A stretch of 64,000 nt of DNA from Candidatus Bathyarchaeia archaeon (lineage in GTDB: Archaea; Thermoproteota; Bathyarchaeia; Hecatellales; Hecatellaceae): positions 1-64,000 of the forward strand of contig JAVZMI010000005.1 in assembly GCA_038883335.1 (NCBI GenBank), written 5' to 3'. Below the pieces are notes generated by a model. It was not told where the DNA came from and did not search any database. It saw only the letters and a list, made by a program, of their open reading frames with translations. Below are positions 1 to 64,000 of this stretch, one piece after another (positions within the stretch are counted from its first letter, which is position 1; each line of letters begins with the position of its first letter). The translations under genes and the position numbers were made by a program.

Positions 1-900
1 AGAGATGCCCTTATGCGTCTTCATAGCTCGATCCCCGAGGAGAATCCATTCGTAAGGTATGCGGTATGGTCCTTTGCAGTTGAAGATTCTGTTGCATATC
101 TCCACACCTGTATCGTAAGCCCCACCCTTGACGCAGTGATCTTTTCCAGCCGGCTCGCAGCTGACTTTGAATAGTGCCCACTTTGCCGGCCAATCAACTC
201 TCCATCTCAATTTGATAGGCCAACTTTCCACTGGAACTTCACCTTTCTCCCCGCAAGCGCTGCAGAGGTAGGTGAGGCTGTCACTGTTGGCATCGTAACT
301 TGTAACCACTCCAGTCTTCAGTCTTCCACAGTTTCTGCATAGGGCGAGGCATGGATACCATGTTAGGAGGTCGCGTTTGAAGACCTGGAGTTGCTCCCCT
401 GAGAGGGTTGGGCTTACAACTTCGTCAAAAATCCGCCGTATCTCCTCAACCCTTTTTAGGGAGAGCCTTATGAGACTCTTCATCTGAGAGGTTTGGTAGA
501 GTTCATGTGAAAATATTATCTCAGGGTAGAGGCCGAAGTCGGGGAAGGTATCGAATAACTCCCTAGCGTAGTGTTCCCCCCAACTTCTACAATCCCCATA
601 TGGGCAGGGCACCTTATAGAGTGGCACCCCCAGATATGCTGTTTCCTTTGTGAAATTTGTCGGAGTGCCGGTGGGGAAACTTTTGAGGGGGTCGAAGTCG
701 TCTACGAAGAAGAGGAAACGTGTGTCATGACCTCGTTTCCTTAGAAGCTTCTCGAAGGCGCTACAGTAGATCAGCTCCCTTCCAACTCCAACATGAATTG
801 GGCCGCTTGGAGTCTTAGCGGTGCTGAAGACTGTTACCAAGTCGCCGCGCTGTTCCAGATCGTCCACAATCTTGGTTATCCAATGTGACGGCTGACTCAA
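1..900 (-). CDS. lysS: Class I lysyl-tRNA synthetase, N-terminal 300 residues (runs off the window)
   Basis: The minus strand is open from a TTG at 898-900 to the window edge. It attaches lysine to tRNA-Lys in the cytoplasm. The translation has the class I HIGH-type motif TPSGPIHVGVGREL near residue 30, Cys-rich insertions (CPYGDC near residue 105; CRNCG and CSACG around 185-210, a likely zinc ribbon), then RWRVDWPAKW and EPAGKDH, all typical of the archaeal class I LysRS. The KMSKS loop and anticodon-binding end lie outside the window. An in-frame TAA three codons upstream of the TTG limits the start to this site. Family assignment is strong; only about 55 percent of the protein is visible, judged by the usual length near 530. 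Confidence 0.93.
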   Translation of the reverse strand, partial: MSQPSHWITKIVDDLEQRGDLVTVFSTAKTPSGPIHVGVGRELIYCSAFEKLLRKRGHDTRFLFFVDDFDPLKSFPTGTPTNFTKETAYLGVPLYKVPCPYGDCRSWGEHYARELFDTFPDFGLYPEIIFSHELYQTSQMKSLIRLSLKRVEEIRRIFDEVVSPTLSGEQLQVFKRDLLTWYPCLALCRNCGRLKTGVVTSYDANSDSLTYLCSACGEKGEVPVESWPIKLRWRVDWPAKWALFKVSCEPAGKDHCVKGGAYDTGVEICNRIFNCKGPYRIPYEWILLGDRAMKTHKGIS

Positions 901-1118
901 ACTAGATTACCCCGGCGAATGCGGATATGTCTAGTTGGCCAAAGTTTAGTGTCCCTATAGTTTGAGAGGCGTTATTTATCTGGTTATTGTCTCCGCTCGC
1001 CAATTTATGTGAAATGTTTGGGAGGATCCAGGGGTCCGTTTACCTTAGATCACTGTATTTTTGGGTCGTTGCGTGTAATCTTTAGCACTGCCAATTGCCC
1101 ACTGGCTCCTACTACACT

Positions 1119-2288
1119 TTACCTCAAGGCGATGGCTGCTTGAACCCCGGCGAAGGTATCCCCTAAACCTGTGAGCACTTTTGGCTTAGGATTAACATAG
1201 GTGGGGATAAGGCATAAGTTGTAGCCTTCACCCTTCCCCTTAGCGAGTCTAACAACCTTTGATGTAGGTAGCGACTTTGCCTTGGCGAGGTTCAACCTTA
1301 TGCTACTGCCTCCGAACGTTAAAGCAGCAGCGGCTAGACATCCTGCCTGAAGAGCTTCCGTCTCCCTCTCAAGAGTATACCTAGAGATCGAGAATACATA
1401 CTCTGGAGAGTGAACGCAGATCCTACTCAACCCGTACTTCTTTACACCATTCGCTACAGCCTCAATCAGATCGCTTGTCTCGTAGGACTCGGCACCAAGG
1501 TAGGTTACACACTCATCCTCGTTCATGCCCCACGAGTCAACGCAGCCACTGTTGCTAAACTTTTCCATAGCGTATCTAACAGACTCCTCAGATCCCTGGC
1601 CAAGTTCTAAGTGAACCTTCGGCCTCTGGCTGTGGGCGAGTCTATCGATGAGTTCATCGGTGCGTCTTTTGTGTTGAGGTAGCAGGAGATGAGCGTAACC
1701 GAGAATCAGCACGTCGATATTCTTAGATGTTGAAGCGTAGTCCAGAAAGTCAACGTCGAATAGTCCGCTTGAGGACATCATATCCCAAGAGAATATCTGC
1801 CTGCCTTCTGCATCAATACCCAATTTGAGGTCTCTAGTAAACTCGAAGACGATGTGCTCATACTCACAGTCAGTCTCTCTGACCGCCTCCTTCGGAAACT
1901 TCAGTCTCCCGTTATCAACAACCCTGAAGCTCGGTGAGGCAGCCATCAGATTCGGCGGTCTACAAGGGTATGAGACCAGTGGTAGGAGACCCAGCGAATA
2001 AAGGGCGCGCCCCATATGGAAGCCGTTCCCTCCCAAGGACTTACTTCGCCCACTAAACATAGAATTTAGCTCATCATAGAGCTCCTTCGATATCAGGTGT
2101 TCTCCTCCACCCCTAGTGAAAGCCTCCTCAAGCGTATGGGCTACCTCTTCAATGGAGGTTAGGATGAGCTCTCTTGGCTGTACCTTGCCGATACTCTTAA
2201 CCCAACTTACAGTCTTCTCGTCGACTTTTACGAAGGAATCCCAGTTCGTGTATAAACCTGTAGCAAACCGCCCCTTAGGAATAGACAC
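1119..2288 (-). CDS. ADP-dependent sugar kinase (ADP-PFK/glucokinase family)
   Basis: 389 residues of the ribokinase-like ADP-specific phosphofructokinase/glucokinase family, which phosphorylates fructose-6-phosphate or glucose with ADP in the modified Embden-Meyerhof pathway. Seen: LGGNGFHMGRAL near residue 85 (substrate-side Gly motif), HLELGQGS near 227, and the C-terminal catalytic TGLGDTFAG with the presumed base Asp377. It is shorter than the usual 450 or so residues, so substrate preference cannot be read from the sequence and a divergent member is possible. ATG start; it stands alone, between the LysRS promoter region and a tRNA gene on the opposite strand. Confidence 0.8.
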   Translation of the reverse strand: MSIPKGRFATGLYTNWDSFVKVDEKTVSWVKSIGKVQPRELILTSIEEVAHTLEEAFTRGGGEHLISKELYDELNSMFSGRSKSLGGNGFHMGRALYSLGLLPLVSYPCRPPNLMAASPSFRVVDNGRLKFPKEAVRETDCEYEHIVFEFTRDLKLGIDAEGRQIFSWDMMSSSGLFDVDFLDYASTSKNIDVLILGYAHLLLPQHKRRTDELIDRLAHSQRPKVHLELGQGSEESVRYAMEKFSNSGCVDSWGMNEDECVTYLGAESYETSDLIEAVANGVKKYGLSRICVHSPEYVFSISRYTLERETEALQAGCLAAAALTFGGSSIRLNLAKAKSLPTSKVVRLAKGKGEGYNLCLIPTYVNPKPKVLTGLGDTFAGVQAAIALR

Positions 2289-2383
2289 GCAACCACCACC
2301 AAAGCCTACCTAGAGGCCAGTAGCCTGAAACCCGTTTAAGACATTATAGAGATTAATACATCAACCTTTTTAATTTAAAAGCC

Positions 2384-2393
2384 TTAAAATATT
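2384..2393 (+). promoter_or_regulatory. Probable TATA box of tRNA-Arg(GCG)
   Basis: An AT-rich TTAAAATATT block lies about 27-36 bases before the first tRNA base, the spacing expected for an archaeal box A, and is preceded by more A/T-rich DNA. No separate BRE was scored. Confidence 0.5.
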
Positions 2394-2439
2394 GCGGTAT
2401 ACGGTCTTCCAATCCGTGAGGGCCCGTCGTCTAGAGGCA

Positions 2440-2480
2440 GAGTGATACACCGACTCCACCTGCCCGGAAAGTCAGGATCA
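2440..2480 (+). other. D-loop tRNA intron, about 41 bases
   Basis: Sequence between A21 (2439) and G22 (2481) of tRNA-Arg(GCG). The boundary can slide by one base because an A stands at both ends. It holds internal complementarity (GGCA and GAGT with ACTC and TGCC) but I could not draw a standard bulge-helix-bulge, so the exact cut sites are uncertain. The same 21/22 site carries an intron in tRNA-Glu(CTC) of this window. Confidence 0.7.
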
Positions 2481-2488
2481 GGACGCTG

Positions 2489-2514
2489 AGCAGCTGGAAA
2501 AAAGCTGCACGGAA
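2489..2514 (+). other. tRNA intron at position 29/30, 26 bases
   Basis: Flanked by a bulge-helix-bulge: outer helix CAGG/CCTG, bulges TGA and AAG, inner helix GCAGCT/AGCTGC. The splicing endonuclease would cut TG^A and AA^G. The central helix is weak (two Watson-Crick pairs). The same site and bulges occur in tRNA-Arg(CCG) at 28332-28359. Confidence 0.8.
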
Positions 2515-2664
2515 GCCTGCGGAGCCGGAAGTCAGGGGTTCAAATCCCCTCGGGCCCGCCATCTCACGTGGTTCGATATATGTAGTCCTCCACCAGCCAT
2601 TGTTGGTGGGCTGGGTGCCCTATAAGGGTCTTAAAATTTGCGGTTGTGTGAAGAGTGATCCAGG

Positions 2665-2802
2665 GTGGAGTATCTGAAGGTGGAGCTGAGGCTGAACATC
2701 CTCTTAAGCCCTTCAGGCGAAACTGTCTCAGAGGAGGCGAAGAAGGAGATGATCCTCACTCTCTGGTGTAACCAAGCCAAACTTTCTGGTACGACCCGGT
2801 GA
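2665..2802 (+). CDS. Possible 45-residue ORF or gene remnant
   Basis: GTG-started frame ending at TGA 2800-2802. The translation looks codon-biased and helical (LSPSGETVSEEAKKEMILTL is part of it) but I do not recognise a family. No clear Shine-Dalgarno site precedes it. It may be the surviving piece of a larger, decayed gene in the weakly coding 2.6-3.1 kb stretch. Low confidence. Confidence 0.25.
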   Translation: MEYLKVELRLNILLSPSGETVSEEAKKEMILTLWCNQAKLSGTTR

Positions 2803-2920
2803 AGGTGAAGAGTTGAGAAGAATAAAGAACTTAGAGAAGAATTTTTCATTGACGGGAAGATGTAGGCGCTACAACTGGAGATCCAGGAGCGTATACCTCA
2901 GCTAACCACCCTCAGGTCGG

Positions 2921-3106
2921 ATGGTGAAAATTGCGACTGCGACGGTGGAGGGGAACTGTAAGAAGTATGAGAGCAAGCTAGTTGTAAAAGACAAGCTTTT
3001 GGCTTACCTAGACGACAGTTTGGATATAATGATGAAGCTTAGCAACGGAAAAATGGTGATAAGAAAACCGTTAGCTGTCAAAAACCGGTATGATCTGCTG
3101 ATGTAG
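2921..3106 (+). CDS. Hypothetical 61-residue protein
   Basis: ATG start. A lysine-rich small protein with alternating hydrophobic and charged residues (KLVVKDKLLAYLDDSLDIMM) that suggests a small alpha/beta fold, but no family is recognised and no strong ribosome site is seen. It sits in the same weakly coding stretch as the ORF at 2665 and may be its continuation after decay. Confidence 0.35.
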   Translation: MVKIATATVEGNCKKYESKLVVKDKLLAYLDDSLDIMMKLSNGKMVIRKPLAVKNRYDLLM

Positions 3107-3199
3107 AAATTCAATGTGTTTCGTGGGAGGTTTAGCTAATCCTGACGGGTTTGCTAGGAAAGAATTTAAAGGGGAGTCTGTGGGAATACATTATTTATT

Positions 3200-3713
3200 G
3201 TGGCGCAAATGGCCGTATTAGAAAAGTTGGGTCAAGAACATAAAGATGTTTTAGAGAAATTGTCTCTCCTAGGAGTAACCATACAGGGGCTTGAAATAGG
3301 AAAGGTAGACCATCTGAAAAAAAAAGTAGGCACTTTAGAAAATATCGATGAACTTTCAGATTTTTTTAAGGAAGGCTGTTCCCTTCCATTTTGAAATCGA
3401 GGAAAGAAGTCTCTTTCCAATGTTGGAACGAGCAGCCGGCTTCGAAAAGACATTAATCTTAGACTTGGTTGCTGAGCATAAAATCATAATAAAGATGATC
3501 TCCGAATTTCTAGCAATCGTAAAATCAGGCATTGAAAATGAGGACAGAAAGAGGGAACTCGTCAAGATTGGTGGGTGGATAATTGAAAAACTTTCAGCGC
3601 ATGCACAGAGAGAAGATGCTGAACTGCTACCATTGGCCCATAAAGTTTTAGACCAAGAAAAACTTGAGGAACTCGAAAAAATAGTGAAAAACATGATCAA
3701 GACCTCACAGTAA
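3200..3713 (+). pseudogene. Hemerythrin (HHE)-domain protein interrupted by a frameshift at a T7 run
   Basis: Two overlapping frames together make one hemerythrin-like four-helix protein. Frame one (3200-3394, GTG start) gives helix one with LGQEHKDVLEKL. Frame two carries the other metal-ligand helices: PFHFEIEERSLFPML, LVAEHKIIIKMI and LSAHAQREDAELLPLA. The join falls at seven T at 3361-3367; with six T the protein reads through as about 170 residues. Hemerythrins bind a di-iron centre for oxygen, NO or redox sensing. Because both halves keep good motifs, a homopolymer sequencing error or slippage is as likely as true inactivation. Confidence 0.75.
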
Positions 3714-3982
3714 CACTTCGGAGTTATGTTTCATACTCCTACTAAAGTAGCTTAGTTAAGGACTCTATAAGCCTCTCCTTCCATATTTATGCGAAGGCGA
3801 TCTACAGTCCTACTTAGGGTGTTTGGGCGTGTAAATAATGTATATGCCACCTGAAGGTGTGCTTGACATTGTGACTGCTACCTTGGGGCAAAGGCGCCGC
3901 GCCCACGCATTTCTTAGGGCAGTCAGGATGGGCATTTGTTCCCGGTAACTTTTATAGTGTTCTTTCTAGTTAGAGGTGTTTT

Positions 3983-5404
3983 GTGAATAACGGCAATAAC
4001 TCCCACAAGTGGATAGTTTTATCAATAACATCAATAGGCTCCTTTATGACCCCTCTTGACGGTTCTGTAGTGAGCGTTTCTCTTCCTTCAATAACTTCAG
4101 GTCTGAAAATGGATTATGCAATGGCTATATGGGTTCCAACGGCTTACTTGACCTCCCTTACAGCTCTTCTGTTGAGTATAGGGAGACTATCAGATGTGAT
4201 AGGGAGGAAACTGATTTTCATCTCAGGTTTTGCGATATTTATCACGTCATCTTTCCTTTGTGGTATATCACAGGACGGCTTACAGCTAATAGCTTTTAGA
4301 GCTATTCAGGGCGGTGGGGCTGCCTTCATAGGGTCAACCTCGGCCGCTATAGTCACAGACGTATTCCCAAGTAGAGAAAGAGGCAAGGCTCTTGGGATAA
4401 ATACTATGTCAGTCTATGTGGGGCTCTCGGTGGGCCCGAGCTTAGGCGGCTTCCTTACATATGAGTTTGGTTGGCGGTCGATTTTCTGTATAAATGTCCC
4501 GATAGGTTTGCTCGTAATATCGTTGGCACTTATGAAATTACAGGAATCAACGACAGCAAGCCAAAAGCGTTTTGATCTACTAGGCGCTTCGTCTTTTACT
4601 CTAGGCCTAGTCGCCCTGCTTCTAGCTTTAACGTTGAGTGGAAGTTTTGGGTGGGGCGCCTTCCCAATAATTGGTCTCTTAATTGTAGGTGGGGTCTTCC
4701 TAACTCTGTTTGTGCTTGTTGAAATTAGGAAAGGCGCCGAAGCTATGCTGGATGTTTCGCTATTCTCTCGCAACAGGCTCTTTTCAGCTGCTAATATCTC
4801 AGCATTACTGAACTATACCTCATGTTTTGGTGTCAGCTTTTTCACATCCTTCTACCTTCAGAGAGTTCTAAACTACTCTCCGTTGCAGGCTGGAATTATA
4901 CTCCTCACAATGCCTGCGACCATGGCAGTCTTAGCTCCTATTAGCGGGTGGCTTTCTGACAGGATTGGTTCGCGTATGTTGAGCTCCCTCGGTATGGCTA
5001 TAATATGTGTCGGTCTTCTGTTGGCAAGCACACTGGGTCTGCAGTCATCATCAACAGACATAGCCATTAGACTCCTTATCATAGGATTGGGGATGGGACT
5101 CTTTTCCTCTCCTAATACCAGCGCCGTGATGGGATCCGTTGATAAGAGCAGGCTTGGTGTGGCGTCTGGGACGCTGGCGATGATGAGGTTTCTGGGTCAG
5201 TCACTGAGTCTAGTCATTATGGGTGCAATCTTTGCTACTGTTGCTCCTAGTAAGATGCTCTCCGATCTTTTCGTAGGTATCGACCCTAAGTTAGAGGTGG
5301 CTGCTGAGGTATTTGTCGAAGCTATGAGGAAGACTTTTGCTGCCGCAGCGCCTATCTCGGCGGTAGGGGTTTTAACCTCTCTAGTTCGAGGTAAGGGCAA
5401 GTGA
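3983..5404 (+). CDS. MFS multidrug exporter, DHA2 (EmrB/QacA) family
   Basis: 473 residues, GTG start with a GAGGTG ribosome site 10 bases upstream and a TATA-like CTTTTATAG near 3950. The N-terminus has the DHA2 motif LDGSVVSVSLPSI (residues about 25-37) and motif A GRLSDVIGRK after helix two, then GINTMSVYVGLSVGPSLGG (motif C, drug:H+ antiporter signature). Helix count by eye is 12-14. Substrate is unknown; a drug or metabolite exported by proton antiport is the family expectation. It stands alone with gaps on both sides, so the context gives no clue. Confidence 0.88.
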   Translation: MNNGNNSHKWIVLSITSIGSFMTPLDGSVVSVSLPSITSGLKMDYAMAIWVPTAYLTSLTALLLSIGRLSDVIGRKLIFISGFAIFITSSFLCGISQDGLQLIAFRAIQGGGAAFIGSTSAAIVTDVFPSRERGKALGINTMSVYVGLSVGPSLGGFLTYEFGWRSIFCINVPIGLLVISLALMKLQESTTASQKRFDLLGASSFTLGLVALLLALTLSGSFGWGAFPIIGLLIVGGVFLTLFVLVEIRKGAEAMLDVSLFSRNRLFSAANISALLNYTSCFGVSFFTSFYLQRVLNYSPLQAGIILLTMPATMAVLAPISGWLSDRIGSRMLSSLGMAIICVGLLLASTLGLQSSSTDIAIRLLIIGLGMGLFSSPNTSAVMGSVDKSRLGVASGTLAMMRFLGQSLSLVIMGAIFATVAPSKMLSDLFVGIDPKLEVAAEVFVEAMRKTFAAAAPISAVGVLTSLVRGKGK

Positions 5405-5784
5405 CGGTTATGGTGTATTTCGCGTTTTTAAACAAAGGATTCACCGTCTCTGTGAATGCTGGATGAAGAAGCGAGATACCGGTTCCCTTGTAGGGAGGGT
5501 TGCTATATTTCTCGGTAAGGGGAGGAACAATCCATCAAATTTCATTCGCCTCAGATGTTCTAAAGCCCAAAGTTGCAACTCAGTTTAGGTGTTGCCAAGA
5601 TTGTCACCTCCGCCAAGGCCGCACACAGCCGCGCGCTATGTTGTAGAGGTCTCTGTTCCCGTTAAAATTATGGCATTTGAAATTTTTTGTTTCTGGTATA
5701 TGACGGTTTGTAGGGGGTTAAAGTGAAATTTCTAGATGGTTGATGTCAAGTTGCAGTTTAAACCCCCAGGCTTTGGATGGTTTG
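5405..5784. other. Intergenic gap of 380 bases
   Basis: Lies between the ends of the MFS and ArsB-family genes, which converge. I see no tRNA, repeat or convincing ORF. An A/T-rich patch around 5665-5690 could serve for termination. Confidence 0.4.
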
Positions 5785-7113
5785 TTAAACGAAAAATAGC
5801 CATAAAACTAGAATTGCCACATTGGCTGCGGTTACCAAGGAGCCTATCTTGAAATATTCGCTGAAACTGAATGTGTAATCTTCCTCTTCGGAGGCTTCAA
5901 GTATAATAATCGTGCTGGCTGCTCCAAGAATTGTAAGATTTCCAGCAAGTGTCGACCCTCCCGCTAACGCCATCCACGCCTCCACGTCCAGCGAATTGAA
6001 ACCCACGCTCTTCATGACATGGGTATACACCGCAACGAAAGGGACGTTGCTCATGAACTGGCTTAAAACCACACTAGCCACGACTATGTTTAGGATGGTT
6101 AGGGAAGAGTCTGTATGCGTAATAGGAGGGAGAAGTAATGTGAATAGCTTTATCAAACCATTATTCCAAACTGCCTGCATAACAATGAACATCGATATGA
6201 AGAATATGATTATGCTCCAGTTCACGCCTCTTATTATCTCCCTCCTCCTAGAGCTAACTGAGAATAAGGCTGCCGCCCCCAACAACGCTACAGTCCCGAA
6301 GTTAAGCTCAGTTTCATAGCCCACTACTTTCAAAATATTCAAGGCAAAGAATCCAGCTATTGTTAACACTGCTATAATACCGCTTATCTTAGCAAGGTGC
6401 ATATCGGTTACGGCGTCTTCCCACGCTAAGTTATGTGGCTGTGCCCCACGCGCCAGATCTTTTCTGTAATAGAATTTTAGAAGGTAGTAGGTTACAAAAC
6501 AGTTGATTACGGTGGGGGGGCCTAAAAATTTGAGGAAGGTTAAGAGTGGGGCTTCGATGCCACTGTCGAGGGCTATAAGGAGGTTCTGGGGGTTGCCCAT
6601 GGGCGTCATGGTGCTTCCTATGCTCACCGCAAATGCGAGGGTGATGAGGAAAGGTGTTGGTTTGATCTTCACCTCTCTGGCTATGCTTATGATTATGGGC
6701 GTCGCAGCTATTGCGATTGTATCGTTCATTAGGAATGCTGACATTGTTCCTAAGACTATAATGGTGAAAAAGAGGACTCTATCAGGGGAGTCCGCGAAAG
6801 ATAAGATCCGTAGAGTTAAATACTTGAGAAGCCCTGAAGCCTCCAGAGCCGATACGATTGAGAACATGCCTATGAGGAAGAAGATTACGTCGATGTTAAC
6901 AGCGGAATAGGCGTCTCTAAGCGCTATGCCGTTAAGGAAGAGTAAAGAGACTGCACCAGCAAACATTATGACCCATACTGGCAGGTTGGTCCTCTTCAGG
7001 TTTCTGAATATAATAAGTGCATATACGATGAAGAACACTAGTGAAGCAGTGTGAAATACCTCCTTTGGCATAACGTTCGAAGTGAGAGGGGTACGAAGAA
7101 TATCTTGGGACAC
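5785..7113 (-). CDS. ArsB/NhaD-type (CitMHS superfamily) anion permease
   Basis: 442 residues with about 11-12 hydrophobic helices. Typical features are MNDTIAIAATPIIISIAR (residues about 126-143), SIGSTMTPMGNPQNLLIAL (about 161-179) and in the second half SNVPFVAVYTHVM and GGSTLAGNLTILGAAS, the two inverted-repeat SNDTxA/GNPQN half-sites of this superfamily. Members move arsenite, Na+/H+, citrate or silicate; no ars gene is next door, so the substrate is open. Divergent from the Lrp regulator, which could control it. Confidence 0.85.
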   Translation of the reverse strand: MSQDILRTPLTSNVMPKEVFHTASLVFFIVYALIIFRNLKRTNLPVWVIMFAGAVSLLFLNGIALRDAYSAVNIDVIFFLIGMFSIVSALEASGLLKYLTLRILSFADSPDRVLFFTIIVLGTMSAFLMNDTIAIAATPIIISIAREVKIKPTPFLITLAFAVSIGSTMTPMGNPQNLLIALDSGIEAPLLTFLKFLGPPTVINCFVTYYLLKFYYRKDLARGAQPHNLAWEDAVTDMHLAKISGIIAVLTIAGFFALNILKVVGYETELNFGTVALLGAAALFSVSSRRREIIRGVNWSIIIFFISMFIVMQAVWNNGLIKLFTLLLPPITHTDSSLTILNIVVASVVLSQFMSNVPFVAVYTHVMKSVGFNSLDVEAWMALAGGSTLAGNLTILGAASTIIILEASEEEDYTFSFSEYFKIGSLVTAANVAILVLWLFFV

Positions 7114-7239
7114 TACCTCGCCTCTGCTCCAGTCTACATGGCATGTTCTTATAAATCTTGCGAAAAAGTTAGAAAATTCTTGACTTAAAACAGGTTCAGA
7201 AGCAAAACTCTTATTTACTAAATCTGGTAAGAATTCACC

Positions 7240-7695
7240 GTGGACGATCTAGACCTGAAAATACTCTACGCTCTGCGGTTTAATGCTAGGAAGCCTTTCC
7301 TAGAGTTAGCAAAGGATCTCGGAGTTGCAGATGCCACCATCCATGCCCGAGTTAAAAAGATGATCAATGAGGGTATTATCAAAGGCTTCGAGACAGTAAT
7401 AGATGAAGAGAAGATGGGTTACGGGGTAACAGCCTTTATCGAGATCAGGGTTAAGCCTGGAGCAGCTGATGAGGTGGTCGCAAAGTTGAGCAAGACTGAA
7501 GGCGTATTAGAGGCGCATGAAATATATGGACACTGCGACATACTTTTGAAAGTTAGGACTAAAGGGCTAGCTGATTTAAGAGACAAGCTAGTGAAAGAGA
7601 TAAGGGAACTTAGCGACGTGGTCTCCAGCGAAGCGTATACCGTGCTAAAAGTCGCGAAAGAAGAACGTAGTTTGCCAGTTTTCGCACATCAATAA
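7240..7695 (+). CDS. Lrp/AsnC-family transcriptional regulator
   Basis: 151 residues: winged HTH (DLDLKILYALRFNARKPFLE at the start, then a recognition helix DATIHARVKKM) followed by an AsnC/RAM ligand domain (FIEIRVKPGAADEVVAKLSK; GVLEAHEIYGHCDILLKV). GTG start. A TATA-like CTTATTTA about 28 bases before the start suggests a leaderless mRNA. Lrp proteins sense amino acids or small metabolites. The divergent permease (end of promoter at 7113) is the natural candidate target, by inference only. Confidence 0.9.
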   Translation: MDDLDLKILYALRFNARKPFLELAKDLGVADATIHARVKKMINEGIIKGFETVIDEEKMGYGVTAFIEIRVKPGAADEVVAKLSKTEGVLEAHEIYGHCDILLKVRTKGLADLRDKLVKEIRELSDVVSSEAYTVLKVAKEERSLPVFAHQ

Positions 7696-7714
7696 TAAGG
7701 GTGCAAGAACTGAT

Positions 7715-8290
7715 TTGGCGCCTGGAAATTCAGTAGAACTAGCATTGGTCACAAGCCTACTCGCTACACTGCTTGGCGCACTAGGCTTCTCTCTTGCGTT
7801 CAAAGATTACATTGCAAGCTTCATCGCCGGACTGATTTTCAGGAGGATTAAGAATATCAAACCTGGCATCAGGGTCAAGATCCTGACCTCCCCTATTGTT
7901 AAGGGAGACATATTGAATATAGGGTGGCTGAGGACGACTCTACAGGAAGTTGGCGATGGTGAAAGGCTCCCCAGTGTCCAGACTGGGAGGATCTTAAAGA
8001 TTCCGAACTTCCTACTCTTCAATAACCCAACGCTTCTCTACGGGGAGTCAATAATAGACGAGGTTGTGGCGTATATTAGAAGCGACTTAACGAATTTCGA
8101 CTTGAGAATGGTGGAAAATATGAGGAAGGCGATAGAGGCTGAGGGGCAGAAGGTCATAGAGATTGGTTTCTACCAAAAAGATAACAGCTTCGTCGTGCAT
8201 GGAATATTTCAATCAAAGACACATGAACTCGGTGATGTCAGGAGCAAGATCTTAATGCGTTACTTCGAGATGTGTAAGAGGGAAGCCTAG
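7715..8290 (+). CDS. Small MscS-like mechanosensitive-channel protein
   Basis: 191 residues, TTG start. One to two N-terminal membrane helices, the second with the Gly/Ala pattern of MscS TM3 and LAFKDYIASFIAGLIF, then a beta domain (IKPGIRVKI...GDILNIGWLRTTLQ; GRILKIPNFLLFNNPTL) that matches the MscS Sm-like layer, and an alpha/beta tail. It lacks the extra N-terminal helices of MscS and is near the short end for the family. Close behind the Lrp gene (19 bases), so probably one transcript. Role would be osmotic release; not proven here. Confidence 0.78.
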   Translation: MAPGNSVELALVTSLLATLLGALGFSLAFKDYIASFIAGLIFRRIKNIKPGIRVKILTSPIVKGDILNIGWLRTTLQEVGDGERLPSVQTGRILKIPNFLLFNNPTLLYGESIIDEVVAYIRSDLTNFDLRMVENMRKAIEAEGQKVIEIGFYQKDNSFVVHGIFQSKTHELGDVRSKILMRYFEMCKREA

Positions 8291-8397
8291 CTAAGGCAGT
8301 AAAGTTAGATGACTCTACCTGCGACTAGTGGTAACGTGTTAACCTTTAGCCAATAGCCGTCTCTAGGGTGGACAGGCAGTCTGGAGGTTGCCGATAA

Positions 8398-8685
8398 TTG
8401 GCTGTCAAAAATTTTGGTCGACTGATGAAGGGTAGGTTGATCGCTTCTGAGGAGGATTTTGGGGCTGGCGTTAGGAAATACATTATAAAGCTGGAGCCTG
8501 CTGAGGAGAGCTATAAAAGTCTCCACGTGGTCTACAGTGACGGAAGATACGAGGTCTCTTTAACTCTTCTCGCCCCTCAAGGTAAATATGAGTTGTTCGA
8601 CGGAAATCTGAGAGTTCGAGGCGTTGAGTTCTACCCAACTCTTCAAGAGGCAGAGGAGAGGATAAGGTACCTCTTCAGTACATAA
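8398..8685 (+). CDS. Hypothetical 95-residue protein
   Basis: TTG start. Mostly beta-strand-like sequence with alternating charged and hydrophobic residues (RKYIIKLEPAEESYKSLHVV) and a C-terminal helix; no signal peptide or membrane helix. No family recognised. Same direction as the neighbours, with about 107 bases before it and a good stop before the pyrophosphatase promoter. Confidence 0.55.
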   Translation: MAVKNFGRLMKGRLIASEEDFGAGVRKYIIKLEPAEESYKSLHVVYSDGRYEVSLTLLAPQGKYELFDGNLRVRGVEFYPTLQEAEERIRYLFST

Positions 8686-8734
8686 GGTAAGCTGTTTAGA
8701 CCCCTACGAACAATTCACGAAAAACTTTAGGCGT

Positions 8735-8775
8735 TAATTATAAATCGTAGATGCCTCGGTGTCTAATAAACACCG
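8735..8775 (+). promoter_or_regulatory. Promoter and hairpin before the membrane pyrophosphatase
   Basis: A TATA-like TTAATTATAAAT at about 8734-8745 is followed by an inverted repeat CGGTGT (8757-8762) and ACACCG (8770-8775) with a 7-base loop. It falls where transcription should begin, so it is either an operator or a 5' leader hairpin. A GGAG ribosome site stands at 8839-8842. Confidence 0.45.
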
Positions 8776-8852
8776 GCCATGCCTCAACTGGGATGAAAGC
8801 TTGGTCATAGCTGCTCGCAAATGTAGGATAGATCTTAAGGAGTTGATTTGAG

Positions 8853-10997
8853 TTGGAGCTTATGGTACCCTTGGTTGCAGCTGTCTTGGCTGTTGCGGCT
8901 GCCAGCATATTGGGGTTGTGGGTGCTCAGGCAGAACCCAGGGAATCCCAAGATGGTGGAGATCTCAGAGGCAGTTCGTTTAGGCGGAGCTACTTTCCTAA
9001 AGAAGGAGTTCAGTTACATCTTCCCCATAGCAATCGCCATCGCCTTAGTTATATGGGTCTCATTGCCGCTCGTAGGCGGTGCCACAGGCCTAGCAGGTGA
9101 GATGACTGGCCTATCTTGGGCAGACAGCTGGAAGATTTCCGTTGGCTTCCTCATCGGCTCAGGCTTGGCCGCGCTGGCAGGCTATTTTGGTATGGCGGTG
9201 ACAACGCGGTCTGCAAGCCGTGCGGCTGAGGCTGCCAAGGGCGGTATCGGCCCCTGCCTGGTGGTCTCCTTTAGGGCGGGCTCGGTTATGGGTCTCTGCG
9301 TCGTTGGGCTTGGTCTACTAGGGGTCGCGGGGCTCTATCTGGCTTTGGGCGCTAAGCCCTCCGCGGTGCCGCTCATAGTGGGTTTAGGATTCGGAGCAAG
9401 TCTCGTCTCGATGTTCATTAGGGTCGGCGGAGGCATATTCACGAAGGCAGCTGACTTGGGCGCCGACTTGGTGGGGAAGGTTGAAGTTGGAATTCCGGAG
9501 GATGACCCACGCAATCCTGCTGTAATAGCTGATAATGTAGGTGACAATGTGGGAGACTGCGCGGGGATGGGTTCAGATGTCTATGAGTCCTATATAGTAA
9601 TCATGATCGCTACCATGCTGCTCGGTTACTTTGGCTTCTGGCAGCTGGATTCATGGTCGAATGCTATAACATTCCCGATGCTGCTGGGGGCGGCAGGAAT
9701 CTTCGGCTCGATGCTTGGGGTAACGGTGGTGCATGAAGGGTGGAAGGGGGAACCTATGCGGGCTTTAGACCTCTCATTTTACATGGCAACAGTGACTAGT
9801 GCGGTTTTATGCTTCCTCCTCGCCGGCTGGATGTTCGGCTTCGGAACCCCGCTAGCCATCGGGCTGTTCGTCTGTAGTCTGATAGGGCTGGTGGTAGTGA
9901 TCCTCTTGGAGAAAGTCGCCGACCGGTACACATCCTATAAATACGCACCCGTTCGCTCAATCGCAGATGCCTCCCTAGCTGGGCCGCCTACAACCTTCTT
10001 AGCAGGGCTCTCAGTAGGATTGAAGAGTACATTCCCCAGCATGCTCATTCTTGTTGTAGCAATTATAGTATCCTATACGGTAGGCTATCTCTCGGCACCT
10101 TGGGGTGTGGATGCCTCAATTATGGGAATTTATGCTGTGGCGATCACTACGACTGGCATGCTCTCACTCTCAGGGATAGTTATGTCGATTGACTCTTTCG
10201 GGCCTGTCTCGGATAATGCAAACGGCATAGTTGAGATGACTGGGATGGGTGAGGTTCGCGAAGTCACAGATAAGCTGGATGCGATAGGTAATACCACTAA
10301 AGCCACGACTAAGGGCTTCGCCATAGGCAGCGCAGCTCTCTCGGCACTAGCACTGTTCCAAGCTTTCCGCATAGATGCGGTGCGGGGGATGACTGAACTG
10401 GGGCGCGATGTTCCAGCCTTCACGCTGGTGGATCCACTTGTCATCTTAGGGCTTCTAGTGGGTGGGCTCCTCCCGTTCTACTTCAGCTCATTCCTGATCC
10501 TTGCAGTGGGCAAGACAGGTATGCGAATAGTAGATGAGGTCAGGAGGCAATTCAGGGAGATTACCGGCATCATGGATGGGCGAGCCAAGCCTGACTATGA
10601 GAGGTGCGTCAGCATCGCTACTAAAGGTGCCATAAGTGAGCTTGCAGCTCCAGCCTTGATCGCCGTGGCAACACCGATCGTCTTGGGGGTCCTCTTCGGG
10701 GTGAGAGCGGTGGGAGGGTTGCTTGTGGGGGTAGTTGTTTCAGGTGTATTTCTAGCTTTCATGATGACTAATGGCGGCGGAGCTTTAGACAACGCAAAGA
10801 AATACATCGAACTTGGGAATTTAGGAGGGAAAGGCTCTGAGGCGCATAAGGCGGCTGTTATGGGTGATACTGTAGGAGACCCACTCAAGGATACAGCTGG
10901 GCCTGCGATAAACCCGTTGATCAAGGTGGTGCAGACGGTTTCCATAATCTTCCTGCCTCTCTTCCTCGTAGCCGAGTTGACAGCGTTGCTCGTCTAA
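8853..10997 (+). CDS. hppA: K+-independent H+-translocating membrane pyrophosphatase
   Basis: 714 residues and about 16 membrane helices. It hydrolyses cytosolic PPi and pumps protons out. The catalytic sites are plain: EVGIPEDDPRNPAVIADNVG then DNVGDCAGMGSD near residue 220-250, DSFGPVSDNANGI near 450, and GDTVGDPLKDTAGPAINP near 670. The stretch GNTTKATTKG at 479-488 has Lys (about 483) where K+-dependent enzymes have Ala, the established mark of the K+-independent proton-pumping group. TTG start chosen because the GGAG site is 10 bases before it; the ATG nine bases later is too far. Confidence 0.96.
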   Translation: MELMVPLVAAVLAVAAASILGLWVLRQNPGNPKMVEISEAVRLGGATFLKKEFSYIFPIAIAIALVIWVSLPLVGGATGLAGEMTGLSWADSWKISVGFLIGSGLAALAGYFGMAVTTRSASRAAEAAKGGIGPCLVVSFRAGSVMGLCVVGLGLLGVAGLYLALGAKPSAVPLIVGLGFGASLVSMFIRVGGGIFTKAADLGADLVGKVEVGIPEDDPRNPAVIADNVGDNVGDCAGMGSDVYESYIVIMIATMLLGYFGFWQLDSWSNAITFPMLLGAAGIFGSMLGVTVVHEGWKGEPMRALDLSFYMATVTSAVLCFLLAGWMFGFGTPLAIGLFVCSLIGLVVVILLEKVADRYTSYKYAPVRSIADASLAGPPTTFLAGLSVGLKSTFPSMLILVVAIIVSYTVGYLSAPWGVDASIMGIYAVAITTTGMLSLSGIVMSIDSFGPVSDNANGIVEMTGMGEVREVTDKLDAIGNTTKATTKGFAIGSAALSALALFQAFRIDAVRGMTELGRDVPAFTLVDPLVILGLLVGGLLPFYFSSFLILAVGKTGMRIVDEVRRQFREITGIMDGRAKPDYERCVSIATKGAISELAAPALIAVATPIVLGVLFGVRAVGGLLVGVVVSGVFLAFMMTNGGGALDNAKKYIELGNLGGKGSEAHKAAVMGDTVGDPLKDTAGPAINPLIKVVQTVSIIFLPLFLVAELTALLV

Positions 10998-11235
10998 ACT
11001 CTTGGCTAAATTTACCATATCGAAGACTCTTATGGTTGTAGTTGCATTCTTCAACCTTCCTCTTATTGTTTAGTATATTAATCACTTTCCATATTGAAGC
11101 CTGAGTGGATTTGGTATGTGTATAGTATATGATCGAGGGCTTTTTGCAGGTTGCCGGGGTCGTTAAATATTTTAGGCGCGAGATATACTACCCCACTCGG
11201 CATGTTGAATATTAGAGCGCGCCGGGTGGCTGCCT

Positions 11236-13020
11236 TTGCCTATACGCCAGCCTATCGTAGTTGTGCTGGGTCACGTCGACCATGGAAAGACCACTTTATT
11301 GGACAAAATTAGAGGCACAGCCGTTGCAGCCAGAGAGCCCGGTGCTATCACTCAACACATAGGAGCCAGTTTCGTCCCTAATGACGCTCTCCAGAAAGTG
11401 TGTGGAAGTCTCCTCAAAAAATTCAATTTTACAATAGAAATCCCCGGTCTCCTATTCATAGATACGCCAGGTCACGCAGCCTTCTCAAACCTTCGACGGC
11501 GTGGCGGCTCTGTAGCTGATATAGCCGTACTGGTGATTGATCTGCTACAGGGGATTCAACCTCAGACACTTGAGTCCATAAACATTCTGAAAGCTCGCCG
11601 TACACCCTTTGTCGTGGCTGGGAATAAGCTCGACATGATCACAGGGTGGCAGCCGCAACCTAACTTGCCTTTCCTCGAGTCGATGAGGAAGCAGAGTTAC
11701 CAAGCTCTAGCTAACTTGGACGAGAAGATATATGCAATTGTAGGTAGGCTCAGTAACGAGCGGCTTAATTCAGACCGTTTCGATAGGGTGAAAGACTTCA
11801 CTAAGACAGCCGCGATAGTTCCTGTAAGTGCGAAGAGTGGAGAGGGCCTACCCGACCTTCTGACGGTACTAGTCGGATTAACCCAGCAGTTTATGAAGCA
11901 CCAACTCATCCAGTCAATCGAACCTGCTAGGGGCTCAGTCCTAGAGGTCCAGGAAGATGTGGGTCTAGGTGTTAACATTAACGCCATCATCTATTCTGGC
12001 ATACTCAAAGATGGCTCCACGATAGTTGTAGGCGGAAGGACCAAGCCGATACTTACTAAGGTCAGAGCCCTATTGCTCCCCAAACCCCTCGACGAGATAC
12101 GAGACCCTAGAGAAAAGTTCAAACAAGTTGGTGAAGTGTCCGCGGCGGCAGGTGTGAAGGTCGTGGCCCCGGGTTTAGAGGATGCTATACCAGGTGGGCC
12201 GATATACGCCCTCCCTGAAGGAGAATCGCCAGAGCAGTTGATGAATAAGGTGAAGGAGGAGGTCGAGAGTGTAAAGATCGCCTCCGACAAATCAGGCATC
12301 ATTATCAAGACTGACACTTTAGGTGCGCTCGAGGCGATCGTAAACGAGCTCAACTTACGGAGCGTACCAATCCGTATAGGAGACGTAGGGGATGTGAGCA
12401 GGCGGGATGTCTTGGAGGCGGAGGCAGTCAGAAGCCGTGAGCCTACGCTTGGTGTAATCCTAGGCTTCAATGTAAAAGTTCTGCCTGACGCCCACGATGA
12501 AGCTGTGCGTAGTGGGGTGAAAATATTCCGTAACAACGTCATCTATCAGTTACTTGAGGACTACACCGCCTGGGTTAAGAGTGAGGAAGAAGCTAAAGTT
12601 CTCAAGGCTTTTGAATCGATGATTCTACCCGGGAAGGTAAAGCTGCTCCGAGGCTGTGTTTTCAGGCGATGTGACCCAGCAGTCTTCGGGGTAGAGGTCG
12701 TGGCGGGGAGAATAAAACCACACTACTCGCTGGTTAGGGGAGATGGAACGCCTGTAGGAAAGATTTCCCAGATACAGGATAAAGGCCAGAACCTCCCAGA
12801 GGCTACGCGAGGTATGCAGGTAGCAATCTCGATGAAAGAACCTACAATCGGCCGCCAAATTAGGGAAGAGGACGTTTTATACGTCGAGGTGCCTGAGAAA
12901 CATGTGGAGGTTCTGGTTAGAGATTTTGCGGGTAAGCTTTCAGCCGAGGAGCTTCAGACACTCAAAGAGTATGTTGAATTGATGAGAAGGAAGATCCCCT
13001 ACTTCGGCTTCGGCATATAA
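11236..13020 (+). CDS. infB: Translation initiation factor aIF5B
   Basis: 594 residues, the short archaeal form. G1 VLGHVDHGKTTLLDKI (residues about 9-24), switch I GAITQHIGASFVP, G3 DTPGHAAFSNLRRRG, G4 AGNKLDM, then domain II, the alpha/beta/alpha domain III with SDKSGIIIKTDTLGALEAI, and domain IV. It promotes subunit joining by GTP hydrolysis. TTG start; the ATG at 11202 is in another frame. A hairpin follows the stop. No intein or insertion. Confidence 0.96.
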   Translation: MPIRQPIVVVLGHVDHGKTTLLDKIRGTAVAAREPGAITQHIGASFVPNDALQKVCGSLLKKFNFTIEIPGLLFIDTPGHAAFSNLRRRGGSVADIAVLVIDLLQGIQPQTLESINILKARRTPFVVAGNKLDMITGWQPQPNLPFLESMRKQSYQALANLDEKIYAIVGRLSNERLNSDRFDRVKDFTKTAAIVPVSAKSGEGLPDLLTVLVGLTQQFMKHQLIQSIEPARGSVLEVQEDVGLGVNINAIIYSGILKDGSTIVVGGRTKPILTKVRALLLPKPLDEIRDPREKFKQVGEVSAAAGVKVVAPGLEDAIPGGPIYALPEGESPEQLMNKVKEEVESVKIASDKSGIIIKTDTLGALEAIVNELNLRSVPIRIGDVGDVSRRDVLEAEAVRSREPTLGVILGFNVKVLPDAHDEAVRSGVKIFRNNVIYQLLEDYTAWVKSEEEAKVLKAFESMILPGKVKLLRGCVFRRCDPAVFGVEVVAGRIKPHYSLVRGDGTPVGKISQIQDKGQNLPEATRGMQVAISMKEPTIGRQIREEDVLYVEVPEKHVEVLVRDFAGKLSAEELQTLKEYVELMRRKIPYFGFGI

Positions 13021-13021
13021 G

Positions 13022-13041
13022 CTGACGGGTTTCGGCGTCAG
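13022..13041 (+). terminator. Hairpin after aIF5B
   Basis: CTGACG/CGTCAG six-base inverted repeat with an eight-base loop, starting two bases after the stop, followed by a T-rich stretch. Reads as a terminator or 3' end stabiliser; archaeal termination mostly needs only the T-tract. Confidence 0.4.
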
Positions 13042-13131
13042 TCTTCATATATTCTAGGAACTGTTAAATCGTGAAGGCGTAATCTAGATTCGAAGACCTT
13101 TGGGTATATGCTCGAGTTCGAGGTAGAGTAG

Positions 13132-14472
13132 GTGGAAGTATCCGTAATAATACCGGCATATAACGAGGAAGTGAACATCAAGAGAGCGATCAGTGAGGTT
13201 GATGAAGTTCTTAGCAGGGAAGGAGTCTCATATGAGATTATCGTGGTCGATGACGGCTCGAACGACGCTACCTACAGTTTAGCTTTGGGGACAACGGCTA
13301 AGGTTATTAGGCATAAGGTCAATCAAGGTAAGGGCGCAGCGGTCAGGACGGGTATAGAGGCTAGTGTAGGAAAGATAATAGTTATCCAAGATGCAGACCT
13401 TACCATCCCCGCCCGCTTTATATCAACCCTACTACGAAGAATCAAGCAAGAGGGGTATGACATAGCGAACGCCTCTAGGCTGAAAGGAGATATTGCTGTT
13501 GGAGCTATGCCTCGCTACAGGAAAGTAGGTAATATTCTATACGCAAAGATTACCAGTCTTTTAACACACCAACACCTCACGGACACTTTATCAGGACAGA
13601 AAGCATTCAAGAGAGAAGTATTCATAGGGTGGAGACTTAAGACAGCTGGGTGGCCAGATTTTGAGATCATATTCAAAACTTGGGCTATGGGATTCAAGAC
13701 ATGCGAAGTTCCAGTCTCCTACCTTCCCCGAAAGGGAAAGTCGAAGCTGAAAACAGCCTCGGCGGCTTTGTGGTTCTTACTCCAAATTTTGAGATGGTAT
13801 CTTTGGGCGCTTTCATACAGGTGTGGTCTCTTAAAACCTCTCACACAAGACTCTAACCAGCTATGGGATAAGGAGGTGCGAGCACATTATGATAAGCTTG
13901 CGCCGATTTATGACAGACGAAAAGATACAGCATATTATAGGAAAGTTGAGGAGATAGTTAGAGAACACATCCCCATGTGGAAGTTCGTCTTAGATGTTGG
14001 TTGCGGCTCTGGTAAGCTGCTGAGAGACATCTTCGAGGTTGGCGTCGGAGTAGACCTCTCCTCTGGGCTTATTAGGGCGGCACATAGTCTATCTAAACGG
14101 CATGATTTCATAGTTGCCGATGCTAAGCATCTGCCATTTAAGAGCGCTGTCTTCTCAGGTGTCACATGTGTAGACATGTTAGAACATGTCAGCGACTTGG
14201 AGGTTGCGGTGATGGAGATCTCCAGAGTAACGGCGCAGGGTGGAACTCTGGTTATAACAAGCCCTAATCCTTCCTATTCGCCCCTTTTCCACCTTCTAGA
14301 ATTACTCAAACTGAAACTACCGGAGGGGCCTCACAAATGGGTGGAGGACCAGTTGATCCGTAAATTACTGGTTAAGGAGGGATTCAGCTGTGAAACCTTC
14401 AGTACCTGCTATGGGATAATTCATGGCATTATTGGTGTTAAGCAGCCAAGTTATAACATAGAGAAATCCTGA
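13132..14472 (+). CDS. Fusion of GT2 (dolichyl-phosphate sugar synthase-like) and SAM methyltransferase
   Basis: 446 residues in two domains. Residues 1-230: GT-A family 2 with VSVIIPAYNEE, IIVVDDGSNDAT, QDADLTIP (metal-binding D-x-D-type) and the acceptor-side ASRLKGDIAVG, close to Alg5/DPM1-like enzymes that load sugar on dolichyl phosphate. Residues 245-440: class I methyltransferase with HYDKLAPIYD, VLDVGCGSGKLL (motif I) and VTCVDMLEHVSD. Linker has DNQLWDKEV-like charged sequence and a hydrophobic patch (LWFLLQILRWYLWAL). A GTG start is used. Next gene, a membrane glycosyltransferase, follows by 20 bases, so the pair is likely an operon for lipid-linked glycan or glycolipid assembly. 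Confidence 0.85.
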   Translation: MEVSVIIPAYNEEVNIKRAISEVDEVLSREGVSYEIIVVDDGSNDATYSLALGTTAKVIRHKVNQGKGAAVRTGIEASVGKIIVIQDADLTIPARFISTLLRRIKQEGYDIANASRLKGDIAVGAMPRYRKVGNILYAKITSLLTHQHLTDTLSGQKAFKREVFIGWRLKTAGWPDFEIIFKTWAMGFKTCEVPVSYLPRKGKSKLKTASAALWFLLQILRWYLWALSYRCGLLKPLTQDSNQLWDKEVRAHYDKLAPIYDRRKDTAYYRKVEEIVREHIPMWKFVLDVGCGSGKLLRDIFEVGVGVDLSSGLIRAAHSLSKRHDFIVADAKHLPFKSAVFSGVTCVDMLEHVSDLEVAVMEISRVTAQGGTLVITSPNPSYSPLFHLLELLKLKLPEGPHKWVEDQLIRKLLVKEGFSCETFSTCYGIIHGIIGVKQPSYNIEKS

Positions 14473-14491
14473 AGCTAGGCTGGGTTCTTGG

Positions 14492-16114
14492 ATGAGCACG
14501 CGCGGGGGAAGTAAGGAAGTCGTAATATGCATTTTAATAGCAGCTGGGGCTTGTTTATACCTTTTCTTGATACCGCCGGAAGATATTCCACTGCACGATA
14601 GTGTGATATACTATGAAGAGGTTAGACGCCTGCTGGCGGAGGGAGAAATTTGGGTTTTCCCCACAAACGAGGTGACGGCGGTACTTCAAATTCTCTACGG
14701 TGCACTCTTCGCGGGCATCTTCGGGTTGAACCATGCCGTGCTTATTGGCTCCACCATGCTCTTGGCCGCTATATCGGTAGCAGAGACGTACATCTGGTTA
14801 AGAAGGTGGCATAGTAGCGTCGAGGCGGTCTGGGGGTCGCTTATACTACTTGCTCAGCCCCTCTTCTACGGTTTGAGCCATACTTTCATGACTGATATCC
14901 CATCGTTGGTCTTCATAATCCCAGCCGTGATGTTTTTTTATCTGGGAGTACTCGATGATAAGAATAGTTATCTTATTGTGGGGGGTATCTTCGCTGTTAT
15001 TGGCTTTTGGGTTCGCCAATTCTCAATTCTCCCTGTATTTGGGGTGTTACTCTATTTTTTGATATTCGAGCGTGGGGCATTTACAAAGAGAAGTAGAGCA
15101 GTCACTATCGTGGTCTTCCTTTTGGCGTTGCCCCTGCTCAGCGTATTAGTCTGGCTGACCCAGTTTAGAGCTCCAGGCACGTATCCATTACATGTGGCAA
15201 TAGTGCCCCCGCTATCCTTCATTAGAAACCTAACTCGAAGCTTCGTCTATGTGGGGTCGTTCTTCTTTCCGTTGGGCATTGTTTATCTTATTAACTGTCG
15301 AAGGCTTATCAGCGACCTGCGACAGCTCAACCGCGCCTCTAAACTGCTGGTAGCTGCATTGGTGGGGGGGCCAATTCTACTGGCTGTTTACTATTACGGC
15401 ATATTCATCAAAGAGAAATACGGTGTGACGGTGCATCCGTTCACCTACACCTACATTGGGCCCATCGGCGTCGGTCCAGATCTGATCTCTGGCGCCAAGC
15501 CTCTGCTCTACCCAGATCTCCTGTGGATTCCAATGTTTACCTTATCGTTGGTAGCTGCCTTCGGTCTTGCCGTTCACGTTCTGCGTAGGATTGGCGGGGG
15601 AGATAGACGGTTTCTAGTTTTATCACTCTTGGTTGTATCTGTGATCCTGCCAATTGCGGCTGTCCTCTGGGATGACCACCGCCACTACTTACCTGTGGTA
15701 CCACTACTCCTCCCTCTAGTGGTCTCGTCTGTAAGCCGTTTGCGGGGGTATAAATTTCTGGTAGTCATCTTGGTCGTCCTCTTCAGTTTCTGGTCTGTCT
15801 ATGGGACGTATGAGTATATGGGTTGGAATAGGGTGAGGTGGGAGGGGATAAATTACCTCCTCGAGAGCGGGGTTCCAGAGTACGAGATAGACGGAGGGAT
15901 GGAGTATGATGCGAGATTCCTTCTAGAACCCTACAATACGCCGCGTGAGGAAGCTGTAAACTGGCATGGGTGGGCTTACAGTATCAGCGACAAATACTTA
16001 ATCTCGTTCAGCCAACTCCACGAGTATAGGGTGCTCAAGGAAATAGGTTATTATGGCCCCTTTGGCGAGAAGCTTGGATCAATATATGTGCTCGAGAAAT
16101 ATGTTCAACTTTGA
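14492..16114 (+). CDS. Membrane glycosyltransferase, GT39/ArnT-like
   Basis: 540 residues with roughly 11 hydrophobic helices. The first external loop has PPEDIPLHDSVIYYEEVRRL, with the acidic residues that GT-C enzymes keep there, and HTFMTDIPSLVFIIPAVMFF matches the second conserved loop. Such enzymes move a sugar from a polyprenyl-phosphate donor to protein or lipid. The upstream GT2-methyltransferase could make that donor. ATG start with weak ribosome site. Exact sugar and acceptor cannot be read. Confidence 0.75.
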   Translation: MSTRGGSKEVVICILIAAGACLYLFLIPPEDIPLHDSVIYYEEVRRLLAEGEIWVFPTNEVTAVLQILYGALFAGIFGLNHAVLIGSTMLLAAISVAETYIWLRRWHSSVEAVWGSLILLAQPLFYGLSHTFMTDIPSLVFIIPAVMFFYLGVLDDKNSYLIVGGIFAVIGFWVRQFSILPVFGVLLYFLIFERGAFTKRSRAVTIVVFLLALPLLSVLVWLTQFRAPGTYPLHVAIVPPLSFIRNLTRSFVYVGSFFFPLGIVYLINCRRLISDLRQLNRASKLLVAALVGGPILLAVYYYGIFIKEKYGVTVHPFTYTYIGPIGVGPDLISGAKPLLYPDLLWIPMFTLSLVAAFGLAVHVLRRIGGGDRRFLVLSLLVVSVILPIAAVLWDDHRHYLPVVPLLLPLVVSSVSRLRGYKFLVVILVVLFSFWSVYGTYEYMGWNRVRWEGINYLLESGVPEYEIDGGMEYDARFLLEPYNTPREEAVNWHGWAYSISDKYLISFSQLHEYRVLKEIGYYGPFGEKLGSIYVLEKYVQL

Positions 16115-16206
16115 ACAGGTGAAACTCCGTAGGGTGTAGTTGGGTAGTTGGCTGGGTGTATAAAACTAAAAGGGGGCCGTGACCTCTTAACTGGCGGTAA
16201 AGTTAG

Positions 16207-17079
16207 GTGGTTTTGGTGCTTAGAGTACCCGTAGTAGCGGTTGTAGGTGTTGGGAGGAATGTAGGGAAAACTGTGGTGGCTGAGGCGCTCATCTCCGGGC
16301 TTGTAAAGTTGGGTCTCAAGGTGGCTGCAGCTAAACACATAGCCGAGAGCCATTTCACGTTTGACCCCACAGGGACTGACACCCGTCGGTTTGCTGAGTC
16401 TGGTGCAAGTCAGGTGTTGGCAGTTACTGGTGCTGAGGTCGTTAATATTTTCAAGACAGATGTCTCTGCACTCAATCTGGAGGCGCTGGTGGAGATGCTT
16501 GAGCCTGTCGACCTACTCGTCTTGGAGGGTTTCAAGAAACTCGTTATGCAGAGGGGTGATGTGGCCAAGATAATCGTCTCGAAGGATGTTAATGATATCT
16601 TCAATCTTCTAGCTATAGTGCAGGGCCCCGTAGTTGCGATAGCTGGAGGGGTGGCCAGCGTTGATGAGGCTAAGCTTAGGGAGACTGGCGTAAGGCTCCT
16701 ACGCCTTCCCGAGGGGGTTGCTGAGCTGGTGGAGCTGGTTTATGATTATTACCGCGCCCAACATGCACTAGTAGAGACTGTAGGCTCCCTTGGGGGCCTT
16801 GACTGTGGTGACTGTGGCTATAAGGACTGTAATACGCATGCAAAGGCAATCCTTGCGGGTAGGAGCAGTCTGGGGCGGTGTACGGCTTTGCAGGATGGGA
16901 GAGATGTGCTGGTGACTGTAGGTGGCGTGAGGCTTTCTATGAATCGTTTCGTCAAAGAGATTATCCGGAAGACAATTCTGGGGATGATGAGTAGTTTGCG
17001 GGGAGTGGAGATCCGTGGCGACGAGGAACTTGAGATAACTATAAGGCGCAAGTTTGCGGAATCAACTCAGAGAGACTAG
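16207..17079 (+). CDS. MobB-like P-loop GTPase fused to a 4Fe-4S domain
   Basis: 290 residues. N-terminal MobB domain: VVGVGRNVGKTVVAEAL P-loop (about residues 10-26), AAKHIAES, DPTGTDTRRFAESGA, LLVLEGFKKL; MobB helps attach a nucleotide to molybdopterin. After residue 190 comes CGDCGYKDCNTHAKAI then a fourth Cys 17 residues on (C-x2-C-x4-C-x16-C), the Fe-S domain pattern of PF04060 seen in RnfB and corrinoid-protein subunits. The fusion suggests a redox-linked role in Mo/W cofactor insertion (inference). GTG start; GTG/TTG codons at 16213-16216 are alternatives. Confidence 0.85.
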   Translation: MVLVLRVPVVAVVGVGRNVGKTVVAEALISGLVKLGLKVAAAKHIAESHFTFDPTGTDTRRFAESGASQVLAVTGAEVVNIFKTDVSALNLEALVEMLEPVDLLVLEGFKKLVMQRGDVAKIIVSKDVNDIFNLLAIVQGPVVAIAGGVASVDEAKLRETGVRLLRLPEGVAELVELVYDYYRAQHALVETVGSLGGLDCGDCGYKDCNTHAKAILAGRSSLGRCTALQDGRDVLVTVGGVRLSMNRFVKEIIRKTILGMMSSLRGVEIRGDEELEITIRRKFAESTQRD

Positions 17080-17306
17080 AACTAAAAATGTTGACAATCA
17101 TGGAAAATGCACATCGGATTGGAATAATCCGCCAAGAGTATCCTTGACCGGTGGAAGAGGCAAGCCTAAAAACCATCAGCAAAAGTAGCGAAGCCATTTT
17201 CGATTATCTTTATATGTTGGTTTGCGGTTATAGGGTAATCGGTGTCTCTTTCGCGGCTGCCCTCATCTTGGGGTTATCTTTGCTGGATAAGCCGCGTCTG
17301 AGGTCG

Positions 17307-17420
17307 GGATGCATAGCGAAAATCCCAACAAAGGGAATTGAAAGCCTTTGGTTGCGATTGGGCGTGTTTTTGTTGCGGGAAAGGATGCATAGCGAAAATC
17401 CCAACAAAGGGAATTGAAAG
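17307..17420 (+). CRISPR. Two-repeat CRISPR mini-array
   Basis: A 38-base unit beginning GGATGCATAGCG and ending GGGAATTGAAAG occurs perfectly twice (17307-17344 and 17383-17420), separated by a 38-base unique spacer (17345-17382). The repeat has the internal TCCC/GGGA dyad and the ATTGAAAG end typical of archaeal CRISPR repeats. No cas gene is in the window, so this is an orphan or remnant array; spoligotype orientation is inferred from the ATTGAAAG end. Confidence 0.82.
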
Positions 17421-17615
17421 GGGCATGGTGCTAGTTTGCTGCAGCATAAAAAGACCGTAGATTTTTTAGCCAGCACTGTTTAGAAGTGGATGCTAGGGCT
17501 AAACTCCACTAGGAGACAGCTATCTCCACAATGCAGCATGCCCCGCTATAGAGCTCTACATGTGAATGGTCGAGTATCCGCATCTTCTGATGCTTGTTTG
17601 GTGCTCCGGGCGGGA

Positions 17616-17641
17616 TTTTCCCATAGAGCAATCCTCTATGC
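17616..17641 (-). other. T-loop tRNA intron, 26 bases
   Basis: Interrupts the T loop of tRNA-Glu(CTC) near 59/60; a run of A on both sides lets the cut slide by up to three bases. The intron folds as a 7-bp hairpin CATAGAG/CTCTATG. Confidence 0.8.
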
Positions 17642-17678
17642 TTTGAACCCGCGTCGCAGGCTCGAGAGGCCTACATCC

Positions 17679-17693
17679 GTAGCCCATGAAAGG
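17679..17693 (-). other. D-loop tRNA intron, 15 bases
   Basis: Lies between A21 and G22 of tRNA-Glu(CTC). At 15 bases it is close to the smallest known archaeal tRNA introns. Removing it restores a textbook Glu D arm. Confidence 0.8.
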
Positions 17694-17775
17694 TTGGCCG
17701 GACTAGACTACCGGAGCCCTACTCCGATGTTTCACTCTCAAAGCTATTAAGGATTATTCTCCAGCCGCGTAGCCT

Positions 17776-18063
17776 TCAACCCATCTCTGCTGAAAGGTTG
17801 AATGGGCGGCCTTCCTTGAGGACTTTCTCAGGTATCTGACTCTTCCACTTTCTCAGAAATTCTAGGTCGTCCTTATCTTGGCGAAGGTCTGGGGGGAGGC
17901 AGTGAGGTATCTCCTCAATGATAGGATACCACATTCTACACTCAGGGTTAGGGCAGACTAGCAACCCCTCCACTATCTCCTCCCCCTCCACGAAGACGTA
18001 GAGCTCAAGAGGATGTGACTTACACATAGCACAAGCCAGGAAGTCCATCAGCTTCCTCTTCAC
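17776..18063 (-). CDS. Trm112-like zinc protein
   Basis: 95 residues with two CxxC-type pairs: LACAMCKSHPLEL near residue 10 and CPNPEC near 37, followed by YPIIEEIPHCLPPDLR, the Trm112/YcaR pattern. Trm112 is a small activating partner of several methyltransferases that modify tRNA, rRNA and release factor. No dedicated partner sits beside it, as is common in archaea. ATG start; divergent from cgi121. Confidence 0.8.
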   Translation of the reverse strand: MKRKLMDFLACAMCKSHPLELYVFVEGEEIVEGLLVCPNPECRMWYPIIEEIPHCLPPDLRQDKDDLEFLRKWKSQIPEKVLKEGRPFNLSAEMG

Positions 18064-18211
18064 ACCTAGAAGCCCCCATTAAAAGTTAAACCCTAAACCA
18101 TAAGAATTTTTCTCACAGACATACCGCAGGCAAACATTAAATCTATACTCACAAATTACACAAATTATACCTCCAACCCCACCTTCAGCGGCAAAAAAGA
18201 GCGAAGGACAT

Positions 18212-18796
18212 GTGACTGTTGAAAGATACCTAAATAAGCGGCTTGAGCGCGAAGGTAAGAGTTACATAGTGAGCTGCCTTGTTGAGGTCAAAGCCGTAGA
18301 TCCAGATGCCCTAATTAGAGTCGTCAGGGAGCGGCTTGAAGGTTTAGATGTGCAACTTCTCGACGCTGAGGTAATCGCTGGAAGGAGACACATCGAGTTC
18401 GCACTTCTGAACGCCCTCTACGCTCTAGACCATGGCTACAACATCTCCAAATCTTTAGCAGTGGAGATCATGCTATACGCCTCCACGCAGAGGCAGATAC
18501 AGAAAGCAGTGGAGTTAATTGGGGTCAAGGCTGAGACAAGAGCCATCGCATCCATCCTCATAGGGGACTCTACCCTGAACCTCCAAGAGGCTCTAGGTGT
18601 AATCCGCGAAGCTAGCCGAGGCAGAGTCGACGAAGGAGCTCTAGAGGTACACCCCAATAAACTGAGAAAACTAATGGACACCTATAATATAACCTCGCTA
18701 GAGCTGGAGACAGAGAGAATCGGAAACATCAAAGACTCTGAGCTCTTGACAAACCTTATCATCGAGAAAATGGCTCTTCTAACTGTGAGATCATAA
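18212..18796 (+). CDS. cgi121: KEOPS complex subunit Cgi121
   Basis: 194 residues, GTG start. The block AGRRHIEFALLNALYAL plus ISKSLAVEIMLYASTQRQIQKAVELIGVK (in parts) is the Cgi121 signature. The protein binds the CCA tail of tRNA and recruits it to Bud32-Kae1 for t6A synthesis at A37. The convergent neighbour is Sua5, which makes the threonylcarbamoyl-AMP used by KEOPS, so two steps of one modification are side by side. The other KEOPS genes are not in the window. Confidence 0.88.
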   Translation: MTVERYLNKRLEREGKSYIVSCLVEVKAVDPDALIRVVRERLEGLDVQLLDAEVIAGRRHIEFALLNALYALDHGYNISKSLAVEIMLYASTQRQIQKAVELIGVKAETRAIASILIGDSTLNLQEALGVIREASRGRVDEGALEVHPNKLRKLMDTYNITSLELETERIGNIKDSELLTNLIIEKMALLTVRS

Positions 18797-18806
18797 AGCC
18801 ACCAGT

Positions 18807-19427
18807 CTACTCCACACACAAGAACCTAAGAAGCTCAGCTGGAGCGACAGGCCCAGCCCTCAGAACTTTAGGTCGATCTCCCGTCAGGTCGAGGACCGTG
18901 GAACTTAAACCGAGGGAGGTTCTCCCTCCATCAATGATTAAATCGACCTTATCGCCAAGCTGAGAAGCCGCCTCCTCCGCCGTCAAGGGAGAAGGCATGC
19001 CACTTATGTTCGCACTGGTCCCCACAAGACTGCCGCCACATAGACGGATCAACTTCAAGGCAACCCTATGCCCAGGCATCCTTAAACCTACACTACCAAG
19101 TTTAATGCCTGGAAGTTTGACCTTGGCCCTCACAACCAGCGTAAGTGCCCCCGGCCAATACCTCTCCACCACCTTGTAGGCTACGGTTGACAGTTCAGCT
19201 AACTCAGCCGCATCTTCTAGGCTGCCGACGAGGATGGGCAGGGGCTTGTCAACTCTACCTTTCACTTTAAGAAGCCGCGTGACAGCCGGCTCATCAAAAG
19301 GGTTGCAACCTAGCCCGTAGACTGTGTCTGTAGGGTAGATAACTAGCCCCCCTCCCCTAACAACTCCAGCCGCCCTCTCCAAACTTTCCTCGCTGACCCT
19401 GAGAATAGGGGCCCTCATCTTCGGCAA
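18807..19427 (-). CDS. sua5: Threonylcarbamoyl-AMP synthase (Sua5/YrdC/TsaC)
   Basis: 206 residues, the single-domain form without the C-terminal Sua5 domain. GGLVIYPTDTVYGLGCNPFD (parts) near residue 27, KGRVDKPLPILVG near 54, and PGALTLVV then GTSANISGMPSP near 135 are the YrdC hallmarks. It condenses threonine, bicarbonate and ATP. The stop is only 10 bases from that of cgi121 on the other strand. Confidence 0.93.
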   Translation of the reverse strand: MPKMRAPILRVSEESLERAAGVVRGGGLVIYPTDTVYGLGCNPFDEPAVTRLLKVKGRVDKPLPILVGSLEDAAELAELSTVAYKVVERYWPGALTLVVRAKVKLPGIKLGSVGLRMPGHRVALKLIRLCGGSLVGTSANISGMPSPLTAEEAASQLGDKVDLIIDGGRTSLGLSSTVLDLTGDRPKVLRAGPVAPAELLRFLCVE

Positions 19428-19596
19428 CCCACGTTGAGGTTGTAGGTGTTAATGTAAAAACTTTTTGAAATCCAACCACCTACCCGGCTTCCAAAACTGT
19501 CACAGCTAACCAAGGGTCACCTCGTTCTCATATTTTCGGCTGGAAAACCTTTTTAGATTTGTAGGTGCCTACTCATTATCTCGCTGTGGTGGCTAA

Positions 19597-21063
19597 TTGA
19601 ACGTAATAGGTAATACAAAGAGCCTCTGCCCGGAATGCCTCCAAGTCGTGGATGCGGTTCTATGCGAAGAGAATAACATTGTATACATTACTAAAGAGTG
19701 CAAGGAGCACGGGGGCTTCAAGGATGTTTACTGGTCTGATTATGAGATGTATTTGAGAGCGAAGAGGTTCGAACATGTTGGGGACGGCTTACATAACCCC
19801 CAGACTAAACGCAGTAAGGGGTGCCCCTTCGATTGCGGCATCTGCGATGAACATAGATCGCATACGGCGCTAGGTATAATCGACGTCACTAATCGTTGCA
19901 ACCTCCAATGTCCCTTCTGCTTCGCCCATGCTGGTGCTGCAGGATACCTTTATGAGCCTTCGACCGAAGAACTCAAGGCAATCATTGACAGGTTCGCTTC
20001 AAATAAGCCAGTTAAGCCTCCCGGGCTTCAGTTCAGCGGCGGCGAGCCAACTCTCAGGGAAGATCTCCCCGAACTTATCGCCTACGCAAAGAAAAGGGGA
20101 ATACATCACGTCGAAGTGAACACGAACGGAATCAGACTTGCTAAGAGTCTAGATTATTGCCGAGAGTTGTGGGAGGCTGGAGCATGCGCCATATACCTCC
20201 AGTTTGACGGAGTAACACCGGAGATATATTTGACTACACGCGGCGCCGATCTGCTCAAATTTAAGCTTCAAGTTATCGAGAACTGTAGGAAGATTGGGTT
20301 CGACGCCGTGATACTTGTTCCAACGCTAATAAGGGGAGTGAACGATCACCAGCTTTGGGATATAGTAAGTTTCGCTCTGGAGAATCTCGATGTTGTAAGG
20401 TGTGTGAACATTCAGCCAGTCTCGATCTGTGGGAGGATTGACAAGTCTAAACTCAATGATATGCGGATCACTATACCTGACGCTATAAAATTAATTGAGG
20501 CGCAGAGTGGAGGTAAGGTGAAGGCTGAGGATTTTTACCCTGTGCCTTTCGTGGTTCCGATGTCGAGAGCGATAGGGGCTTTGAGGGATCACCGCTACGT
20601 CGAGTTCACAGCTCACCCACACTGCGGGATGGCGACATATATGTTCGTTGAGGACGATGGAAACATAATGCCGATCACCAGATATGGCAATATTGAGAAG
20701 TTCATGGGTGTCATGGAGAAAGTATATGCAACAGCCGAAGCCGGCCATAAGACTAGGGCTAAAATGCGGATGCTCTCCTCCCTACGATACGTTAAGGGGG
20801 GGCTCCTGCGTAAGCTATTGCCTCCGATCTTGAAGACAGGCTCCTACAAATCTCTCGCTGATCTACACTACCGCATGTTGATGATTGGGATGATGCATTT
20901 TATGGATCCCTACAACTTCGATCTGGAACGGGTTCAACGTTGTTGCATCCATTACGGTCTCCCAGACGGCACCCTTAGACCATTCTGCTCCTACAACACG
21001 ATCCATAGACCTATAGTTGAGAAGAAGTTTGCTACAAGCTTAGGTGGGCAGCGAGAGAGTTAG
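19597..21063 (+). CDS. Radical SAM tetraether synthase-like (Tes/GDGT synthase family)
   Basis: 488 residues, TTG start, TATA-like CTTTTTAGA about 45 bases before. An N-terminal Cys-rich part (C11, C14, C35, C76, C80, C83) precedes the radical SAM triad C101-x3-C105-x2-C108 (NRCNLQCPFC), FSGGEPTLREDLPEL, and a Cys/His-rich C-terminus (QRCCIHYG; RPFCSYN). This layout, with several clusters, matches the MJ0619-type Tes that joins two archaeols into GDGT. Related homologues with other roles exist, so function is likely but not certain. Confidence 0.8.
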   Translation: MNVIGNTKSLCPECLQVVDAVLCEENNIVYITKECKEHGGFKDVYWSDYEMYLRAKRFEHVGDGLHNPQTKRSKGCPFDCGICDEHRSHTALGIIDVTNRCNLQCPFCFAHAGAAGYLYEPSTEELKAIIDRFASNKPVKPPGLQFSGGEPTLREDLPELIAYAKKRGIHHVEVNTNGIRLAKSLDYCRELWEAGACAIYLQFDGVTPEIYLTTRGADLLKFKLQVIENCRKIGFDAVILVPTLIRGVNDHQLWDIVSFALENLDVVRCVNIQPVSICGRIDKSKLNDMRITIPDAIKLIEAQSGGKVKAEDFYPVPFVVPMSRAIGALRDHRYVEFTAHPHCGMATYMFVEDDGNIMPITRYGNIEKFMGVMEKVYATAEAGHKTRAKMRMLSSLRYVKGGLLRKLLPPILKTGSYKSLADLHYRMLMIGMMHFMDPYNFDLERVQRCCIHYGLPDGTLRPFCSYNTIHRPIVEKKFATSLGGQRES

Positions 21064-21149
21064 GGAAATTATGAACCCTTAAGCCTCTACGAAAATTTTA
21101 AGTATATCCTCTCATTCTCAGAAGAGAGTGTTGTTTCGGGGGTAAATCT

Positions 21150-21275
21150 ATGCTCTTAGATGATGGTGCCGCGGAAGAGGAGGATTTCAGCGAAGAAGAG
21201 GCTGCTGACGAGGATCTGGGCGAAGAAGAGGAGTGGGGCGAGGAGGAGTCTTTCGAAGAGGAAGAAGAGTGGTAG
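21150..21275 (+). CDS. Extremely acidic 41-residue ORF
   Basis: ATG at 21150, TAG at 21273-21275; 24 of 41 residues are Asp or Glu, with runs such as GEEEEWGEEESFEEEEEW at the end. A TATA-like TTTTAAGTATAT (about 21095-21106) and a purine-rich GGGGGTAA before the ATG support expression. No family recognised. It ends 62 bases before ABCE1 and points the same way, so it may share a transcript and could act as a nucleic-acid mimic or a charge tail for a partner (speculation). Confidence 0.5.
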   Translation: MLLDDGAAEEEDFSEEEAADEDLGEEEEWGEEESFEEEEEW

Positions 21276-21336
21276 CATCAACCACTTTTAGCTCCAACAA
21301 GCTTACACCTCCACAAAAAACGAGCTATAACTGAAT

Positions 21337-23154
21337 GTGTCTGTTTTGGTGAGGGTAGCAACTCTCGATAGGGATAGGTGTAGACCTGAAGACTGTGGCA
21401 GACTCTGCTTCAGGGTCTGCCCAATGGTGAGGAATAAAATCTACGCGATCAAGTTTGAGGCTGGAGAGGAGAAACCGGTTATAGTAGAGGCTTTGTGCTC
21501 CGGTTGCGGTATATGTGTTAGGAAGTGTCCCTTCAAAGCCTTGGCGATCGTGAATCTACCCGAGGAGCTAGAGAGGGAGTGTAGCCATAGGTATGGTCGA
21601 AATGCCTTCAAACTATATAGGCTGCCGGTTCCGTCTGCCGGGATGGTTACTGGGCTTATAGGCAAGAATGGGATAGGGAAGACGACTGCGTTGAGAATCC
21701 TTTCAGGGGAGATTCAACCTAACCTCGGTCGGATAGATCAACCTCCAGACTGGGAGGAGATCATAAGCTACTACCGAGGTTCACTTCTCCAAAACTACTT
21801 TAGCCGCATCAGAGATAAACGCTTAAAGGTAGTTCATAAGCCGCAATACGTCGACGCTATACCCCGTAGGGTGAAGGGCGAGGTAGGCGAAGTAATTAAC
21901 GCCCTAGATGAAAGGGGCAAAGCTGCAGAAGTCATGAGGCTTCTTGAGCTAAATGGTCTCTCGAGGAGACCAGTGGAGGTGCTTTCTGGGGGAGAGTGTC
22001 AGAGGCTAGCGGTAGCAGCTGCAATCTGCCGGGAGGCTGACGTATACATCTTCGACGAACCCTTCAGCTATTTGGATGTGAGGCAGAGGGTCAACGCAGC
22101 TAAGACTATTCGGAGTCTAGTTGGAGATGGAAAGACTGTGTTGGTGGCGGAGCACGATATAGCTATGCTTGACTACCTCTCAGACAAGGTATGTGTCTTC
22201 TACGGTAAGCCTGGTGTATTCGGTATCGTCTCACACCCGCATAGTGTTCGGTCTGGGATAAACATCTACCTCGACGGCTACTTACCTGATGATAATATGA
22301 GGTTTAGAGATGAGCCGGTTAAGTTTCACGTTAAACCCCCCACTGAAGGGTGGTGGGCGGCGGAGGCCATTTTCGAGTGGGGTGAGATGGAAAAAAACTA
22401 TGAAGGTTTCAACTTGAAGGTTAAGGCTGGGGTGATTCGTAAGGGTGAGGTTGTAGGTGTTCTGGGTCCCAACGGAATAGGGAAAACAACTTTCGTGAAA
22501 CTCCTAGCTGGTGTAGAGGCACCTTCAAAAGGGACGCCGCCTACTAGGAAAGAGGTTACTGTGAGCTATAAGCCTCAGTATATCTCGGTTGATTATAGAG
22601 GGAATGTTGAGGCTCTCCTCAGGGAGATTGCTGGAGAAAACTTTGAGACTGGCCACTATAAATCGGAGATACTGCAACCGCTTGAATTGGATAGGCTCTT
22701 CGACAAGAGTGTTCAAGGACTGAGTGGCGGGGAGCTGCAGAAGGTTGCTGTTGGGGCTTGTCTTTCTCGGGAGGCTGACCTCTACCTTCTCGATGAGCCG
22801 AGTGCTTTTCTGGACGTAGAGGAGAGAATTGCAGTTGCGCGGGTCATTAGGAGAAGGGTGGAAAGTAGAGGAGCAGCGGCTATAGTTGTGGAGCATGACG
22901 TTGTATTACAGGACTTTGTGGCAGACAGGTTGGTTATCTTCGCGGGTTTGCCGGGGGTTGAAGGCTGCGCGTATGAGCCGATGACACTGAGAGATGGAAT
23001 GAACTTCTTCCTTAGAGAGTTAGGTATGACTTTCAGGCGAGACCTGACCAGCGGAAGGCCTCGGGTGAACAAGCTAGACTCGCGTCTAGACAGGTGGCAG
23101 AAAGAGGTGGGTGAATACTATTACATCTCAACTAGAGCCGAGAGTGCTGAGTGA
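21337..23154 (+). CDS. ABCE1 ribosome-recycling ATPase
   Basis: 605 residues, GTG start. N-terminal twin ferredoxin region (DRDRCRPEDCGRLCFRVCP and CSGCGICVRKCPF), then two ABC domains with Walker A GKNGIGKTT and GPNGIGKTT and signatures LSGGECQR and LSGGELQK. ABCE1 splits terminated ribosomes with Pelota. All key elements are intact and length is normal. Confidence 0.96.
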   Translation: MSVLVRVATLDRDRCRPEDCGRLCFRVCPMVRNKIYAIKFEAGEEKPVIVEALCSGCGICVRKCPFKALAIVNLPEELERECSHRYGRNAFKLYRLPVPSAGMVTGLIGKNGIGKTTALRILSGEIQPNLGRIDQPPDWEEIISYYRGSLLQNYFSRIRDKRLKVVHKPQYVDAIPRRVKGEVGEVINALDERGKAAEVMRLLELNGLSRRPVEVLSGGECQRLAVAAAICREADVYIFDEPFSYLDVRQRVNAAKTIRSLVGDGKTVLVAEHDIAMLDYLSDKVCVFYGKPGVFGIVSHPHSVRSGINIYLDGYLPDDNMRFRDEPVKFHVKPPTEGWWAAEAIFEWGEMEKNYEGFNLKVKAGVIRKGEVVGVLGPNGIGKTTFVKLLAGVEAPSKGTPPTRKEVTVSYKPQYISVDYRGNVEALLREIAGENFETGHYKSEILQPLELDRLFDKSVQGLSGGELQKVAVGACLSREADLYLLDEPSAFLDVEERIAVARVIRRRVESRGAAAIVVEHDVVLQDFVADRLVIFAGLPGVEGCAYEPMTLRDGMNFFLRELGMTFRRDLTSGRPRVNKLDSRLDRWQKEVGEYYYISTRAESAE

Positions 23155-23246
23155 GACTTAAGATTCTCACTATTAGCAAAAGATAAATACAGTCCCTCCC
23201 TCTTTGACTACTCATTTGTCATGTTTAGAAAGTTCTGGTGAAATAT

Positions 23247-25023
<1,777 letters not shown>

Positions 25024-25031
25024 GAGGGTGA

Positions 25032-25913
25032 ATGATGAAAGTTGCAGCGAAGTGTCTCCCTTGCATCGTGGAGAGAGGTTACAAGGAAGCAAGCTATGTT
25101 ACAGAGGATCAAAACCTTCTACTAGATGTTATGGTAAAGCTCTCAAAGATGGTTGGCAGTGAATATAGCGCCAATGCCATCCCAGCCCACATAGGGACAC
25201 TACGGGACCGAATAGTCAAGGAGACACTTGGAAGAGACCCCTACGTCGAGCTCAAGAAGCTTGCCAACGAGAGAGCGTTAAAATTACTCCCTACAGTCGA
25301 AGACCTCGTTGAGAAGACTTCCTTGAAGTCTGAACGGTTCAAGATAGCATGCTCAATCTCAGTAGTTGCGAACTCTGTCGAGTTCGATGTAGCCGGCTAT
25401 AACTTTAAGTTTGAAAACCTTGAGACTGCGTTAAAGATTCCCAGCCTGACCATTGACCAAACCTTAGAGGCATTCACTAGGGCTGAGACCGCGAGGAGGG
25501 TCCTCTTCTTAACCGACAATGCGGGGGAGATAGTGCTTGACATCCCGCTCATGAGAGTTTTAAAATCTCTTGGCGCAACGCTAACAGTGGCTGTGAAGGG
25601 CGCACCTGTCCTAAACGACGCAACTCTTAATGAAGCTCTGGAAGTTGGTGTCGACAAAAATGCCGATGAACTCATCACCACAGGCACAGATGGCGTAGGC
25701 TTCATGTTTGACGAGGTCTCGGAGGAGGCTCGGATGAGTTTCCTCGAAGCCGACTTAGTCGTCGCTAAAGGTATGGGAAACTATGAGACCTTGACTGAGC
25801 TTGAAGGCTGTGGGAAACAGGTTCTCTTCCTGCTCAAAGCTAAATGTCTACCAGTGGCTAGAAGTCTGGGGGTTGTTAGAGGCTCCAACGTGGCCCTCCT
25901 TAGAAAGCTTTAA
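25032..25913 (+). CDS. DUF89/ARMT1-like damage-control phosphatase
   Basis: 293 residues. Begins KVAAKCLPCIVERGYKE (CLPC pair of subfamily I), then FLTDNAGEIVLDIPLMRVL and VKGAPVLNDATLNEALEVGVD, the metal-binding core of the family. Members remove harmful sugar phosphates or phosphometabolites. Placement behind FBPA/P and TIM fits a clean-up role for glycolytic side products (inference). Its last 66 bases overlap the gene on the other strand. Confidence 0.85.
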   Translation: MMKVAAKCLPCIVERGYKEASYVTEDQNLLLDVMVKLSKMVGSEYSANAIPAHIGTLRDRIVKETLGRDPYVELKKLANERALKLLPTVEDLVEKTSLKSERFKIACSISVVANSVEFDVAGYNFKFENLETALKIPSLTIDQTLEAFTRAETARRVLFLTDNAGEIVLDIPLMRVLKSLGATLTVAVKGAPVLNDATLNEALEVGVDKNADELITTGTDGVGFMFDEVSEEARMSFLEADLVVAKGMGNYETLTELEGCGKQVLFLLKAKCLPVARSLGVVRGSNVALLRKL

Positions 25914-26603
25914 GCCGAACTTTTCCGCTATGAACTGGACAGCCTCGCAGAAACCTGAACCATAACTTCCAATCACAACCGCGTCCGCGGCTCTTTTAAC
26001 TTCTTGAGGCGCGTTGGCCAAGGCTACACTATAAGCCACGCTTTTGAATAGTTCTATATCGTTCAGACCATCCCCAACAGCTACAACTTCCCCACAGTCG
26101 AACCCAAAGAGTTCAGCAGCCCTCCTCAAACCTGCACCCTTATCGACACCGTCAGAGAGGAGGTGGTAGGCGAAGCCGCTATCGAAGATGCGTGCGCCAG
26201 CCTTCTCCCTCAAAAGGATCATGTTTCCGAGGTTCACATCGAAGGTTCTCTCCAAGACTATATCAACAGATCTTGGAAGTGAAGGTTTTCGTTTGACCCC
26301 TTCTCCAAGTTTGCTTCTCAGAATTTTGAAGCCGGCCAGGGCCTTCCTTTTGTCGCCTAGAACATCGACTATTTCAAGTCCTCTGCCGATCACTCCCCCA
26401 TTCTCACCGACTGTTATGCCGCAGGCTCCAATGTACCGTGAGAGGGTAGCTAAAGCTTGGAAACATTGGCCGCTCGTCAAGATTACCCTATACCCGCGGC
26501 TCTCCAGTCTCCTAACCTCACTAATAGCCGCCAGTTCAAGCTTCGAGTCTGCGTCGGTTAGAGTTCCATCCACATCGACAGCGAAGTAGCTTACCTTGAC
26601 CAA
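25848..26603 (-). CDS. Archaeal phosphoglycolate phosphatase (HAD IIB)
   Basis: 251 residues. Motif I YFAVDVDGTLTD, motif II ILTSGQCFQAL, capping domain C2, Lys in VDKGAGLRRAAELFG, motif IV VAVGDGLNDIELFKSV. Fits the TA0175-type PGPase that clears 2-phosphoglycolate. It overlaps the DUF89 gene tail to tail by 66 bases, all within a low-complexity C-terminus (about 22 residues), which may be a natural extension. Confidence 0.85.
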   Translation of the reverse strand: MVKVSYFAVDVDGTLTDADSKLELAAISEVRRLESRGYRVILTSGQCFQALATLSRYIGACGITVGENGGVIGRGLEIVDVLGDKRKALAGFKILRSKLGEGVKRKPSLPRSVDIVLERTFDVNLGNMILLREKAGARIFDSGFAYHLLSDGVDKGAGLRRAAELFGFDCGEVVAVGDGLNDIELFKSVAYSVALANAPQEVKRAADAVVIGSYGSGFCEAVQFIAEKFGLKLSKEGHVGASNNPQTSSHW

Positions 26604-26685
26604 GCCAACAGCCCTCTAGGTTAAATAGTAATGCTGAGATTGAATTCATATATTTATTCGGAAACAACGTGTAGGTGTTGTCAAA

Positions 26686-27189
26686 ATGGCCGGCTCGGAG
26701 CCTGTGCCAGTCACCCTGAAACTCCCTAAGGAAATCTTCGAGGAGCTACAGTTACGAGTCCCTGAAGGGGAGCGGAGCGAGTTTATCAGGGAAGCAATCA
26801 TAGAGAAGCTCAGCCGAACCCCTAAGCCAAATCCACTTCTGAGGCTGGAGGAACGGATGAGACGGTTGGAGGAGGACTTAGCTGGAATCAAGTCAACTCT
26901 CGCCAGCCTAGAATTACTCAGCTACAATGGAAAGCGTGTAGACCCATACGCCTACTGTGAGGACGAGAAGGATAGGGCTATAATTGAGCTACTGCTCCAG
27001 AAGGATGGGCTGACGACGCCCGAGGTTGCGAGAGGGTTGGAAGAGAACCGCTGGCTGGTGCTAAATAGGTTGAAGAAGATACAAGAGAGGTCGATTCAGA
27101 AGCTTGGGAGACCCATTGTCAGCTTCTACGCGTCAAGTAGGATGGGGAAGAAAAGAGCTTGGTGGATAAACCGAGAACTAGTCGCGTAG
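26686..27189 (+). CDS. Putative regulator: ribbon-helix-helix, coiled coil, winged HTH
   Basis: 167 residues in three parts. Residues 7-45 look like an RHH domain (VTLKLPKEIFEELQLRV... EGERSEFIREAIIEKL); 50-80 form a likely coiled coil (LLRLEERMRRLEEDLAGIKS); 97-160 look like an HTH (ALLLQKDGLTTPEVARGLEE-type helix pair then basic wing GRPIVSFYASSRMGKKRAWW). Such a two-DNA-domain dimer is unusual. ATG start with GTAGGTG before it. Divergent from PGPase, so it may control it or itself. Confidence 0.7.
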   Translation: MAGSEPVPVTLKLPKEIFEELQLRVPEGERSEFIREAIIEKLSRTPKPNPLLRLEERMRRLEEDLAGIKSTLASLELLSYNGKRVDPYAYCEDEKDRAIIELLLQKDGLTTPEVARGLEENRWLVLNRLKKIQERSIQKLGRPIVSFYASSRMGKKRAWWINRELVA

Positions 27190-27238
27190 AGTTGGATAAG
27201 CAGTAAAACCTACAGTGAGAGGTATAAACTGGGTTGCA

Positions 27239-28162
27239 TCATTTTTGAGTAGAGTAGAATCTTAGAAGTTCATCTATGCCTTCTTCTAGGCTGATTTCGG
27301 CTTTGAAGCCTAGTTTCTTTTCTGCCTTCCTCGTGTCGGCTAGGGTGTGTTCCACATAGTTCCCTATAGGATTCGGGATAACATATTCAGGCTTAACGTT
27401 GAGGTTCATCTTCCCGTTCAAAAGTTCAACCACATGGTTAAATGTGTAGGCTTTACCGGTTCCCACATTGAATATGTCGAAGCTTCCCCTATAGTTCAAA
27501 GCTAACATGCACGCCTCCACCACGTCTCTGACATGGATGAAGTCGCGGGTCTGTGTCCCATTGCCGTATATTAGAGGCATCTCACCCTTTTGGAGGGCCC
27601 AAATGAACTGGCTTATGATGTTCGCATATTTGCCTTTAGCTTCCTCTCGGGGCCCATATACTGAGAAAAACCGTAATACGACTATGTTTAGCCTGTGAAG
27701 TTTACTGTACAGTTCAGCCAGTCTCTCGACGGTTAAACGTGTCTCAGTGTAGTAGTCTGAGACCTTGATGGGTTGGCTTTCGTGGTGAGGTGGAGGTTGC
27801 CCACTGTACAGGCTTGAGGAGCTTGCCACCACCACCTTTCCCACGTTATGTCGCCTAGCATACTCGAATACGGCTACGGCTTCACTCACAGTCTCACCTA
27901 CAAGGCTTGGGTTCGCCTTATACATGGGCGACGAGGAGGGCATACCAAGATGGAAAACCGCCCCCACGCCTCTAGGCGCAGCCTCACCTATGTTCAGGCA
28001 TGAGTCCTGAGTGAACCTGACCTCGCCTCGAAAAGCCTCAAGGTTGGACAGGCTTCCAGTGCTCAGGTTGTCTAGAACAGTAACGTTGTGTCCCTCCACA
28101 ATCAACCGTTCAACCAGGTTTGAACCTATAAACCCGGCGCCACCAGTAACTAGAACATCCAT
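27239..28162 (-). CDS. NAD-dependent sugar epimerase/dehydratase with Arg at the catalytic Lys position
   Basis: 307 residues, extended SDR fold. VTGGAGFIGSNLVERL (NAD loop), VVVASSSSLYSG (Ser of the triad), then SDYYTETRLTVERL where the usual YxxxK is YxxxR. The C-terminal part HVRDVVEACMLAL and GTGKAYTFNHVVE resembles UDP-glucose 4-epimerase/dTDP-glucose dehydratase-type enzymes. Likely a nucleotide-sugar enzyme for surface glycans, but the Lys-to-Arg change makes activity uncertain. ATG start. Confidence 0.85.
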   Translation of the reverse strand: MDVLVTGGAGFIGSNLVERLIVEGHNVTVLDNLSTGSLSNLEAFRGEVRFTQDSCLNIGEAAPRGVGAVFHLGMPSSSPMYKANPSLVGETVSEAVAVFEYARRHNVGKVVVASSSSLYSGQPPPHHESQPIKVSDYYTETRLTVERLAELYSKLHRLNIVVLRFFSVYGPREEAKGKYANIISQFIWALQKGEMPLIYGNGTQTRDFIHVRDVVEACMLALNYRGSFDIFNVGTGKAYTFNHVVELLNGKMNLNVKPEYVIPNPIGNYVEHTLADTRKAEKKLGFKAEISLEEGIDELLRFYSTQK

Positions 28163-28331
28163 AGATTACACCAGCTACAACCAAAACTTAACCTCTTACG
28201 GGTTGTTAAGGGGCGAGTGCCTTTTTAGGTAGGTGAGCGCTATAATTAATGTTTACTTTACTGAATAAGAGATGTGTCAGTTCCACTAGCCCATGTCGGC
28301 GGGCCCGTGGTCCAGTCTGGATAGGACGTTG

Positions 28332-28359
28332 ACCGGCTTAAATGTGGACCCGGACGGAA
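28332..28359 (+). other. tRNA intron at 29/30, 28 bases
   Basis: Bulge-helix-bulge with outer helix AGG/CCT, bulges TGA and AAG, inner helix CCGG/CCGG; cuts TG^A and AA^G. Same position and bulge bases as the 26-base intron in tRNA-Arg(GCG). Confidence 0.82.
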
Positions 28360-28367
28360 GCCTCCGG

Positions 28368-28385
28368 ACGTAGACCTCGGAAGAG
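28368..28385 (+). other. tRNA intron at 37/38, 18 bases
   Basis: At the canonical archaeal site. Starts and ends next to an A, so the cut could be one base over. Very short. Central helix is weak, so the exact cut needs a folding check. Confidence 0.7.
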
Positions 28386-28464
28386 AGCCGAAGATCAGGG
28401 GTTCAAATCCCCTCGGGCCCGCTAAAAATCTTTATTCAGAGTCTCCAAATGGGATGTTCAAAAT

Positions 28465-28647
28465 TTAACCCTGCTCCCATGTTTGGGCGTCTATAACCAT
28501 AACTTTCTCTATCCTGCTACAGTCCACCCACGGAATCTGAACTGATGCGTCCTTCAACTCCCTTTCTATCTCTTCCGCTAAGCTTTCGTTGGTTTCCTTA
28601 TCCGCCTCATCTATTAACCAAGCCACGAGGAGCAGGATTTTACCCAT
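28465..28647 (-). CDS. Small hypothetical protein, 60 residues
   Basis: ATG start with GAGGCG about 10 bases before. A short hydrophobic beginning (MGKILLLVAWLID) then an acidic helix (LAEEIERELKDASVQ) and VDCSRIEKVMVID. Looks like a real small alpha/beta protein; family not known. It ends just after tRNA-Arg(CCG) on the opposite strand. Confidence 0.5.
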   Translation of the reverse strand: MGKILLLVAWLIDEADKETNESLAEEIERELKDASVQIPWVDCSRIEKVMVIDAQTWEQG

Positions 28648-28794
28648 TCAATGCGCCTCTTCGCTAAGTTTCATCTCCTTTAGATGGTGTTGGCTAAAAA
28701 TAGTTCGTTTTTCACAGCTCAGCTGGAGAGCCGAGCAAGTTGCATCTGGTAGCTTCCACCCGCTCCTGCCAGTTTTACTTTTTAAGTCGCGCGG

Positions 28795-29283
28795 TTACTG
28801 CTTCTTTACGGTGATCTCGACGTTTTTCTTTGCGATGGGCTCACTTTCGTCGTCTAGATATACGCTAACTGCGATTTTAAATGAGACGGAGGTTGTAGTT
28901 TCAGGCAGGATACCCACACGGATGATATAACTCTTCGTTGCTGAATCTCCTGAATCCAAATAGAAGGTATGACTGAAGCTATTGTCCCTTCTCGGTAGTA
29001 AGGTATCCCCAACATAAACCGATAGGCTGGGGTCAGTTTGGAAAGTTACAGTATAATTGTGCCCCTTGCTTGGGTCGTTGTTTATGATCGGGATTTTCAG
29101 CTGAGCGCTCCCCATCTCTTTTATAGTCGCGTCTATTATCGTTATTTCTTTGATATCGGAGGTAGCCTCTGGAATCACCGTGAACACCCAATAACTTACC
29201 GCTCCACCGATAAATAGCCCGGCGAGTAAGAATACAGCAGGTAGCAACTTCGAAGATCCACTGCCACAATACTCTCTATACAT
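28795..29283 (-). CDS. Membrane-anchored beta protein, unknown
   Basis: 162 residues from the ATG at 29281-29283. One N-terminal membrane helix (LLPAVFLLAGLFIGGAVSYWVF) followed by about 120 residues of strand-like, Thr/Ser-rich sequence (KEITIIDATIKEMGSAQLKI; DSGDSATKSYIIRVG) that resembles an extracellular immunoglobulin-like domain. The frame is open further upstream, but the extra 29 residues have no ribosome site and look non-coding. Probably a surface or pseudopilin-like protein; no clear family. Confidence 0.6.
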   Translation of the reverse strand: MYREYCGSGSSKLLPAVFLLAGLFIGGAVSYWVFTVIPEATSDIKEITIIDATIKEMGSAQLKIPIINNDPSKGHNYTVTFQTDPSLSVYVGDTLLPRRDNSFSHTFYLDSGDSATKSYIIRVGILPETTTSVSFKIAVSVYLDDESEPIAKKNVEITVKKQ

Positions 29284-29412
29284 CTCGGCGACAATTATTA
29301 TGTGTCGGAATTTAAATATAAGGCAAAGGACCTGAACATCAATTCTTCCTCGCAAATAGGCCAGCAGCATCCTCGCCAGGTTGCCTTATTGGCATAATGC
29401 CGGAGTCTAGAG

Positions 29413-29483
29413 CCCTCGAAACTTGGAGTCTAAAATGTGAAGGAATAGGCCTCACGCGGCCAGCCAGTCTTAGACTTCGAGGG
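29413..29483. ncRNA. Structured intergenic RNA candidate or attenuator
   Basis: CCCTCGAA (29413-29420) plus AGTCTAA (29427-29433) pair with TTAGACTTCGAGGG (29470-29483), 14-15 bp with a six-base bulge; an inner hairpin GTGA...TCAC sits inside. It lies in a 320-base gap after iscU (minus-strand end 29604) and before the start of the membrane protein. Could be a terminator/attenuator of the iscU-iscS transcript or a small RNA; strand unknown. Confidence 0.35.
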
Positions 29484-29603
29484 TACTTACCATTAAGAGG
29501 GGCGGATTCCACGAAAGTGTGACCTGCAAAGTTTCCTTAACTCTTAGCAAGTTTACCTGCGGCGGCTTTTCAGCTTTAGCCGTATCTGGTTGATTTGTTA
29601 ACC

Positions 29604-29975
29604 TTATGTCTTCTTTTTCTGGAGATAGTCTCTTATGGCGGCATGAAGTCCCTCAGCAGCTAAATTGGAGCAGTGTATCTTGATGGGTGGGAGCCCGTCG
29701 AGTGCCTCAGCTACGTCTTCCCTCGTAATCTTCAGGCCTTCTTCTATGCTTTTCCCTTTAGCCATCTCCGTAATCATGCTGCTAGTAGCTATCGCAGCTC
29801 CACAGCCAAACGTCTTGAACTTCACATCATCCAGTCGTCCATCCTTAACCTTTATGTAGATGGTCATGAGGTCTCCGCAAATAGGGTTCCCAACGGTTCC
29901 AACGCCGTCCGCATCTGGGATCTCACCCATATTCCTAGGGTTGCGGAGGTGATCCATAACCTTCTCACTGTACAT
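29604..29975 (-). CDS. iscU: IscU/NifU-type iron-sulfur scaffold
   Basis: 123 residues. The three cluster-ligand cysteines are present: GNPICGDLM, FGCGAAIATSSM, IHCSNLAAEGL. It assembles 2Fe-2S and 4Fe-4S clusters with sulfur from IscS, whose gene ends 19 bases upstream; both are on the minus strand and likely cotranscribed. ATG start. Confidence 0.95.
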   Translation of the reverse strand: MYSEKVMDHLRNPRNMGEIPDADGVGTVGNPICGDLMTIYIKVKDGRLDDVKFKTFGCGAAIATSSMITEMAKGKSIEEGLKITREDVAEALDGLPPIKIHCSNLAAEGLHAAIRDYLQKKKT

Positions 29976-29993
29976 GCACCAAATCCTCCTTAC

Positions 29994-31262
29994 TCACTTT
30001 AACTCCACTTCTTTACTCCGCCGACCCTCAACCTCCATCCTCCTCCTCCACTTATCTATGTCAAGCTCTCGCCGCCACAGCGGTGAGATTTCTCTCAACC
30101 TAGCAACAACCCTCGGCAGTCTCTCAAGTACATACTCCACATCTTCTTGGGTATTTCCCCTGCCAAGTGTAAGTCTGAGTGAGCCATGTGCCTCAACCTC
30201 ATTCAGCCCTATTGCCATTAGGACGTGGGAGGGCTCAAGTTTCTTAGAGGAACAGGCTGACCCCGTGGAGGCTGCGATTCCTTCCACGTCTAACATGAGT
30301 ACCAAAGACTCACCTTCAATCCCTGTAAACCGGAAATGAGCGTTGTTCGGCAGCCTCATGGTTAGGTGACCGTTAAGATAGGACTCCTCCACATTGTTGA
30401 GGATCCCATTTATCAGCCGATCCCTTAATATCGCTAACCGGTAAACGTCGCTGTTAAACCTGTCCTTAGCTAGCTCTGCAGCCTTACCCATGCCAACTAT
30501 TCCCGCAATGTTCTCAGTCCCAGATCTCATCCCGCGCTCATGCCCTCCACCGTGGATCAGAGGATCGAGGGCCACACCACGCCTAGCATAAAGGGCGCCG
30601 ACTCCCTTCGGCCCATACATCTTATGGGCGGAGATAGAGAGTAGGTCGATCTGCATTCCCTCGACATCGATTGGCACCTTGCCGCATGATTGAGTTGCGT
30701 CCGTGTGGAAGGCGACACCTTTCTCCTTGGCTATTTTCCCAATCTCTTCGATCGGTTGAATAGTTCCTATCTCATTGTTGGCATGCATTATAGTGATGAG
30801 GATTGTACCCTCCCCCACCGAGTCCTCAAGTGCCTGGAGATCTACGACTCCCTCCCTATCCACTGGAAGGTATCTCACCTTGAAGCCGCAGCCCTCTAAG
30901 TATCTACAGGTCTCCAGGACTGAGGGGTGCTCTATCTGGCTGGTAATTATATGAGGCCCGTTGGGATATCGCACCACCTTATTACAGTTTTTGTATGCGA
31001 TGCCCTTGATTGCTAGGTTGTTCGCTTCAGTTCCACCAGAAGTGAAGATTATCTCTTCCGTCTTTGCACCGATGAGGTCGGCTACTCTCCTCCTCGCATC
31101 CTCTAGAGCTTGATGTGCCTCTCTGCCAAAAGAGTGTAGGCTTGAGGCGTTCCCAAATCGACTGGCAAAGTATGGTAACATTGCCTCGATCACTTCAGGG
31201 TCGACTGGGGTTGTAGAGGCGTGATCCATGTAGACGCGTCTAACAGGCTTAGCTTCACTCAA
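29994..31262 (-). CDS. iscS: Cysteine desulfurase IscS/NifS
   Basis: 422 residues with the PLP Lys in SAHKMYGPKGVGALYAR and the mobile active Cys loop AASTGSACSSKKLEPSH. It takes sulfur from cysteine for IscU and other carriers. TTG start. Group I type with the Cys loop of the IscS subclass. C-terminus is basic and lengthened (EVEGRRSKEVELK). Confidence 0.95.
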   Translation of the reverse strand: MSEAKPVRRVYMDHASTTPVDPEVIEAMLPYFASRFGNASSLHSFGREAHQALEDARRRVADLIGAKTEEIIFTSGGTEANNLAIKGIAYKNCNKVVRYPNGPHIITSQIEHPSVLETCRYLEGCGFKVRYLPVDREGVVDLQALEDSVGEGTILITIMHANNEIGTIQPIEEIGKIAKEKGVAFHTDATQSCGKVPIDVEGMQIDLLSISAHKMYGPKGVGALYARRGVALDPLIHGGGHERGMRSGTENIAGIVGMGKAAELAKDRFNSDVYRLAILRDRLINGILNNVEESYLNGHLTMRLPNNAHFRFTGIEGESLVLMLDVEGIAASTGSACSSKKLEPSHVLMAIGLNEVEAHGSLRLTLGRGNTQEDVEYVLERLPRVVARLREISPLWRRELDIDKWRRRMEVEGRRSKEVELK

Positions 31263-31361
31263 ACTCTATCCCGCCGCAGGGTTGGTTTCACCACTTATGT
31301 TCTCCCAGCTATATAACTACGTTATAGGCTTTATTAGACTACCTAAAAACCTACCTCAACC

Positions 31362-31985
31362 TTATTGTGTCTGTCTCCGGACCTGCTTAAGGATTGCATC
31401 CCTCTGCTCCTCAGAGATCTCTTGTAGCTCATAGAGCGCCTCGGCCACGTCTCTCACTTTGGTGAAGGCATGTAACTTTATCCCATTAAGGGAGAGACTT
31501 GTGACACCATCCTCTTCTCTATCTAGTAGGACGATTGCATCCTCCACTACACCACCCTCAGCCCTCACAATTTCAGCTGTCTCAAGAATAGACTTCCCGG
31601 TAGTGATTATGTCGTCGATAATCAATACCCGCTCACCGGGCTTTATGACTCCCGTGATCCTCTTACCGCGCCATTCCACCGCCTCCTTGCGAGGATAGAT
31701 AGCCGGCTTACCAAGTTCGTATGCTACAACCGAGGCGAAAATCAGACCTGTTGGAGGCATTCCCGCAATAGCCTCATAGTTTGAGGTGCCAACATTCTCA
31801 GCTTCGTTGATGTAGATTCTAATGACTTCTCTAAACGCGCTGGGGAAGCTTGGGATCACCTTGAGATCAATGTAGTATGGGGTCAAACTTCCGTTGGCTA
31901 ATGTGAAGGCTCCGAATTTTATTGTGCCTGTCCGCCATAAGAGTTGGGAGAAACTCTTTGCCGTCTCGATTCGTGTCTTATTCAC
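31362..31985 (-). CDS. pyrE: Orotate phosphoribosyltransferase
   Basis: 207 residues. The PRPP-binding loop VLIIDDIITTGKSI and IKFGAFTLANGSLTPYYIDLK plus YPRKEAVEWRGKRITG are the type I OPRTase marks. Makes OMP in pyrimidine synthesis. A 99-base gap separates it from iscS; it may be its own unit. ATG start. Confidence 0.93.
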   Translation of the reverse strand: MNKTRIETAKSFSQLLWRTGTIKFGAFTLANGSLTPYYIDLKVIPSFPSAFREVIRIYINEAENVGTSNYEAIAGMPPTGLIFASVVAYELGKPAIYPRKEAVEWRGKRITGVIKPGERVLIIDDIITTGKSILETAEIVRAEGGVVEDAIVLLDREEDGVTSLSLNGIKLHAFTKVRDVAEALYELQEISEEQRDAILKQVRRQTQ

Positions 31986-32116
31986 TCATCACACCTCCAT
32001 GAGAAGGAGGCTGTAATGCGTTTAAGGTTTTCTCACTAAACCTATCGGAAAAGTTAAATGAACAGCTAATGATAGCTTGATGAGTCTACACCTCCAACGA
32101 AGGTAAGGAAATCTAA

Positions 32117-33394
32117 ATGGTTGAGGTTTGGCTTCCTTATGGGAAGACGGAGATCTGTCTAACGATCTCCGCGGAGAATTTTCTGGGCACAATTGAGCCT
32201 CAACTCAAACCCGCTGCACCGGATCCTGAAGCGGAAATAAAATACGCCTTGGAGAATCCTAAGGGGAGTCCGAGGCTGCGAGAGATTGTAAGATCCGGAG
32301 GAAAGGTCGCAGTAGTCGTCGATTCAACAACTAATATGCATCTAAGCCAGCTAATGCTCTCAAAAGTTATTGACGAATTGAAGAGCGGCGGCATCTCAGA
32401 GTCGGCTATTACCATAATCTTCGGTCAAAGGTCACAACCTTCGCCGGATAGGTCTTCGAGTCTTGAAGTAGGCGATTTGGGTGGTTTAGTGAAGCTTGCC
32501 CACGACCCAAACACCGCAGAGCTTGTGGAAGTCGGCGTCACTAGTTACAAGACTCGCGTCGTATTAAACAGAGCGTTCGCGGAGGCTGACTTTAAGGTGT
32601 TGATCGGCGAGATTGGGCTTGATCCTTACGCTGGTTACAGTGGCGGTAGGGCAGGAGTTCTAGCCGTCAGCGGGTTTAAAACTATCCAACACAACCGAAG
32701 CCTCATAACTGATCCTAACTGCAAAGTTGGAAACCTAGAAAAGAACCCAGTCCATCTCGACATGGTAGAGGCAGCTAAATTGGCAGGTGTGAATTTTATA
32801 CTTAACGCTGTAACCGACGACGCCGGTAAAATTGTGAAGGCGTTTGCAGGTGGATTGGAGCCAGCTTTCCTTGAGGGTGCAAAGTTTCTTGCCGAAACCC
32901 TTGGGGCTACAGTGGACTCAAAGTCAGACATAGTGGTAATCAGTCCAGGGGGCTACCCCTACGATGATAGCTTCTATAACGCGATCAATAGTTTAGAAAA
33001 CGTACTGGCGATCGTGCGAGATGGTGGTGTAGTGGTGTTGGCTGCAGAGTGTTCTAATGGGCATGGGAACGTCAGCTTTTACAGGTGGATGACTCAGTTC
33101 AGATCATTTGAGGACGCTCGAGAGGCTGTGAGAAAGAGCTTTACCCCGGAACTCTGCGCCGCGTATCTTCTGCTAAGGACACTACAGAAAGTTAGGGTAG
33201 TCGCATTGTCAGCAATGCCAGAGTTTATGACTACCGGTGTCTTCAAACTCAAGAGCGTGAGGTGTACTGATGAGGCTCTAGAAACGGCTTTCAGGTTGGC
33301 GGGTAGGAAGGCTAAGGTCTGGGTTGTCCCTCGAGGGCAGTTCACTCTACCTAGATTGCGATCGGCAGAGCCATCGCAAATAGCCCCGGGATAA
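32117..33394 (+). CDS. LarA/DUF2088-family protein lacking racemase residues
   Basis: 425 residues. Has the two DUF2088-fold halves: GGKVAVVVDSTTNMHLSQLML near residue 60, LGEIGL-DPYAGYSGGRAGVL near 178-198. In nickel-dependent lactate racemase the corresponding text reads PHFFAGFSGGRK...PG, giving the catalytic His and the Lys that holds the nickel pincer cofactor; here the Lys is Ala (GGRA) and the His position is not His. So probably another racemase-like, sugar- or acid-binding role, or a non-catalytic protein. ATG start with AAGGTAAGGA upstream. Confidence 0.75.
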   Translation: MVEVWLPYGKTEICLTISAENFLGTIEPQLKPAAPDPEAEIKYALENPKGSPRLREIVRSGGKVAVVVDSTTNMHLSQLMLSKVIDELKSGGISESAITIIFGQRSQPSPDRSSSLEVGDLGGLVKLAHDPNTAELVEVGVTSYKTRVVLNRAFAEADFKVLIGEIGLDPYAGYSGGRAGVLAVSGFKTIQHNRSLITDPNCKVGNLEKNPVHLDMVEAAKLAGVNFILNAVTDDAGKIVKAFAGGLEPAFLEGAKFLAETLGATVDSKSDIVVISPGGYPYDDSFYNAINSLENVLAIVRDGGVVVLAAECSNGHGNVSFYRWMTQFRSFEDAREAVRKSFTPELCAAYLLLRTLQKVRVVALSAMPEFMTTGVFKLKSVRCTDEALETAFRLAGRKAKVWVVPRGQFTLPRLRSAEPSQIAPG

Positions 33395-33552
33395 AAAAAC
33401 AAGTTTTACACACATCATGGCTTTAGTCGATGTGCCTGCAAGGTTGGCATCGCCGTGAAGGTCGAGTGTATCCTCCAAGGTGCCTCTCCTGCATTGAGGT
33501 GAAAAAGAGTTATTTTAAATACCTCGGGTAAGCTCTTAAAAGCCGATAAACG

Positions 33553-34098
33553 GTGGAGCAACTTATGAGTTCTAAGGCTGGTTCTTCCTCTGCGTATAAG
33601 TTAAGGAAGTTCAGGGAGGAGGATCTAGAGGCTGTTATGGCTATAAATCGTAAATGCCTTCCAGAACATTATACATCTAGCTTCTTCCTCGACCTCCACA
33701 AGTCGTACCCTGCGACTTTCCTCGTGGCTGAATATGATGGAAAGGTAGTAGGCTATGTACTGTGCAGGGTTGAGTCTGGCCTATCGGAGTTTAAGAGGTT
33801 CAGGTTTGTGAAGAAAGGCCATCTTGTCTCCTTAGCCGTTATGGACGAACATAGAGAGAAGGGTCTAGGGAGTAGGTTACTTGCTGCAGCCTTGGAGGGA
33901 ATGGTACGGTATGGGTGCCGTGAATCTTTCCTTGAAGTAAGGAAGAGCAACACTAAAGCTATGAATCTCTACAGAAAATTCGGCTATGAGGTTACTAGGT
34001 GCATACCTGGATACTACTTAGACGGGGAGGATGCTTGCCTGATGAGCATCATACTTTCAGCAGAGAAAAAACAGCAGCTGACCAATCCTCGAGAGTAG
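33553..34098 (+). CDS. GNAT N-acetyltransferase (RimI/Ard1-like)
   Basis: 181 residues, GTG start. KLRKFREEDLEAVMAINRKCLPEHYTS (parts), VSLAVMDEHREKGLGSRLLAA (acetyl-CoA Q/RxxGxG/A loop), FLEVRKSNTKAMNLYRKFGY. Matches archaeal NatA-like protein N-terminal acetylase, the enzyme that acetylates many Sulfolobales proteins. Alone in the strand; downstream gene begins 39 bases after its stop. Confidence 0.88.
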   Translation: MEQLMSSKAGSSSAYKLRKFREEDLEAVMAINRKCLPEHYTSSFFLDLHKSYPATFLVAEYDGKVVGYVLCRVESGLSEFKRFRFVKKGHLVSLAVMDEHREKGLGSRLLAAALEGMVRYGCRESFLEVRKSNTKAMNLYRKFGYEVTRCIPGYYLDGEDACLMSIILSAEKKQQLTNPRE

Positions 34099-34136
34099 AT
34101 TTACGCCCAGTAACACAGGAGAAAACCGAAGAACCC

Positions 34137-34634
34137 TTGGACGCTCTCTACGATTTATTGATAGTATTTGCTCTCTCAGTCTCACCGGTCTCGGAGGTTA
34201 GAGGTGCAATAATCTATGGGACACTTGCAGGCATCGACCCATGGGTTAACTTCACCATATCGACTGCAGGTAACATGTTCATAGCGGCGGTTCTCTGGTT
34301 CTCACTGGGTCGGCTTGAGCTATTTCTTAGGAGAAAGGCTGAGGCAGGGGCTGAACGGAACTCTATTCTCGGTAGTTTTGCAAGGTGGTATTGTCGCCAT
34401 GAAGAGCGGGTTTCTATGAGAGTTCGACCCTACATGAGGAAGTATGGCGTTATAGGTTTAGCCGTATTTGTAGCAGTGCCTCTTCCAGCTACTGGAGTTT
34501 GGACTGCTAACCTTGCCGCCTTTGCGTTGGGCATAAGGGAGAAGGCAGCGTTTCTCTCGATATTGATCGGCGCGCTCATAGCGTCCACTGTGATGTTAAT
34601 CATTTCCACCCCTTTAGGATGGCTACTGACCTGA
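34137..34634 (+). CDS. Small multidrug-export (COG2426) membrane protein
   Basis: Start set at TTG 34137-34139, which gives 165 residues; the longer frame from 33999 overlaps the acetyltransferase and adds charged, non-membrane sequence. About four helices. SVSPVSEVRGAIIYGTLAG near residue 14 and PLPATGVWTANLAAFALG near 120 are the SNARE-like/DedA-type inverted half-motifs of this family. Transport role unknown. Confidence 0.75.
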   Translation: MDALYDLLIVFALSVSPVSEVRGAIIYGTLAGIDPWVNFTISTAGNMFIAAVLWFSLGRLELFLRRKAEAGAERNSILGSFARWYCRHEERVSMRVRPYMRKYGVIGLAVFVAVPLPATGVWTANLAAFALGIREKAAFLSILIGALIASTVMLIISTPLGWLLT

Positions 34635-34821
34635 ATGCAAGCGTAGCTGGCGCCCAGATGTGCTCAATTAACTACTGCTTCCAATAGTCAACTTGTTTGT
34701 CTAAAGCTTCTGAGAATGTATCTTCACGTTTCTAACTCCTAGCTTGGCTACCCAGCATGGGGGTTGCTCAGCTAAACAGAGATATACGCGTCCTAAATAT
34801 TTCTCTTGGAGGGTTCTCCTA

Positions 34822-35382
34822 GTGTCAGCTTGGAGAACACTGGATACAAGGGTAATCTATAGTAACCAGAGATTCTCGGTCGAGGAAGATAGGGTTGAGT
34901 TGCCTAACGGGAATGTCACCACCTTCACAGTCGTAAAGGCAGATCTGCCGACTATGAACTGTATCGGAGTAGTCCCCTTCCTCGATAATAGGAGGATACT
35001 GTTAGTGAAGCAGTATAGGTATAGATACAAGTTCTTCAGCTGGGAAATACCTACGGGTGTGGTTGAAGCACAGGAAACCGTTGAAGATGCAGCTCAGAGG
35101 GAACTCCGGGAGGAGACAGGTTACTCTGCGGGGAAGCTAACGCATTTAGCTACATACCACCCGAACATGTCTGTTGTCCAGACAGCCCATCTATTCATCG
35201 GTGAAGACTTGGAAAGGTGTGAGCCCATCTCAGCCGGTTGTGGTGAGTCGGAGTTTATAGTTGAGGTTAGAGGATGTGACATCGATGAGGCACTAGGGAT
35301 GGTGCTGTCAGGGCGCATTCGAGATAGTCTCTCCATGATAGGAATACTATGCGCCAATCTTAGGCTAAGTACGAGAAAGTAG
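34822..35382 (+). CDS. Nudix hydrolase (ADP-ribose pyrophosphatase-type)
   Basis: 186 residues from GTG 34822, preceded by GGAGGG; the frame is open earlier but that part is non-coding looking. The Nudix box (G-x5-E-x7-REL-x-EE-x-G) runs from GVVEAQETVEDAAQRELREE. N-terminal beta domain then box fits ADPRase (NudF-like). Hydrolyses ADP-ribose or other NDP-sugars. Upstream of thi4, perhaps one transcript. Confidence 0.85.
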   Translation: MSAWRTLDTRVIYSNQRFSVEEDRVELPNGNVTTFTVVKADLPTMNCIGVVPFLDNRRILLVKQYRYRYKFFSWEIPTGVVEAQETVEDAAQRELREETGYSAGKLTHLATYHPNMSVVQTAHLFIGEDLERCEPISAGCGESEFIVEVRGCDIDEALGMVLSGRIRDSLSMIGILCANLRLSTRK

Positions 35383-35431
35383 AAATAAGAGAAGCTGCAC
35401 ATATAATCGACCCTGCTCGGAGGCTTCTAAT

Positions 35432-36229
35432 TTGTCCTACGATAAACTTAGAGATGTTGATGAGAGCGCAATCACACGTTTCATCGTTGAGAAGTCAGCT
35501 GAGGACTGGGTTGGCATAGCTGAGACCGACGTCGTCGTAACCGGAGCCGGTCCATCCGGCCTTACAGCTGCAAGATTCCTAGCCAAGAAAGGTTTGAAGG
35601 TGGTAGTCTTCGAAAAGAAGTTATCCTTTGGGGGCGGGACTGGGGGTGGCGGGATGCTCTTCCATAAGCTTGTCATCCAGTCGCCTGCTGAGAAGATACT
35701 GGAGGGACTCGGCTGCAGATTGACGCGGGTTGAGGACGGGATCTTCTTGGTAGATGCGTCGGAGATGATTGCGCGGCTGGCGACAGGTGCTCTTGACGCC
35801 GGGGCGAAGATAATCCTCGGAGTGGCGGTTAATGACTTAGTGTACAGAAATAATCCTTTACACGTATCTGGCGTCGTAGTTCAGTGGAGCGCCGTAGCTA
35901 TGGCTGGTCTCCACGTAGACCCCCTCGCGGTGAAGGCTGAAGCGGTTATCGACTGTACAGGTCACGATGCTGAGGTTCTCACCATAGCCTCCCGTAAAAT
36001 TCCTGAACTCAAACTGGCTGTTCCTGGGGAGAAGTCCATGTGGGCTTCCCTCGCTGAGCGTGTGCTGGTAGAAAATACTGGTGAAGTCTGCCCAGGGCTT
36101 TACGCCGCTGGAATGGCTGTAGCTGCCCTCCACCAGACCCCACGGATGGGACCCATTTTTGGGGGTATGCTACTCTCCGGGCGTAGGGTGGCTGAGCTCG
36201 TAGCCGAGAAGGTCAGACCTAAAGGATAA
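35432..36229 (+). CDS. thi4: Thiazole synthase Thi4, archaeal sulfide-using type
   Basis: 265 residues, TTG start. FAD/NAD-type fold with VVTGAGPSGLTAARFLAKKG and GGGTGGGGMLFHKLV near residue 72. The Cys that yeast Thi4 sacrifices as sulfur donor is replaced by His (MAGLHVDPL near 163), the mark of the catalytic iron-dependent archaeal enzyme that uses free sulfide. C-terminal GMAVAALHQTPRMGPIFGGML. Provides the thiazole half of thiamine. Confidence 0.9.
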   Translation: MSYDKLRDVDESAITRFIVEKSAEDWVGIAETDVVVTGAGPSGLTAARFLAKKGLKVVVFEKKLSFGGGTGGGGMLFHKLVIQSPAEKILEGLGCRLTRVEDGIFLVDASEMIARLATGALDAGAKIILGVAVNDLVYRNNPLHVSGVVVQWSAVAMAGLHVDPLAVKAEAVIDCTGHDAEVLTIASRKIPELKLAVPGEKSMWASLAERVLVENTGEVCPGLYAAGMAVAALHQTPRMGPIFGGMLLSGRRVAELVAEKVRPKG

Positions 36230-36391
36230 AAGGCTGGCGTGGATACAACCCATGGTTTACCCACTTCGCATCCAGCCAGTGGCTGTATGCGGTCTGCACA
36301 TGATAGGTTGTAATGTGTCCTGTCCCAAAGTGCATTAGGTGCGCCCGCGGTAGTAAAGCTGAAGATCGGATAAATAACATCCATAAATGTT

Positions 36392-37117
36392 GTGTACACC
36401 ATGCCAAAGGTGGCAGTGCATAGGCTCCCTACTGGGAGTGTCCCTATAGACAGGCTGCTGAAGGGTGGTCTCCCAAAGGGTGGTATCCTGCTAGTCTATG
36501 GTGAGGCTGGGGCTGGTAAGACGAGTTTAGCTATTCAATGTGCAGTAACCGCTGGGAGGAGGGGTTGGGCGACTTTCTTCATAGATGCCGACGGATGCCT
36601 TCCAGCTGAAAGGTTGAGGCAAATAGCCGCCGGATGCCTGGATGAGGTGGCGCAGCTAATTTACATCTTCTCCCCGAGCAACTTCTATGAGCAGACAGCT
36701 CTGCTCGAGACCCTCGACCGTCTGACAGCAGGACGGAGGGGTCTCTTAGTCGTAGATTCCATCAGCAGACTTTACCGCTTAGAAATCACAAACCTAGAGC
36801 AGGCGGTAGTTTTGAGTAAGGAATTAAACAGGCAGCTCGCTTATATTACTAACACAGTCAAGAGCTGCGGTATACCTGCCCTCCTTACGAGTCATGTGCG
36901 CAAAGTACCCGCCGACGACCTACTCGACGAAAGAGTCGAACCGGTTGCAGCTAGGGCTCTTCGATACTGGGCAACTGATATCATACACTTGAAGCCTAGC
37001 GCAGCCCCCAACGTGAAGTTGGCTCTCTTGGAAAAGTATGGGGGTAAAGTTCAACTCCAGCCCCCATTCTGCTATGTGCGGCTCACTGAACGCGGCCTAG
37101 AGGGGATTGACTCCTAG
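36392..37117 (+). CDS. radB: RadB-like RecA-superfamily ATPase
   Basis: 241 residues; GTG start (ATG four codons later is an alternative). LPTGSVPIDRLLKGGLPKGG then Walker A GEAGAGKTS (37-45), VDSISRLYRLE (Walker B), and SHVRKVPADDLL, typical of RadB, the Rad51-related partner in repair. A KaiC-like single-domain ATPase is the alternative. The gene ends four bases into the convergent membrane gene. Confidence 0.85.
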   Translation: MYTMPKVAVHRLPTGSVPIDRLLKGGLPKGGILLVYGEAGAGKTSLAIQCAVTAGRRGWATFFIDADGCLPAERLRQIAAGCLDEVAQLIYIFSPSNFYEQTALLETLDRLTAGRRGLLVVDSISRLYRLEITNLEQAVVLSKELNRQLAYITNTVKSCGIPALLTSHVRKVPADDLLDERVEPVAARALRYWATDIIHLKPSAAPNVKLALLEKYGGKVQLQPPFCYVRLTERGLEGIDS

Positions 37118-37521
37118 CTGAACTTAATCTGCATGAGCGCCTCGAGGCCAAATGCTCCGATTAGAATCAACGCGATGCCTGTCACCAACAGCATCGCGGC
37201 CAGCCTAGGGTTTGTTAGGCTTCGCTGGCTTCTATGTATTACATAGCATCCCAGTACTCCTAAGCATATGAGAAAGCCTGAGATCATGCCTTCAAATATG
37301 AGTTGGGAGCTTAGCTCGTAAGGTGTGAAGAAAATATAGCCTTCTTGGAAGGCAACGAAGAATGGAGGCTGGGCGACGATTATGTACAAACCCCCACCGA
37401 AGAGAAAGATAACCCCCCCAATCACAAGTGCCGCCACAACCGATACGGACACATTTATGCGCCCAAAGGACGACAGAGCTTTTACTTTCTCATAATATTT
37501 AGACTCTTTTTTTGGAGACAT
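37114..37521 (-). CDS. Membrane protein with about three to four helices, unknown
   Basis: 135 residues, ATG start. A basic N-terminus (MSPKKESKYYEKVKALSS) then VVAALVIGGVIFLFGGGLYI, FEGMISGFLICLGVLGCYVI and LAAMLLVTGIALILIGAFG. No family assigned. Its start overlaps the preceding 71-residue gene by 23 bases, suggesting translational coupling. Confidence 0.6.
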   Translation of the reverse strand: MSPKKESKYYEKVKALSSFGRINVSVSVVAALVIGGVIFLFGGGLYIIVAQPPFFVAFQEGYIFFTPYELSSQLIFEGMISGFLICLGVLGCYVIHRSQRSLTNPRLAAMLLVTGIALILIGAFGLEALMQIKFS

Positions 37522-37714
37522 CCATGGCGACCTCTCTGGCCCATATACCAGTACTAGGGTTCAACTTTACTTCCTCTAGAAACCTCTCCCAAGTGATCTC
37601 CATGGCTTCATTCCAGTCCTTAAACCTTTCTACGAGGTTCCTGTAAGCTGTCTCATGTCTCTCACAGTAGGTGCTCTTGCTGGGCCTACCGCAAATAGAA
37701 CAGTTCATATACAA
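37499..37714 (-). CDS. Small zinc-ribbon protein
   Basis: 71 residues: CSICGRPSKSTYCERHETAY at the N-terminus (C-x2-C ... C-x2-H pattern, a likely zinc finger), then a helical tail. No function assigned. Two bases separate its start codon from the topA stop, so these three minus-strand genes form a compact unit. Confidence 0.6.
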   Translation of the reverse strand: MYMNCSICGRPSKSTYCERHETAYRNLVERFKDWNEAMEITWERFLEEVKLNPSTGIWAREVAMDVSKKRV

Positions 37715-37716
37715 TT

Positions 37717-39876
37717 TTACCTTTGGGTGCTCGGTCGGCTTACTGTTTCGCCTTTTTCGCCCCGCTCAGCTGACTTGGCGGGGCATTCAGGGTTTATGCA
37801 GCTGTGGAAGAGACGGCGGCCAGTCCATTTAATAGCGAGTAGAGGCCACCCACAGGTTTTGCAGGTTTTATCAGTTGGTGTTACCTTAGCTCTCTGAGGT
37901 ATCGGGAGAGCCCTACTACAGAGACCTTTGAAGTAATTTGTACATCCAATGAACCTCTTACCGGTTCTCCTCGACCTTAAAATGAGCAGGCTCCCAGTCC
38001 TGCAGTCAGGGCAAGGCCCAACGGTTCTTTTTCTAAGAGCTTCAGCTTCTATCGCCTCGGCAAGGTCAGCCCCTAAGTACACTTCGTGGAGTTTTAGTCT
38101 TGCAAGGACTGACTTTAATCTATCCACAGAGTCTACAAGCACACTCACGCCGTCCTCGACCCCTTTTTCAATGTCATCCATCTTAGCCTCGAGTTCGCGG
38201 GTCATCTCCGCAGAGGTTACCTCTGGGCAGTATTTATCTATCGCATCTATGACTGTGAAGCCAAGCTCGGTTGCCACAATTCTCTCCCCATAGATATACC
38301 CCCTTTCGTAGAGGGTGTCGATGATCTGAGCTCTAGTAGCCTTAGTTCCGATTCCATTATCTTCCATCTCCTTCAAAAGGCTTGCAGGGTTATAACGCGC
38401 AGGAGGTTCGGTATAACGTTGTATAGCCTTTACGCTCTTCAACTTGACCTCCTGCCCGACACTTAAAGACGGGATTACTACTTCTTCAGCTTCAACATAA
38501 GGTTCATAGAAGGCAGTCCATCCTTCCGCCAAGATACGCCTACCGTTGAGGAAGAAGTTGTAGTTCCCTAATTTTATGGTCACCTTCTGGCTGAGTCTTA
38601 CAGCTGGGGCGCCAAAAGTAGCCATGAAGCGTTTCACTATGAGGTCATATAGTTTTGTCTCTTCACCGGTTAGCTCTCTCGCTGGCGGCTTACCAGTTGG
38701 ATATATTGCCGGGTGGGCTGCATCCTCCTTCTTACCTTCGTTGGGCTTCAACTCCCGTGCCGCCAGCAAGACTTCGGCCTTCTTCGCATACGCGGCGTTC
38801 TTTGAGAGGTCTCTGAGAATTCCACGATAGTTTATAGTTGGGGGCAGTTTCTGGCTGGATGTTCTGGGGTATGATATTAGAGCATCTAGGTAGAGCCTCT
38901 CGGCTATGTCAAGGGTTCTCCTCGGGGAGTACCCGAAAAAGCGGTAAGCCTCCCGCTGGAGGCTTCCAAGATCGAAAGGCTCTGGAGGAGATCTCTGAAC
39001 AGTCTTTTCCTCCACATCCATGATAACTCCCGTTTTACCTGTGCACTGGCGTTGGATCTCCTCGGCATCACGTTTCCTCCAAACCTTCTCCTCCTCAAAC
39101 TTTAGAGGATAGTCTCGATCCCCCAAAGTAGCAGTGGACTCTATCTCCCAGTAAGGTGTAGGAACAAAACTTCTAATTTCCGCCTCTCTCTTGACTATAT
39201 ACTTAAGAGTCGGCCCCTGAACCCTGCCGATACTCAATGTGGTATGCCTTTTATTTACCTTGGAGGCCGATAGGGTCAACGCCCTAGAGAGGTTCACCCC
39301 GTAAAGCCAGTCGACCTCATGTCTAGTTCGCCCAGCCTCTACCAGCTCGAGGTCTAGGTGGGGCATTAGATGGTCGTAGGCAGCCCGTAGCTCCTCGGTG
39401 GTTAAAGTGGAGAACTTCATTCTCTTCGCCACCTCTTCCTTCCCTCCACATGCATACTTCAAGATCGTATAACCTATCAAACTTCCTTCCACGTCATAGT
39501 CGGCGGCGTTTATGAAAGTGTCAGCTTCTTCGCTCAACCTCGTGATTAGGTTTATTATTCCTTTAGTCTTTGAGGCTCCCCTTTCCGCCATATACTTGGG
39601 AACCCACCTGTATGTAAAGACTGGGTAATAGTTTCGCCCGCCAATCTTCTGAGCGACTGTGTAAAGGTGGCCTGAAGCAGGAACAACCACAATTCTTCTA
39701 TCATCTCTCACCACCTCGAAGTAGGGAAAACCTCCTTCTACCCGTCTCTCGAACCTCTCCCCCTCGCCTAGAGCCTCAGCTATTCTTCTCGCCGCGTCAG
39801 GCTTCTCTGCCACGATCAGCGTGTAACCCACTTCAGCCCACCGCGCCACTTTTCTTTCTGAAATAACATGTTTCAT
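37717..39876 (-). CDS. topA: Archaeal DNA topoisomerase I (type IA)
   Basis: 719 residues. Toprim IVAEKPDAARRIAEAL (near 21) with FINAADYDVEGSLIGY (acidic DxD type), catalytic Tyr336 in LISYPRTSSQKLP, and C-terminal zinc ribbons CPDCRTG...FIGCTNYF and CKTCGWP...HSCINPEC. Relaxes negative supercoils. ATG start at 39876; a GTG at the start of VGYTLIVAEKP is possible. Confidence 0.93.
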   Translation of the reverse strand: MKHVISERKVARWAEVGYTLIVAEKPDAARRIAEALGEGERFERRVEGGFPYFEVVRDDRRIVVVPASGHLYTVAQKIGGRNYYPVFTYRWVPKYMAERGASKTKGIINLITRLSEEADTFINAADYDVEGSLIGYTILKYACGGKEEVAKRMKFSTLTTEELRAAYDHLMPHLDLELVEAGRTRHEVDWLYGVNLSRALTLSASKVNKRHTTLSIGRVQGPTLKYIVKREAEIRSFVPTPYWEIESTATLGDRDYPLKFEEEKVWRKRDAEEIQRQCTGKTGVIMDVEEKTVQRSPPEPFDLGSLQREAYRFFGYSPRRTLDIAERLYLDALISYPRTSSQKLPPTINYRGILRDLSKNAAYAKKAEVLLAARELKPNEGKKEDAAHPAIYPTGKPPARELTGEETKLYDLIVKRFMATFGAPAVRLSQKVTIKLGNYNFFLNGRRILAEGWTAFYEPYVEAEEVVIPSLSVGQEVKLKSVKAIQRYTEPPARYNPASLLKEMEDNGIGTKATRAQIIDTLYERGYIYGERIVATELGFTVIDAIDKYCPEVTSAEMTRELEAKMDDIEKGVEDGVSVLVDSVDRLKSVLARLKLHEVYLGADLAEAIEAEALRKRTVGPCPDCRTGSLLILRSRRTGKRFIGCTNYFKGLCSRALPIPQRAKVTPTDKTCKTCGWPLLAIKWTGRRLFHSCINPECPAKSAERGEKGETVSRPSTQR

Positions 39877-40050
39877 AAAGGAAATTAAGAATTAGATATA
39901 GTCTGCCCTAGGGGCATGCCTCCTCAAACCTGTTTGTTTTCCATTCTGAACTCGCTGTCAACAGTTGCCCTCTGAGGTATGGCCCAAATTGGCATCGAGA
40001 GGTTTAAAAACAGCTTAGCTTCATTTTTTAAATATCCGGAGGTACACCCT

Positions 40051-40218
40051 ATGCCTCAGATAGTTGTCTGCGGTAATTGTGGACACCTTTTCTATAGAGG
40101 TTTAGAGTTGAAGCAGGCTGACGAGTTCATTCAGCAATATGGCGGCATCTGTCCCTCCTGTAAAAAGAAACTAAATTTCAGAATCGAAGATGTAGAGATA
40201 TCAGCCCATAAAGAGTGA
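40051..40218 (+). CDS. Small zinc-ribbon protein, 55 residues
   Basis: Start chosen at ATG 40051 because GGAGGT stands at 40038-40043 and a TATA-like TTTTTAAATAT just before; the 24 residues of the longer frame upstream are then leader. CGNCGHLFYRGLEL and CPSCKKKLNF give C-x2-C pairs. Resembles archaeal zinc ribbon proteins of unknown role. Divergent from topA and convergent with ileS. Confidence 0.65.
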   Translation: MPQIVVCGNCGHLFYRGLELKQADEFIQQYGGICPSCKKKLNFRIEDVEISAHKE

Positions 40219-40234
40219 GAAGAGCAATTAACCA

Positions 40235-43200
40235 TCAGTCGACTCTTTGCAGAATAATCTTCACTATCTCGTCCCAAATCTCCCACTCCTTCACATATGA
40301 GCCGGAGGGTACAGCCACCTCCCCCTCTGGAGGGGTTATTTGAAGGCTTCTCACCCTGACTTCCCTCGTAATATATTCTCTCATAATCTCGAGAAGCTCC
40401 ACGATTTCCTGTTCTTGAGGTTGGAGGGTGAGATTGACATATTCCTCTATTTTGAGCTGCATCTCCTTCCGCATTACTTGAGCTCTTCTCACGATCTCCT
40501 TCGCTAAAGCCTCTGCTAGAAGCTCACGCGTAAGCGTTATGTCAATGTATACTATTCCATAAGAGAAGCTTTCAGATACAACATGTTTGGGTAAGCTCTC
40601 CTTCACGGCAAAGTCCTCGGATGTGAGCTTTACCTCCTCACCACCAACATTCAGGGTTAGCTCCTCAACCCTCTTCTCAAGTTTGCCGCCCATCTGTCTT
40701 AAAGCCTCACTAACTTCGGAAACTCTGCCCTTAAACCTCGGCCCAAGCCTCTCGTACCTCGGCTCGATGACGATCTCTATAAAGGGCGGTATAGAGCCTG
40801 GTTTTTGAACCTCCACCTCTTTCGCGTTTATCTGGTTAGCCAGAATATTTGCTTGGCGGCGAAGAGCCTCCTCAGCTTCGCTGCTTGAAGGGACTATTGT
40901 AACCTTTCTTATTGGCCACCTCACCTTCATTTTGCCTCTCTGTCTCGCAGCAAGAGCCGCCTTAACGGCCTCGCGGGTGATATCCATATACTTCTCCAGT
41001 CTGGCATCAAAGAGTTTCTCGTTGAAAGGTGGCCACGTACAGCTGTGGACACTATTAGTGTCACCAGTTAAGGCGTGGTATAACTCCTCAGTCACATAGG
41101 GGGCTATAGGTGCCATAAGCTTGACCGCCACCGATAATGCGTAGTAAAGTGTGGCGTAGGCTGCAGTCTTGCCCATCTCCTCCGCCTCTATCCAAGTTCG
41201 CCTCCTGATCAACCTAATGTAGAACCGGCTGATGTCTTCTGTTACGAAATTAAGGAGGCTGCGGACTGCCTTATGAAGCCGCAGGCTTTCTAAACTTGTA
41301 GTTACCTCCCTCTGCACTGACTGGCACCTGGATAGTAGCCATCTATCCTCGTTCTCTAAATAAGCCTCTACAGCCTCCAAAGGCCAAGCCTCAGGTTTGA
41401 AATTGTCAAGGAGCATATAGGTGATGGTGAAGACGAATACATTCCAGAGAACTGACATTACCCTTTTGATCTGCTCTAGGTCGTCAGGGTCGAAGATCAG
41501 CGTATCTTCTGGTGGGGCCTTCATTAGGAGGTAAATTCGAATCAGGTCCGCTCCATACTTTTCGAGTGTCTCATTAGCCCATACAACGTTCCCCTTAGAC
41601 TTGGACATCTTCTGTTCATACTTGTCCACAACGTGACCTTGGCAAAGGACGCTCCTATACGGTGCTTTATCGAAGAGAAGCACACCTGTAGCTAATAGGG
41701 AGTAGAACCACCCTCGTGTCTGATCTACAGCTTCGGTCACAAAGTCGTAGGGATAGAGCTTCTCGAACAGGCTCTTATCCTTTGGATAGTTTACAGCCGC
41801 AGCGTGGGCCATACCTGAATCCAACCACACATCGAGGACATATGGGGTCCTCCTCATCTCCCCCCCACAAACCTCACAGCGGAGTACCACCTCATCTATC
41901 CATGGGCGGTGGAGTTCTAGACGCTCAGGTAACCTGAAAGCCAGCTTCTCCAACTCTGCTCTACTACCAACAGCCACCACTTTCTGACAGCCAACACACC
42001 GCCATATGTTTAGTGGGGTCCCCCATACTCTCGACCGACTTATACACCAGTCTTCAGCATTAGCCAGCCACTCCCCAAATCTGCTCTTACCAGCCCATTC
42101 AGGAACCCAGTTTACCTTGGCATTCTCTTCGATCATCCTTCGGCGTATGGAGTCCACTCGGATGAACCACTGCCTGTCAACCCTATAGATGAGGGGTGAC
42201 TCGCACCGCCAGCAGAGCGGGTACTCATGTTCTATCTCCCCCGACCATACAAGTAGGCCCTTCGCCCTAAGGTCGGAGATTATCTCCTGATCAGCCGCTT
42301 TGACAAATTTGCCTGCATACTTGCCAGCTTCCTCCTTAAAGCACCCTCTCTGGTCAACAGGACAGAATAGGGTCAGGCCTGTTTCTCTCCCGATTTCAAA
42401 GTCCTCTGGACCGTGAGCTGGGGCTGTGTGGACGCAACCTGTACCCTCCTCTAAAGTAACATGGGCGCCGCATACAATAGTATGATCAGGCGGCGTAACG
42501 TGCTCTCTATGGGTAGGGGTCTCCTCGAGGAGTGGGTGCCTATACCTCAACCCTACAAGCGTTCGCCCCTTGACTGTCTCAACAATCTCATATTTCTCGA
42601 CTCCAAGTTGTGTCATTACTCGGTCGACCAGCTCTAAGGCTAGGATCCAAGTTTCACCGCTAACCTTAACTCTGGCATAATCAAAGTCTGGATTTACTGA
42701 GACTGCCTCATCTCCAGGCAACGTCCACGGCGTGGTAGTCCAGATCAGTATGTATTCTCCCTCCCGTCCTTCTAGCGGAAATTTCACATAGATGGATGGG
42801 TCTTTGACGGAGGTGTATCCTTGAGCTACTTCGTGGCTTGAGAGTGGAGTTTCACAACGGGGACAGGTGGGAACCACCTTGAAGTCCTCTTTAAGAAGAC
42901 CTTTATCGAAGGCTCTTTTAAGAGCCCACCACACCGTCTCTATATACTCATCACGTCTGGTCTGGTAGGCGTTATCATAGTCAAGCCACAACCCCAGTCT
43001 CTCAGAGTTCTCTCTCCAACTGCTAATGTAAAAATCAACTAGTTTATTACACTCCTCTACGAACCTCTGAAAGCCAATCCTCTCGATGTCCCGCTTCGAA
43101 CCTAAACCTAGCTTCTTCTCGACCTCGATCTCCACGGGTAATCCTTGGCAGTCCCACCCTGCCCTACGCCAGACATCGTAGCCCTGCATAGTCCTAAACC

Positions 43201-43414
43201 GTAGCACCACATCTTTCATCGCCCTACCTCGGGCATGACCTATATGCATAAGACCGTTGGTGGTCGGGGGGCCCTCGAGGAAACGGAAGAGAGGCCCATC
43301 CTTCCTCGCCGCCTCAATGCGCTTCTCAACGCTCTCCTTCCGCCACCATCTAAGGACTTCCTCCTCTATCTCGACCGGGTTATAGTGGTTCTTCAACTTC
43401 CTCACATTGAACAT
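40235..43414 (-). CDS. ileS: Isoleucyl-tRNA synthetase
   Basis: 1059 residues. FLEGPPTTNGLMHIGHARGR carries HIGH; QKMSKSKGNVV carries KMSKS; an editing domain lies between (GTGCVHTAPAHGPEDFEIG). C-terminal eukaryal-archaeal type. Loads tRNA-Ile and edits valine. ATG start. Confidence 0.97.
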   Translation of the reverse strand: MFNVRKLKNHYNPVEIEEEVLRWWRKESVEKRIEAARKDGPLFRFLEGPPTTNGLMHIGHARGRAMKDVVLRFRTMQGYDVWRRAGWDCQGLPVEIEVEKKLGLGSKRDIERIGFQRFVEECNKLVDFYISSWRENSERLGLWLDYDNAYQTRRDEYIETVWWALKRAFDKGLLKEDFKVVPTCPRCETPLSSHEVAQGYTSVKDPSIYVKFPLEGREGEYILIWTTTPWTLPGDEAVSVNPDFDYARVKVSGETWILALELVDRVMTQLGVEKYEIVETVKGRTLVGLRYRHPLLEETPTHREHVTPPDHTIVCGAHVTLEEGTGCVHTAPAHGPEDFEIGRETGLTLFCPVDQRGCFKEEAGKYAGKFVKAADQEIISDLRAKGLLVWSGEIEHEYPLCWRCESPLIYRVDRQWFIRVDSIRRRMIEENAKVNWVPEWAGKSRFGEWLANAEDWCISRSRVWGTPLNIWRCVGCQKVVAVGSRAELEKLAFRLPERLELHRPWIDEVVLRCEVCGGEMRRTPYVLDVWLDSGMAHAAAVNYPKDKSLFEKLYPYDFVTEAVDQTRGWFYSLLATGVLLFDKAPYRSVLCQGHVVDKYEQKMSKSKGNVVWANETLEKYGADLIRIYLLMKAPPEDTLIFDPDDLEQIKRVMSVLWNVFVFTITYMLLDNFKPEAWPLEAVEAYLENEDRWLLSRCQSVQREVTTSLESLRLHKAVRSLLNFVTEDISRFYIRLIRRRTWIEAEEMGKTAAYATLYYALSVAVKLMAPIAPYVTEELYHALTGDTNSVHSCTWPPFNEKLFDARLEKYMDITREAVKAALAARQRGKMKVRWPIRKVTIVPSSSEAEEALRRQANILANQINAKEVEVQKPGSIPPFIEIVIEPRYERLGPRFKGRVSEVSEALRQMGGKLEKRVEELTLNVGGEEVKLTSEDFAVKESLPKHVVSESFSYGIVYIDITLTRELLAEALAKEIVRRAQVMRKEMQLKIEEYVNLTLQPQEQEIVELLEIMREYITREVRVRSLQITPPEGEVAVPSGSYVKEWEIWDEIVKIILQRVD

Positions 43415-43605
43415 CTCCGCATGGAACGAAGCTTAACAGCAGTAGGTCGGCTATATGTACGCAGGTATAAATAAAAGCTATTTCAGACTCGCCTAAGATG
43501 CATGAAGATACATTAGCTGATCTAGCCAAAATCTAAATAGAAGAGATACAACTATCGACTACGCTGCTATAATGTTGGGGGACGGAGTTCACGGTCAAAT
43601 TAAAA

Positions 43606-45642
43606 TTGGGTTTGGGGAGTGGGGCTGAGGCAGTCAACAAGCATGCCGCGAAGATGCTGGCCTTTCCTTACAGGGGTCTTATCATAGCCATTTGTCTTGC
43701 GGCTGTCGTCTTCATCGCCTTAGGGGTACGGATTCTCCCCTTAAGGTGGGGGGCATATCTATCAGAGTTTGACTCCTTCTGGCACTTCTACGTTGCCGAA
43801 TACATTGTGGAGAATGGTTTATTCTCGGTTTTTGGGTGGGTGGACGATATGACGTGGTTTCCTTGGGGGCGTGATGTGGCTGGTACTACCCCGCTAGGGC
43901 TACCTTATACGGTGGTCTTCTTTTACCTCATCCTTAAGAGTCTAGGAGCCCAGACTGAGCTCTTAGATGTAGCTTTATATCTGCCTCCATTTATGGCTGC
44001 CGCCACCTGTCTGGTGTTATATTTCTTAGGTAAAGATCTAGGCGGCAAGGAGACAGGAATCCTTGCGGCGTTATTCCTAGCTCTCAACGAAGCATACATC
44101 GGCCGGACGACTCTTGGTTTCCTCAAGCATGAGACTGTAGGTGTCTTCGCTATAATTCTGGCATCCTTCCTATTCCTGAGGTCCGTCGACGCTAAGCGGT
44201 CTGTTAAGAGTTGTCTAATTTACGCCGCACTTGCAGGCCTTAGTGTAGCCTATCTTAATATATCGTGGGGGGCATTCTGGTTTATTCTTGCACTAATCCC
44301 CCTATTCATAGTGGCGTTGGTTGTGGTAGGGCGTTACTCCCCACGAGTTCTCTTAGTTTACAGCCTAACCATGTGCATCGGTATAGTCTTCACCCTCCCC
44401 TTCCCCAGGCCTGGCTTTGGGATACTGACAGCATTCGGAATTCTGCCGGTAATAGGTGGATTCATAATTCTTCTAGTGGCTGAACTCCTTAGGCATATAA
44501 AGAGCCCAAGGACCAAGCTGGCTCTAGTAACAAGTATTTTAACTGTTGCGGCAATGAGCGCTGTTATCTTATACCAGCTCGGATTTGTTACCCCACTTAC
44601 AGCTAAAATAATGACTGTTATCGACCCGAGTCAGAGGGAGCAGCTGGCCGGGCCAATTGTGGAGTCTGTTGCAGAGCATAAGATGAGCACCTGGGCTACT
44701 TTCTACAGCCAATTTGGGAACGTCCTCATCCTAGCCCCACTCGGCTTCTATCTGGCTTTAAAGAGGAGGTGGAGGAGGGACATCTACCTCGTGGTGGCGG
44801 GGGTGCTCTCGGTCTATTTCGCGTCTTCCTTCGTAAGGCTGACCCTGATCATGGCGCCCTTTATTACGCTTCTCGGCGCCTACGCCTTAGTCTCCATAAC
44901 ACGCCCTTTAGCTGTGGGCATCAAATCATCTAAGAGCGCCGATAAAGGTAAGCGGACGCCTCGAGTGTCACCTTACCTCTCGCTCGCTACTATACTGATT
45001 CTAGCTCTCCTAATGACTCCGACATTTTTCTCTTCCGTGGAAGGGGCATACGCGCCCGTTACGATAGCCGCCGCAGGTACACCGCTCCGGGAGTATCGTG
45101 GCGATTGGCTTGAAGCTCTAGCGTGGATGCGAGATAATATCCCTCCAGATGAACCAGTTCTCTCATGGTGGGACTATGGCTACTGGATAGCTATAGAGGG
45201 AGACCATAAGAGCATAGCCGATAACGCCACATTGAACACTACTCAGATAGCCAGCATCGGGCAAATTCTCCTCTCGAACGAGACCAGAGCTTTCCAACTA
45301 GCTAAACAGTATTTCAACGCCAGATATATCGTCATTTTTGTGACTACAGTTCCCCAACAGGGAGGTGGCCATGCGCCTTGGTTGTGGGGGGATGAAGGGA
45401 AGTGGTATTACATAGCCCAGATAGCTCAGCAGTACTACCCAGAGATCAGCATCGAGAATGCGGACAGTAACCAGGATGGTTACCCGGACAGTAATACGTT
45501 GCTGGGCAAGGCTATCCTCTACGCCATAGGAGAGCCGTGGGACGGGCTTGACTCTGAGGTGGTATTCGTATCCTCTTCTCACAACTTCTTAGGAACCAAC
45601 AAGGTTACAACGCAAGTAATTATACTAAAATGGTTACAATGA
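43606..45642 (+). CDS. aglB: Oligosaccharyltransferase AglB/STT3
   Basis: 678 residues. Twelve or so helices, first loop with the metal/acceptor Asp (FDSFWHFYVAEY), then WWDYGYW at about 521-527 in the C-terminal globular part. Transfers the lipid-linked glycan to Asn-X-Ser/Thr. TTG start among several. Donors may come from the GT2 and GT39-like genes at 13-16 kb and the epimerase at 27 kb. Confidence 0.94.
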   Translation: MGLGSGAEAVNKHAAKMLAFPYRGLIIAICLAAVVFIALGVRILPLRWGAYLSEFDSFWHFYVAEYIVENGLFSVFGWVDDMTWFPWGRDVAGTTPLGLPYTVVFFYLILKSLGAQTELLDVALYLPPFMAAATCLVLYFLGKDLGGKETGILAALFLALNEAYIGRTTLGFLKHETVGVFAIILASFLFLRSVDAKRSVKSCLIYAALAGLSVAYLNISWGAFWFILALIPLFIVALVVVGRYSPRVLLVYSLTMCIGIVFTLPFPRPGFGILTAFGILPVIGGFIILLVAELLRHIKSPRTKLALVTSILTVAAMSAVILYQLGFVTPLTAKIMTVIDPSQREQLAGPIVESVAEHKMSTWATFYSQFGNVLILAPLGFYLALKRRWRRDIYLVVAGVLSVYFASSFVRLTLIMAPFITLLGAYALVSITRPLAVGIKSSKSADKGKRTPRVSPYLSLATILILALLMTPTFFSSVEGAYAPVTIAAAGTPLREYRGDWLEALAWMRDNIPPDEPVLSWWDYGYWIAIEGDHKSIADNATLNTTQIASIGQILLSNETRAFQLAKQYFNARYIVIFVTTVPQQGGGHAPWLWGDEGKWYYIAQIAQQYYPEISIENADSNQDGYPDSNTLLGKAILYAIGEPWDGLDSEVVFVSSSHNFLGTNKVTTQVIILKWLQ

Positions 45643-45651
45643 TCATAGGCT

Positions 45652-45849
45652 TCATCCAGTAGTCTCACTCTTCTCTGAGTTATGAGAAGTCGAGTGGCTG
45701 AGAGTTTCACTCCTCAGCGCCCTCCTATACCTTGCGTATCTATCATCAATTGAGAACTTAGCTGGATGAGGTATGCTAACTTCCCCTCCACATCTGGGGC
45801 ACCGATCAACTTTGAGAGTGTACTCCCCACACTTCTTGCATCTTCTCAT
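45652..45849 (-). CDS. nop10: H/ACA RNP protein Nop10
   Basis: Start at ATG 45847-45849, giving 65 residues; the longer frame adds five. MRRCKKCGEYTLKVDRCPRC (zinc ribbon CxxC...CxxC), then HPAKFSIDDRYARYRR. Part of the rRNA pseudouridylation complex. Next to eIF2 alpha, the usual archaeal order. C-terminus is longer and Ser/Thr-rich. Confidence 0.9.
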   Translation of the reverse strand: MRRCKKCGEYTLKVDRCPRCGGEVSIPHPAKFSIDDRYARYRRALRSETLSHSTSHNSEKSETTG

Positions 45850-45908
45850 GATCCACGGACTCAAACCAGCCGACCTATCCTTCGGTGAGGGTGGTATAAT
45901 AGTAGAAC

Positions 45909-46673
45909 TCAGCTCTCTCTCTTAAAATACCCATCCCCCCCGCTCTTCTCAATCTCTCGTACTGCGTATTCTGAAATCTCAGCCATTACCTTCTCAGCGT
46001 CTTTGTAATCCTTCGCTGTAACCTCTACCGCATACCTCGGAGCTCCGACAGTATAGATGTTAACTCTCGCCTTCCTATGCCTCTTAGCACTCTTACACTC
46101 CATTAGGATCTTCTTAATTATCCCTACGCCGTCAGGCTTCGGGCATGTCAACTCTAGGCTTCCTTTGATAGTCACGGTGGGGATCCTTACCTTCTGCTTC
46201 ACTGTCTCCAAAACTGCCGTAGCCCAGTTTTGAGGTAACTTGAGGCGGTTTGCCGCCTCCTCTCCTCTTTCAGCCAGATCCTCAAGCCCCTCGTATGCGT
46301 CCCCATATTTGTCCTCTAACTTGGCCATGACATCGCGTACAAACGTTTCTGCCTCAATCTTGAGCTCCTCCGCGGCGCTCTTTAGAATAGCCGCGGCCTT
46401 TCTCCTCCTCTTCCATTCTACAAGCTTGCTCTTCCGCTCCGTTCCGCTGACTCTTCGGAGAGAGAGGTCTACGTGGTGTTTTACAGGGTCAACCCTGAGT
46501 ACTTTCAGAACTACCTTCTGGTTTTCTCTGACGAAATTCCTTATGTTCCTGACCCATGTCGAAGCGACCTCTGAGATGTGAATGAAGCCTTCCATTCCAT
46601 CGTATTCGTCTAGTGCAGCATAGGCTCCATAGTCAGTTACCTTCACTACCGTTGCGATAACTATCTCCCCCAC
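45909..46673 (-). CDS. eif2a: Initiation factor aIF2 alpha
   Basis: 254 residues. S1 domain (GEIVIATVVKVTDYGAYAALDEYDG, split), GFIHISEVASTWVRNIRNF, LRVDPVKHHVDLSLRRV, helical and C-terminal alpha/beta domain. Binds Met-tRNAi with beta and gamma. Start is GTG; the frame is open upstream without a usual start, so the first residues may be missing. Confidence 0.92.
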   Translation of the reverse strand: MGEIVIATVVKVTDYGAYAALDEYDGMEGFIHISEVASTWVRNIRNFVRENQKVVLKVLRVDPVKHHVDLSLRRVSGTERKSKLVEWKRRRKAAAILKSAAEELKIEAETFVRDVMAKLEDKYGDAYEGLEDLAERGEEAANRLKLPQNWATAVLETVKQKVRIPTVTIKGSLELTCPKPDGVGIIKKILMECKSAKRHRKARVNIYTVGAPRYAVEVTAKDYKDAEKVMAEISEYAVREIEKSGGDGYFKRES

Positions 46674-46759
46674 CTCCGGGGTTACCCTCTGAGTAGTGGT
46701 GTCGCTCAGAACTGATCCCCCATAAAGATAGAGGCTAAAGACGTCAGAGATTTATAAGC

Positions 46760-47479
46760 CTATTCGGTCTTTTCCGCTATGACAAGGTTGACGAAGCCGA
46801 AGTTTGAACACTTCCTATCCACCTTCAAGCTACGTGATATCATTAACTCCAAAAGCCTATTTTGTGGTAGGTTGTCATAGGTAACTGCCAACCACCTCCA
46901 TGGATTACCTCTAGCAGTCCACCTTGCGGCTATCCTAGCTACTAAAGTGGCGATAAACCTCCAATAAACCCTATAGACTCCCCTGGCAAGCGGATTGTCA
47001 GGCTTCCCAATCTCAATGATTAGAAGTCTCCCCCGCGTTGAGAGGGACCTACTTAGTTCTGCAAGTGAACTTTCTAGGTCTATCGCATCTCTAAGCGCAA
47101 AACCGCAGAGCGCCACATCGAAAACCCCCGCCCTAAACGGTAAGGCTTCAAAGATGCCTTGGACAAGGTGAAAGTCAACCTCTCCACATCGCCAACTAGC
47201 TTCCTTCGCTTCCTTTAGCATCTTTATTGATGGGTCCAACCCTATGATAATTCTAGGCCTAAGTATCTTGGCAGCGGCACAAGCCATGTTACCTGGGCCT
47301 ATCCCTGCGTCGAGTATTACCCCACCGCGAATGGGAAGGATTTGAAGTCCTATAACCCTCCACCTCCAGGCTCCACCGAATGATATGGCAGTGTTTACCC
47401 GCTCATAGAAAGGTACGACTTCCTCGAGGGCTGCTTTGAGGTTCCTCCAATACTCAAGTTTACCTGTCTTCAGGCGCAC
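46760..47479 (-). CDS. UbiE/MenG-like methyltransferase
   Basis: 239 residues. VVPFYERVNTAISFGGAWRWR, then ILDAGIGPGNMACAAAKIL (SAM motif I), DVALCGFALRDAIDLESSL and LLIIEIGKPDNPL. This matches quinone C-methyltransferases, so a menaquinone-like or similar lipid step is likely; other small-molecule targets possible. ATG start, divergent from the aminotransferase. Confidence 0.82.
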   Translation of the reverse strand: MRLKTGKLEYWRNLKAALEEVVPFYERVNTAISFGGAWRWRVIGLQILPIRGGVILDAGIGPGNMACAAAKILRPRIIIGLDPSIKMLKEAKEASWRCGEVDFHLVQGIFEALPFRAGVFDVALCGFALRDAIDLESSLAELSRSLSTRGRLLIIEIGKPDNPLARGVYRVYWRFIATLVARIAARWTARGNPWRWLAVTYDNLPQNRLLELMISRSLKVDRKCSNFGFVNLVIAEKTE

Positions 47480-47601
47480 GTTAGCCCACTCAGGTCTTCA
47501 TGTAAAGTTTTTTTTGTGTAGACAGTAGAGGTATATTAGTATATTATTAATTAACTACAACCGTATTCGCAGGTGCCACAGGCTACCATGGTGTTCGCGA
47601 G

Positions 47602-49023
47602 ATGGGGCAATGCTGGGACAGATTGTTAGAGCTGGATAAGCGGTATTACTTGTTTAACTACTATGCCGCAGAAGAGTATGCTCCTACGCTGATAACCGAG
47701 ACCGATGGAGCCTATATAGTTGACGATAAGGGGAATAGGCTACTAGACTTAACCGCTCAGTTGATGTGTGTAAACCTCGGAAACCGCCACCAAAAGATCC
47801 AGGCGGCCATAAGGGAGAGTCTCAACAAATTTGGATATGTCTGGGAGAAGTACCCCACCGAGGAGAGGATCAAAGCTACCTGCCTTCTGATGGAGAACAT
47901 CTTGGGAAGTGATGGCTGGGCGGGTAAGTTGCGGTTTGTAAGCACGGGGAGCGAGGCTGTGGAGATGGGTCTAATGTTGGCTAAGCTATTCATGAACCGC
48001 CCCAACATATTCACAAGGCTTTGGGCGTATCACGGGTGGACTGAAGCCGCGAGATCCTGCACAATGATTCGGGGTATCCGCGGGCTGCTATCCTCCAGAA
48101 AAGGCTATATAAAGGACATCCCAGCTAACCACACAGGAGGTTACTTTGTCGCTCCACCACCTTACTGTTACAGGTGCCCTCTAGGTAGGGACTATCCTGA
48201 CTGTAAGGTGAGTGGTAAGCTGGGCTGTGTCACTTTTACAGAACATCTCATCGAAGCTGTTGGCGCCGAGACTGTCGCTGGAGTTATCACAGAGGTGGTG
48301 ATGGGTGTGGGGGCGGTTGTCCCACCTCCGGAGTATACTCCTCAGATGAGAAGATTAACTCACAATTTAGGCTTACTCTGGATAGATGACGAGGTGGTAT
48401 GTGGCTTTGGGAGGACTGGCAAATGGTTCGCATACCAGCACTATCTGCCAGAAGTGAAACCTGATATAATGATCCTAGGTAAAGGGTTGACAAGCGCCCA
48501 GCTGCCAGCCGCCGGCGTAGTTGTAAGCAAAGAGATCGCCAAATTCTTCGAGGACTATCGCTGGTGGCATGTATCCACATATGGGGCTCACCCCATCGTG
48601 ATGGCCGTTGTGGCGGCTAATATAGAGGCCATGCTGGAGGATGGTGTAGTTGACCACGCCGCCAAGATCGGCGAATATCTCGGGGAAGGCTTGAGAAGTC
48701 TTCAAGATAGGCATAGGTGCGTTGGCCATGTGGCAGGTGTGGGGATGTTCTGGACGGTTGAGATAGTTAAAGACCGAGATACCAAGAAACCATTTATAGA
48801 GGAAGATAGGGGGGCGCTCTATACAGGCGACACCTCAAACTACCCTGTGAGCATAATCGCATCCAAGTGCTTAGAAAAAGGTTGCCTTATAGGAGGGTTC
48901 ACACCAAACACACTCCGCATAACGCCGCCGCTGACCTTAAATGAGGAGGAGGTGGACAAAGGTCTGGCGGCTCTAGACTATGCGCTGGCGGCTGTAGATA
49001 AAATGTGCCCCCTCAATCGTTGA
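47602..49023 (+). CDS. Class III aminotransferase (omega-amino acid type)
   Basis: 473 residues. PLP Lys294 in ILGKGLTSAQLPAAGV, WIDDEVVCGFGRTG for the cofactor ring, and SEAVEMGLMLAKL. The insert PPPYCYRCPLGRDYPDC (three Cys, possible metal site) is seen in beta-alanine/taurine-type enzymes. Likely moves amino groups from GABA, beta-alanine or ornithine. Runs head-on into the ornithine-cyclodeaminase-family gene, whose ends overlap by 11 bases. Confidence 0.9.
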   Translation: MGQCWDRLLELDKRYYLFNYYAAEEYAPTLITETDGAYIVDDKGNRLLDLTAQLMCVNLGNRHQKIQAAIRESLNKFGYVWEKYPTEERIKATCLLMENILGSDGWAGKLRFVSTGSEAVEMGLMLAKLFMNRPNIFTRLWAYHGWTEAARSCTMIRGIRGLLSSRKGYIKDIPANHTGGYFVAPPPYCYRCPLGRDYPDCKVSGKLGCVTFTEHLIEAVGAETVAGVITEVVMGVGAVVPPPEYTPQMRRLTHNLGLLWIDDEVVCGFGRTGKWFAYQHYLPEVKPDIMILGKGLTSAQLPAAGVVVSKEIAKFFEDYRWWHVSTYGAHPIVMAVVAANIEAMLEDGVVDHAAKIGEYLGEGLRSLQDRHRCVGHVAGVGMFWTVEIVKDRDTKKPFIEEDRGALYTGDTSNYPVSIIASKCLEKGCLIGGFTPNTLRITPPLTLNEEEVDKGLAALDYALAAVDKMCPLNR

Positions 49024-50011
49024 GAGTGACCCATCTCCCAAGCTTTGCGGCTCTAGCCTTCCTGTAAGCCCTTTCAGCAGCCGAGACATCCTGTAAGGAG
49101 AGCCCCGTAGAGTCGAAGATTGTAATCTCGTCGTCGGAGGTCCTTCCAATCTTTGCGCCTGTAAGAACTTCCCCCAGCTCCCCGCGAATATCATCCTTCG
49201 TAATAAACCCTTGGCGAAAGGGAACATTCATCTCTCCACTGTGAATCGCCTGCTCCACATCATCCACAAATATCCTTGCCCGCTTCAGAAGTAGGGGATC
49301 AAGCTCCTGCTTGCCCGGGGCATCAGCCCCTATAGCATTTATATGAGTTCCAGGGCTGATCCAACTGCTCTCCACAATGGGAGCCCTGCTTGGCGTCTGA
49401 GTGGAGACCACATCGGCTCCCTCGACGCATCTTTTTACATCTTCACAGGGGGTGAACCTAAATTTAAACTGGCGGCGATTTACCTCAATGAACCTTCTGA
49501 GAGCCTCATCACTTAGATCCGTTACTCTTACCTCTTCCAGATGTGGCAGTACCGCACTTATACATTTAAGCTGTGCCGAGGCTTGAACTCCAGCACCGAC
49601 TAAAGCCAAAACACGGGAGTTGGGTCGCCCCAAATGTTTCGTGGCGATGGCTCCGGCAGCGCCAGTTCTCATAGCGGTTATCCATGTACAACCCATTATC
49701 GCTAGAGGGCTTCCAGTCTGGGGATCCGCCAGGATCATCGTGGCGATGATTGAGGGTAGCCCATACTTTTTTGGGTTGTCCGGGTGGGCATTGACCACTT
49801 TCACACCTGAAATGTTAAGGCTCTCGATATAGGAGGGCATGGTTCTAAGGTCGCCGCCATACCTCTCGAAGAAGAGGTAGCTCTTCGGTGGCATCTGTGT
49901 CTTCCCCAAAGCTTTCTCTTTGAAGGCTAACTCCGCCGTCTCGAGGAAGTCCTCTATCTCCAGTGCCTGTTTTACCTCGCTTTCAGAAAGAAGAAGTATG
50001 CGTTTAGCCAG
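49013..50011 (-). CDS. Ornithine cyclodeaminase/mu-crystallin family protein with a CTG start
   Basis: 332 residues if CTG at 50009-50011 is used. The beginning LLLSESEVKQALEIEDFLET matches the family N-terminus, yet no ATG, GTG or TTG lies there, and a TAA stands two codons upstream. From the internal TTG at 49909 the domain would lose its N-terminus. NAD loop VLALVGAGVQASAQLKCI and GAGAGVQA-type. Could be OCD, alanine dehydrogenase or a ketimine reductase. Confidence 0.8.
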   Translation of the reverse strand: MAKRILLLSESEVKQALEIEDFLETAELAFKEKALGKTQMPPKSYLFFERYGGDLRTMPSYIESLNISGVKVVNAHPDNPKKYGLPSIIATMILADPQTGSPLAIMGCTWITAMRTGAAGAIATKHLGRPNSRVLALVGAGVQASAQLKCISAVLPHLEEVRVTDLSDEALRRFIEVNRRQFKFRFTPCEDVKRCVEGADVVSTQTPSRAPIVESSWISPGTHINAIGADAPGKQELDPLLLKRARIFVDDVEQAIHSGEMNVPFRQGFITKDDIRGELGEVLTGAKIGRTSDDEITIFDSTGLSLQDVSAAERAYRKARAAKLGRWVTLND

Positions 50012-50376
50012 CTTCCCTTACCCACCTAGTGAAGAATAAATTTTGATCAACCTATTTTAAAAGTTCCTATATGCTCTCAACGTTAAGACGCTGTTCACGC
50101 GTATCTCGGCAGTAGTCCCTTACCTCGCCCTTTACAACGTTAACCATATCGTCTGCCCTTAACCTCCAAAGCCTACTATGAGCTTGGCAAATTCATTAAA
50201 GCCCCAATGCAGACGGCTGATCGGGAAAGCTTCCGGTTACTTAAGATGCAGGGTTATGCGGGGGTAACTATTAGGGCAACTTTTAAATCCGCCTCTAAGA
50301 AGTTACTTTATGGCTGAGTAAGGTTTTCCGGTTAGGCGTACGCCCGTAACTCTCTGGTTTGGGTTGGGGGTTCCAG
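50012..50376. promoter_or_regulatory. Regulatory region before the TrmB-family gene, with a perfect palindrome
   Basis: About 365 bases without a gene. A TATA-like CTTTTAAAT at 50279-50287 and, 48 bases on, the 10-base palindrome GGCGTACGCC (50335-50344) lie before the ATG at 50377; GGGGG forms the ribosome site. The palindrome sits downstream of the likely start of transcription, as for an operator. Confidence 0.45.
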
Positions 50377-51720
50377 ATGGAAGTTGGATTTACGCTGAAA
50401 GATAGGATTAACGAGCTTGCGAAACAACTGGAAGTTTACGGTTTCACCTACAAGGAGGCAGTTGTCTACCTTAATCTTCTTGCAAAAAATGGTTGCAAGG
50501 CTTCTGAACTTGCTGAAACCTTGGGGATGCAGAGAACTGCCGTCTATGAAATTCTTAATGAGCTGCAGAAGAGAGCGGTAGTTCAAAGGACACTCGAGAA
50601 ACCTTTTAGATATAGCGCCCTACCTGTGGCGAACGTGATAACAGCGCATCTTGCTGAGTTTACCCAGAAATTAAAGGAGAAAGAAGCTAATAAAGCTAAA
50701 ATTCTCGCCAACTTGGATTTTCTTCCCGTCAAGAAACCTACGGATGTTGAATTTTTCCAGCTAGTTCAGGGTAGGGATGTAATCTATGGTAAAGTCAGGG
50801 ACCTATGTAGCGTAGCTGAAGAAGAAATCCTGATAGCCTTGAGCCAACCCCTCTCGATTATTGTTAAGTATGATTTGGACAGCGTGTTCAGAAGTGCGCG
50901 GAGTAATGGGGTCAAGGTTAGATTGTTGAATGATCTGCAGCGATCTGAAACGTCTCTAGTAAAGAAACTGTTGAGGGTCTGTGAGATCCGCCATGCGTCC
51001 ACTCTCTGCTCAGACTTTTTCATAGTCGACAAGCATGTCTTGATGGTTTTGAAAAATAACCCGGATGCGCCATCTAAAGATACTGCACTCTGGTTAGACT
51101 CAGCTGGATTTAGGAGTGCGATGAGAGCTCTATTCGGCGAATGGTGGCATATGAGCCTCGGCGCGAGGCAATATTTACTCGAGTTAAAGAAGAGCTGCGA
51201 GCATGGTGAAATTTTTTCATGCCTTAATTACGAGTGCATTAAACCCTACGCAATCCGTATGTACTACTCAGCCAAGGAGGAGATAGATCTAATGGGCCTA
51301 AGTGAAACAGCTTTGCCGCATCAGATAAAGGAGTGCCAGGAGATAATGAAAAATAAATCGGTGAACGAGAAAGTTCACGTTCGGGCCTTGGCGCACTTAA
51401 GCGGGCCGGTTTCCGATGGTCTACTAGACCTCGCAAAATATGTTGAGGTGCGGATAACCGACTTTGCTTGTGCGGCTATGCTTAGCATCGTAGACCAGAA
51501 TGAGGTTCTCATCCAAGATCTTACAGGCTATAACGAGGCGGGGGCATGCTTGGCAACATGGATTCGCTCCCCTGCTGTTGCATCTTCATTCCGCCTCTTC
51601 TTCGAGTATGTGTGGGATAGTTCAACACCCTTCGATGAAATGGCGGTGCTTCCTTCCGGCAGTGTCATCTCAAAGAGTAAGTCTGTCTCTCTTGCCTCTT
51701 TAAAAGTCTACAGGCCTTAA
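50377..51720 (+). CDS. TrmB-family transcriptional regulator
   Basis: 447 residues from ATG 50377. The HTH (LEVYGFTYKEAVVYLNLLAK; TLGMQRTAVYEILNELQKR) and the PLD-like sensor (DVIYGKVRDLCSVAEEEILIALS) are TrmB-type, with a long repeated second sensor half to about residue 430. TrmB proteins respond to sugars or other small molecules. Beside the amidase/transport genes, so likely their regulator (inference). Confidence 0.85.
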   Translation: MEVGFTLKDRINELAKQLEVYGFTYKEAVVYLNLLAKNGCKASELAETLGMQRTAVYEILNELQKRAVVQRTLEKPFRYSALPVANVITAHLAEFTQKLKEKEANKAKILANLDFLPVKKPTDVEFFQLVQGRDVIYGKVRDLCSVAEEEILIALSQPLSIIVKYDLDSVFRSARSNGVKVRLLNDLQRSETSLVKKLLRVCEIRHASTLCSDFFIVDKHVLMVLKNNPDAPSKDTALWLDSAGFRSAMRALFGEWWHMSLGARQYLLELKKSCEHGEIFSCLNYECIKPYAIRMYYSAKEEIDLMGLSETALPHQIKECQEIMKNKSVNEKVHVRALAHLSGPVSDGLLDLAKYVEVRITDFACAAMLSIVDQNEVLIQDLTGYNEAGACLATWIRSPAVASSFRLFFEYVWDSSTPFDEMAVLPSGSVISKSKSVSLASLKVYRP

Positions 51721-51741
51721 AGTTAATAAAAAGGAATGGTT

Positions 51742-51766
51742 AGGTGGCCTTGTTCATTAGCCACCT
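51742..51766. terminator. Hairpin between converging genes
   Basis: AGGTGGC/GCCACCT seven-base inverted repeat with an 11-base loop, followed by TTTT. It sits 22 bases after the TrmB stop and 14 before the CBS gene end, so it can terminate from both sides. Confidence 0.55.
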
Positions 51767-51779
51767 TTTGAGGGTGTCT

Positions 51780-52223
51780 CTATTCTTTCGGCCGGTACAA
51801 AAACGGGTTAAAGCCGAAGATTTGGGTTAGTTTAGCGGCGGGGGTGGGTATTGCTCTTAACACGTCATCGCTTGTTAGTATGCCTACCAGTTTGTTAGCC
51901 TTGTCGACTACTGGTAGTCTCCGTATCATTTTCCTACGCATCAATTCAACAGCTTCACTTAAACTTGCATCTTGGTTGACTGTGACTACTGGTTTTGACA
52001 TCACGTCACCAATCTTCGTGGTCAGTTCTTTTCCTGCGGCTAGACATTTCCTGATACAATCTCTCTCTGTGAGGATTCCAGCAATCTCGCCAGCTTCAAC
52101 TACGACAACTGATCCGATGGCGTTATCAGTCATTAATTTAATTGCTTCTTTCACGGTGTTTTGGGGGCTGATAGTAACCACTTTCACTCTCATAGCATCT
52201 TTTACTTTTGTTGTTATGGGCAA
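51780..52223 (-). CDS. CBS-domain pair protein
   Basis: 147 residues, two CBS repeats (PQNTVKEAIKLMTDNAIGSVVVV; QDASLSEAVELMRRKMIRRLPVV). Free-standing pairs bind AMP, ATP or SAM and regulate enzymes or channels. It is 57 bases after the amidase on the same strand, so probably transcribed with it. Confidence 0.88.
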   Translation of the reverse strand: MPITTKVKDAMRVKVVTISPQNTVKEAIKLMTDNAIGSVVVVEAGEIAGILTERDCIRKCLAAGKELTTKIGDVMSKPVVTVNQDASLSEAVELMRRKMIRRLPVVDKANKLVGILTSDDVLRAIPTPAAKLTQIFGFNPFLYRPKE

Positions 52224-52280
52224 CGAGATTACACCTTCTCTTGAAAAGTTAGAGAGATAAAAAAAATAAAAGGTAAAGAG

Positions 52281-53342
52281 CTACTTGACTGCGTCCTTGT
52301 AGTAGTCCTCCCAGAATCTGTCGAAGTGCTTCCTAACGTACTCGCGGTTCTTCTTCCAGTCCCAGTCTATGTCGTCCTTGATTCCAACGTTGGGTGGGAA
52401 GGTTATGGCTCTAGTGTGGTAGTTGTATAGCTCCTTCCTGAAGTTGGCCAGACCGTTGTGGCACATCATGGTTCGCCTGTAGGCTCTCACAGCAGGTATG
52501 TCGAAGTGGGTGAAACAGTAGGCCTCACATGCAGCATTGGGGCAGGCAGATAGGATGCGTCCCTCATAGTCAGTGATGCAGCTAGCCCCTTGCATCGGGT
52601 AGGGTGGAGCGTGGAATGGTTCCCAGCCACCGTTAATGCCCATGCCGTACGCCATGTTGAACCAGCTGGATGATCTCGTTTCAAGGGCTATGTAGTCTTG
52701 TGGTGGGGTCACATAGGGGTCCATCAGGAGGAATGGGTGCAGCAGGATCTCAGCTCCGTTGAACGCAAGTTGCCTGGCAGGCTCTGGCTGCGTGCCGTCG
52801 TTGCAGATGAAGATACCTATGTTCCCAATCTCAGTCTTGGCTACTGGGAAGAACGGCTCCTCCCAACCAGCATTTATGAAGTCATGTGGGCTCGGCCAGA
52901 ATTCGTCTGGGAGCCATGGGTTGGTTTTACGATATACCATTAATATTTTGCCGTCTGGGCCGAAGAGTGGTGCGGCGTCGAAGATTGTCTTGGGGAACTT
53001 GGGGTGGTCCTCAGACATGGATCCGAAGCACGCGTAGATGCGGTACTTCTTGGCTATCTCTCCGACACGGTCGGTGATGGGGCCTGGAACCCGCTCAGCA
53101 ACCTGTCTAGCCTCTCTGATGCTTCTTGCGACGTAGCCAGATATCTGGTATTCTGGGAAGCAGAACAGTTTCACTGGGAAGCTGTAGCTGAACTGTTCCC
53201 AGCCCATGTTGACGAAGTCTTCCATCTGGTCTATGTTCTTGTATATTACGTCCTTGGAGAGCGTTGTGGCGAGCTCTTTTAGTTGTCTGTTTTGGCAGCC
53301 GACTGCTACATATCTTTCTATCAAAGGCATCTTTGCTTTCAC
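52281..53342 (-). CDS. Nitrilase-superfamily aliphatic amidase
   Basis: 353 residues. Triad Glu64 (CFPEYQ), Lys139 (YRKTNPW) and Cys180 (FICNDGTQPEPARQ). The RKxxPW and CNDGxxPE motifs point to the amidase (AmiE/AmiF) branch, which splits acetamide or formamide into acid and ammonia; ureido-acid hydrolase is an alternative. Divergent from the symporter, with 132 bases shared between. Confidence 0.85.
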   Translation of the reverse strand: MKAKMPLIERYVAVGCQNRQLKELATTLSKDVIYKNIDQMEDFVNMGWEQFSYSFPVKLFCFPEYQISGYVARSIREARQVAERVPGPITDRVGEIAKKYRIYACFGSMSEDHPKFPKTIFDAAPLFGPDGKILMVYRKTNPWLPDEFWPSPHDFINAGWEEPFFPVAKTEIGNIGIFICNDGTQPEPARQLAFNGAEILLHPFLLMDPYVTPPQDYIALETRSSSWFNMAYGMGINGGWEPFHAPPYPMQGASCITDYEGRILSACPNAACEAYCFTHFDIPAVRAYRRTMMCHNGLANFRKELYNYHTRAITFPPNVGIKDDIDWDWKKNREYVRKHFDRFWEDYYKDAVK

Positions 53343-53474
53343 TCCTATAGGTTTTTTCGATCTATAACTTGAGCCGTTATCGCATAAAAGATTGTGTACG
53401 TAAATTAGCTGACATACATGGCTTTAAAGGGACAATCCGCGATTAACCATACGCAGAAACTGGAGGAACCAAAT

Positions 53475-55160
53475 ATGTCGGAAGTAATTGCAGCTGCCGA
53501 AAGTATCTCCGCTCCTTGGCCGTTTGCACAAATATTTCCCGCCGAGTTAGCAGTGAAGAGACCACTGCCTTCATACTTCGGTCCTATACTGATCTTCGGG
53601 CTGTCTGGGGTTTTCACTGTGCTGGTGTGGTTCATGGGGCGCTTCAAGGGGAGAACAGCTGAAGAGATGTTCTCTGGGGGGAGAGATGTCGGTCACGGGA
53701 TGAGTAACGCCGCAATCGTTGCAACGTGGGTCTGGGCGGCTACACTCATGATGAGCAGCTGGACTGGTTACACATATGGGCCTTCTGGTCCATGGTGGTA
53801 CTCGCTGGGTGCGACGTTGCCTCTGCCTATATTCGCTTATCTGGGGCAGACCTTGAAGGTCAAGATGCCTTTGATCCACACGTACCCTGAATTTATCCTA
53901 TTCAGACTGGACAGGAAGAACCACGTCTGCCAAGCGATCATCGCGATGATCGTCTGCCAGTGGGTTACGATAATGATCGTCTCCGGCGGATCCATTATGT
54001 ATATGACATATACTGGTCTACCCTTCGAGTTATGTGCCCTCTGCATGTGCATCTCATTCGCCGCTTACATACTGGTCGCTGGAGCCTGGGCCGCCATATT
54101 CGCGGATATGGCTATGGGCTTAACCATCTACGTATGTCTTGGCATATGCATCTGGGGTTCAATGGTGTTACTTGGGCCGCTCAAGATTTGGGAGGGGCTC
54201 GTTCACCATTACACTACACATCCGATCATAGAGCCGTGGGGTCCCTACTCCAATGAGTTCTATAGGACGAACCAATGGGACTGCATCAACTACCTGAACG
54301 CTGCAGGTATAGGCTTCCTGATCGTCAACTCCGTAGGCAACTTGGGGGCTGTCCTCAACAACTCCACCTATTGGTCGATAGCCATCGCCGCAGATAAACC
54401 GAGAACCGTTTGGACCTCTTACATAGCCTCAGCGCTCTGTTGGGCTCCAATCCCGCTCTCGATGGCTACTTCAAGAGGCGTAGTAGGGCTAGCTTTAGGT
54501 GTTACATTAGGTGAGACGTATCAGGGAGGCCAACATGGTGTTCCGTTTGGAGGGGCTGAAAATGCTTACATATACTTCCAGGAGGCGGAGGCTGTAGCTC
54601 CGCTGACCGCCTTCACGGTGCTGGGCTATGTAGGGTTGATTGCTTTCTTCGTCGCGGTTGGAGCTGCGACCGTCAGCACTGGCGCCCATGAAACTATGTC
54701 TACTGTCACGAACTTCGTGAACGACCTATACCGCTACTATATAAGACCTAAAGCATCCGCTAGGGAGTTGCTGGTCCTTACTAGACTTATGGTGGGCGTA
54801 TCTTTGGCCATAAGTTTCTTCATCGTCGTCATGTGGCGTTGGTTAGGCTTCACCTTTGCCGGCATGTATCAAGCGATGGGCATATTCTTCTCCTCAGCCG
54901 TCATACCACTATGTTGCGCTGCATTCTGGAAGGATGCCAACAGGGATGGGTGCTTCTGGGGGACAGTGATAGGTGCTGCTCTCGGAATCGCCTACTGGGT
55001 AGCGTGCGACTGGAGCCTAGACTGGCCGGTCGTCTGGGCGAACATCATAGTCACAGCTGTCTCATGCTTCATCTGCGTCGGCTGGAGCGCTATAAAGCCT
55101 GAGAATTTCGACTTCACAAAGATGGCCACAATAGACGTCTACATACACGAGGAGGTGTAA
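53475..55160 (+). CDS. Sodium:solute symporter, Dur3-like (urea/amide)
   Basis: 561 residues from ATG 53475, chosen because GGAGGA lies 12 bases before it; the frame opens at 53418 without a ribosome site. About 13-14 helices. The block SNAAIVATWVWAATLMMSSW then YGPSGPWWYSLGATLPL resembles the TWAATLLQSS/KYGxSGPFWYAxGA pattern of the Dur3 urea/polyamine symporters. Imports urea, amide or related solute with Na+ or H+ (inference). Confidence 0.85.
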   Translation: MSEVIAAAESISAPWPFAQIFPAELAVKRPLPSYFGPILIFGLSGVFTVLVWFMGRFKGRTAEEMFSGGRDVGHGMSNAAIVATWVWAATLMMSSWTGYTYGPSGPWWYSLGATLPLPIFAYLGQTLKVKMPLIHTYPEFILFRLDRKNHVCQAIIAMIVCQWVTIMIVSGGSIMYMTYTGLPFELCALCMCISFAAYILVAGAWAAIFADMAMGLTIYVCLGICIWGSMVLLGPLKIWEGLVHHYTTHPIIEPWGPYSNEFYRTNQWDCINYLNAAGIGFLIVNSVGNLGAVLNNSTYWSIAIAADKPRTVWTSYIASALCWAPIPLSMATSRGVVGLALGVTLGETYQGGQHGVPFGGAENAYIYFQEAEAVAPLTAFTVLGYVGLIAFFVAVGAATVSTGAHETMSTVTNFVNDLYRYYIRPKASARELLVLTRLMVGVSLAISFFIVVMWRWLGFTFAGMYQAMGIFFSSAVIPLCCAAFWKDANRDGCFWGTVIGAALGIAYWVACDWSLDWPVVWANIIVTAVSCFICVGWSAIKPENFDFTKMATIDVYIHEEV

Positions 55161-55163
55161 AGG

Positions 55164-55385
55164 ATGGTTCAGGAGTTCGGAATCATAAACTACAACCTAT
55201 GGACATGGACAATCCTCTACGGTGCGACACTCGTCTGGGGCAGTGCAGCAGCCTTCTACACATGGCTATACTGTCTAGGCGACATAAAACACCTGCCCGA
55301 GAAACTGCGGGAGAGCAAAAAGAGGATTATGGAAATTGAGGAGCGTAGGAGGAAGGCCGAGGCAGAAAGGAAGGCTAAGGGGTAA
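55164..55385 (+). CDS. Small membrane partner of the symporter
   Basis: 73 residues, ATG start, four bases after the symporter stop and so translationally coupled. One helix (LYGATLVWGSAAAFYTWLY) then a charged coiled tail (LRESKKRIMEIEERRRKAEA). The tie to an SSS carrier matches the small accessory subunits known for this family. Function unproven. Confidence 0.7.
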   Translation: MVQEFGIINYNLWTWTILYGATLVWGSAAAFYTWLYCLGDIKHLPEKLRESKKRIMEIEERRRKAEAERKAKG

Positions 55386-55423
55386 ATGGAGGTTTAAAAC
55401 TTCAAAAAATGGAGGTGAAAGAT

Positions 55424-56467
55424 ATGGCTAGAAGAATCTTGATAGCTCTAGGTGGCAACGCATTGAAACAGGCACATGAGGCTGGAACAACCCAGGAACA
55501 GTTCAAGAATGCCTACATAACTGCCCGAGCCATAGTAGACCTGATGGGAACCTTAGAAGGCGAAGATGACAGGGTCGCTATGACCCATGGAAACGGGCCA
55601 CAGGCAGGGAACCTGCTGATTCAGCAGGAGGAAGCCACAAAGCTTGTACCTGCACAAGACTTTGATGTGGTTGGTGCCATGACGCAGGGGCAGATCGGCT
55701 ACACACTCCAACAGGCAATACAGAACACGATGCTCGACCTCCCCCCAGGAGACTGGAGGAGGGAGATGGGCGAGAAAGGCTTGGTCTTCGGAGTAGTCAA
55801 CCAAGTCTTGGTTGACATCAACGACCCAGACTTCCTAGACCCTACCAAACCCGTAGGCAACTTCTTCACAAAGGGAGAAGCTGAGGATCTCGTAAAGACC
55901 AAAGGCTATGTCCTTAACCCGCCACCAGGCAAAGAATACTTGGAAAAGAAGATGATGGGCTTCGTAATTAAACAGGTTAAACCTGAATCGGTTGAGCGGC
56001 GGTTCAGGCGAGTAGTTCCATCTCCAGACCCAATAAAGAACGTCGAAGGCGCAGCTCTCAAAGGCATGTTGGACATAGGCTACCTCATAATCGGTTCAGG
56101 CGGAGGAGGCATCCCGGTTGTGATGGACAAAGGCAAACTGAAAGGCGTCTTCGCGGTCATCGACAAGGACCTAGCCGGTGAACGTATGGGTGAAGCTATT
56201 GGTGCCAATGAGTTCTACATCTTAACAGATATCGATAGGGCTAGACTTAACTTCGGTAAACCGAACGAGAAGCCAATCGACCACATGGACATAGACGAAG
56301 CAAAGAAGTGGCTGGCAGAGGGGCACTTCTTACAAGGCAGCATGTATACTAAGGTAAAGGCGTGTATACGGTTCCTGGAGTGGGGCGGCTTAAAGGCTAG
56401 AATCGGCCACCTAGAACAAGCCAAAGAAGTCATAGCAGGTGTGAAAGGAACGGAGGTCTACAAATAG
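55424..56467 (+). CDS. arcC: Carbamate kinase
   Basis: 347 residues from ATG 55424 with GGAGGTGA at 55411. RRILIALGGNALKQAHEAG, MTHGNGPQAGNLL, VIDKDLAGERMGEAIGANEF and AKKWLAEGHFLQGSMYTKV are the amino-acid-kinase marks of carbamate kinase. It interconverts carbamoyl phosphate + ADP with carbamate + ATP. Somewhat longer than the usual 310. Lies in the amide island with the symporter; no arginine deiminase or ornithine transcarbamylase is next to it. Confidence 0.92.
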   Translation: MARRILIALGGNALKQAHEAGTTQEQFKNAYITARAIVDLMGTLEGEDDRVAMTHGNGPQAGNLLIQQEEATKLVPAQDFDVVGAMTQGQIGYTLQQAIQNTMLDLPPGDWRREMGEKGLVFGVVNQVLVDINDPDFLDPTKPVGNFFTKGEAEDLVKTKGYVLNPPPGKEYLEKKMMGFVIKQVKPESVERRFRRVVPSPDPIKNVEGAALKGMLDIGYLIIGSGGGGIPVVMDKGKLKGVFAVIDKDLAGERMGEAIGANEFYILTDIDRARLNFGKPNEKPIDHMDIDEAKKWLAEGHFLQGSMYTKVKACIRFLEWGGLKARIGHLEQAKEVIAGVKGTEVYK

Positions 56468-56497
56468 ACCTCCCCCTCTCTATGTGGAGTGAGGAAA

Positions 56498-56755
56498 ATG
56501 GGCTACGAGAAATATGGCTGGAAGAAGATGAGAAAGGAGGACAAGATCATCACAATAGTGATGTTCCTCTTCTTGCTAATCTTCTCAGCGATCTATGCAT
56601 CTATGGCGCTGCCACAGATCGCAGGTCTCCCATACTACTACCCCTTCAAGTCCCCAGCATGGGAAGATACAGTATTCACCGCCGACTACCTAACGAAGCT
56701 ATACTGGGACACCTACGTATACATCCCACCGCCACCAGGCATATACCCAGCATAA
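56498..56755 (+). CDS. Small membrane protein, 85 residues
   Basis: Start at ATG 56498 with GGAGTGAGG before it. Basic N-terminus, one helix (IITIVMFLFLLIFSAIYASM), then an aromatic, Pro-rich external tail ending in YVYIPPPPGIYPA. 30 bases behind carbamate kinase. Family unknown. An overlapping frame at 56482 is rejected. Confidence 0.6.
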   Translation: MGYEKYGWKKMRKEDKIITIVMFLFLLIFSAIYASMALPQIAGLPYYYPFKSPAWEDTVFTADYLTKLYWDTYVYIPPPPGIYPA

Positions 56756-56792
56756 AAGAGGCTTAAACGCAAGCACATGTGAGGTGAGAAAT

Positions 56793-57056
56793 ATGGGTAG
56801 TGAAGAGGAAGCGGCTAAAAGAAGAGCAGAATACATGGAACGTCTCAAGAAGGGTGGCGAGATCGGAAGAGGCAAAGCGACCGAAACAGGAGCCCAGCCG
56901 ATGAAGACACGGACGAAGGTTATAGTTTCCGTCGTCAACATAATCTTCGCTATAATTTATCTCTACTACCAGCTCGACAACCTCATGTGGTTGGGCTGGA
57001 TCCCGTGGATGCCCGGCTTCCCAGGATATGCTGCCAACGTCCCACCCCCCGCATAG
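56793..57056 (+). CDS. Small membrane protein, 87 residues
   Basis: Start at ATG 56793 with GAGGTGAG before it. Charged N-terminus with a helix (AAKRRAEYMERLKK), then one or two hydrophobic helices (VIVSVVNIIFAIIYLYY; LMWLGWIPWMPGF) and an end rich in Pro (NVPPPA). Same Pro-rich C-terminal style as the preceding gene. Unknown; part of the same island. Confidence 0.6.
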   Translation: MGSEEEAAKRRAEYMERLKKGGEIGRGKATETGAQPMKTRTKVIVSVVNIIFAIIYLYYQLDNLMWLGWIPWMPGFPGYAANVPPPA

Positions 57057-57433
57057 ACCCGGACATGCGAACGCCGATAGGCAAATCCCCCTATTACACC
57101 TCTTTTTTATGCTTCAACAAACTCTCTAGATAATTATTCCACTCTAGTTTTGTGTGTGGTTTGGGGTTAAAATTTTTAGGCTCGCTGTACTAACTCTGCC
57201 GTTCCATGCCTCTTAAAAACTAATATTTCATAGGCTACACTAAGAAGCTTGAAGGTAAACAGTTCCACACTAAATGGCAAGCCATATGGGCGAAGTTAAA
57301 GGGTATTGATAGTTCACAGAAGTCATGGAATTTTAAGAACGAAGATCCTAAAAATAGTGAAATAAAGATAAATGGGCGGAGAGATCGTGCCCAGGAGGTT
57401 ACACCCTTCGTAGAGGAAGGTGGGTGATACAGG
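57057..57433. other. Intergenic gap of 377 bases
   Basis: A T-tract (TCTTTTTTAT at about 57111) follows the small membrane gene and fits termination. The rest is A/T-rich (for example GGTTAAAATTTTTAGG near 57164) with no clear gene. It separates the genes before and after into two transcription units. Confidence 0.45.
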
Positions 57434-57652
57434 TTAAGCCTTTTCCGCCATCTTCATGTATTCCTCGTACTTCGCCATCTGCTTGAAGAGACTTACACGT
57501 TCCGCCTGATAGTCCGAGTCCACTAGTGGGTATACCATCCAGACAGGGTACATTAACAGATTAGCCACAGGCATCCATGCAGGGTCTATCATCCCTGGTA
57601 CGACCGTGAAGAGTATGCAAAGGATTGTTGTAATGTGTCCAGTCCAGCCCAT
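57434..57652 (-). CDS. Small membrane protein, 72 residues
   Basis: ATG start. TWGHITTILCILFTVVPGM-type first helix, a second (VANLLMYPVWMVYPLV) and a charged tail (KQMAKYEEYMKMAEKA). Divergent from the OFA transporter. Unknown, but the third small membrane protein in a 2.5-kb stretch. Confidence 0.6.
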   Translation of the reverse strand: MGWTGHITTILCILFTVVPGMIDPAWMPVANLLMYPVWMVYPLVDSDYQAERVSLFKQMAKYEEYMKMAEKA

Positions 57653-57809
57653 AGTTCACACCTTAAATATTTTTGGCAGCCTTCATACTTATAAGCCTTT
57701 TCCAGAACTCAAAATAAACAACACCAAGCAGCCCCCTGTAAGTAAACCTTATATAATACGCAAAAGCGCACTTTGCTTTCAAACTCTAAAACGAACGGGT
57801 TGTCCAATT

Positions 57810-59051
57810 ATGGAAGCCACGCAAAAGCTAAAACTCTTCGGGATGGGAGCCGAGAAAGGAAGATGGATCTTCGTCATCCTAGGCCTACTCATAAACATAT
57901 GCATGGGTACAATCTATGCTTGGAGCGTCTTCAGGAAACCCCTTGAAAGCCTCTTCGCAGCCAGCGCTACAGAAAGCCTCCTACCGTTCATCCTCTTCCT
58001 GGCACTCTTCGGTTTCATGATGCCGTTCTCTGGAAAGTGGATGGACAAGTATGGACCCAAGAAGGTTGCGATGCTCGGCGGAGTAATGGTTGGGATCGGT
58101 TGGCTGCTTGGAAGTCGATCCACAAACATGGCACTGTTATCGATCACATACGGGGTAATAGGCGGGGCAGGGGTCGGTCTTGCATACGGTTGCCCTATAG
58201 GCGTATCTGGAAGATGGTTCCCAGACAAGAAAGGGCTAGCCGTGGGAAGTACAGTCCTAGGCTTTGGAATCTCGCCGCTAGTTACAGCACCCCTAGCCAA
58301 CATGCTGATCTCACTCTACGGGCCACTCCAAACTCTCGCCTATTTGGGCGCAGTATTCCTTGTCGCGCTCGTAATACTCAGCCTGCCATTAAAATTCCCA
58401 CCAGCAAACTGGAAACCGACAGGTTGGGCTCCTGAAGTCAAAGCTCAAGCTCCAGACATTGCGCTGAAAGAGATGATACACTCGAAGAGCTTCGTCGGAC
58501 TGTGGGCATGTTACACAATAGGTACCCTAGCAGGTTTGATGGCGATAGGAATCAGCAGCCCAGTCGGGCAGGAAATCTTCGCCCTACCAGCAGCTACAGC
58601 CGCAACTTTAACAGGGACATTCGCCGTTTTCAACGGTATAGGAAGGCCTATTTTCGGAAGCCTGACTGACAAAATCACCCCACGCAACGCTGCGGTTCTA
58701 AACTTTGCAATAATCGCCGGCGCAGCGACTTCTCTTGGTCTATTCTCAGACTCAGGCCAGGTGTTCCTATACGTAGGCGCATTCATATGCCTCTGGTTCT
58801 GTCTCGGAGGCTGGCTAGCGATAGCTCCAACTGCTACCGCAACATTCTACGGCCTTAAGTACTATGGGTCAAACTATGGGGTGGTCTTTACAGCCTACGG
58901 CATGGGTGCAATAATAGGGAACCTGTTGGCTGGAAGTCTGCGCGACATGCTGGGAAGCTATGTGGCCGTATTCTTCCCAGTAGCTGGCCTAGCCGCGGTC
59001 GGAATCCTAATCGCTCTCGCCCTTATGAAACCGCCGGCGAAAAAAGCGTAG
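57810..59051 (+). CDS. MFS transporter, oxalate/formate antiporter (OFA) family
   Basis: 413 residues from ATG 57810; the 68 residues of the longer frame look untranslated. 12 helices. GLLINICMGTIYAWSVFRKPLE in helix one, motif A DKYGPKKVAMLGG, and SDLT-type GRPIFGSLTDKITPRN in the second half are OFA marks. Exchanges carboxylates. In an amide island it could export formate or another acid left by the amidase (inference). Confidence 0.85.
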   Translation: MEATQKLKLFGMGAEKGRWIFVILGLLINICMGTIYAWSVFRKPLESLFAASATESLLPFILFLALFGFMMPFSGKWMDKYGPKKVAMLGGVMVGIGWLLGSRSTNMALLSITYGVIGGAGVGLAYGCPIGVSGRWFPDKKGLAVGSTVLGFGISPLVTAPLANMLISLYGPLQTLAYLGAVFLVALVILSLPLKFPPANWKPTGWAPEVKAQAPDIALKEMIHSKSFVGLWACYTIGTLAGLMAIGISSPVGQEIFALPAATAATLTGTFAVFNGIGRPIFGSLTDKITPRNAAVLNFAIIAGAATSLGLFSDSGQVFLYVGAFICLWFCLGGWLAIAPTATATFYGLKYYGSNYGVVFTAYGMGAIIGNLLAGSLRDMLGSYVAVFFPVAGLAAVGILIALALMKPPAKKA

Positions 59052-59394
59052 GTCTCATCCATCAAACCAAAGGCCATGTTATTGTTTCAAGATCGAAGTG
59101 TGCTGTTACTACAAAGTGGCGGCAAGACTGTTGGGTCTGGTGATCGGATAGAGACCTATTTTTTTAAGAATCGCCATTAAGACCCTGCTGCCTAAATGGT
59201 TTCCATTAAGGTAAAAATTTTCCGAAGCCTTGACAGTTGGAACCTTCAACTACTTGCTTCACTTTATATAAGTCAAATGTTACCGTCACAATGACAGCCA
59301 AGTTACGAGGTGTTTTAATCGAACGAATGGCCTGAAGATTAAGGTATACTGCCTAGTAGTTAAGTCGCAGTTGCGGCTAGCAAGGTTATCCGAC
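59052..59394. promoter_or_regulatory. Terminator and promoter before the pilin genes
   Basis: A T-tract (ATTTTTTTAAG near 59157) follows the OFA gene. A TATA box CTTTATATAAG spans 59260-59270, about 125 bases before the pilin start, leaving an unusually long leader with no gene in it. Confidence 0.5.
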
Positions 59395-59847
59395 ATGGAT
59401 AACAGAGCTGTATCCACCATCGTCGCAAACCTCCTAGCGATGGCTATTATTGTCTCTGTAGGTTCGAGCCTCTATACCTGGGTTGTGACAAGTTATGGAG
59501 CATATCAGAATATGGCGGCTGATCTTATCTCAAACCGAAGCGATGCGGCGAGAGAGCGCTTCATCATCGAGAAGGTATGGTTCATGGACACCGACGCCGA
59601 CGCATTCTATGAAGAGGTGAAACTTTACATACGAAACATAGGTGGAGTTCAGATAACCGTCACAGACGTATCCATTAATGGGTTGGAAATAAGCATCGCC
59701 CCCCAGCTCCCCTTAACATTGGACTCAGGGCAGGTGAAAGAATTAGAGATAGCGTTGACGGAAGAAATTTCGAAGTGGGCTGTCGAACGGATTGATGTCA
59801 CATCTGATCGCGGGTCCTCCATCGGAGGCTACTGGCAAGCATGTTAA
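59395..59847 (+). CDS. Type IV pilin-like protein (archaeal, class III signal)
   Basis: 150 residues. Begins MDNRAVSTIVANLLAMAIIVS, a short positive N-terminus before a hydrophobic helix with the R-A-V-S cut pattern of archaeal prepilins. The rest is beta-rich. Likely secreted and assembled into a pilus or adhesin. ATG 59395; a longer start at 59371 is less likely. The next gene overlaps by seven bases. Confidence 0.78.
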   Translation: MDNRAVSTIVANLLAMAIIVSVGSSLYTWVVTSYGAYQNMAADLISNRSDAARERFIIEKVWFMDTDADAFYEEVKLYIRNIGGVQITVTDVSINGLEISIAPQLPLTLDSGQVKELEIALTEEISKWAVERIDVTSDRGSSIGGYWQAC

Positions 59848-60824
59848 AAATTGAGGCGTTGATGCTTAAACCCCTCCAGTGCAGGCGAGGTTTAGGCACA
59901 ATTGCAGGCTCGATCTTTTTCATAATGATACTGATAGTCGGGATGAACTTTTTTCTCTGGCAAATGTCCCAATATGACAGTTACCAGAGAGTATTGGCGG
60001 AGGTCAATGCATCCGACCAAGAGAGGCTTAGTGAAGATCTAGACTTCCAGTATCCGGGCGTTAAACGTATAGGTGGGGCAGATTCTTACCTGTTCAAAAT
60101 AATCGTTAACAATAACTGTCCGTTAGACGTCGAAATAGTCAGAATCTATGTGCATGACAAGAATCAGTCGACATTGGTGATCTTTGACGCGAAGTCTCCG
60201 AGTTCCACCTACGGGTTTGAAGATGGCTACATAGAGTCAGCTAAGTTTGCGCATGAGATCCAAATCTACTCTCCAATCCAGCTAGACGACACGCACAGTT
60301 ATGAATTTAGGTTGGTAACGGAGCGGGGGCGTGTCTTTACAACAATCTACCCAATGCCCTTAACAACTGCGTTAGTATATGTCCAACAGTCTCAGGTCGT
60401 TTACTCTCACCATTCGATGAAAGTGAAACGCGAAGGATCCTACGATTGGAGGCCACCTTATGTTTCGACTGGAGATGTAAAGTCGGGTAATTTATACATA
60501 CGCGCCGTTTTCGGCAATCTGGGGACTTCGCCTCTGGTGTTAAGCACAGATTCTGTCTTACTCTCACAGATAAGTGACGCAACCGCAAACGAAAAAGTTT
60601 TCTACATAGGTGGGCATCTTATAGACCCCGCAGCCAAAGGGTGGCCTGGCAGCTTAACGATAGAACCTGGCGCCACCCAGTACCTATACTTCCACATAGA
60701 CTCTTGGAATGTGGAGGCTGGTAAGACACTGGTCTTCACAGGCTCGGCCGGATTAGTGGGAAGCATGGATGGTGAATTCTGGTCTGGAGCAATCTTGATG
60801 GATGCCTTGGAAGTCACTGGGTAA
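59841..60824 (+). CDS. Second prepilin-like protein with large external domain
   Basis: 327 residues. RRGLGTIAGSIFFIMILIVG near residue 15 resembles the archaeal prepilin cleavage helix, then about 290 residues of strand-rich sequence (VEIVRIYVHDKNQSTLVI). Start overlaps the pilin end (ATG 59841), so the two are coupled and probably form a minor-pilin pair. Confidence 0.72.
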   Translation: MLKIEALMLKPLQCRRGLGTIAGSIFFIMILIVGMNFFLWQMSQYDSYQRVLAEVNASDQERLSEDLDFQYPGVKRIGGADSYLFKIIVNNNCPLDVEIVRIYVHDKNQSTLVIFDAKSPSSTYGFEDGYIESAKFAHEIQIYSPIQLDDTHSYEFRLVTERGRVFTTIYPMPLTTALVYVQQSQVVYSHHSMKVKREGSYDWRPPYVSTGDVKSGNLYIRAVFGNLGTSPLVLSTDSVLLSQISDATANEKVFYIGGHLIDPAAKGWPGSLTIEPGATQYLYFHIDSWNVEAGKTLVFTGSAGLVGSMDGEFWSGAILMDALEVTG

Positions 60825-60865
60825 CCTTTTTGTGTGGTCTCAATTTTTAGGTGGTGGCCTGGAGC

Positions 60866-61534
60866 TTAACCTCTGCTTATGTGAACTGTTAGAGTTGAAA
60901 GTAAGTCGTTAAGGTCTTCGGTCTCCACAACTATATCCGCAGCCTTCCTGATCTCCTCGTCTTTAGGGTTTAAAGCAATCCTAAGCCCAGCAATTTTGAA
61001 CATGTCAAGGTCATATTTACTGTCTCCAACAACGACAAACTGGGAGAGAGGGACGTCCATCTCTCTCGAGATCTCACTCAGTATCTCACTCTTTCTACCT
61101 AAGGCAACACGGGTTACCTGATCCCCAGTTAACCGTCCTTCGCCGTCGAGTTTTAAACTGTTAGCAAACACTCGATCAGCGCCGATCTCCTTTGCAATCT
61201 TTTCGGCAAGAATATCCAAACCGTAGGTGACAAGGATGACAGTGTAACCTTCCTTCTTAAGCTTATTCACGGCTTCTTTAGCGTTTCTTATAAGGGTATA
61301 GTATTGAAGTGCTCTCTGAACTTCGCCAATGCATGGTAGTTCTCCACGTATCTTCCACAGCTCTATCTCTCTCCTCATCAACTGTGGGAAGTTAATTTTG
61401 CCATCGCAGTACTCCTCAATGTTCCTTTGCGTATCCTCCCATGGGATCTTGAAATGTCGATGGATGATTTCCCAGCATGTCTCCTTAATTAAGGTACCGT
61501 CAACGTCGAAGGCTACCACCTTATACTTCTTCAT
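60866..61534 (-). CDS. HAD-family phosphatase, SerB-like
   Basis: 222 residues. VVAFDVDGTLIKETCWEIIH (DxD motif I), LVTYGLDILAEKIAKEIG (motif II, Thr in place), Lys 144 region and VVVGDSKYDLDMFKIAG (motif IV). Phosphoserine phosphatase or another small phosphatase; the cap lacks a clear specificity sign. ATG start. Confidence 0.85.
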   Translation of the reverse strand: MKKYKVVAFDVDGTLIKETCWEIIHRHFKIPWEDTQRNIEEYCDGKINFPQLMRREIELWKIRGELPCIGEVQRALQYYTLIRNAKEAVNKLKKEGYTVILVTYGLDILAEKIAKEIGADRVFANSLKLDGEGRLTGDQVTRVALGRKSEILSEISREMDVPLSQFVVVGDSKYDLDMFKIAGLRIALNPKDEEIRKAADIVVETEDLNDLLSTLTVHISRG

Positions 61535-61574
61535 GGCAATTCTTAAGTATACACGAACTTATTAAATAAGTGAA

Positions 61575-62999
61575 TTGCGAAAAATCAAAACTGGACATGA
61601 GATCTTTGACTCGATTGCAAACCTCCCTGAGGGCTCATTCGTCCTAGTTTTAGATGAAGGACATTTCGACTCAATCCTGTTTTTAAATTCAATACTCTCA
61701 AATCTGGCCCAAACTGAGCCGGTGGTGGTAATAGCATACTATGATGTCCCAGCCAGTTTTAAGCAGGTTAGGTTAGAGGCCAAAACCCTAAATGATCTAT
61801 CAATCTTCATAAATCAGCTTAGAGAGAAGCTAGGGCGAGGGGTAATTATACATCATTACCTGCCGCAACTCCTCGTCAAAGAAGGCGAAGCCCCAGTTCT
61901 AAAGATGATAGAGCACTGGGTGACAGCATCTCACGGGAAACCTTTCTTAGAGTTCTTCACCCTTCCACGCAATACCTACCACACCTTCGAGAGGATGCTT
62001 CAGGCTCTACTCTCTGGCTTCATCAACTTGACTGTATCTAAGGTAGGTGATAATTACATTCGTAAATTCTCAGTCTTGAGAGTATGCGACGTAAAGTATC
62101 ACGGGGTAGAGTTTCCCTACATTTTCCGGGATGGTAGGTTGTTAATTAAACTCCACGACGAGTTTACCGATAGGCTTACGGCAACAAAGGAGGAGAAACT
62201 TGAATGGAGGCGAACTTACCTCAAGGAGCACAAAGACCACCTACGTATCATCGTCAGCAAAACTGGGCTCGGCAAAATGCCCCCACAAGACTGTCTACTT
62301 CTAACCCAACTCTCAAATATGACTCTAAACGATATAGAGGTGATATTCCCAGATAAATTTGAGGAGATTATAGATAAAATAGCTGAGTGGTCGGTTAACG
62401 GGTTCATTGAGACGGAAGAATTGAAAAAATCGAGAAATAAACCTATAAAAAATTTAGGTTTTGGCTCACGAGCAGCTCTAGCTCTACCTAACTGGCTTGC
62501 AACCAAGTTTCTGGGCAAACACCCACGCAAAGTCCCCTTAGAGTCTTTGCTAGGTTCAAGAAAAACTATAGAGGCTATACTTCAAACCTACCTGCCAGAT
62601 ATTAAGGAGCCTGTTGACTGTCTCGTTGCTGCCGAAAAGTTCTTTCATGAGATTGCTGGTAGGATAACTGCGGCTGAACGCGTAAGAGCAGTCGGGGAAG
62701 ATCCTAGGGCTAAATTCGACATAGGCTACCTCCCTAAAATCGCTTCGTTAACTCTATGGATGGGTTTCGGTCTAGGCTGCAAAGTTGAGAAGCAACGTGA
62801 AGGAGTGTATGAGGTAAAGGTTAAGGATTGTTTTGCCTGCGAAGGGGCCTCTGCCACCGAGAAGCCTGTTTGTTATATAATATCTGGCACTCTAGCTGGG
62901 GCTCTCTCTCAAGCTTTCAAAGAGAGGGTTGAGTGTGAAGAGGTTAAATGTAAAGCTTTAGGAGACCAGGAGTGCTCGTTTATTGTCCGCCTGCTTTAA
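61575..62999 (+). CDS. V4R-domain protein with RecA-like-shaped N-terminal region
   Basis: 474 residues, TTG start; a TATA-like TTAAGTATAC about 30 bases before suggests a leaderless message. The C-terminus is a V4R (4-vinyl reductase) domain with CFACEG, KPVCYIISGTLAGALSQAF and VECEEVKCKALGDQECSFIV, a metal- and ligand-binding fold. Residues 1-190 resemble a RecA/KaiC core (GSFVLVLDEGHFDSILFLNSIL) but with no P-loop. Possibly a sensor. Overlaps the next gene tail to tail by 42 bases. Confidence 0.75.
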   Translation: MRKIKTGHEIFDSIANLPEGSFVLVLDEGHFDSILFLNSILSNLAQTEPVVVIAYYDVPASFKQVRLEAKTLNDLSIFINQLREKLGRGVIIHHYLPQLLVKEGEAPVLKMIEHWVTASHGKPFLEFFTLPRNTYHTFERMLQALLSGFINLTVSKVGDNYIRKFSVLRVCDVKYHGVEFPYIFRDGRLLIKLHDEFTDRLTATKEEKLEWRRTYLKEHKDHLRIIVSKTGLGKMPPQDCLLLTQLSNMTLNDIEVIFPDKFEEIIDKIAEWSVNGFIETEELKKSRNKPIKNLGFGSRAALALPNWLATKFLGKHPRKVPLESLLGSRKTIEAILQTYLPDIKEPVDCLVAAEKFFHEIAGRITAAERVRAVGEDPRAKFDIGYLPKIASLTLWMGFGLGCKVEKQREGVYEVKVKDCFACEGASATEKPVCYIISGTLAGALSQAFKERVECEEVKCKALGDQECSFIVRLL

Positions 63000-64000
63000 A
63001 GCCTTGATCCCTCTAGCCTTAGCCCCCAACTCTTCAGCCAGCTCGTAAGCCTTCAAATACTCAGGGATTGACGCTTTCAGTTTAGCAAGCGGCTCCAAGG
63101 ATCTGATTATCATTCTAAGATCCAGACCATTTCCATTCAGAAATGTCTTCCTCAGCAGGAATAGTCTAAGGACTCTTGCACAAAAGATAAGGGCGTCTAT
63201 ATCCATAAGCCGTGTGTATTTCTTGGCTTCGACTAGGCACTCCACTCCTTTCAGGTAGAGGATGTTTCCCAGGGCGAAGGCGTCGTTAAAGACGCCCTTA
63301 CTCTCCAGCTTTGTGTGTAGAACATCTTTATCTCCGAAAAGCTCTTCGGCTGAAATTTTTCCTAAGTCAATGCCAAGTATCATCGTCGAGTTAATTATAT
63401 GGTTCTTAACGTCCTCATCGAAGTCGGTAACATCATCATAGAAGAGTAGAGATTTAAAGATCAAATCTAGGCTCCGATTGACAAGCAAGGCGGCTTCTTC
63501 TTCGTTTGCATCCAACTCTTCGACAGATTTTTCTAGGAAACAGAAGTCTATATCGACCCATATCTTCCCAAAACATTTGGATGAGACCTTATGCAGGAAG
63601 TCATTTAAGCTCATAGTGTCAACCGAATACCTGTCTCTCCTCTGGCAGAACGAAGCTATCTGACCATCAATATACTCGTAGAGGTCATCTAAGAAAAGAT
63701 TAAACATTTTAGATTTGGAACACGCAGAGGCGATTAGCCCATGAGCCCATGAGGCAATAAGATGTGCCGTGTTCTCAGCTCTACTTACCCATCCAAGATC
63801 TTCTTCTGCCTCGGAGGGAAGTATGCCAGTAGCGAGGGCTCTCTGATATCTCACCTGCGACTCCACTGCTTCATTGAAACTTTGAAAGCTGTCATTTATG
63901 TTGTCTAAGAGCTTTATGCTCGCAACCATGGCGGTCTTTGCGAAAATGGAGGCATAGATATGCTCCTCGGTGGCTACGCTGCCAAGTATCGGGTAAGAGC
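62958..64000 (-). CDS. Isoprenoid-synthase-fold protein, C-terminal part (gene runs off the window)
   Basis: The minus-strand frame is open from 62958 to the window end. The visible part is mostly helical. SLLFYDDVTDFDEDVKNHII carries an Asp-rich SARM-like motif of polyprenyl synthetases, and LLDNINDSFQS an altered first Asp-rich motif. No metal-binding pair of normal form is seen, so the enzyme may be divergent or inactive. An ATG at 63929 is an internal Met. Confidence in the fold is moderate. Confidence 0.5.
   Translation of the reverse strand, partial: SYPILGSVATEEHIYASIFAKTAMVASIKLLDNINDSFQSFNEAVESQVRYQRALATGILPSEAEEDLGWVSRAENTAHLIASWAHGLIASACSKSKMFNLFLDDLYEYIDGQIASFCQRRDRYSVDTMSLNDFLHKVSSKCFGKIWVDIDFCFLEKSVEELDANEEEAALLVNRSLDLIFKSLLFYDDVTDFDEDVKNHIINSTMILGIDLGKISAEELFGDKDVLHTKLESKGVFNDAFALGNILYLKGVECLVEAKKYTRLMDIDALIFCARVLRLFLLRKTFLNGNGLDLRMIIRSLEPLAKLKASIPEYLKAYELAEELGAKARGIKALKQADNKRALLVS

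Follow-up and report, generated by a model that had tools for sequence, protein, structure and literature searches.

In the archaeal bulge-helix-bulge (BHB) splicing motif, a central helix of 4 bp is flanked by a 3-nt bulge on either side; a relaxed form, HBh', also exists. Noncanonical tRNA introns of Crenarchaeota/Thermoproteales occupy several sites per gene, including 29/30, have strict or relaxed motifs, and are associated with an alpha2beta2 splicing endonuclease (PMC4090602, PMC4033280). D-arm introns and multi-intron tRNA genes have also been described in Candidatus Caldiarchaeum subterraneum (PMC3293823), and in three Asgard genomes more than half of the tRNA genes contain multiple introns (PMC11291895).

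The window analyzed here is a stretch of 64,000 nt (contig JAVZMI010000005.1, assembly GCA_038883335.1) from a bathyarchaeote of the family Hecatellaceae, and carries what sequence comparison identifies as a tRNA-Arg(GCG) gene with two noncanonical introns. Like the introns of Crenarchaeota/Thermoproteales, these are short, several per gene, and include the 29/30 site, but the host belongs to a different class, Bathyarchaeia. Caldiarchaeum subterraneum, likewise an archaeon outside Thermoproteales, also has introns in the D arm and two introns in a single gene, whereas its sites are 24/25 and 45/46, in tRNA-Thr(GGU). An earlier note on this DNA considered such genes rare outside Thermoproteales and a few related archaea; this is not supported and is out of date, as introns in the D arm and at 29/30 and tRNA genes with several introns are reported for Caldiarchaeum (PMC3293823) and for Asgard archaea (PMC11291895), and we observe D-loop or 29/30 introns also in other Bathyarchaeia, Nitrososphaerota, and Methanomethylicota. 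Given the Caldiarchaeum and Asgard surveys and the introns of the relatives, the gene is therefore a further case of a known gene type. Interrupted tRNA genes are numerous in this group, and the present one, with one of its introns at an unusual site, is a good but ordinary representative.

Identification of the tRNA-Arg(GCG) gene

The gene occupies positions 2420–2561 of the forward strand (as do all features below) and comprises three exons, two introns, and an encoded CCA: GGGCCCG TC GTCT AG [37 nt] TCAGGATCA GGAC G CTG [26 nt] GC CTGCGGA GCCGG AAGTC AGGGG TTCAAAT CCCCT CGGGCCC G CCA. As the earlier note had recognized, it does not fold directly: ARAGORN and Rfam at the gathering score list no tRNA in the window, loosened Rfam thresholds yield weak or chance matches only, and the gene is absent from a whole-genome search with a tRNA model, which lists 27 tRNAs. 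An intron-tolerant alignment of the Arg(GCG) consensus to the region, on the other hand, scores 117, whereas the highest score is 44.5 in 40 shuffles of the whole region, and 100.5 (mean 88, s.d. 3.8) in 60 shuffles confined to the part between the 5' acceptor strand and exon 3. Tools that miss such interrupted genes will report the Arg(GCG) tRNA as absent.

Exon 1 (2420–2434) contains the 5' acceptor strand GGGCCCG, which pairs with 2551–2557, followed by U8, C9, the D-stem strand GUCU (10–13), A14, and G15. Exon 2 (2472–2488) contains the D-loop remainder UCAGGAUCA, the D-stem strand GGAC, G26, and CUG at 27–29. Both align to intron-free orthologues, for exon 2 those designated L185–L190 and others. 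Exon 3 (2515–2561) contains GC at 30–31, the anticodon loop CUGCGGA with the anticodon GCG at 2519–2521, the variable region AAGUC, the T arm, the 3' acceptor strand, G73, and the encoded CCA (2559–2561). Scored as a cloverleaf after splicing, the sequence has acceptor, D, anticodon, and T stems of 7, 4, 5, and 5 bp, respectively, with GCG at 34–36. The fold with a single canonical intron and no D-loop insertion, named in the earlier note as the competing structure, did not come out. The mature tRNA, as corrected below, is 79 nt long including CCA, and aligns end to end at 85–91% to many intron-free genes in 201 Bathyarchaeia genomes, one example being L185, GGGCCCGTGGTCTAGTCTGGATTAGGACGCTGGCCTGCGGAGCC; judged by this similarity, the gene is orthologous to the intron-free Arg(GCG) genes. 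Nothing similar to it was found in the phage collection searched.

Position of the D-loop intron

Comparison with orthologues places intron 1 in the D loop at 15/16, as a predicted 37-nt intron (2435–2471). The earlier note had placed it at 21/22 (41 nt, 2440–2480), and so was right that two noncanonical introns interrupt the gene and that one lies in the D loop, but wrong about the exact D-loop join. With either join the exons fold into a perfect cloverleaf, at –32.6 kcal/mol for 21/22 and –32.0 kcal/mol for 15/16. As the two fold equally well, folding cannot choose between them, which is also why reading the sequence alone failed to separate them, and homology decides. The 15/16 join leaves AGUCAGGAUCA as the mature D loop, in keeping with relatives, and has the real G18-G19 in exon 2 (2475–2476), whereas the 21/22 join leaves AGAGGCA, which borrows G18-G19 from the intron. 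The D loops of relatives, of the type AG-YYWGGATYA, are longer than the latter join allows. In the Arg(GCG) orthologue of Candidatus Hecatella orcuttiae JdFR-11 (by taxonomy, also Bathyarchaeia, Hecatellales, Hecatellaceae), GGGCCCGTCGTCTAG[agggactcatcgtcatcccggaaaa]TCAGGACTAGGGCGCCGGCCTGCGGAGCCGG..., where the inner sequence in brackets is the single D-loop intron and the anticodon arm is uninterrupted, this intron ends before UCAGGA and not after it, which again disagrees with 21/22. The Hecatella join TCTAG|TCAGGA produces the D loop AGTCAGGA..., and the same form occurs in other tRNAs of Hecatellaceae. Moreover, the intron-tolerant alignment opens the introns of the window gene at the same joins as the comparison with orthologues.

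Splice-motif pairing agrees with this placement. The 15/16 boundaries form a relaxed motif with three of four central pairs, compared to one of four, and no outer helix, at 21/22. The 15/16 intron conforms to the relaxed (HBh') BHB form, having no exon-side helix and an outer helix of 2 bp, or of 5 bp with one bulged C. The same three-of-four pairing, with position 10 always unpaired, is observed in the window gene, Hecatella, bathyarchaeote bin28, and Nitrososphaerota FK5_bin.27, while the intron bodies of these four genomes are unrelated and the outer helix varies (GGCAG/CTGCC in the window, GGGA/TCCC in Hecatella). Joins at 13/14, 14/15, and 15/16 all yield an identical mature RNA, and we choose 15/16 since it gives the motif observed in the other three genomes. 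Taken together with the 29/30 intron, the 21/22 placement is highly improbable in our estimate. The gene illustrates cleanly that a parse selected solely for its cloverleaf may set a D-loop intron at the wrong place if there are G-G pairs on either side of the join.

A resemblance of CCGGAAAGTCAGGATC, which spans the boundary of intron 1 and exon 2, to CCGGAAGTCAGGGGTTC in exon 3 was considered as a possible duplication and is treated as chance; exon 3 of Hecatella, CCGGAGGTCGGGGGTTC, shares it poorly.

The 29/30 intron

The second intron, 26 nt at 29/30 (2489–2514), was placed here by the earlier note as well, and both the alignment and the recurrence of this site in relatives bear it out. 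Its putative motif is made up of the helix CAGG/CCTG (4 bp), the bulges TGA and AAG, and, within the intron, the hairpin GCAGCU/AGCUGC (6 bp); in the central helix only the inner two of four pairs form, and the fold of lowest energy has a 3x3 internal loop instead (–18.3 kcal/mol, compared to –10.9 kcal/mol for the motif).

The same join recurs in eight other genes. The site is used in Arg(CCG) of both the host genome and Hecatella, with three of four central pairs in each, and in Arg(GCG) of other Bathyarchaeia, Methanomethylicota, and Nitrososphaerota, where all four pairs form. The host tRNA-Arg(CCG) gene (28301–28421, RF00005 match of 42.8 bits) has introns at 29/30 (28 nt) and approximately 37/38. 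The end of intron 2, ACGGAA, is common to this gene and is better paired there, so it may have been copied from Arg(CCG), although this is a guess.

The weak central helix of intron 2 could be taken to mean that the gene is a decaying, unspliced pseudogene that has gathered insertions. Against this, the gene retains all of its stems, its anticodon loop, and its encoded CCA undamaged, and the 15/16 intron site is common to a different genus. No other Arg(GCG) gene was found in the host genome (98.9% complete, 18 contigs), and the codons CGC and CGU are in use, 156 times across 39 long open reading frames of the window. A second, intact Arg(GCG) gene could be missing from this assembly. On balance, we consider decay into a pseudogene scarcely credible.

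Predicted splicing

We consider it very probable that the only Arg(GCG) gene found yields a two-intron pre-tRNA that is cut and ligated to a mature tRNA. The exon structure comes from comparison with relatives, and transcription, cleavage, and ligation are predicted steps. Transcription would give a pre-tRNA interrupted at 15/16 (by 37 nt) and at 29/30 (by 26 nt), and both introns would be cut at relaxed bulge-helix-bulge motifs by a heterotetrameric endonuclease with a catalytic and a structural subunit; RtcB would then ligate the three exons, giving a tRNA of 76 nt plus CCA, and the mature tRNA-Arg(GCG) would read CGC and CGU.

The host genome encodes two splicing-endonuclease paralogues, by sequence one catalytic and one non-catalytic, and the RtcB ligase. 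The catalytic paralogue matches 3p1z_B of Aeropyrum pernix (2e-44) and retains the histidine of GPGIDHAPF and the region of the lysine-bearing loop, which has been linked to a broad substrate range of the endonuclease (PMC6379350), while the second paralogue has no catalytic histidine. We infer that the subunits assemble as alpha2beta2. The endonuclease pair and RtcB are the set expected for introns of this kind.

Distribution of introns in Arg(GCG) genes

Introns are present in 13 of the 115 readable Arg(GCG) matches listed by a pattern search, which demands an uninterrupted 3' half, so that the 115 genes are a sample and not a frequency. Seven of the 13 have a D-loop intron and seven, an intron at or near 29/30; one gene, from Nitrososphaerota isolate XS84Bin3 (L053), has both. 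It thus resembles the window gene in having two noncanonical introns, in the D loop and at 29/30, but its D-loop intron lies further 3', at approximately 20 to 22 depending on the end slide. The Hecatella gene (MTLY02000002.1; L152) is the same gene in the same family, with the same 15/16 join and splice motif, but has a 25-nt intron of another sequence and lacks the 29/30 intron. Among 257 Bathyarchaeia genomes, the 15/16-intron pattern is found in three, representing three genera and two families. The text of PMC4090602 does not mention this site among those it lists (20/21, 22/23, 25/26, 29/30, ...), but the list closes with "etc."

As unrelated intron bodies share the splice architecture and the exact join in Hecatellaceae, a second bathyarchaeal family (that of bin28), and a separate Nitrososphaerota lineage, 15/16 of tRNA-Arg(GCG) might be a recurrent target of intron gain, suggesting targeted intron movement outside Thermoproteales; we propose this tentatively and hold it to be rather doubtful.

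In bathyarchaeote bin28 (CP070759.1), an intron-free Arg(GCG) gene (L058) is found beside one with a 36-nt 15/16 intron (L108), possibly a recent intron gain. Arg(GCG) genes L194, L195, L196, and L199 of other Bathyarchaeia have the D-loop intron slightly further on, at approximately 17a/18.

Other tRNA genes of the host genome

Out of 29 tRNA genes recovered in the host genome in a census based on the T-arm pattern, 16 exceed the length of an uninterrupted tRNA and are taken as interrupted. This adds one more lineage, a bathyarchaeal family, with heavily interrupted tRNA genes.

Three long genes, L212 (G000:C3:86024), L213 (G000:C3:102412), and L229 (G000:C9:874), of 146, 166, and 183 nt, respectively, are probably each interrupted by two or three introns, some of them in the D arm. 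In tRNA-Thr(GGU) (L205, G000:C1, approximately 101678–101820), the first 8 bases are split off by approximately 32 nt, that is, by an intron at approximately 8/9, between the acceptor and D stems, which is an unusual site; a further intron is located near 37/38, and the gene of family members is uninterrupted.

Follow-up and report, generated by a model that had tools for sequence, protein, structure and literature searches.

Organization of the locus

The window analysed here is a 64,000-nucleotide stretch of contig JAVZMI010000005.1 from a Candidatus Bathyarchaeia archaeon (assembly GCA_038883335.1). The genes of the locus (50359–59051), all of which were found where the original prediction had placed them, are reported in Table 1. 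The symporter, 73-aa, carbamate kinase, 88-aa and 90-aa genes lie on the same strand, separated by gaps of 3, 23, 21 and 28 bp, a spacing that makes a single operon probable. This five-gene run diverges from the amidase–CBS pair across 75 bp, which may function as a common promoter region. Judged by its position, the CBS protein would be cotranscribed with the amidase and may have a role in the island.

Table 1. Genes and features of the analysed locus.
Feature	Position	Strand	Remarks
TrmB-type transcriptional regulator	50359..51720	+	453 aa; alternative ATG start 50377; PF01978 1.4e-14
Stand-alone two-CBS-domain protein	51780..52223	-	147 aa; PF00571 x2, 2.7e-35
Nitrilase-superfamily amidase	52281..53342	-	353 aa; PF00795 (CN_hydrolase); E64, K139, C180, E147
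Divergent intergenic region, 75 bp	53343..53417		common to amidase and symporter; read directly from sequence
Dur3-type SSS symporter	53418..55160	+	580 aa; possible internal start ATG 53475
73-aa membrane protein, putative symporter partner	55164..55385	+	coding score 0.23
Carbamate kinase	55409..56467	+	352 aa; TIGR00746 1.1e-91
88-aa single-pass membrane protein	56489..56755	+	coding score 0.24; hydropathy maximum 2.5
90-aa single-pass membrane protein	56784..57056	+	coding score 0.18; perhaps weak paralogue of the 88-aa protein
72-aa membrane protein	57434..57652	-	coding score 0.21
MFS monocarboxylate (L-lactate-type) transporter	57810..59051	+	413 aa; probable start ATG 57810; NF049980 SfMCT 384 bits

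The coding scores of the four small ORFs (0.18–0.24 bits/codon) are similar to those of the large genes and exceed the 95th percentile for small ORFs across the whole window (0.154 bits/codon). Family searches assigned the 88-aa, 90-aa and 72-aa membrane proteins to no family. Alignment of the 90-aa and 88-aa proteins (Z=2.0) suggests that the former is perhaps a weak paralogue of the latter.

The MFS gene lies 754 bp past the preceding plus-strand gene, a distance at which it is likely a separate unit. Against the NCBIfam model of the L-lactate transporter SfMCT the protein scores 384 bits, over the cut-off of 320, and it falls under the oxalate/formate (OFA) cut-offs (TIGR04259, 180 vs 335; TIGR00890, 209 vs 375). 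It is probably outside the amide/urea system. Carboxylate export by an OFA carrier, predicted originally as a component of that system, was rejected because of the lactate-type score and the separate position of the gene.

The symporter and its putative small partner

The symporter matched the plant DUR3 structure 9j7c at 8.5e-49 by sequence, and vSGLT at only 1.3e-7. DUR3 entries also filled ranks 1–6 in Foldseek, plant DUR3 proteins being the nearest solved structures; the protein is nearer, in both sequence and fold, to DUR3 than to the rest of the SSS family. The likeness to the DUR3/UreA proteins of plants, fungi and archaea extends to most pocket residues, and of the 17 residues linked to urea transport in the fungal protein UreA, the symporter retains 13 (W82, W84, A86, T87, Y106, A110, T133, V161, N275, N279, Y289, Y437 and S446). 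The changes T282A, D286N, A374T and Y388N (UreA numbering) are found both in the symporter and in its homologue from the Firmicutes MAG UBA1874, and Q90 and T93 also differ in the two proteins. Selectivity may have shifted as a result of these six alterations. Among the seven positions separating UreA urea transporters from non-transporting paralogues (Y106, A110, N275, A374, Y388, Y437 and S446), five are unchanged; the other two, A374 and Y388, are replaced by T and N respectively, as in the UBA1874 homologue.

In contrast to known DUR3/UreA proteins, the symporter is about 30% identical to the archaeal Dur3 homologues found, features changes at several conserved pocket positions, and is accompanied by a putative small partner protein in a genome with no urease. 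On sequence comparison it is a divergent Dur3 and a putative urea-type importer, in keeping with the Dur3-like assignment made originally. Acetamide is also a ligand of UreA, whose affinity for this amide rises with single changes in the pocket (PMC9783183). In UBA1874, a 55-aa ORF follows the symporter gene, in the same place as the 73-aa gene. The two small proteins align with Z=3.9, and 1 of 500 shuffles was as good.

The amidase

The amidase matched the formamidase model PRK13287 (3.5e-22, 78.6 bits), the aliphatic amidase model PRK13286 (2.1e-20) and the N-carbamoylputrescine amidase model TIGR03381 (1.5e-12, 47.4 bits). The PRK13286 score is far under its cut-off, and the PRK13287 score does not reach the cut-off of 406, so that the formamidase likeness is a claim only that the protein works like one. 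As in AmiF and AmiE, the catalytic E-K-C set is joined by a second Glu and a PWxPxE motif is present; the best PDB matches are BceAmiF, HpAmiF and AmiE. E64, K139, C180 and the second Glu, E147, are invariant across nine homologues. Unlike these enzymes, the amidase has the nucleophile motif ICNDG in place of ICHDG or ICDDG, scores well under the curated cut-offs, and contains extra stretches such as an SPHD loop. The protein is, as far as alignments tell, a divergent relative of formamidase and aliphatic amidase with a full catalytic set. A carbamoyl-cysteine block is a feature seen in formamidases. Urea is no substrate for the characterised nitrilase-family formamidases, and it inhibits some of them (PMC10781810).

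Carbamate kinase and carbamoyl-phosphate supply

The kinase scored 307.1 bits against TIGR00746 (arcC), which is under the cut-off of 358.25. Its closest match in the PDB, the Pyrococcus furiosus carbamate kinase 1e19 (1.3e-77), makes a carbamate kinase function very likely. A family search of the genome for the large subunit of carbamoyl-phosphate synthetase (CPSase) found none. When other users of carbamoyl phosphate were sought, as the original prediction had proposed, PyrB and two OTC-like enzymes were found, all of which need this compound. Both OTC-like enzymes also match the putrescine carbamoyltransferase model, under its cut-off. The kinase, occurring with ATCase and OTC enzymes and no CPSase large subunit, has the profile of an anabolic enzyme and is probably the sole source of carbamoyl phosphate in the genome; the predicted capture as carbamoyl phosphate accords with this gene content. 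Within the class, genomes that have the kinase tend to lack CPSase (39 good genomes, 12/6/3/18, Fisher p=0.0011). With 58–60% identity to relatives, the kinase is a native gene of the class; its homologues map elsewhere, and in several relatives they lie beside pyrB-like genes.

In these features, the kinase resembles the anabolic enzyme of Pyrococcus and Thermococcus, a carbamate kinase-like carbamoyl-phosphate synthetase (PMC6022934). It differs in length, exceeding 1e19 by about 40 aa, and in belonging to a run with a putative urea/amide importer, whereas the known enzyme depends on ambient ammonia. Anabolic archaeal carbamate kinases require high ammonia/carbamate (PMC6022934), which amide hydrolysis close by would provide.

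Urea-type chemistry elsewhere in the genome

Genome-wide absences are based on family searches. Urease alpha (PF00449) had no match in the whole genome, which is 98.9% complete, nor in UBA1874; the lack of urease noted originally for the window therefore holds for the entire genome. The host is a small-genome archaeon. No biotin carboxylase was found in the genome, and only the carboxyltransferase halves and BCCP match TIGR02712, positions 1–442 of which are unmatched; a urea amidolyase, in which a biotin carboxylase domain is fused with the carboxyltransferase or encoded alongside it, is consequently not indicated. The urea-carboxylase-type carboxyltransferase halves adjoin a Na+-pump decarboxylase (OAD beta) on contig C12, and a biuret-hydrolase homologue is encoded in a creatininase/NCS1/biuret-hydrolase cluster on the same contig. 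This cluster is flanked by a full-length paralogue of the TrmB-type regulator (453 aa; 23% identity over 423 aa, 9e-27). Together, the biuret hydrolase and urea-carboxylase-type subunits make it likely that urea is a metabolite.

Distribution of the island

Of about 900 genomes, this one and UBA1874 are the only two with the symporter subtype; it is absent from 120 class relatives, 397 other genomes of the phylum and 398 other Firmicutes genomes. UBA1874 carries both the symporter subtype and the amidase, in unlinked genes; no carbamate kinase was detected. The island as a whole was found in this genome only. Freely varying neighbours had been named as grounds for refutation, and this applies in part: the set is not conserved in class or phylum, but the amidase–symporter pair co-occurs in a distant bacterium, and such a pairing is unlikely to be accidental. 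Archaeal contamination as the source of this co-occurrence is unlikely, because both contigs, read by eye, bear bacterial-type genes (such as hydrogenase maturation, rnhA, phoU and paaK), though mixing in the MAG is possible.

Several wider schemes were rejected. Conservation of the whole island fails, as it is absent from class and phylum relatives, and a class-wide urea island is contradicted by distant amidase homologues in unrelated contexts, such as beside MsrA-like and amidohydrolase-like genes. The kinase is not part of a laterally acquired pair, being native to the class and not found in UBA1874. Regarding viral or plasmid carriage, there was no viral match, and plasmids gave only distant SSS hits. 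All nine archaeal carriers of Dur3 homologues tested have urease, and in most of them no more than about 10 kb separates it from the Dur3 gene. As in these neighbourhoods of the phylum, a Dur3-type importer is found here near a candidate hydrolase of its substrate; in contrast, a nitrilase-fold amidase stands in the position of urease.

Discussion

The island is best read as a variation on the amide-uptake/amidase clusters already known, in which urease-free use of urea or a short amide supplies an anabolic carbamate kinase. Urea, or a short amide closely akin to it, would enter through the symporter and its small partner, and the formamidase-like Cys-Glu-Lys amidase would hydrolyse it in the cytosol. 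The kinase would trap the released carbamate, or ammonia and bicarbonate, as carbamoyl phosphate, passing it to the aspartate and ornithine transcarbamoylases and so to nucleotides and arginine. We consider the chances evenly balanced that the core island carries out such urease-free import, hydrolysis and capture of urea or a short amide; the joining of import, hydrolysis and kinase into one flow, the kinase direction and the substrate are read from gene content, and we infer that urea is favoured over formamide or acetamide. The flow predicted originally thus retains its import, hydrolysis and capture steps in putative form and loses carboxylate export. The Dur3 character of the symporter and its retained UreA residues, the divergence of the amidase from the adjacent symporter in a urease-less genome, the pairing in UBA1874, the three transcarbamoylases with no CPSase large subunit, the class-wide link between kinase presence and CPSase absence, the pyrB-like neighbours of the kinase in relatives and the urea-type genes elsewhere argue for this flow, while rejection of urea by formamidases, the altered symporter pocket and the sub-threshold amidase scores argue against it, as do the unlinked genes and undetected kinase of UBA1874 and the restriction of the island to one genome.

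Tentatively, the locus may instead serve short-amide scavenging only, in which formamide, acetamide or a similar amide would be imported and converted to ammonia and a carboxylate, urea would not be an amidase substrate, and the kinase would be co-regulated for its ammonia need. The kinship of the amidase with formamidase and aliphatic amidase, including the shared E147, is consistent with this, as are the urea rejection and acetamide binding cited above, the several changes in the symporter pocket, and a precedent in Methylophilus methylotrophus. The fmdCABDEF cluster of that species encodes a formamidase and a high-affinity ABC transporter for short-chain amides and urea (Wyborn 1996, Mills 1998, via PMC10781810). 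In both loci, the gene for a nitrilase-superfamily amidase forms a cluster with a dedicated short-amide/urea transporter; they differ in that the bacterial cluster comprises an ABC transporter and a porin with no carbamate kinase described, whereas the archaeal island has a Dur3 symporter. However, the genomes of the symporter's archaeal relatives also encode urease, in most cases nearby, most urea-pathway residues are retained, and other urea/biuret/allophanate-type genes are present.

The reading as urea or short-amide import and capture also has a stronger form, which we judge unlikely. The amidase would be a urea amidohydrolase of the nitrilase fold that needs no nickel and escapes the carbamoyl-cysteine block; it would hand carbamate to the kinase, so that urea becomes carbamoyl phosphate at the cost of one ATP. 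In earlier steps, biuret would be hydrolysed to allophanate, and a biotin enzyme with the urea-carboxylase-type carboxyltransferase subunits and the Na+-pumping decarboxylase subunit would then convert allophanate to urea and CO2, with sodium being pumped.

Alternatively, the genes may be independent neighbours, the symporter and amidase having been acquired jointly, a housekeeping kinase lying downstream by chance, and the MFS, CBS and TrmB genes being unrelated. Lack of conservation of the gene set, a kinase native to the class next to a symporter that is not, and the UBA1874 pair with no kinase detected are in line with this. Such an arrangement is nevertheless improbable, given the tight same-strand run, the effect that placing the only evident carbamoyl-phosphate source in this run has on an essential supply, and the biochemical fit between carbamate/ammonia release and a carbamate kinase. 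Action of the amidase on an N-carbamoyl compound such as N-carbamoylputrescine, with an ATP-making kinase, is highly improbable: although TIGR03381 also matches, the two OTC-like enzymes match the putrescine carbamoyltransferase model under its cut-off and yeast Dur3 also carries polyamines, the formamidase model scores clearly higher, and with no CPSase large subunit the kinase is needed anabolically.

A literature search found no paper on this gene combination; one for urease-independent urea use with carbamate kinase yielded, for the most part, reviews and work on oxamate/allantoin and arginine pathways. If urea is the substrate of the import and capture route favoured here, the island would represent a urease-free, nickel-free path by which the nitrogen and carbon of urea reach carbamoyl phosphate, and would explain how an archaeon with an anabolic kinase holds carbamate high enough. 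Even if only short amides are used, the locus adds a Dur3–amidase pairing, which suggests that a Dur3 homologue should not be taken for a urease partner when its genome lacks urease.

Organization of the island

The source genome (1.22 Mb, 98.9% complete) is archaeal as judged by gene content, and the window lies on a contig of 102 kb (C5). ORFs and HMMs confirmed the presence of all genes listed in the original prediction. The symporter, the 73-aa protein, the carbamate kinase and two membrane proteins of 88 and 90 aa form a plus-strand run with gaps of 3, 23, 21 and 28 bp. The amidase and the CBS protein are transcribed in the opposite direction, starting at a 75-bp intergenic region. Codon usage of the small ORFs is coding-like. 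The MFS carrier is placed outside the system, because it starts 754 bp beyond the run and is of the lactate type according to the NCBIfam cut-off. Directly upstream of the island, a class-III aminotransferase and an ornithine cyclodeaminase/mu-crystallin protein are encoded convergently. Apparent CO dehydrogenase/acetyl-CoA synthase components, recognized by eye at locus L145, suggest a Wood-Ljungdahl anaerobe.

Coordinates of the analysed features
Feature	Position	Strand
Aminotransferase and cyclodeaminase genes	window 47602-49909	
Amidase	window 52281-53342	-
Dur3-type symporter	window 53418-55160	+
Carbamate kinase	window 55409-56467	+
MFS carrier (start)	window 57810	
PyrB and two OTC-like genes (contig C1)	L104:7578-11114	
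Carboxyltransferase/decarboxylase genes (C12 about 6331-10042)	L144:5332-9043	
Biuret-hydrolase cluster (contig C12)	L144:10107-14656	
CO dehydrogenase/acetyl-CoA synthase-like genes	L145:11145-15335	
Carbamate kinase region of G001 (same family)	L078:1788-18140	

Symporter

The sole strong PDB relatives of the symporter by sequence are plant DUR3 urea symporters (8.5e-49, versus 1e-7 for vSGLT), and DUR3 entries are the top six Foldseek matches of a moderate-confidence model (mean pLDDT 72). Mutagenesis, modelling or docking has implicated a set of Aspergillus UreA residues in binding or transporting urea (PMC4077062, PMC9783183); these were mapped through an alignment with 16 archaeal Dur3 homologues. 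Since 13 of these 17 residues are retained and others are changed, the protein represents a Dur3 subfamily that most likely still handles urea or a compound of nearly its size, possibly with altered selectivity. T282, D286, A374 and Y388 are substituted identically in the symporter and in its homologue from the distant Firmicutes MAG UBA1874; Q90 and T93 are likewise replaced. The UBA1874 protein has Ser at T133, a change that UreA tolerates.

In a phylum-wide sample, Dur3 homologues outside the source family occur in three other families only (17 genomes). All nine carriers tested from these families have urease, in most cases within about 10 kb of Dur3. In contrast, urease was not found in the source genome, in which a nitrilase-fold amidase adjoins the symporter instead.

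Amidase and its co-occurrence with the symporter

The best curated models for the amidase, formamidase and aliphatic amidase, both score far under cut-off, and the nearest solved structures, by sequence and by fold, are AmiF and AmiE (model mean pLDDT 69). E64, K139, C180 and a second glutamate, E147, are invariant among homologues.

When 84,980 species genomes were scanned by pattern, the closest amidase homologue found was that of UBA1874 (53-54% identity). This MAG, searched after the amidase match, also carries a symporter homologue (49-50% identity), followed by a 55-aa membrane ORF resembling the 73-aa partner (Z = 3.9). The symporter was found in none of 398 other Firmicutes genomes at E <= 1e-40. 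The two UBA1874 genes lie on separate contigs, and neither urease nor carbamate kinase was found in the MAG. That amidase and symporter co-occur across such phylogenetic distance is the best sequence evidence for their cooperation.

Carbamate kinase

The kinase is native, and not part of the acquired symporter/amidase pair, since it is 58-60% identical to the kinases of class relatives, in several of which it adjoins pyrB-like genes (read by eye). The CPSase large-subunit domain, detected in 14/14 control genomes, is absent from the source genome. Among 39 good-quality genomes of the class, which are related and hence non-independent, kinase presence is associated with CPSase absence (kinase only, 12; both, 6; CPSase only, 18; neither, 3; Fisher p = 0.0011). 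Archaea devoid of CPSase are known to run carbamate kinase anabolically, which requires high ammonia/carbamate (PMC6022934). On contig C1 of the source genome, a stretch of 3.5 kb encodes PyrB and two OTC-like proteins, the second of which (328 aa) may be a transcarbamoylase with a catabolic or some other role.

In G001, a relative from the source family, the kinase region as read by eye includes two more transcarbamoylase-like genes and a PreA/PreT-like pair, together with hydantoinase/dihydropyrimidinase-like, aldehyde ferredoxin oxidoreductase-like and MttB-like proteins, a set that looks like anaerobic ureide catabolism.

Urea-related genes on contig C12

A 453-aa TrmB paralogous to the island regulator, a creatininase-family protein, an NCS1 permease and a biuret-hydrolase homologue are clustered on C12. 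The last matches NF050097 (2.1e-101, 338 bits versus a cut-off of 370) and biuret hydrolases of known structure (about 1e-84 to 4e-91). This is a probable ureide-use cluster, similar to reported biuH neighbourhoods of ammonia-oxidising archaea, which feature biuH and codB, plus creatininase in one MAG (PMC12625717).

Adjoining genes encode the two halves of a urea-carboxylase-type carboxyltransferase (437 and 395 bits), the second closer to yeast urea carboxylase (5e-75) than to the best PxpB-type protein (7e-19). The beta subunit of a Na+-pumping decarboxylase (TIGR01109, 416 bits, cut-off 190.6) and a BCCP bearing the EAMKMEN motif are also encoded there, and BirA and a BioY-like gene lie alongside. 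A biotin carboxylase domain was not found in the source genome; the complex is therefore unable to load biotin using ATP. We infer a candidate allophanate decarboxylase that would pump Na+ and set urea free. Urea is thus likely to be an internal metabolite, and its handling by the island becomes more probable.

Proposed flow

Among known arrangements, the Methylophilus fmd cluster, which combines a formamidase with a short-amide/urea transporter (PMC10781810), comes closest; the island differs in its carbamate kinase, its Dur3-type carrier and the lack of urease. According to a review, urea is not a substrate of any characterised nitrilase-family formamidase, and inhibits some, a carbamoyl-cysteine switch being cited (PMC10781810). 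Our preference for urea as the island substrate therefore rests on the transporter and the genome context, not on the enzyme. Import, hydrolysis and capture would constitute one flow, in which the symporter would import urea or a similar-sized compound, the amidase would hydrolyse it, and the kinase would capture the released product. As urea cleavage would give carbamate itself, an enzyme splitting urea or amides next to carbamate kinase makes biochemical sense.
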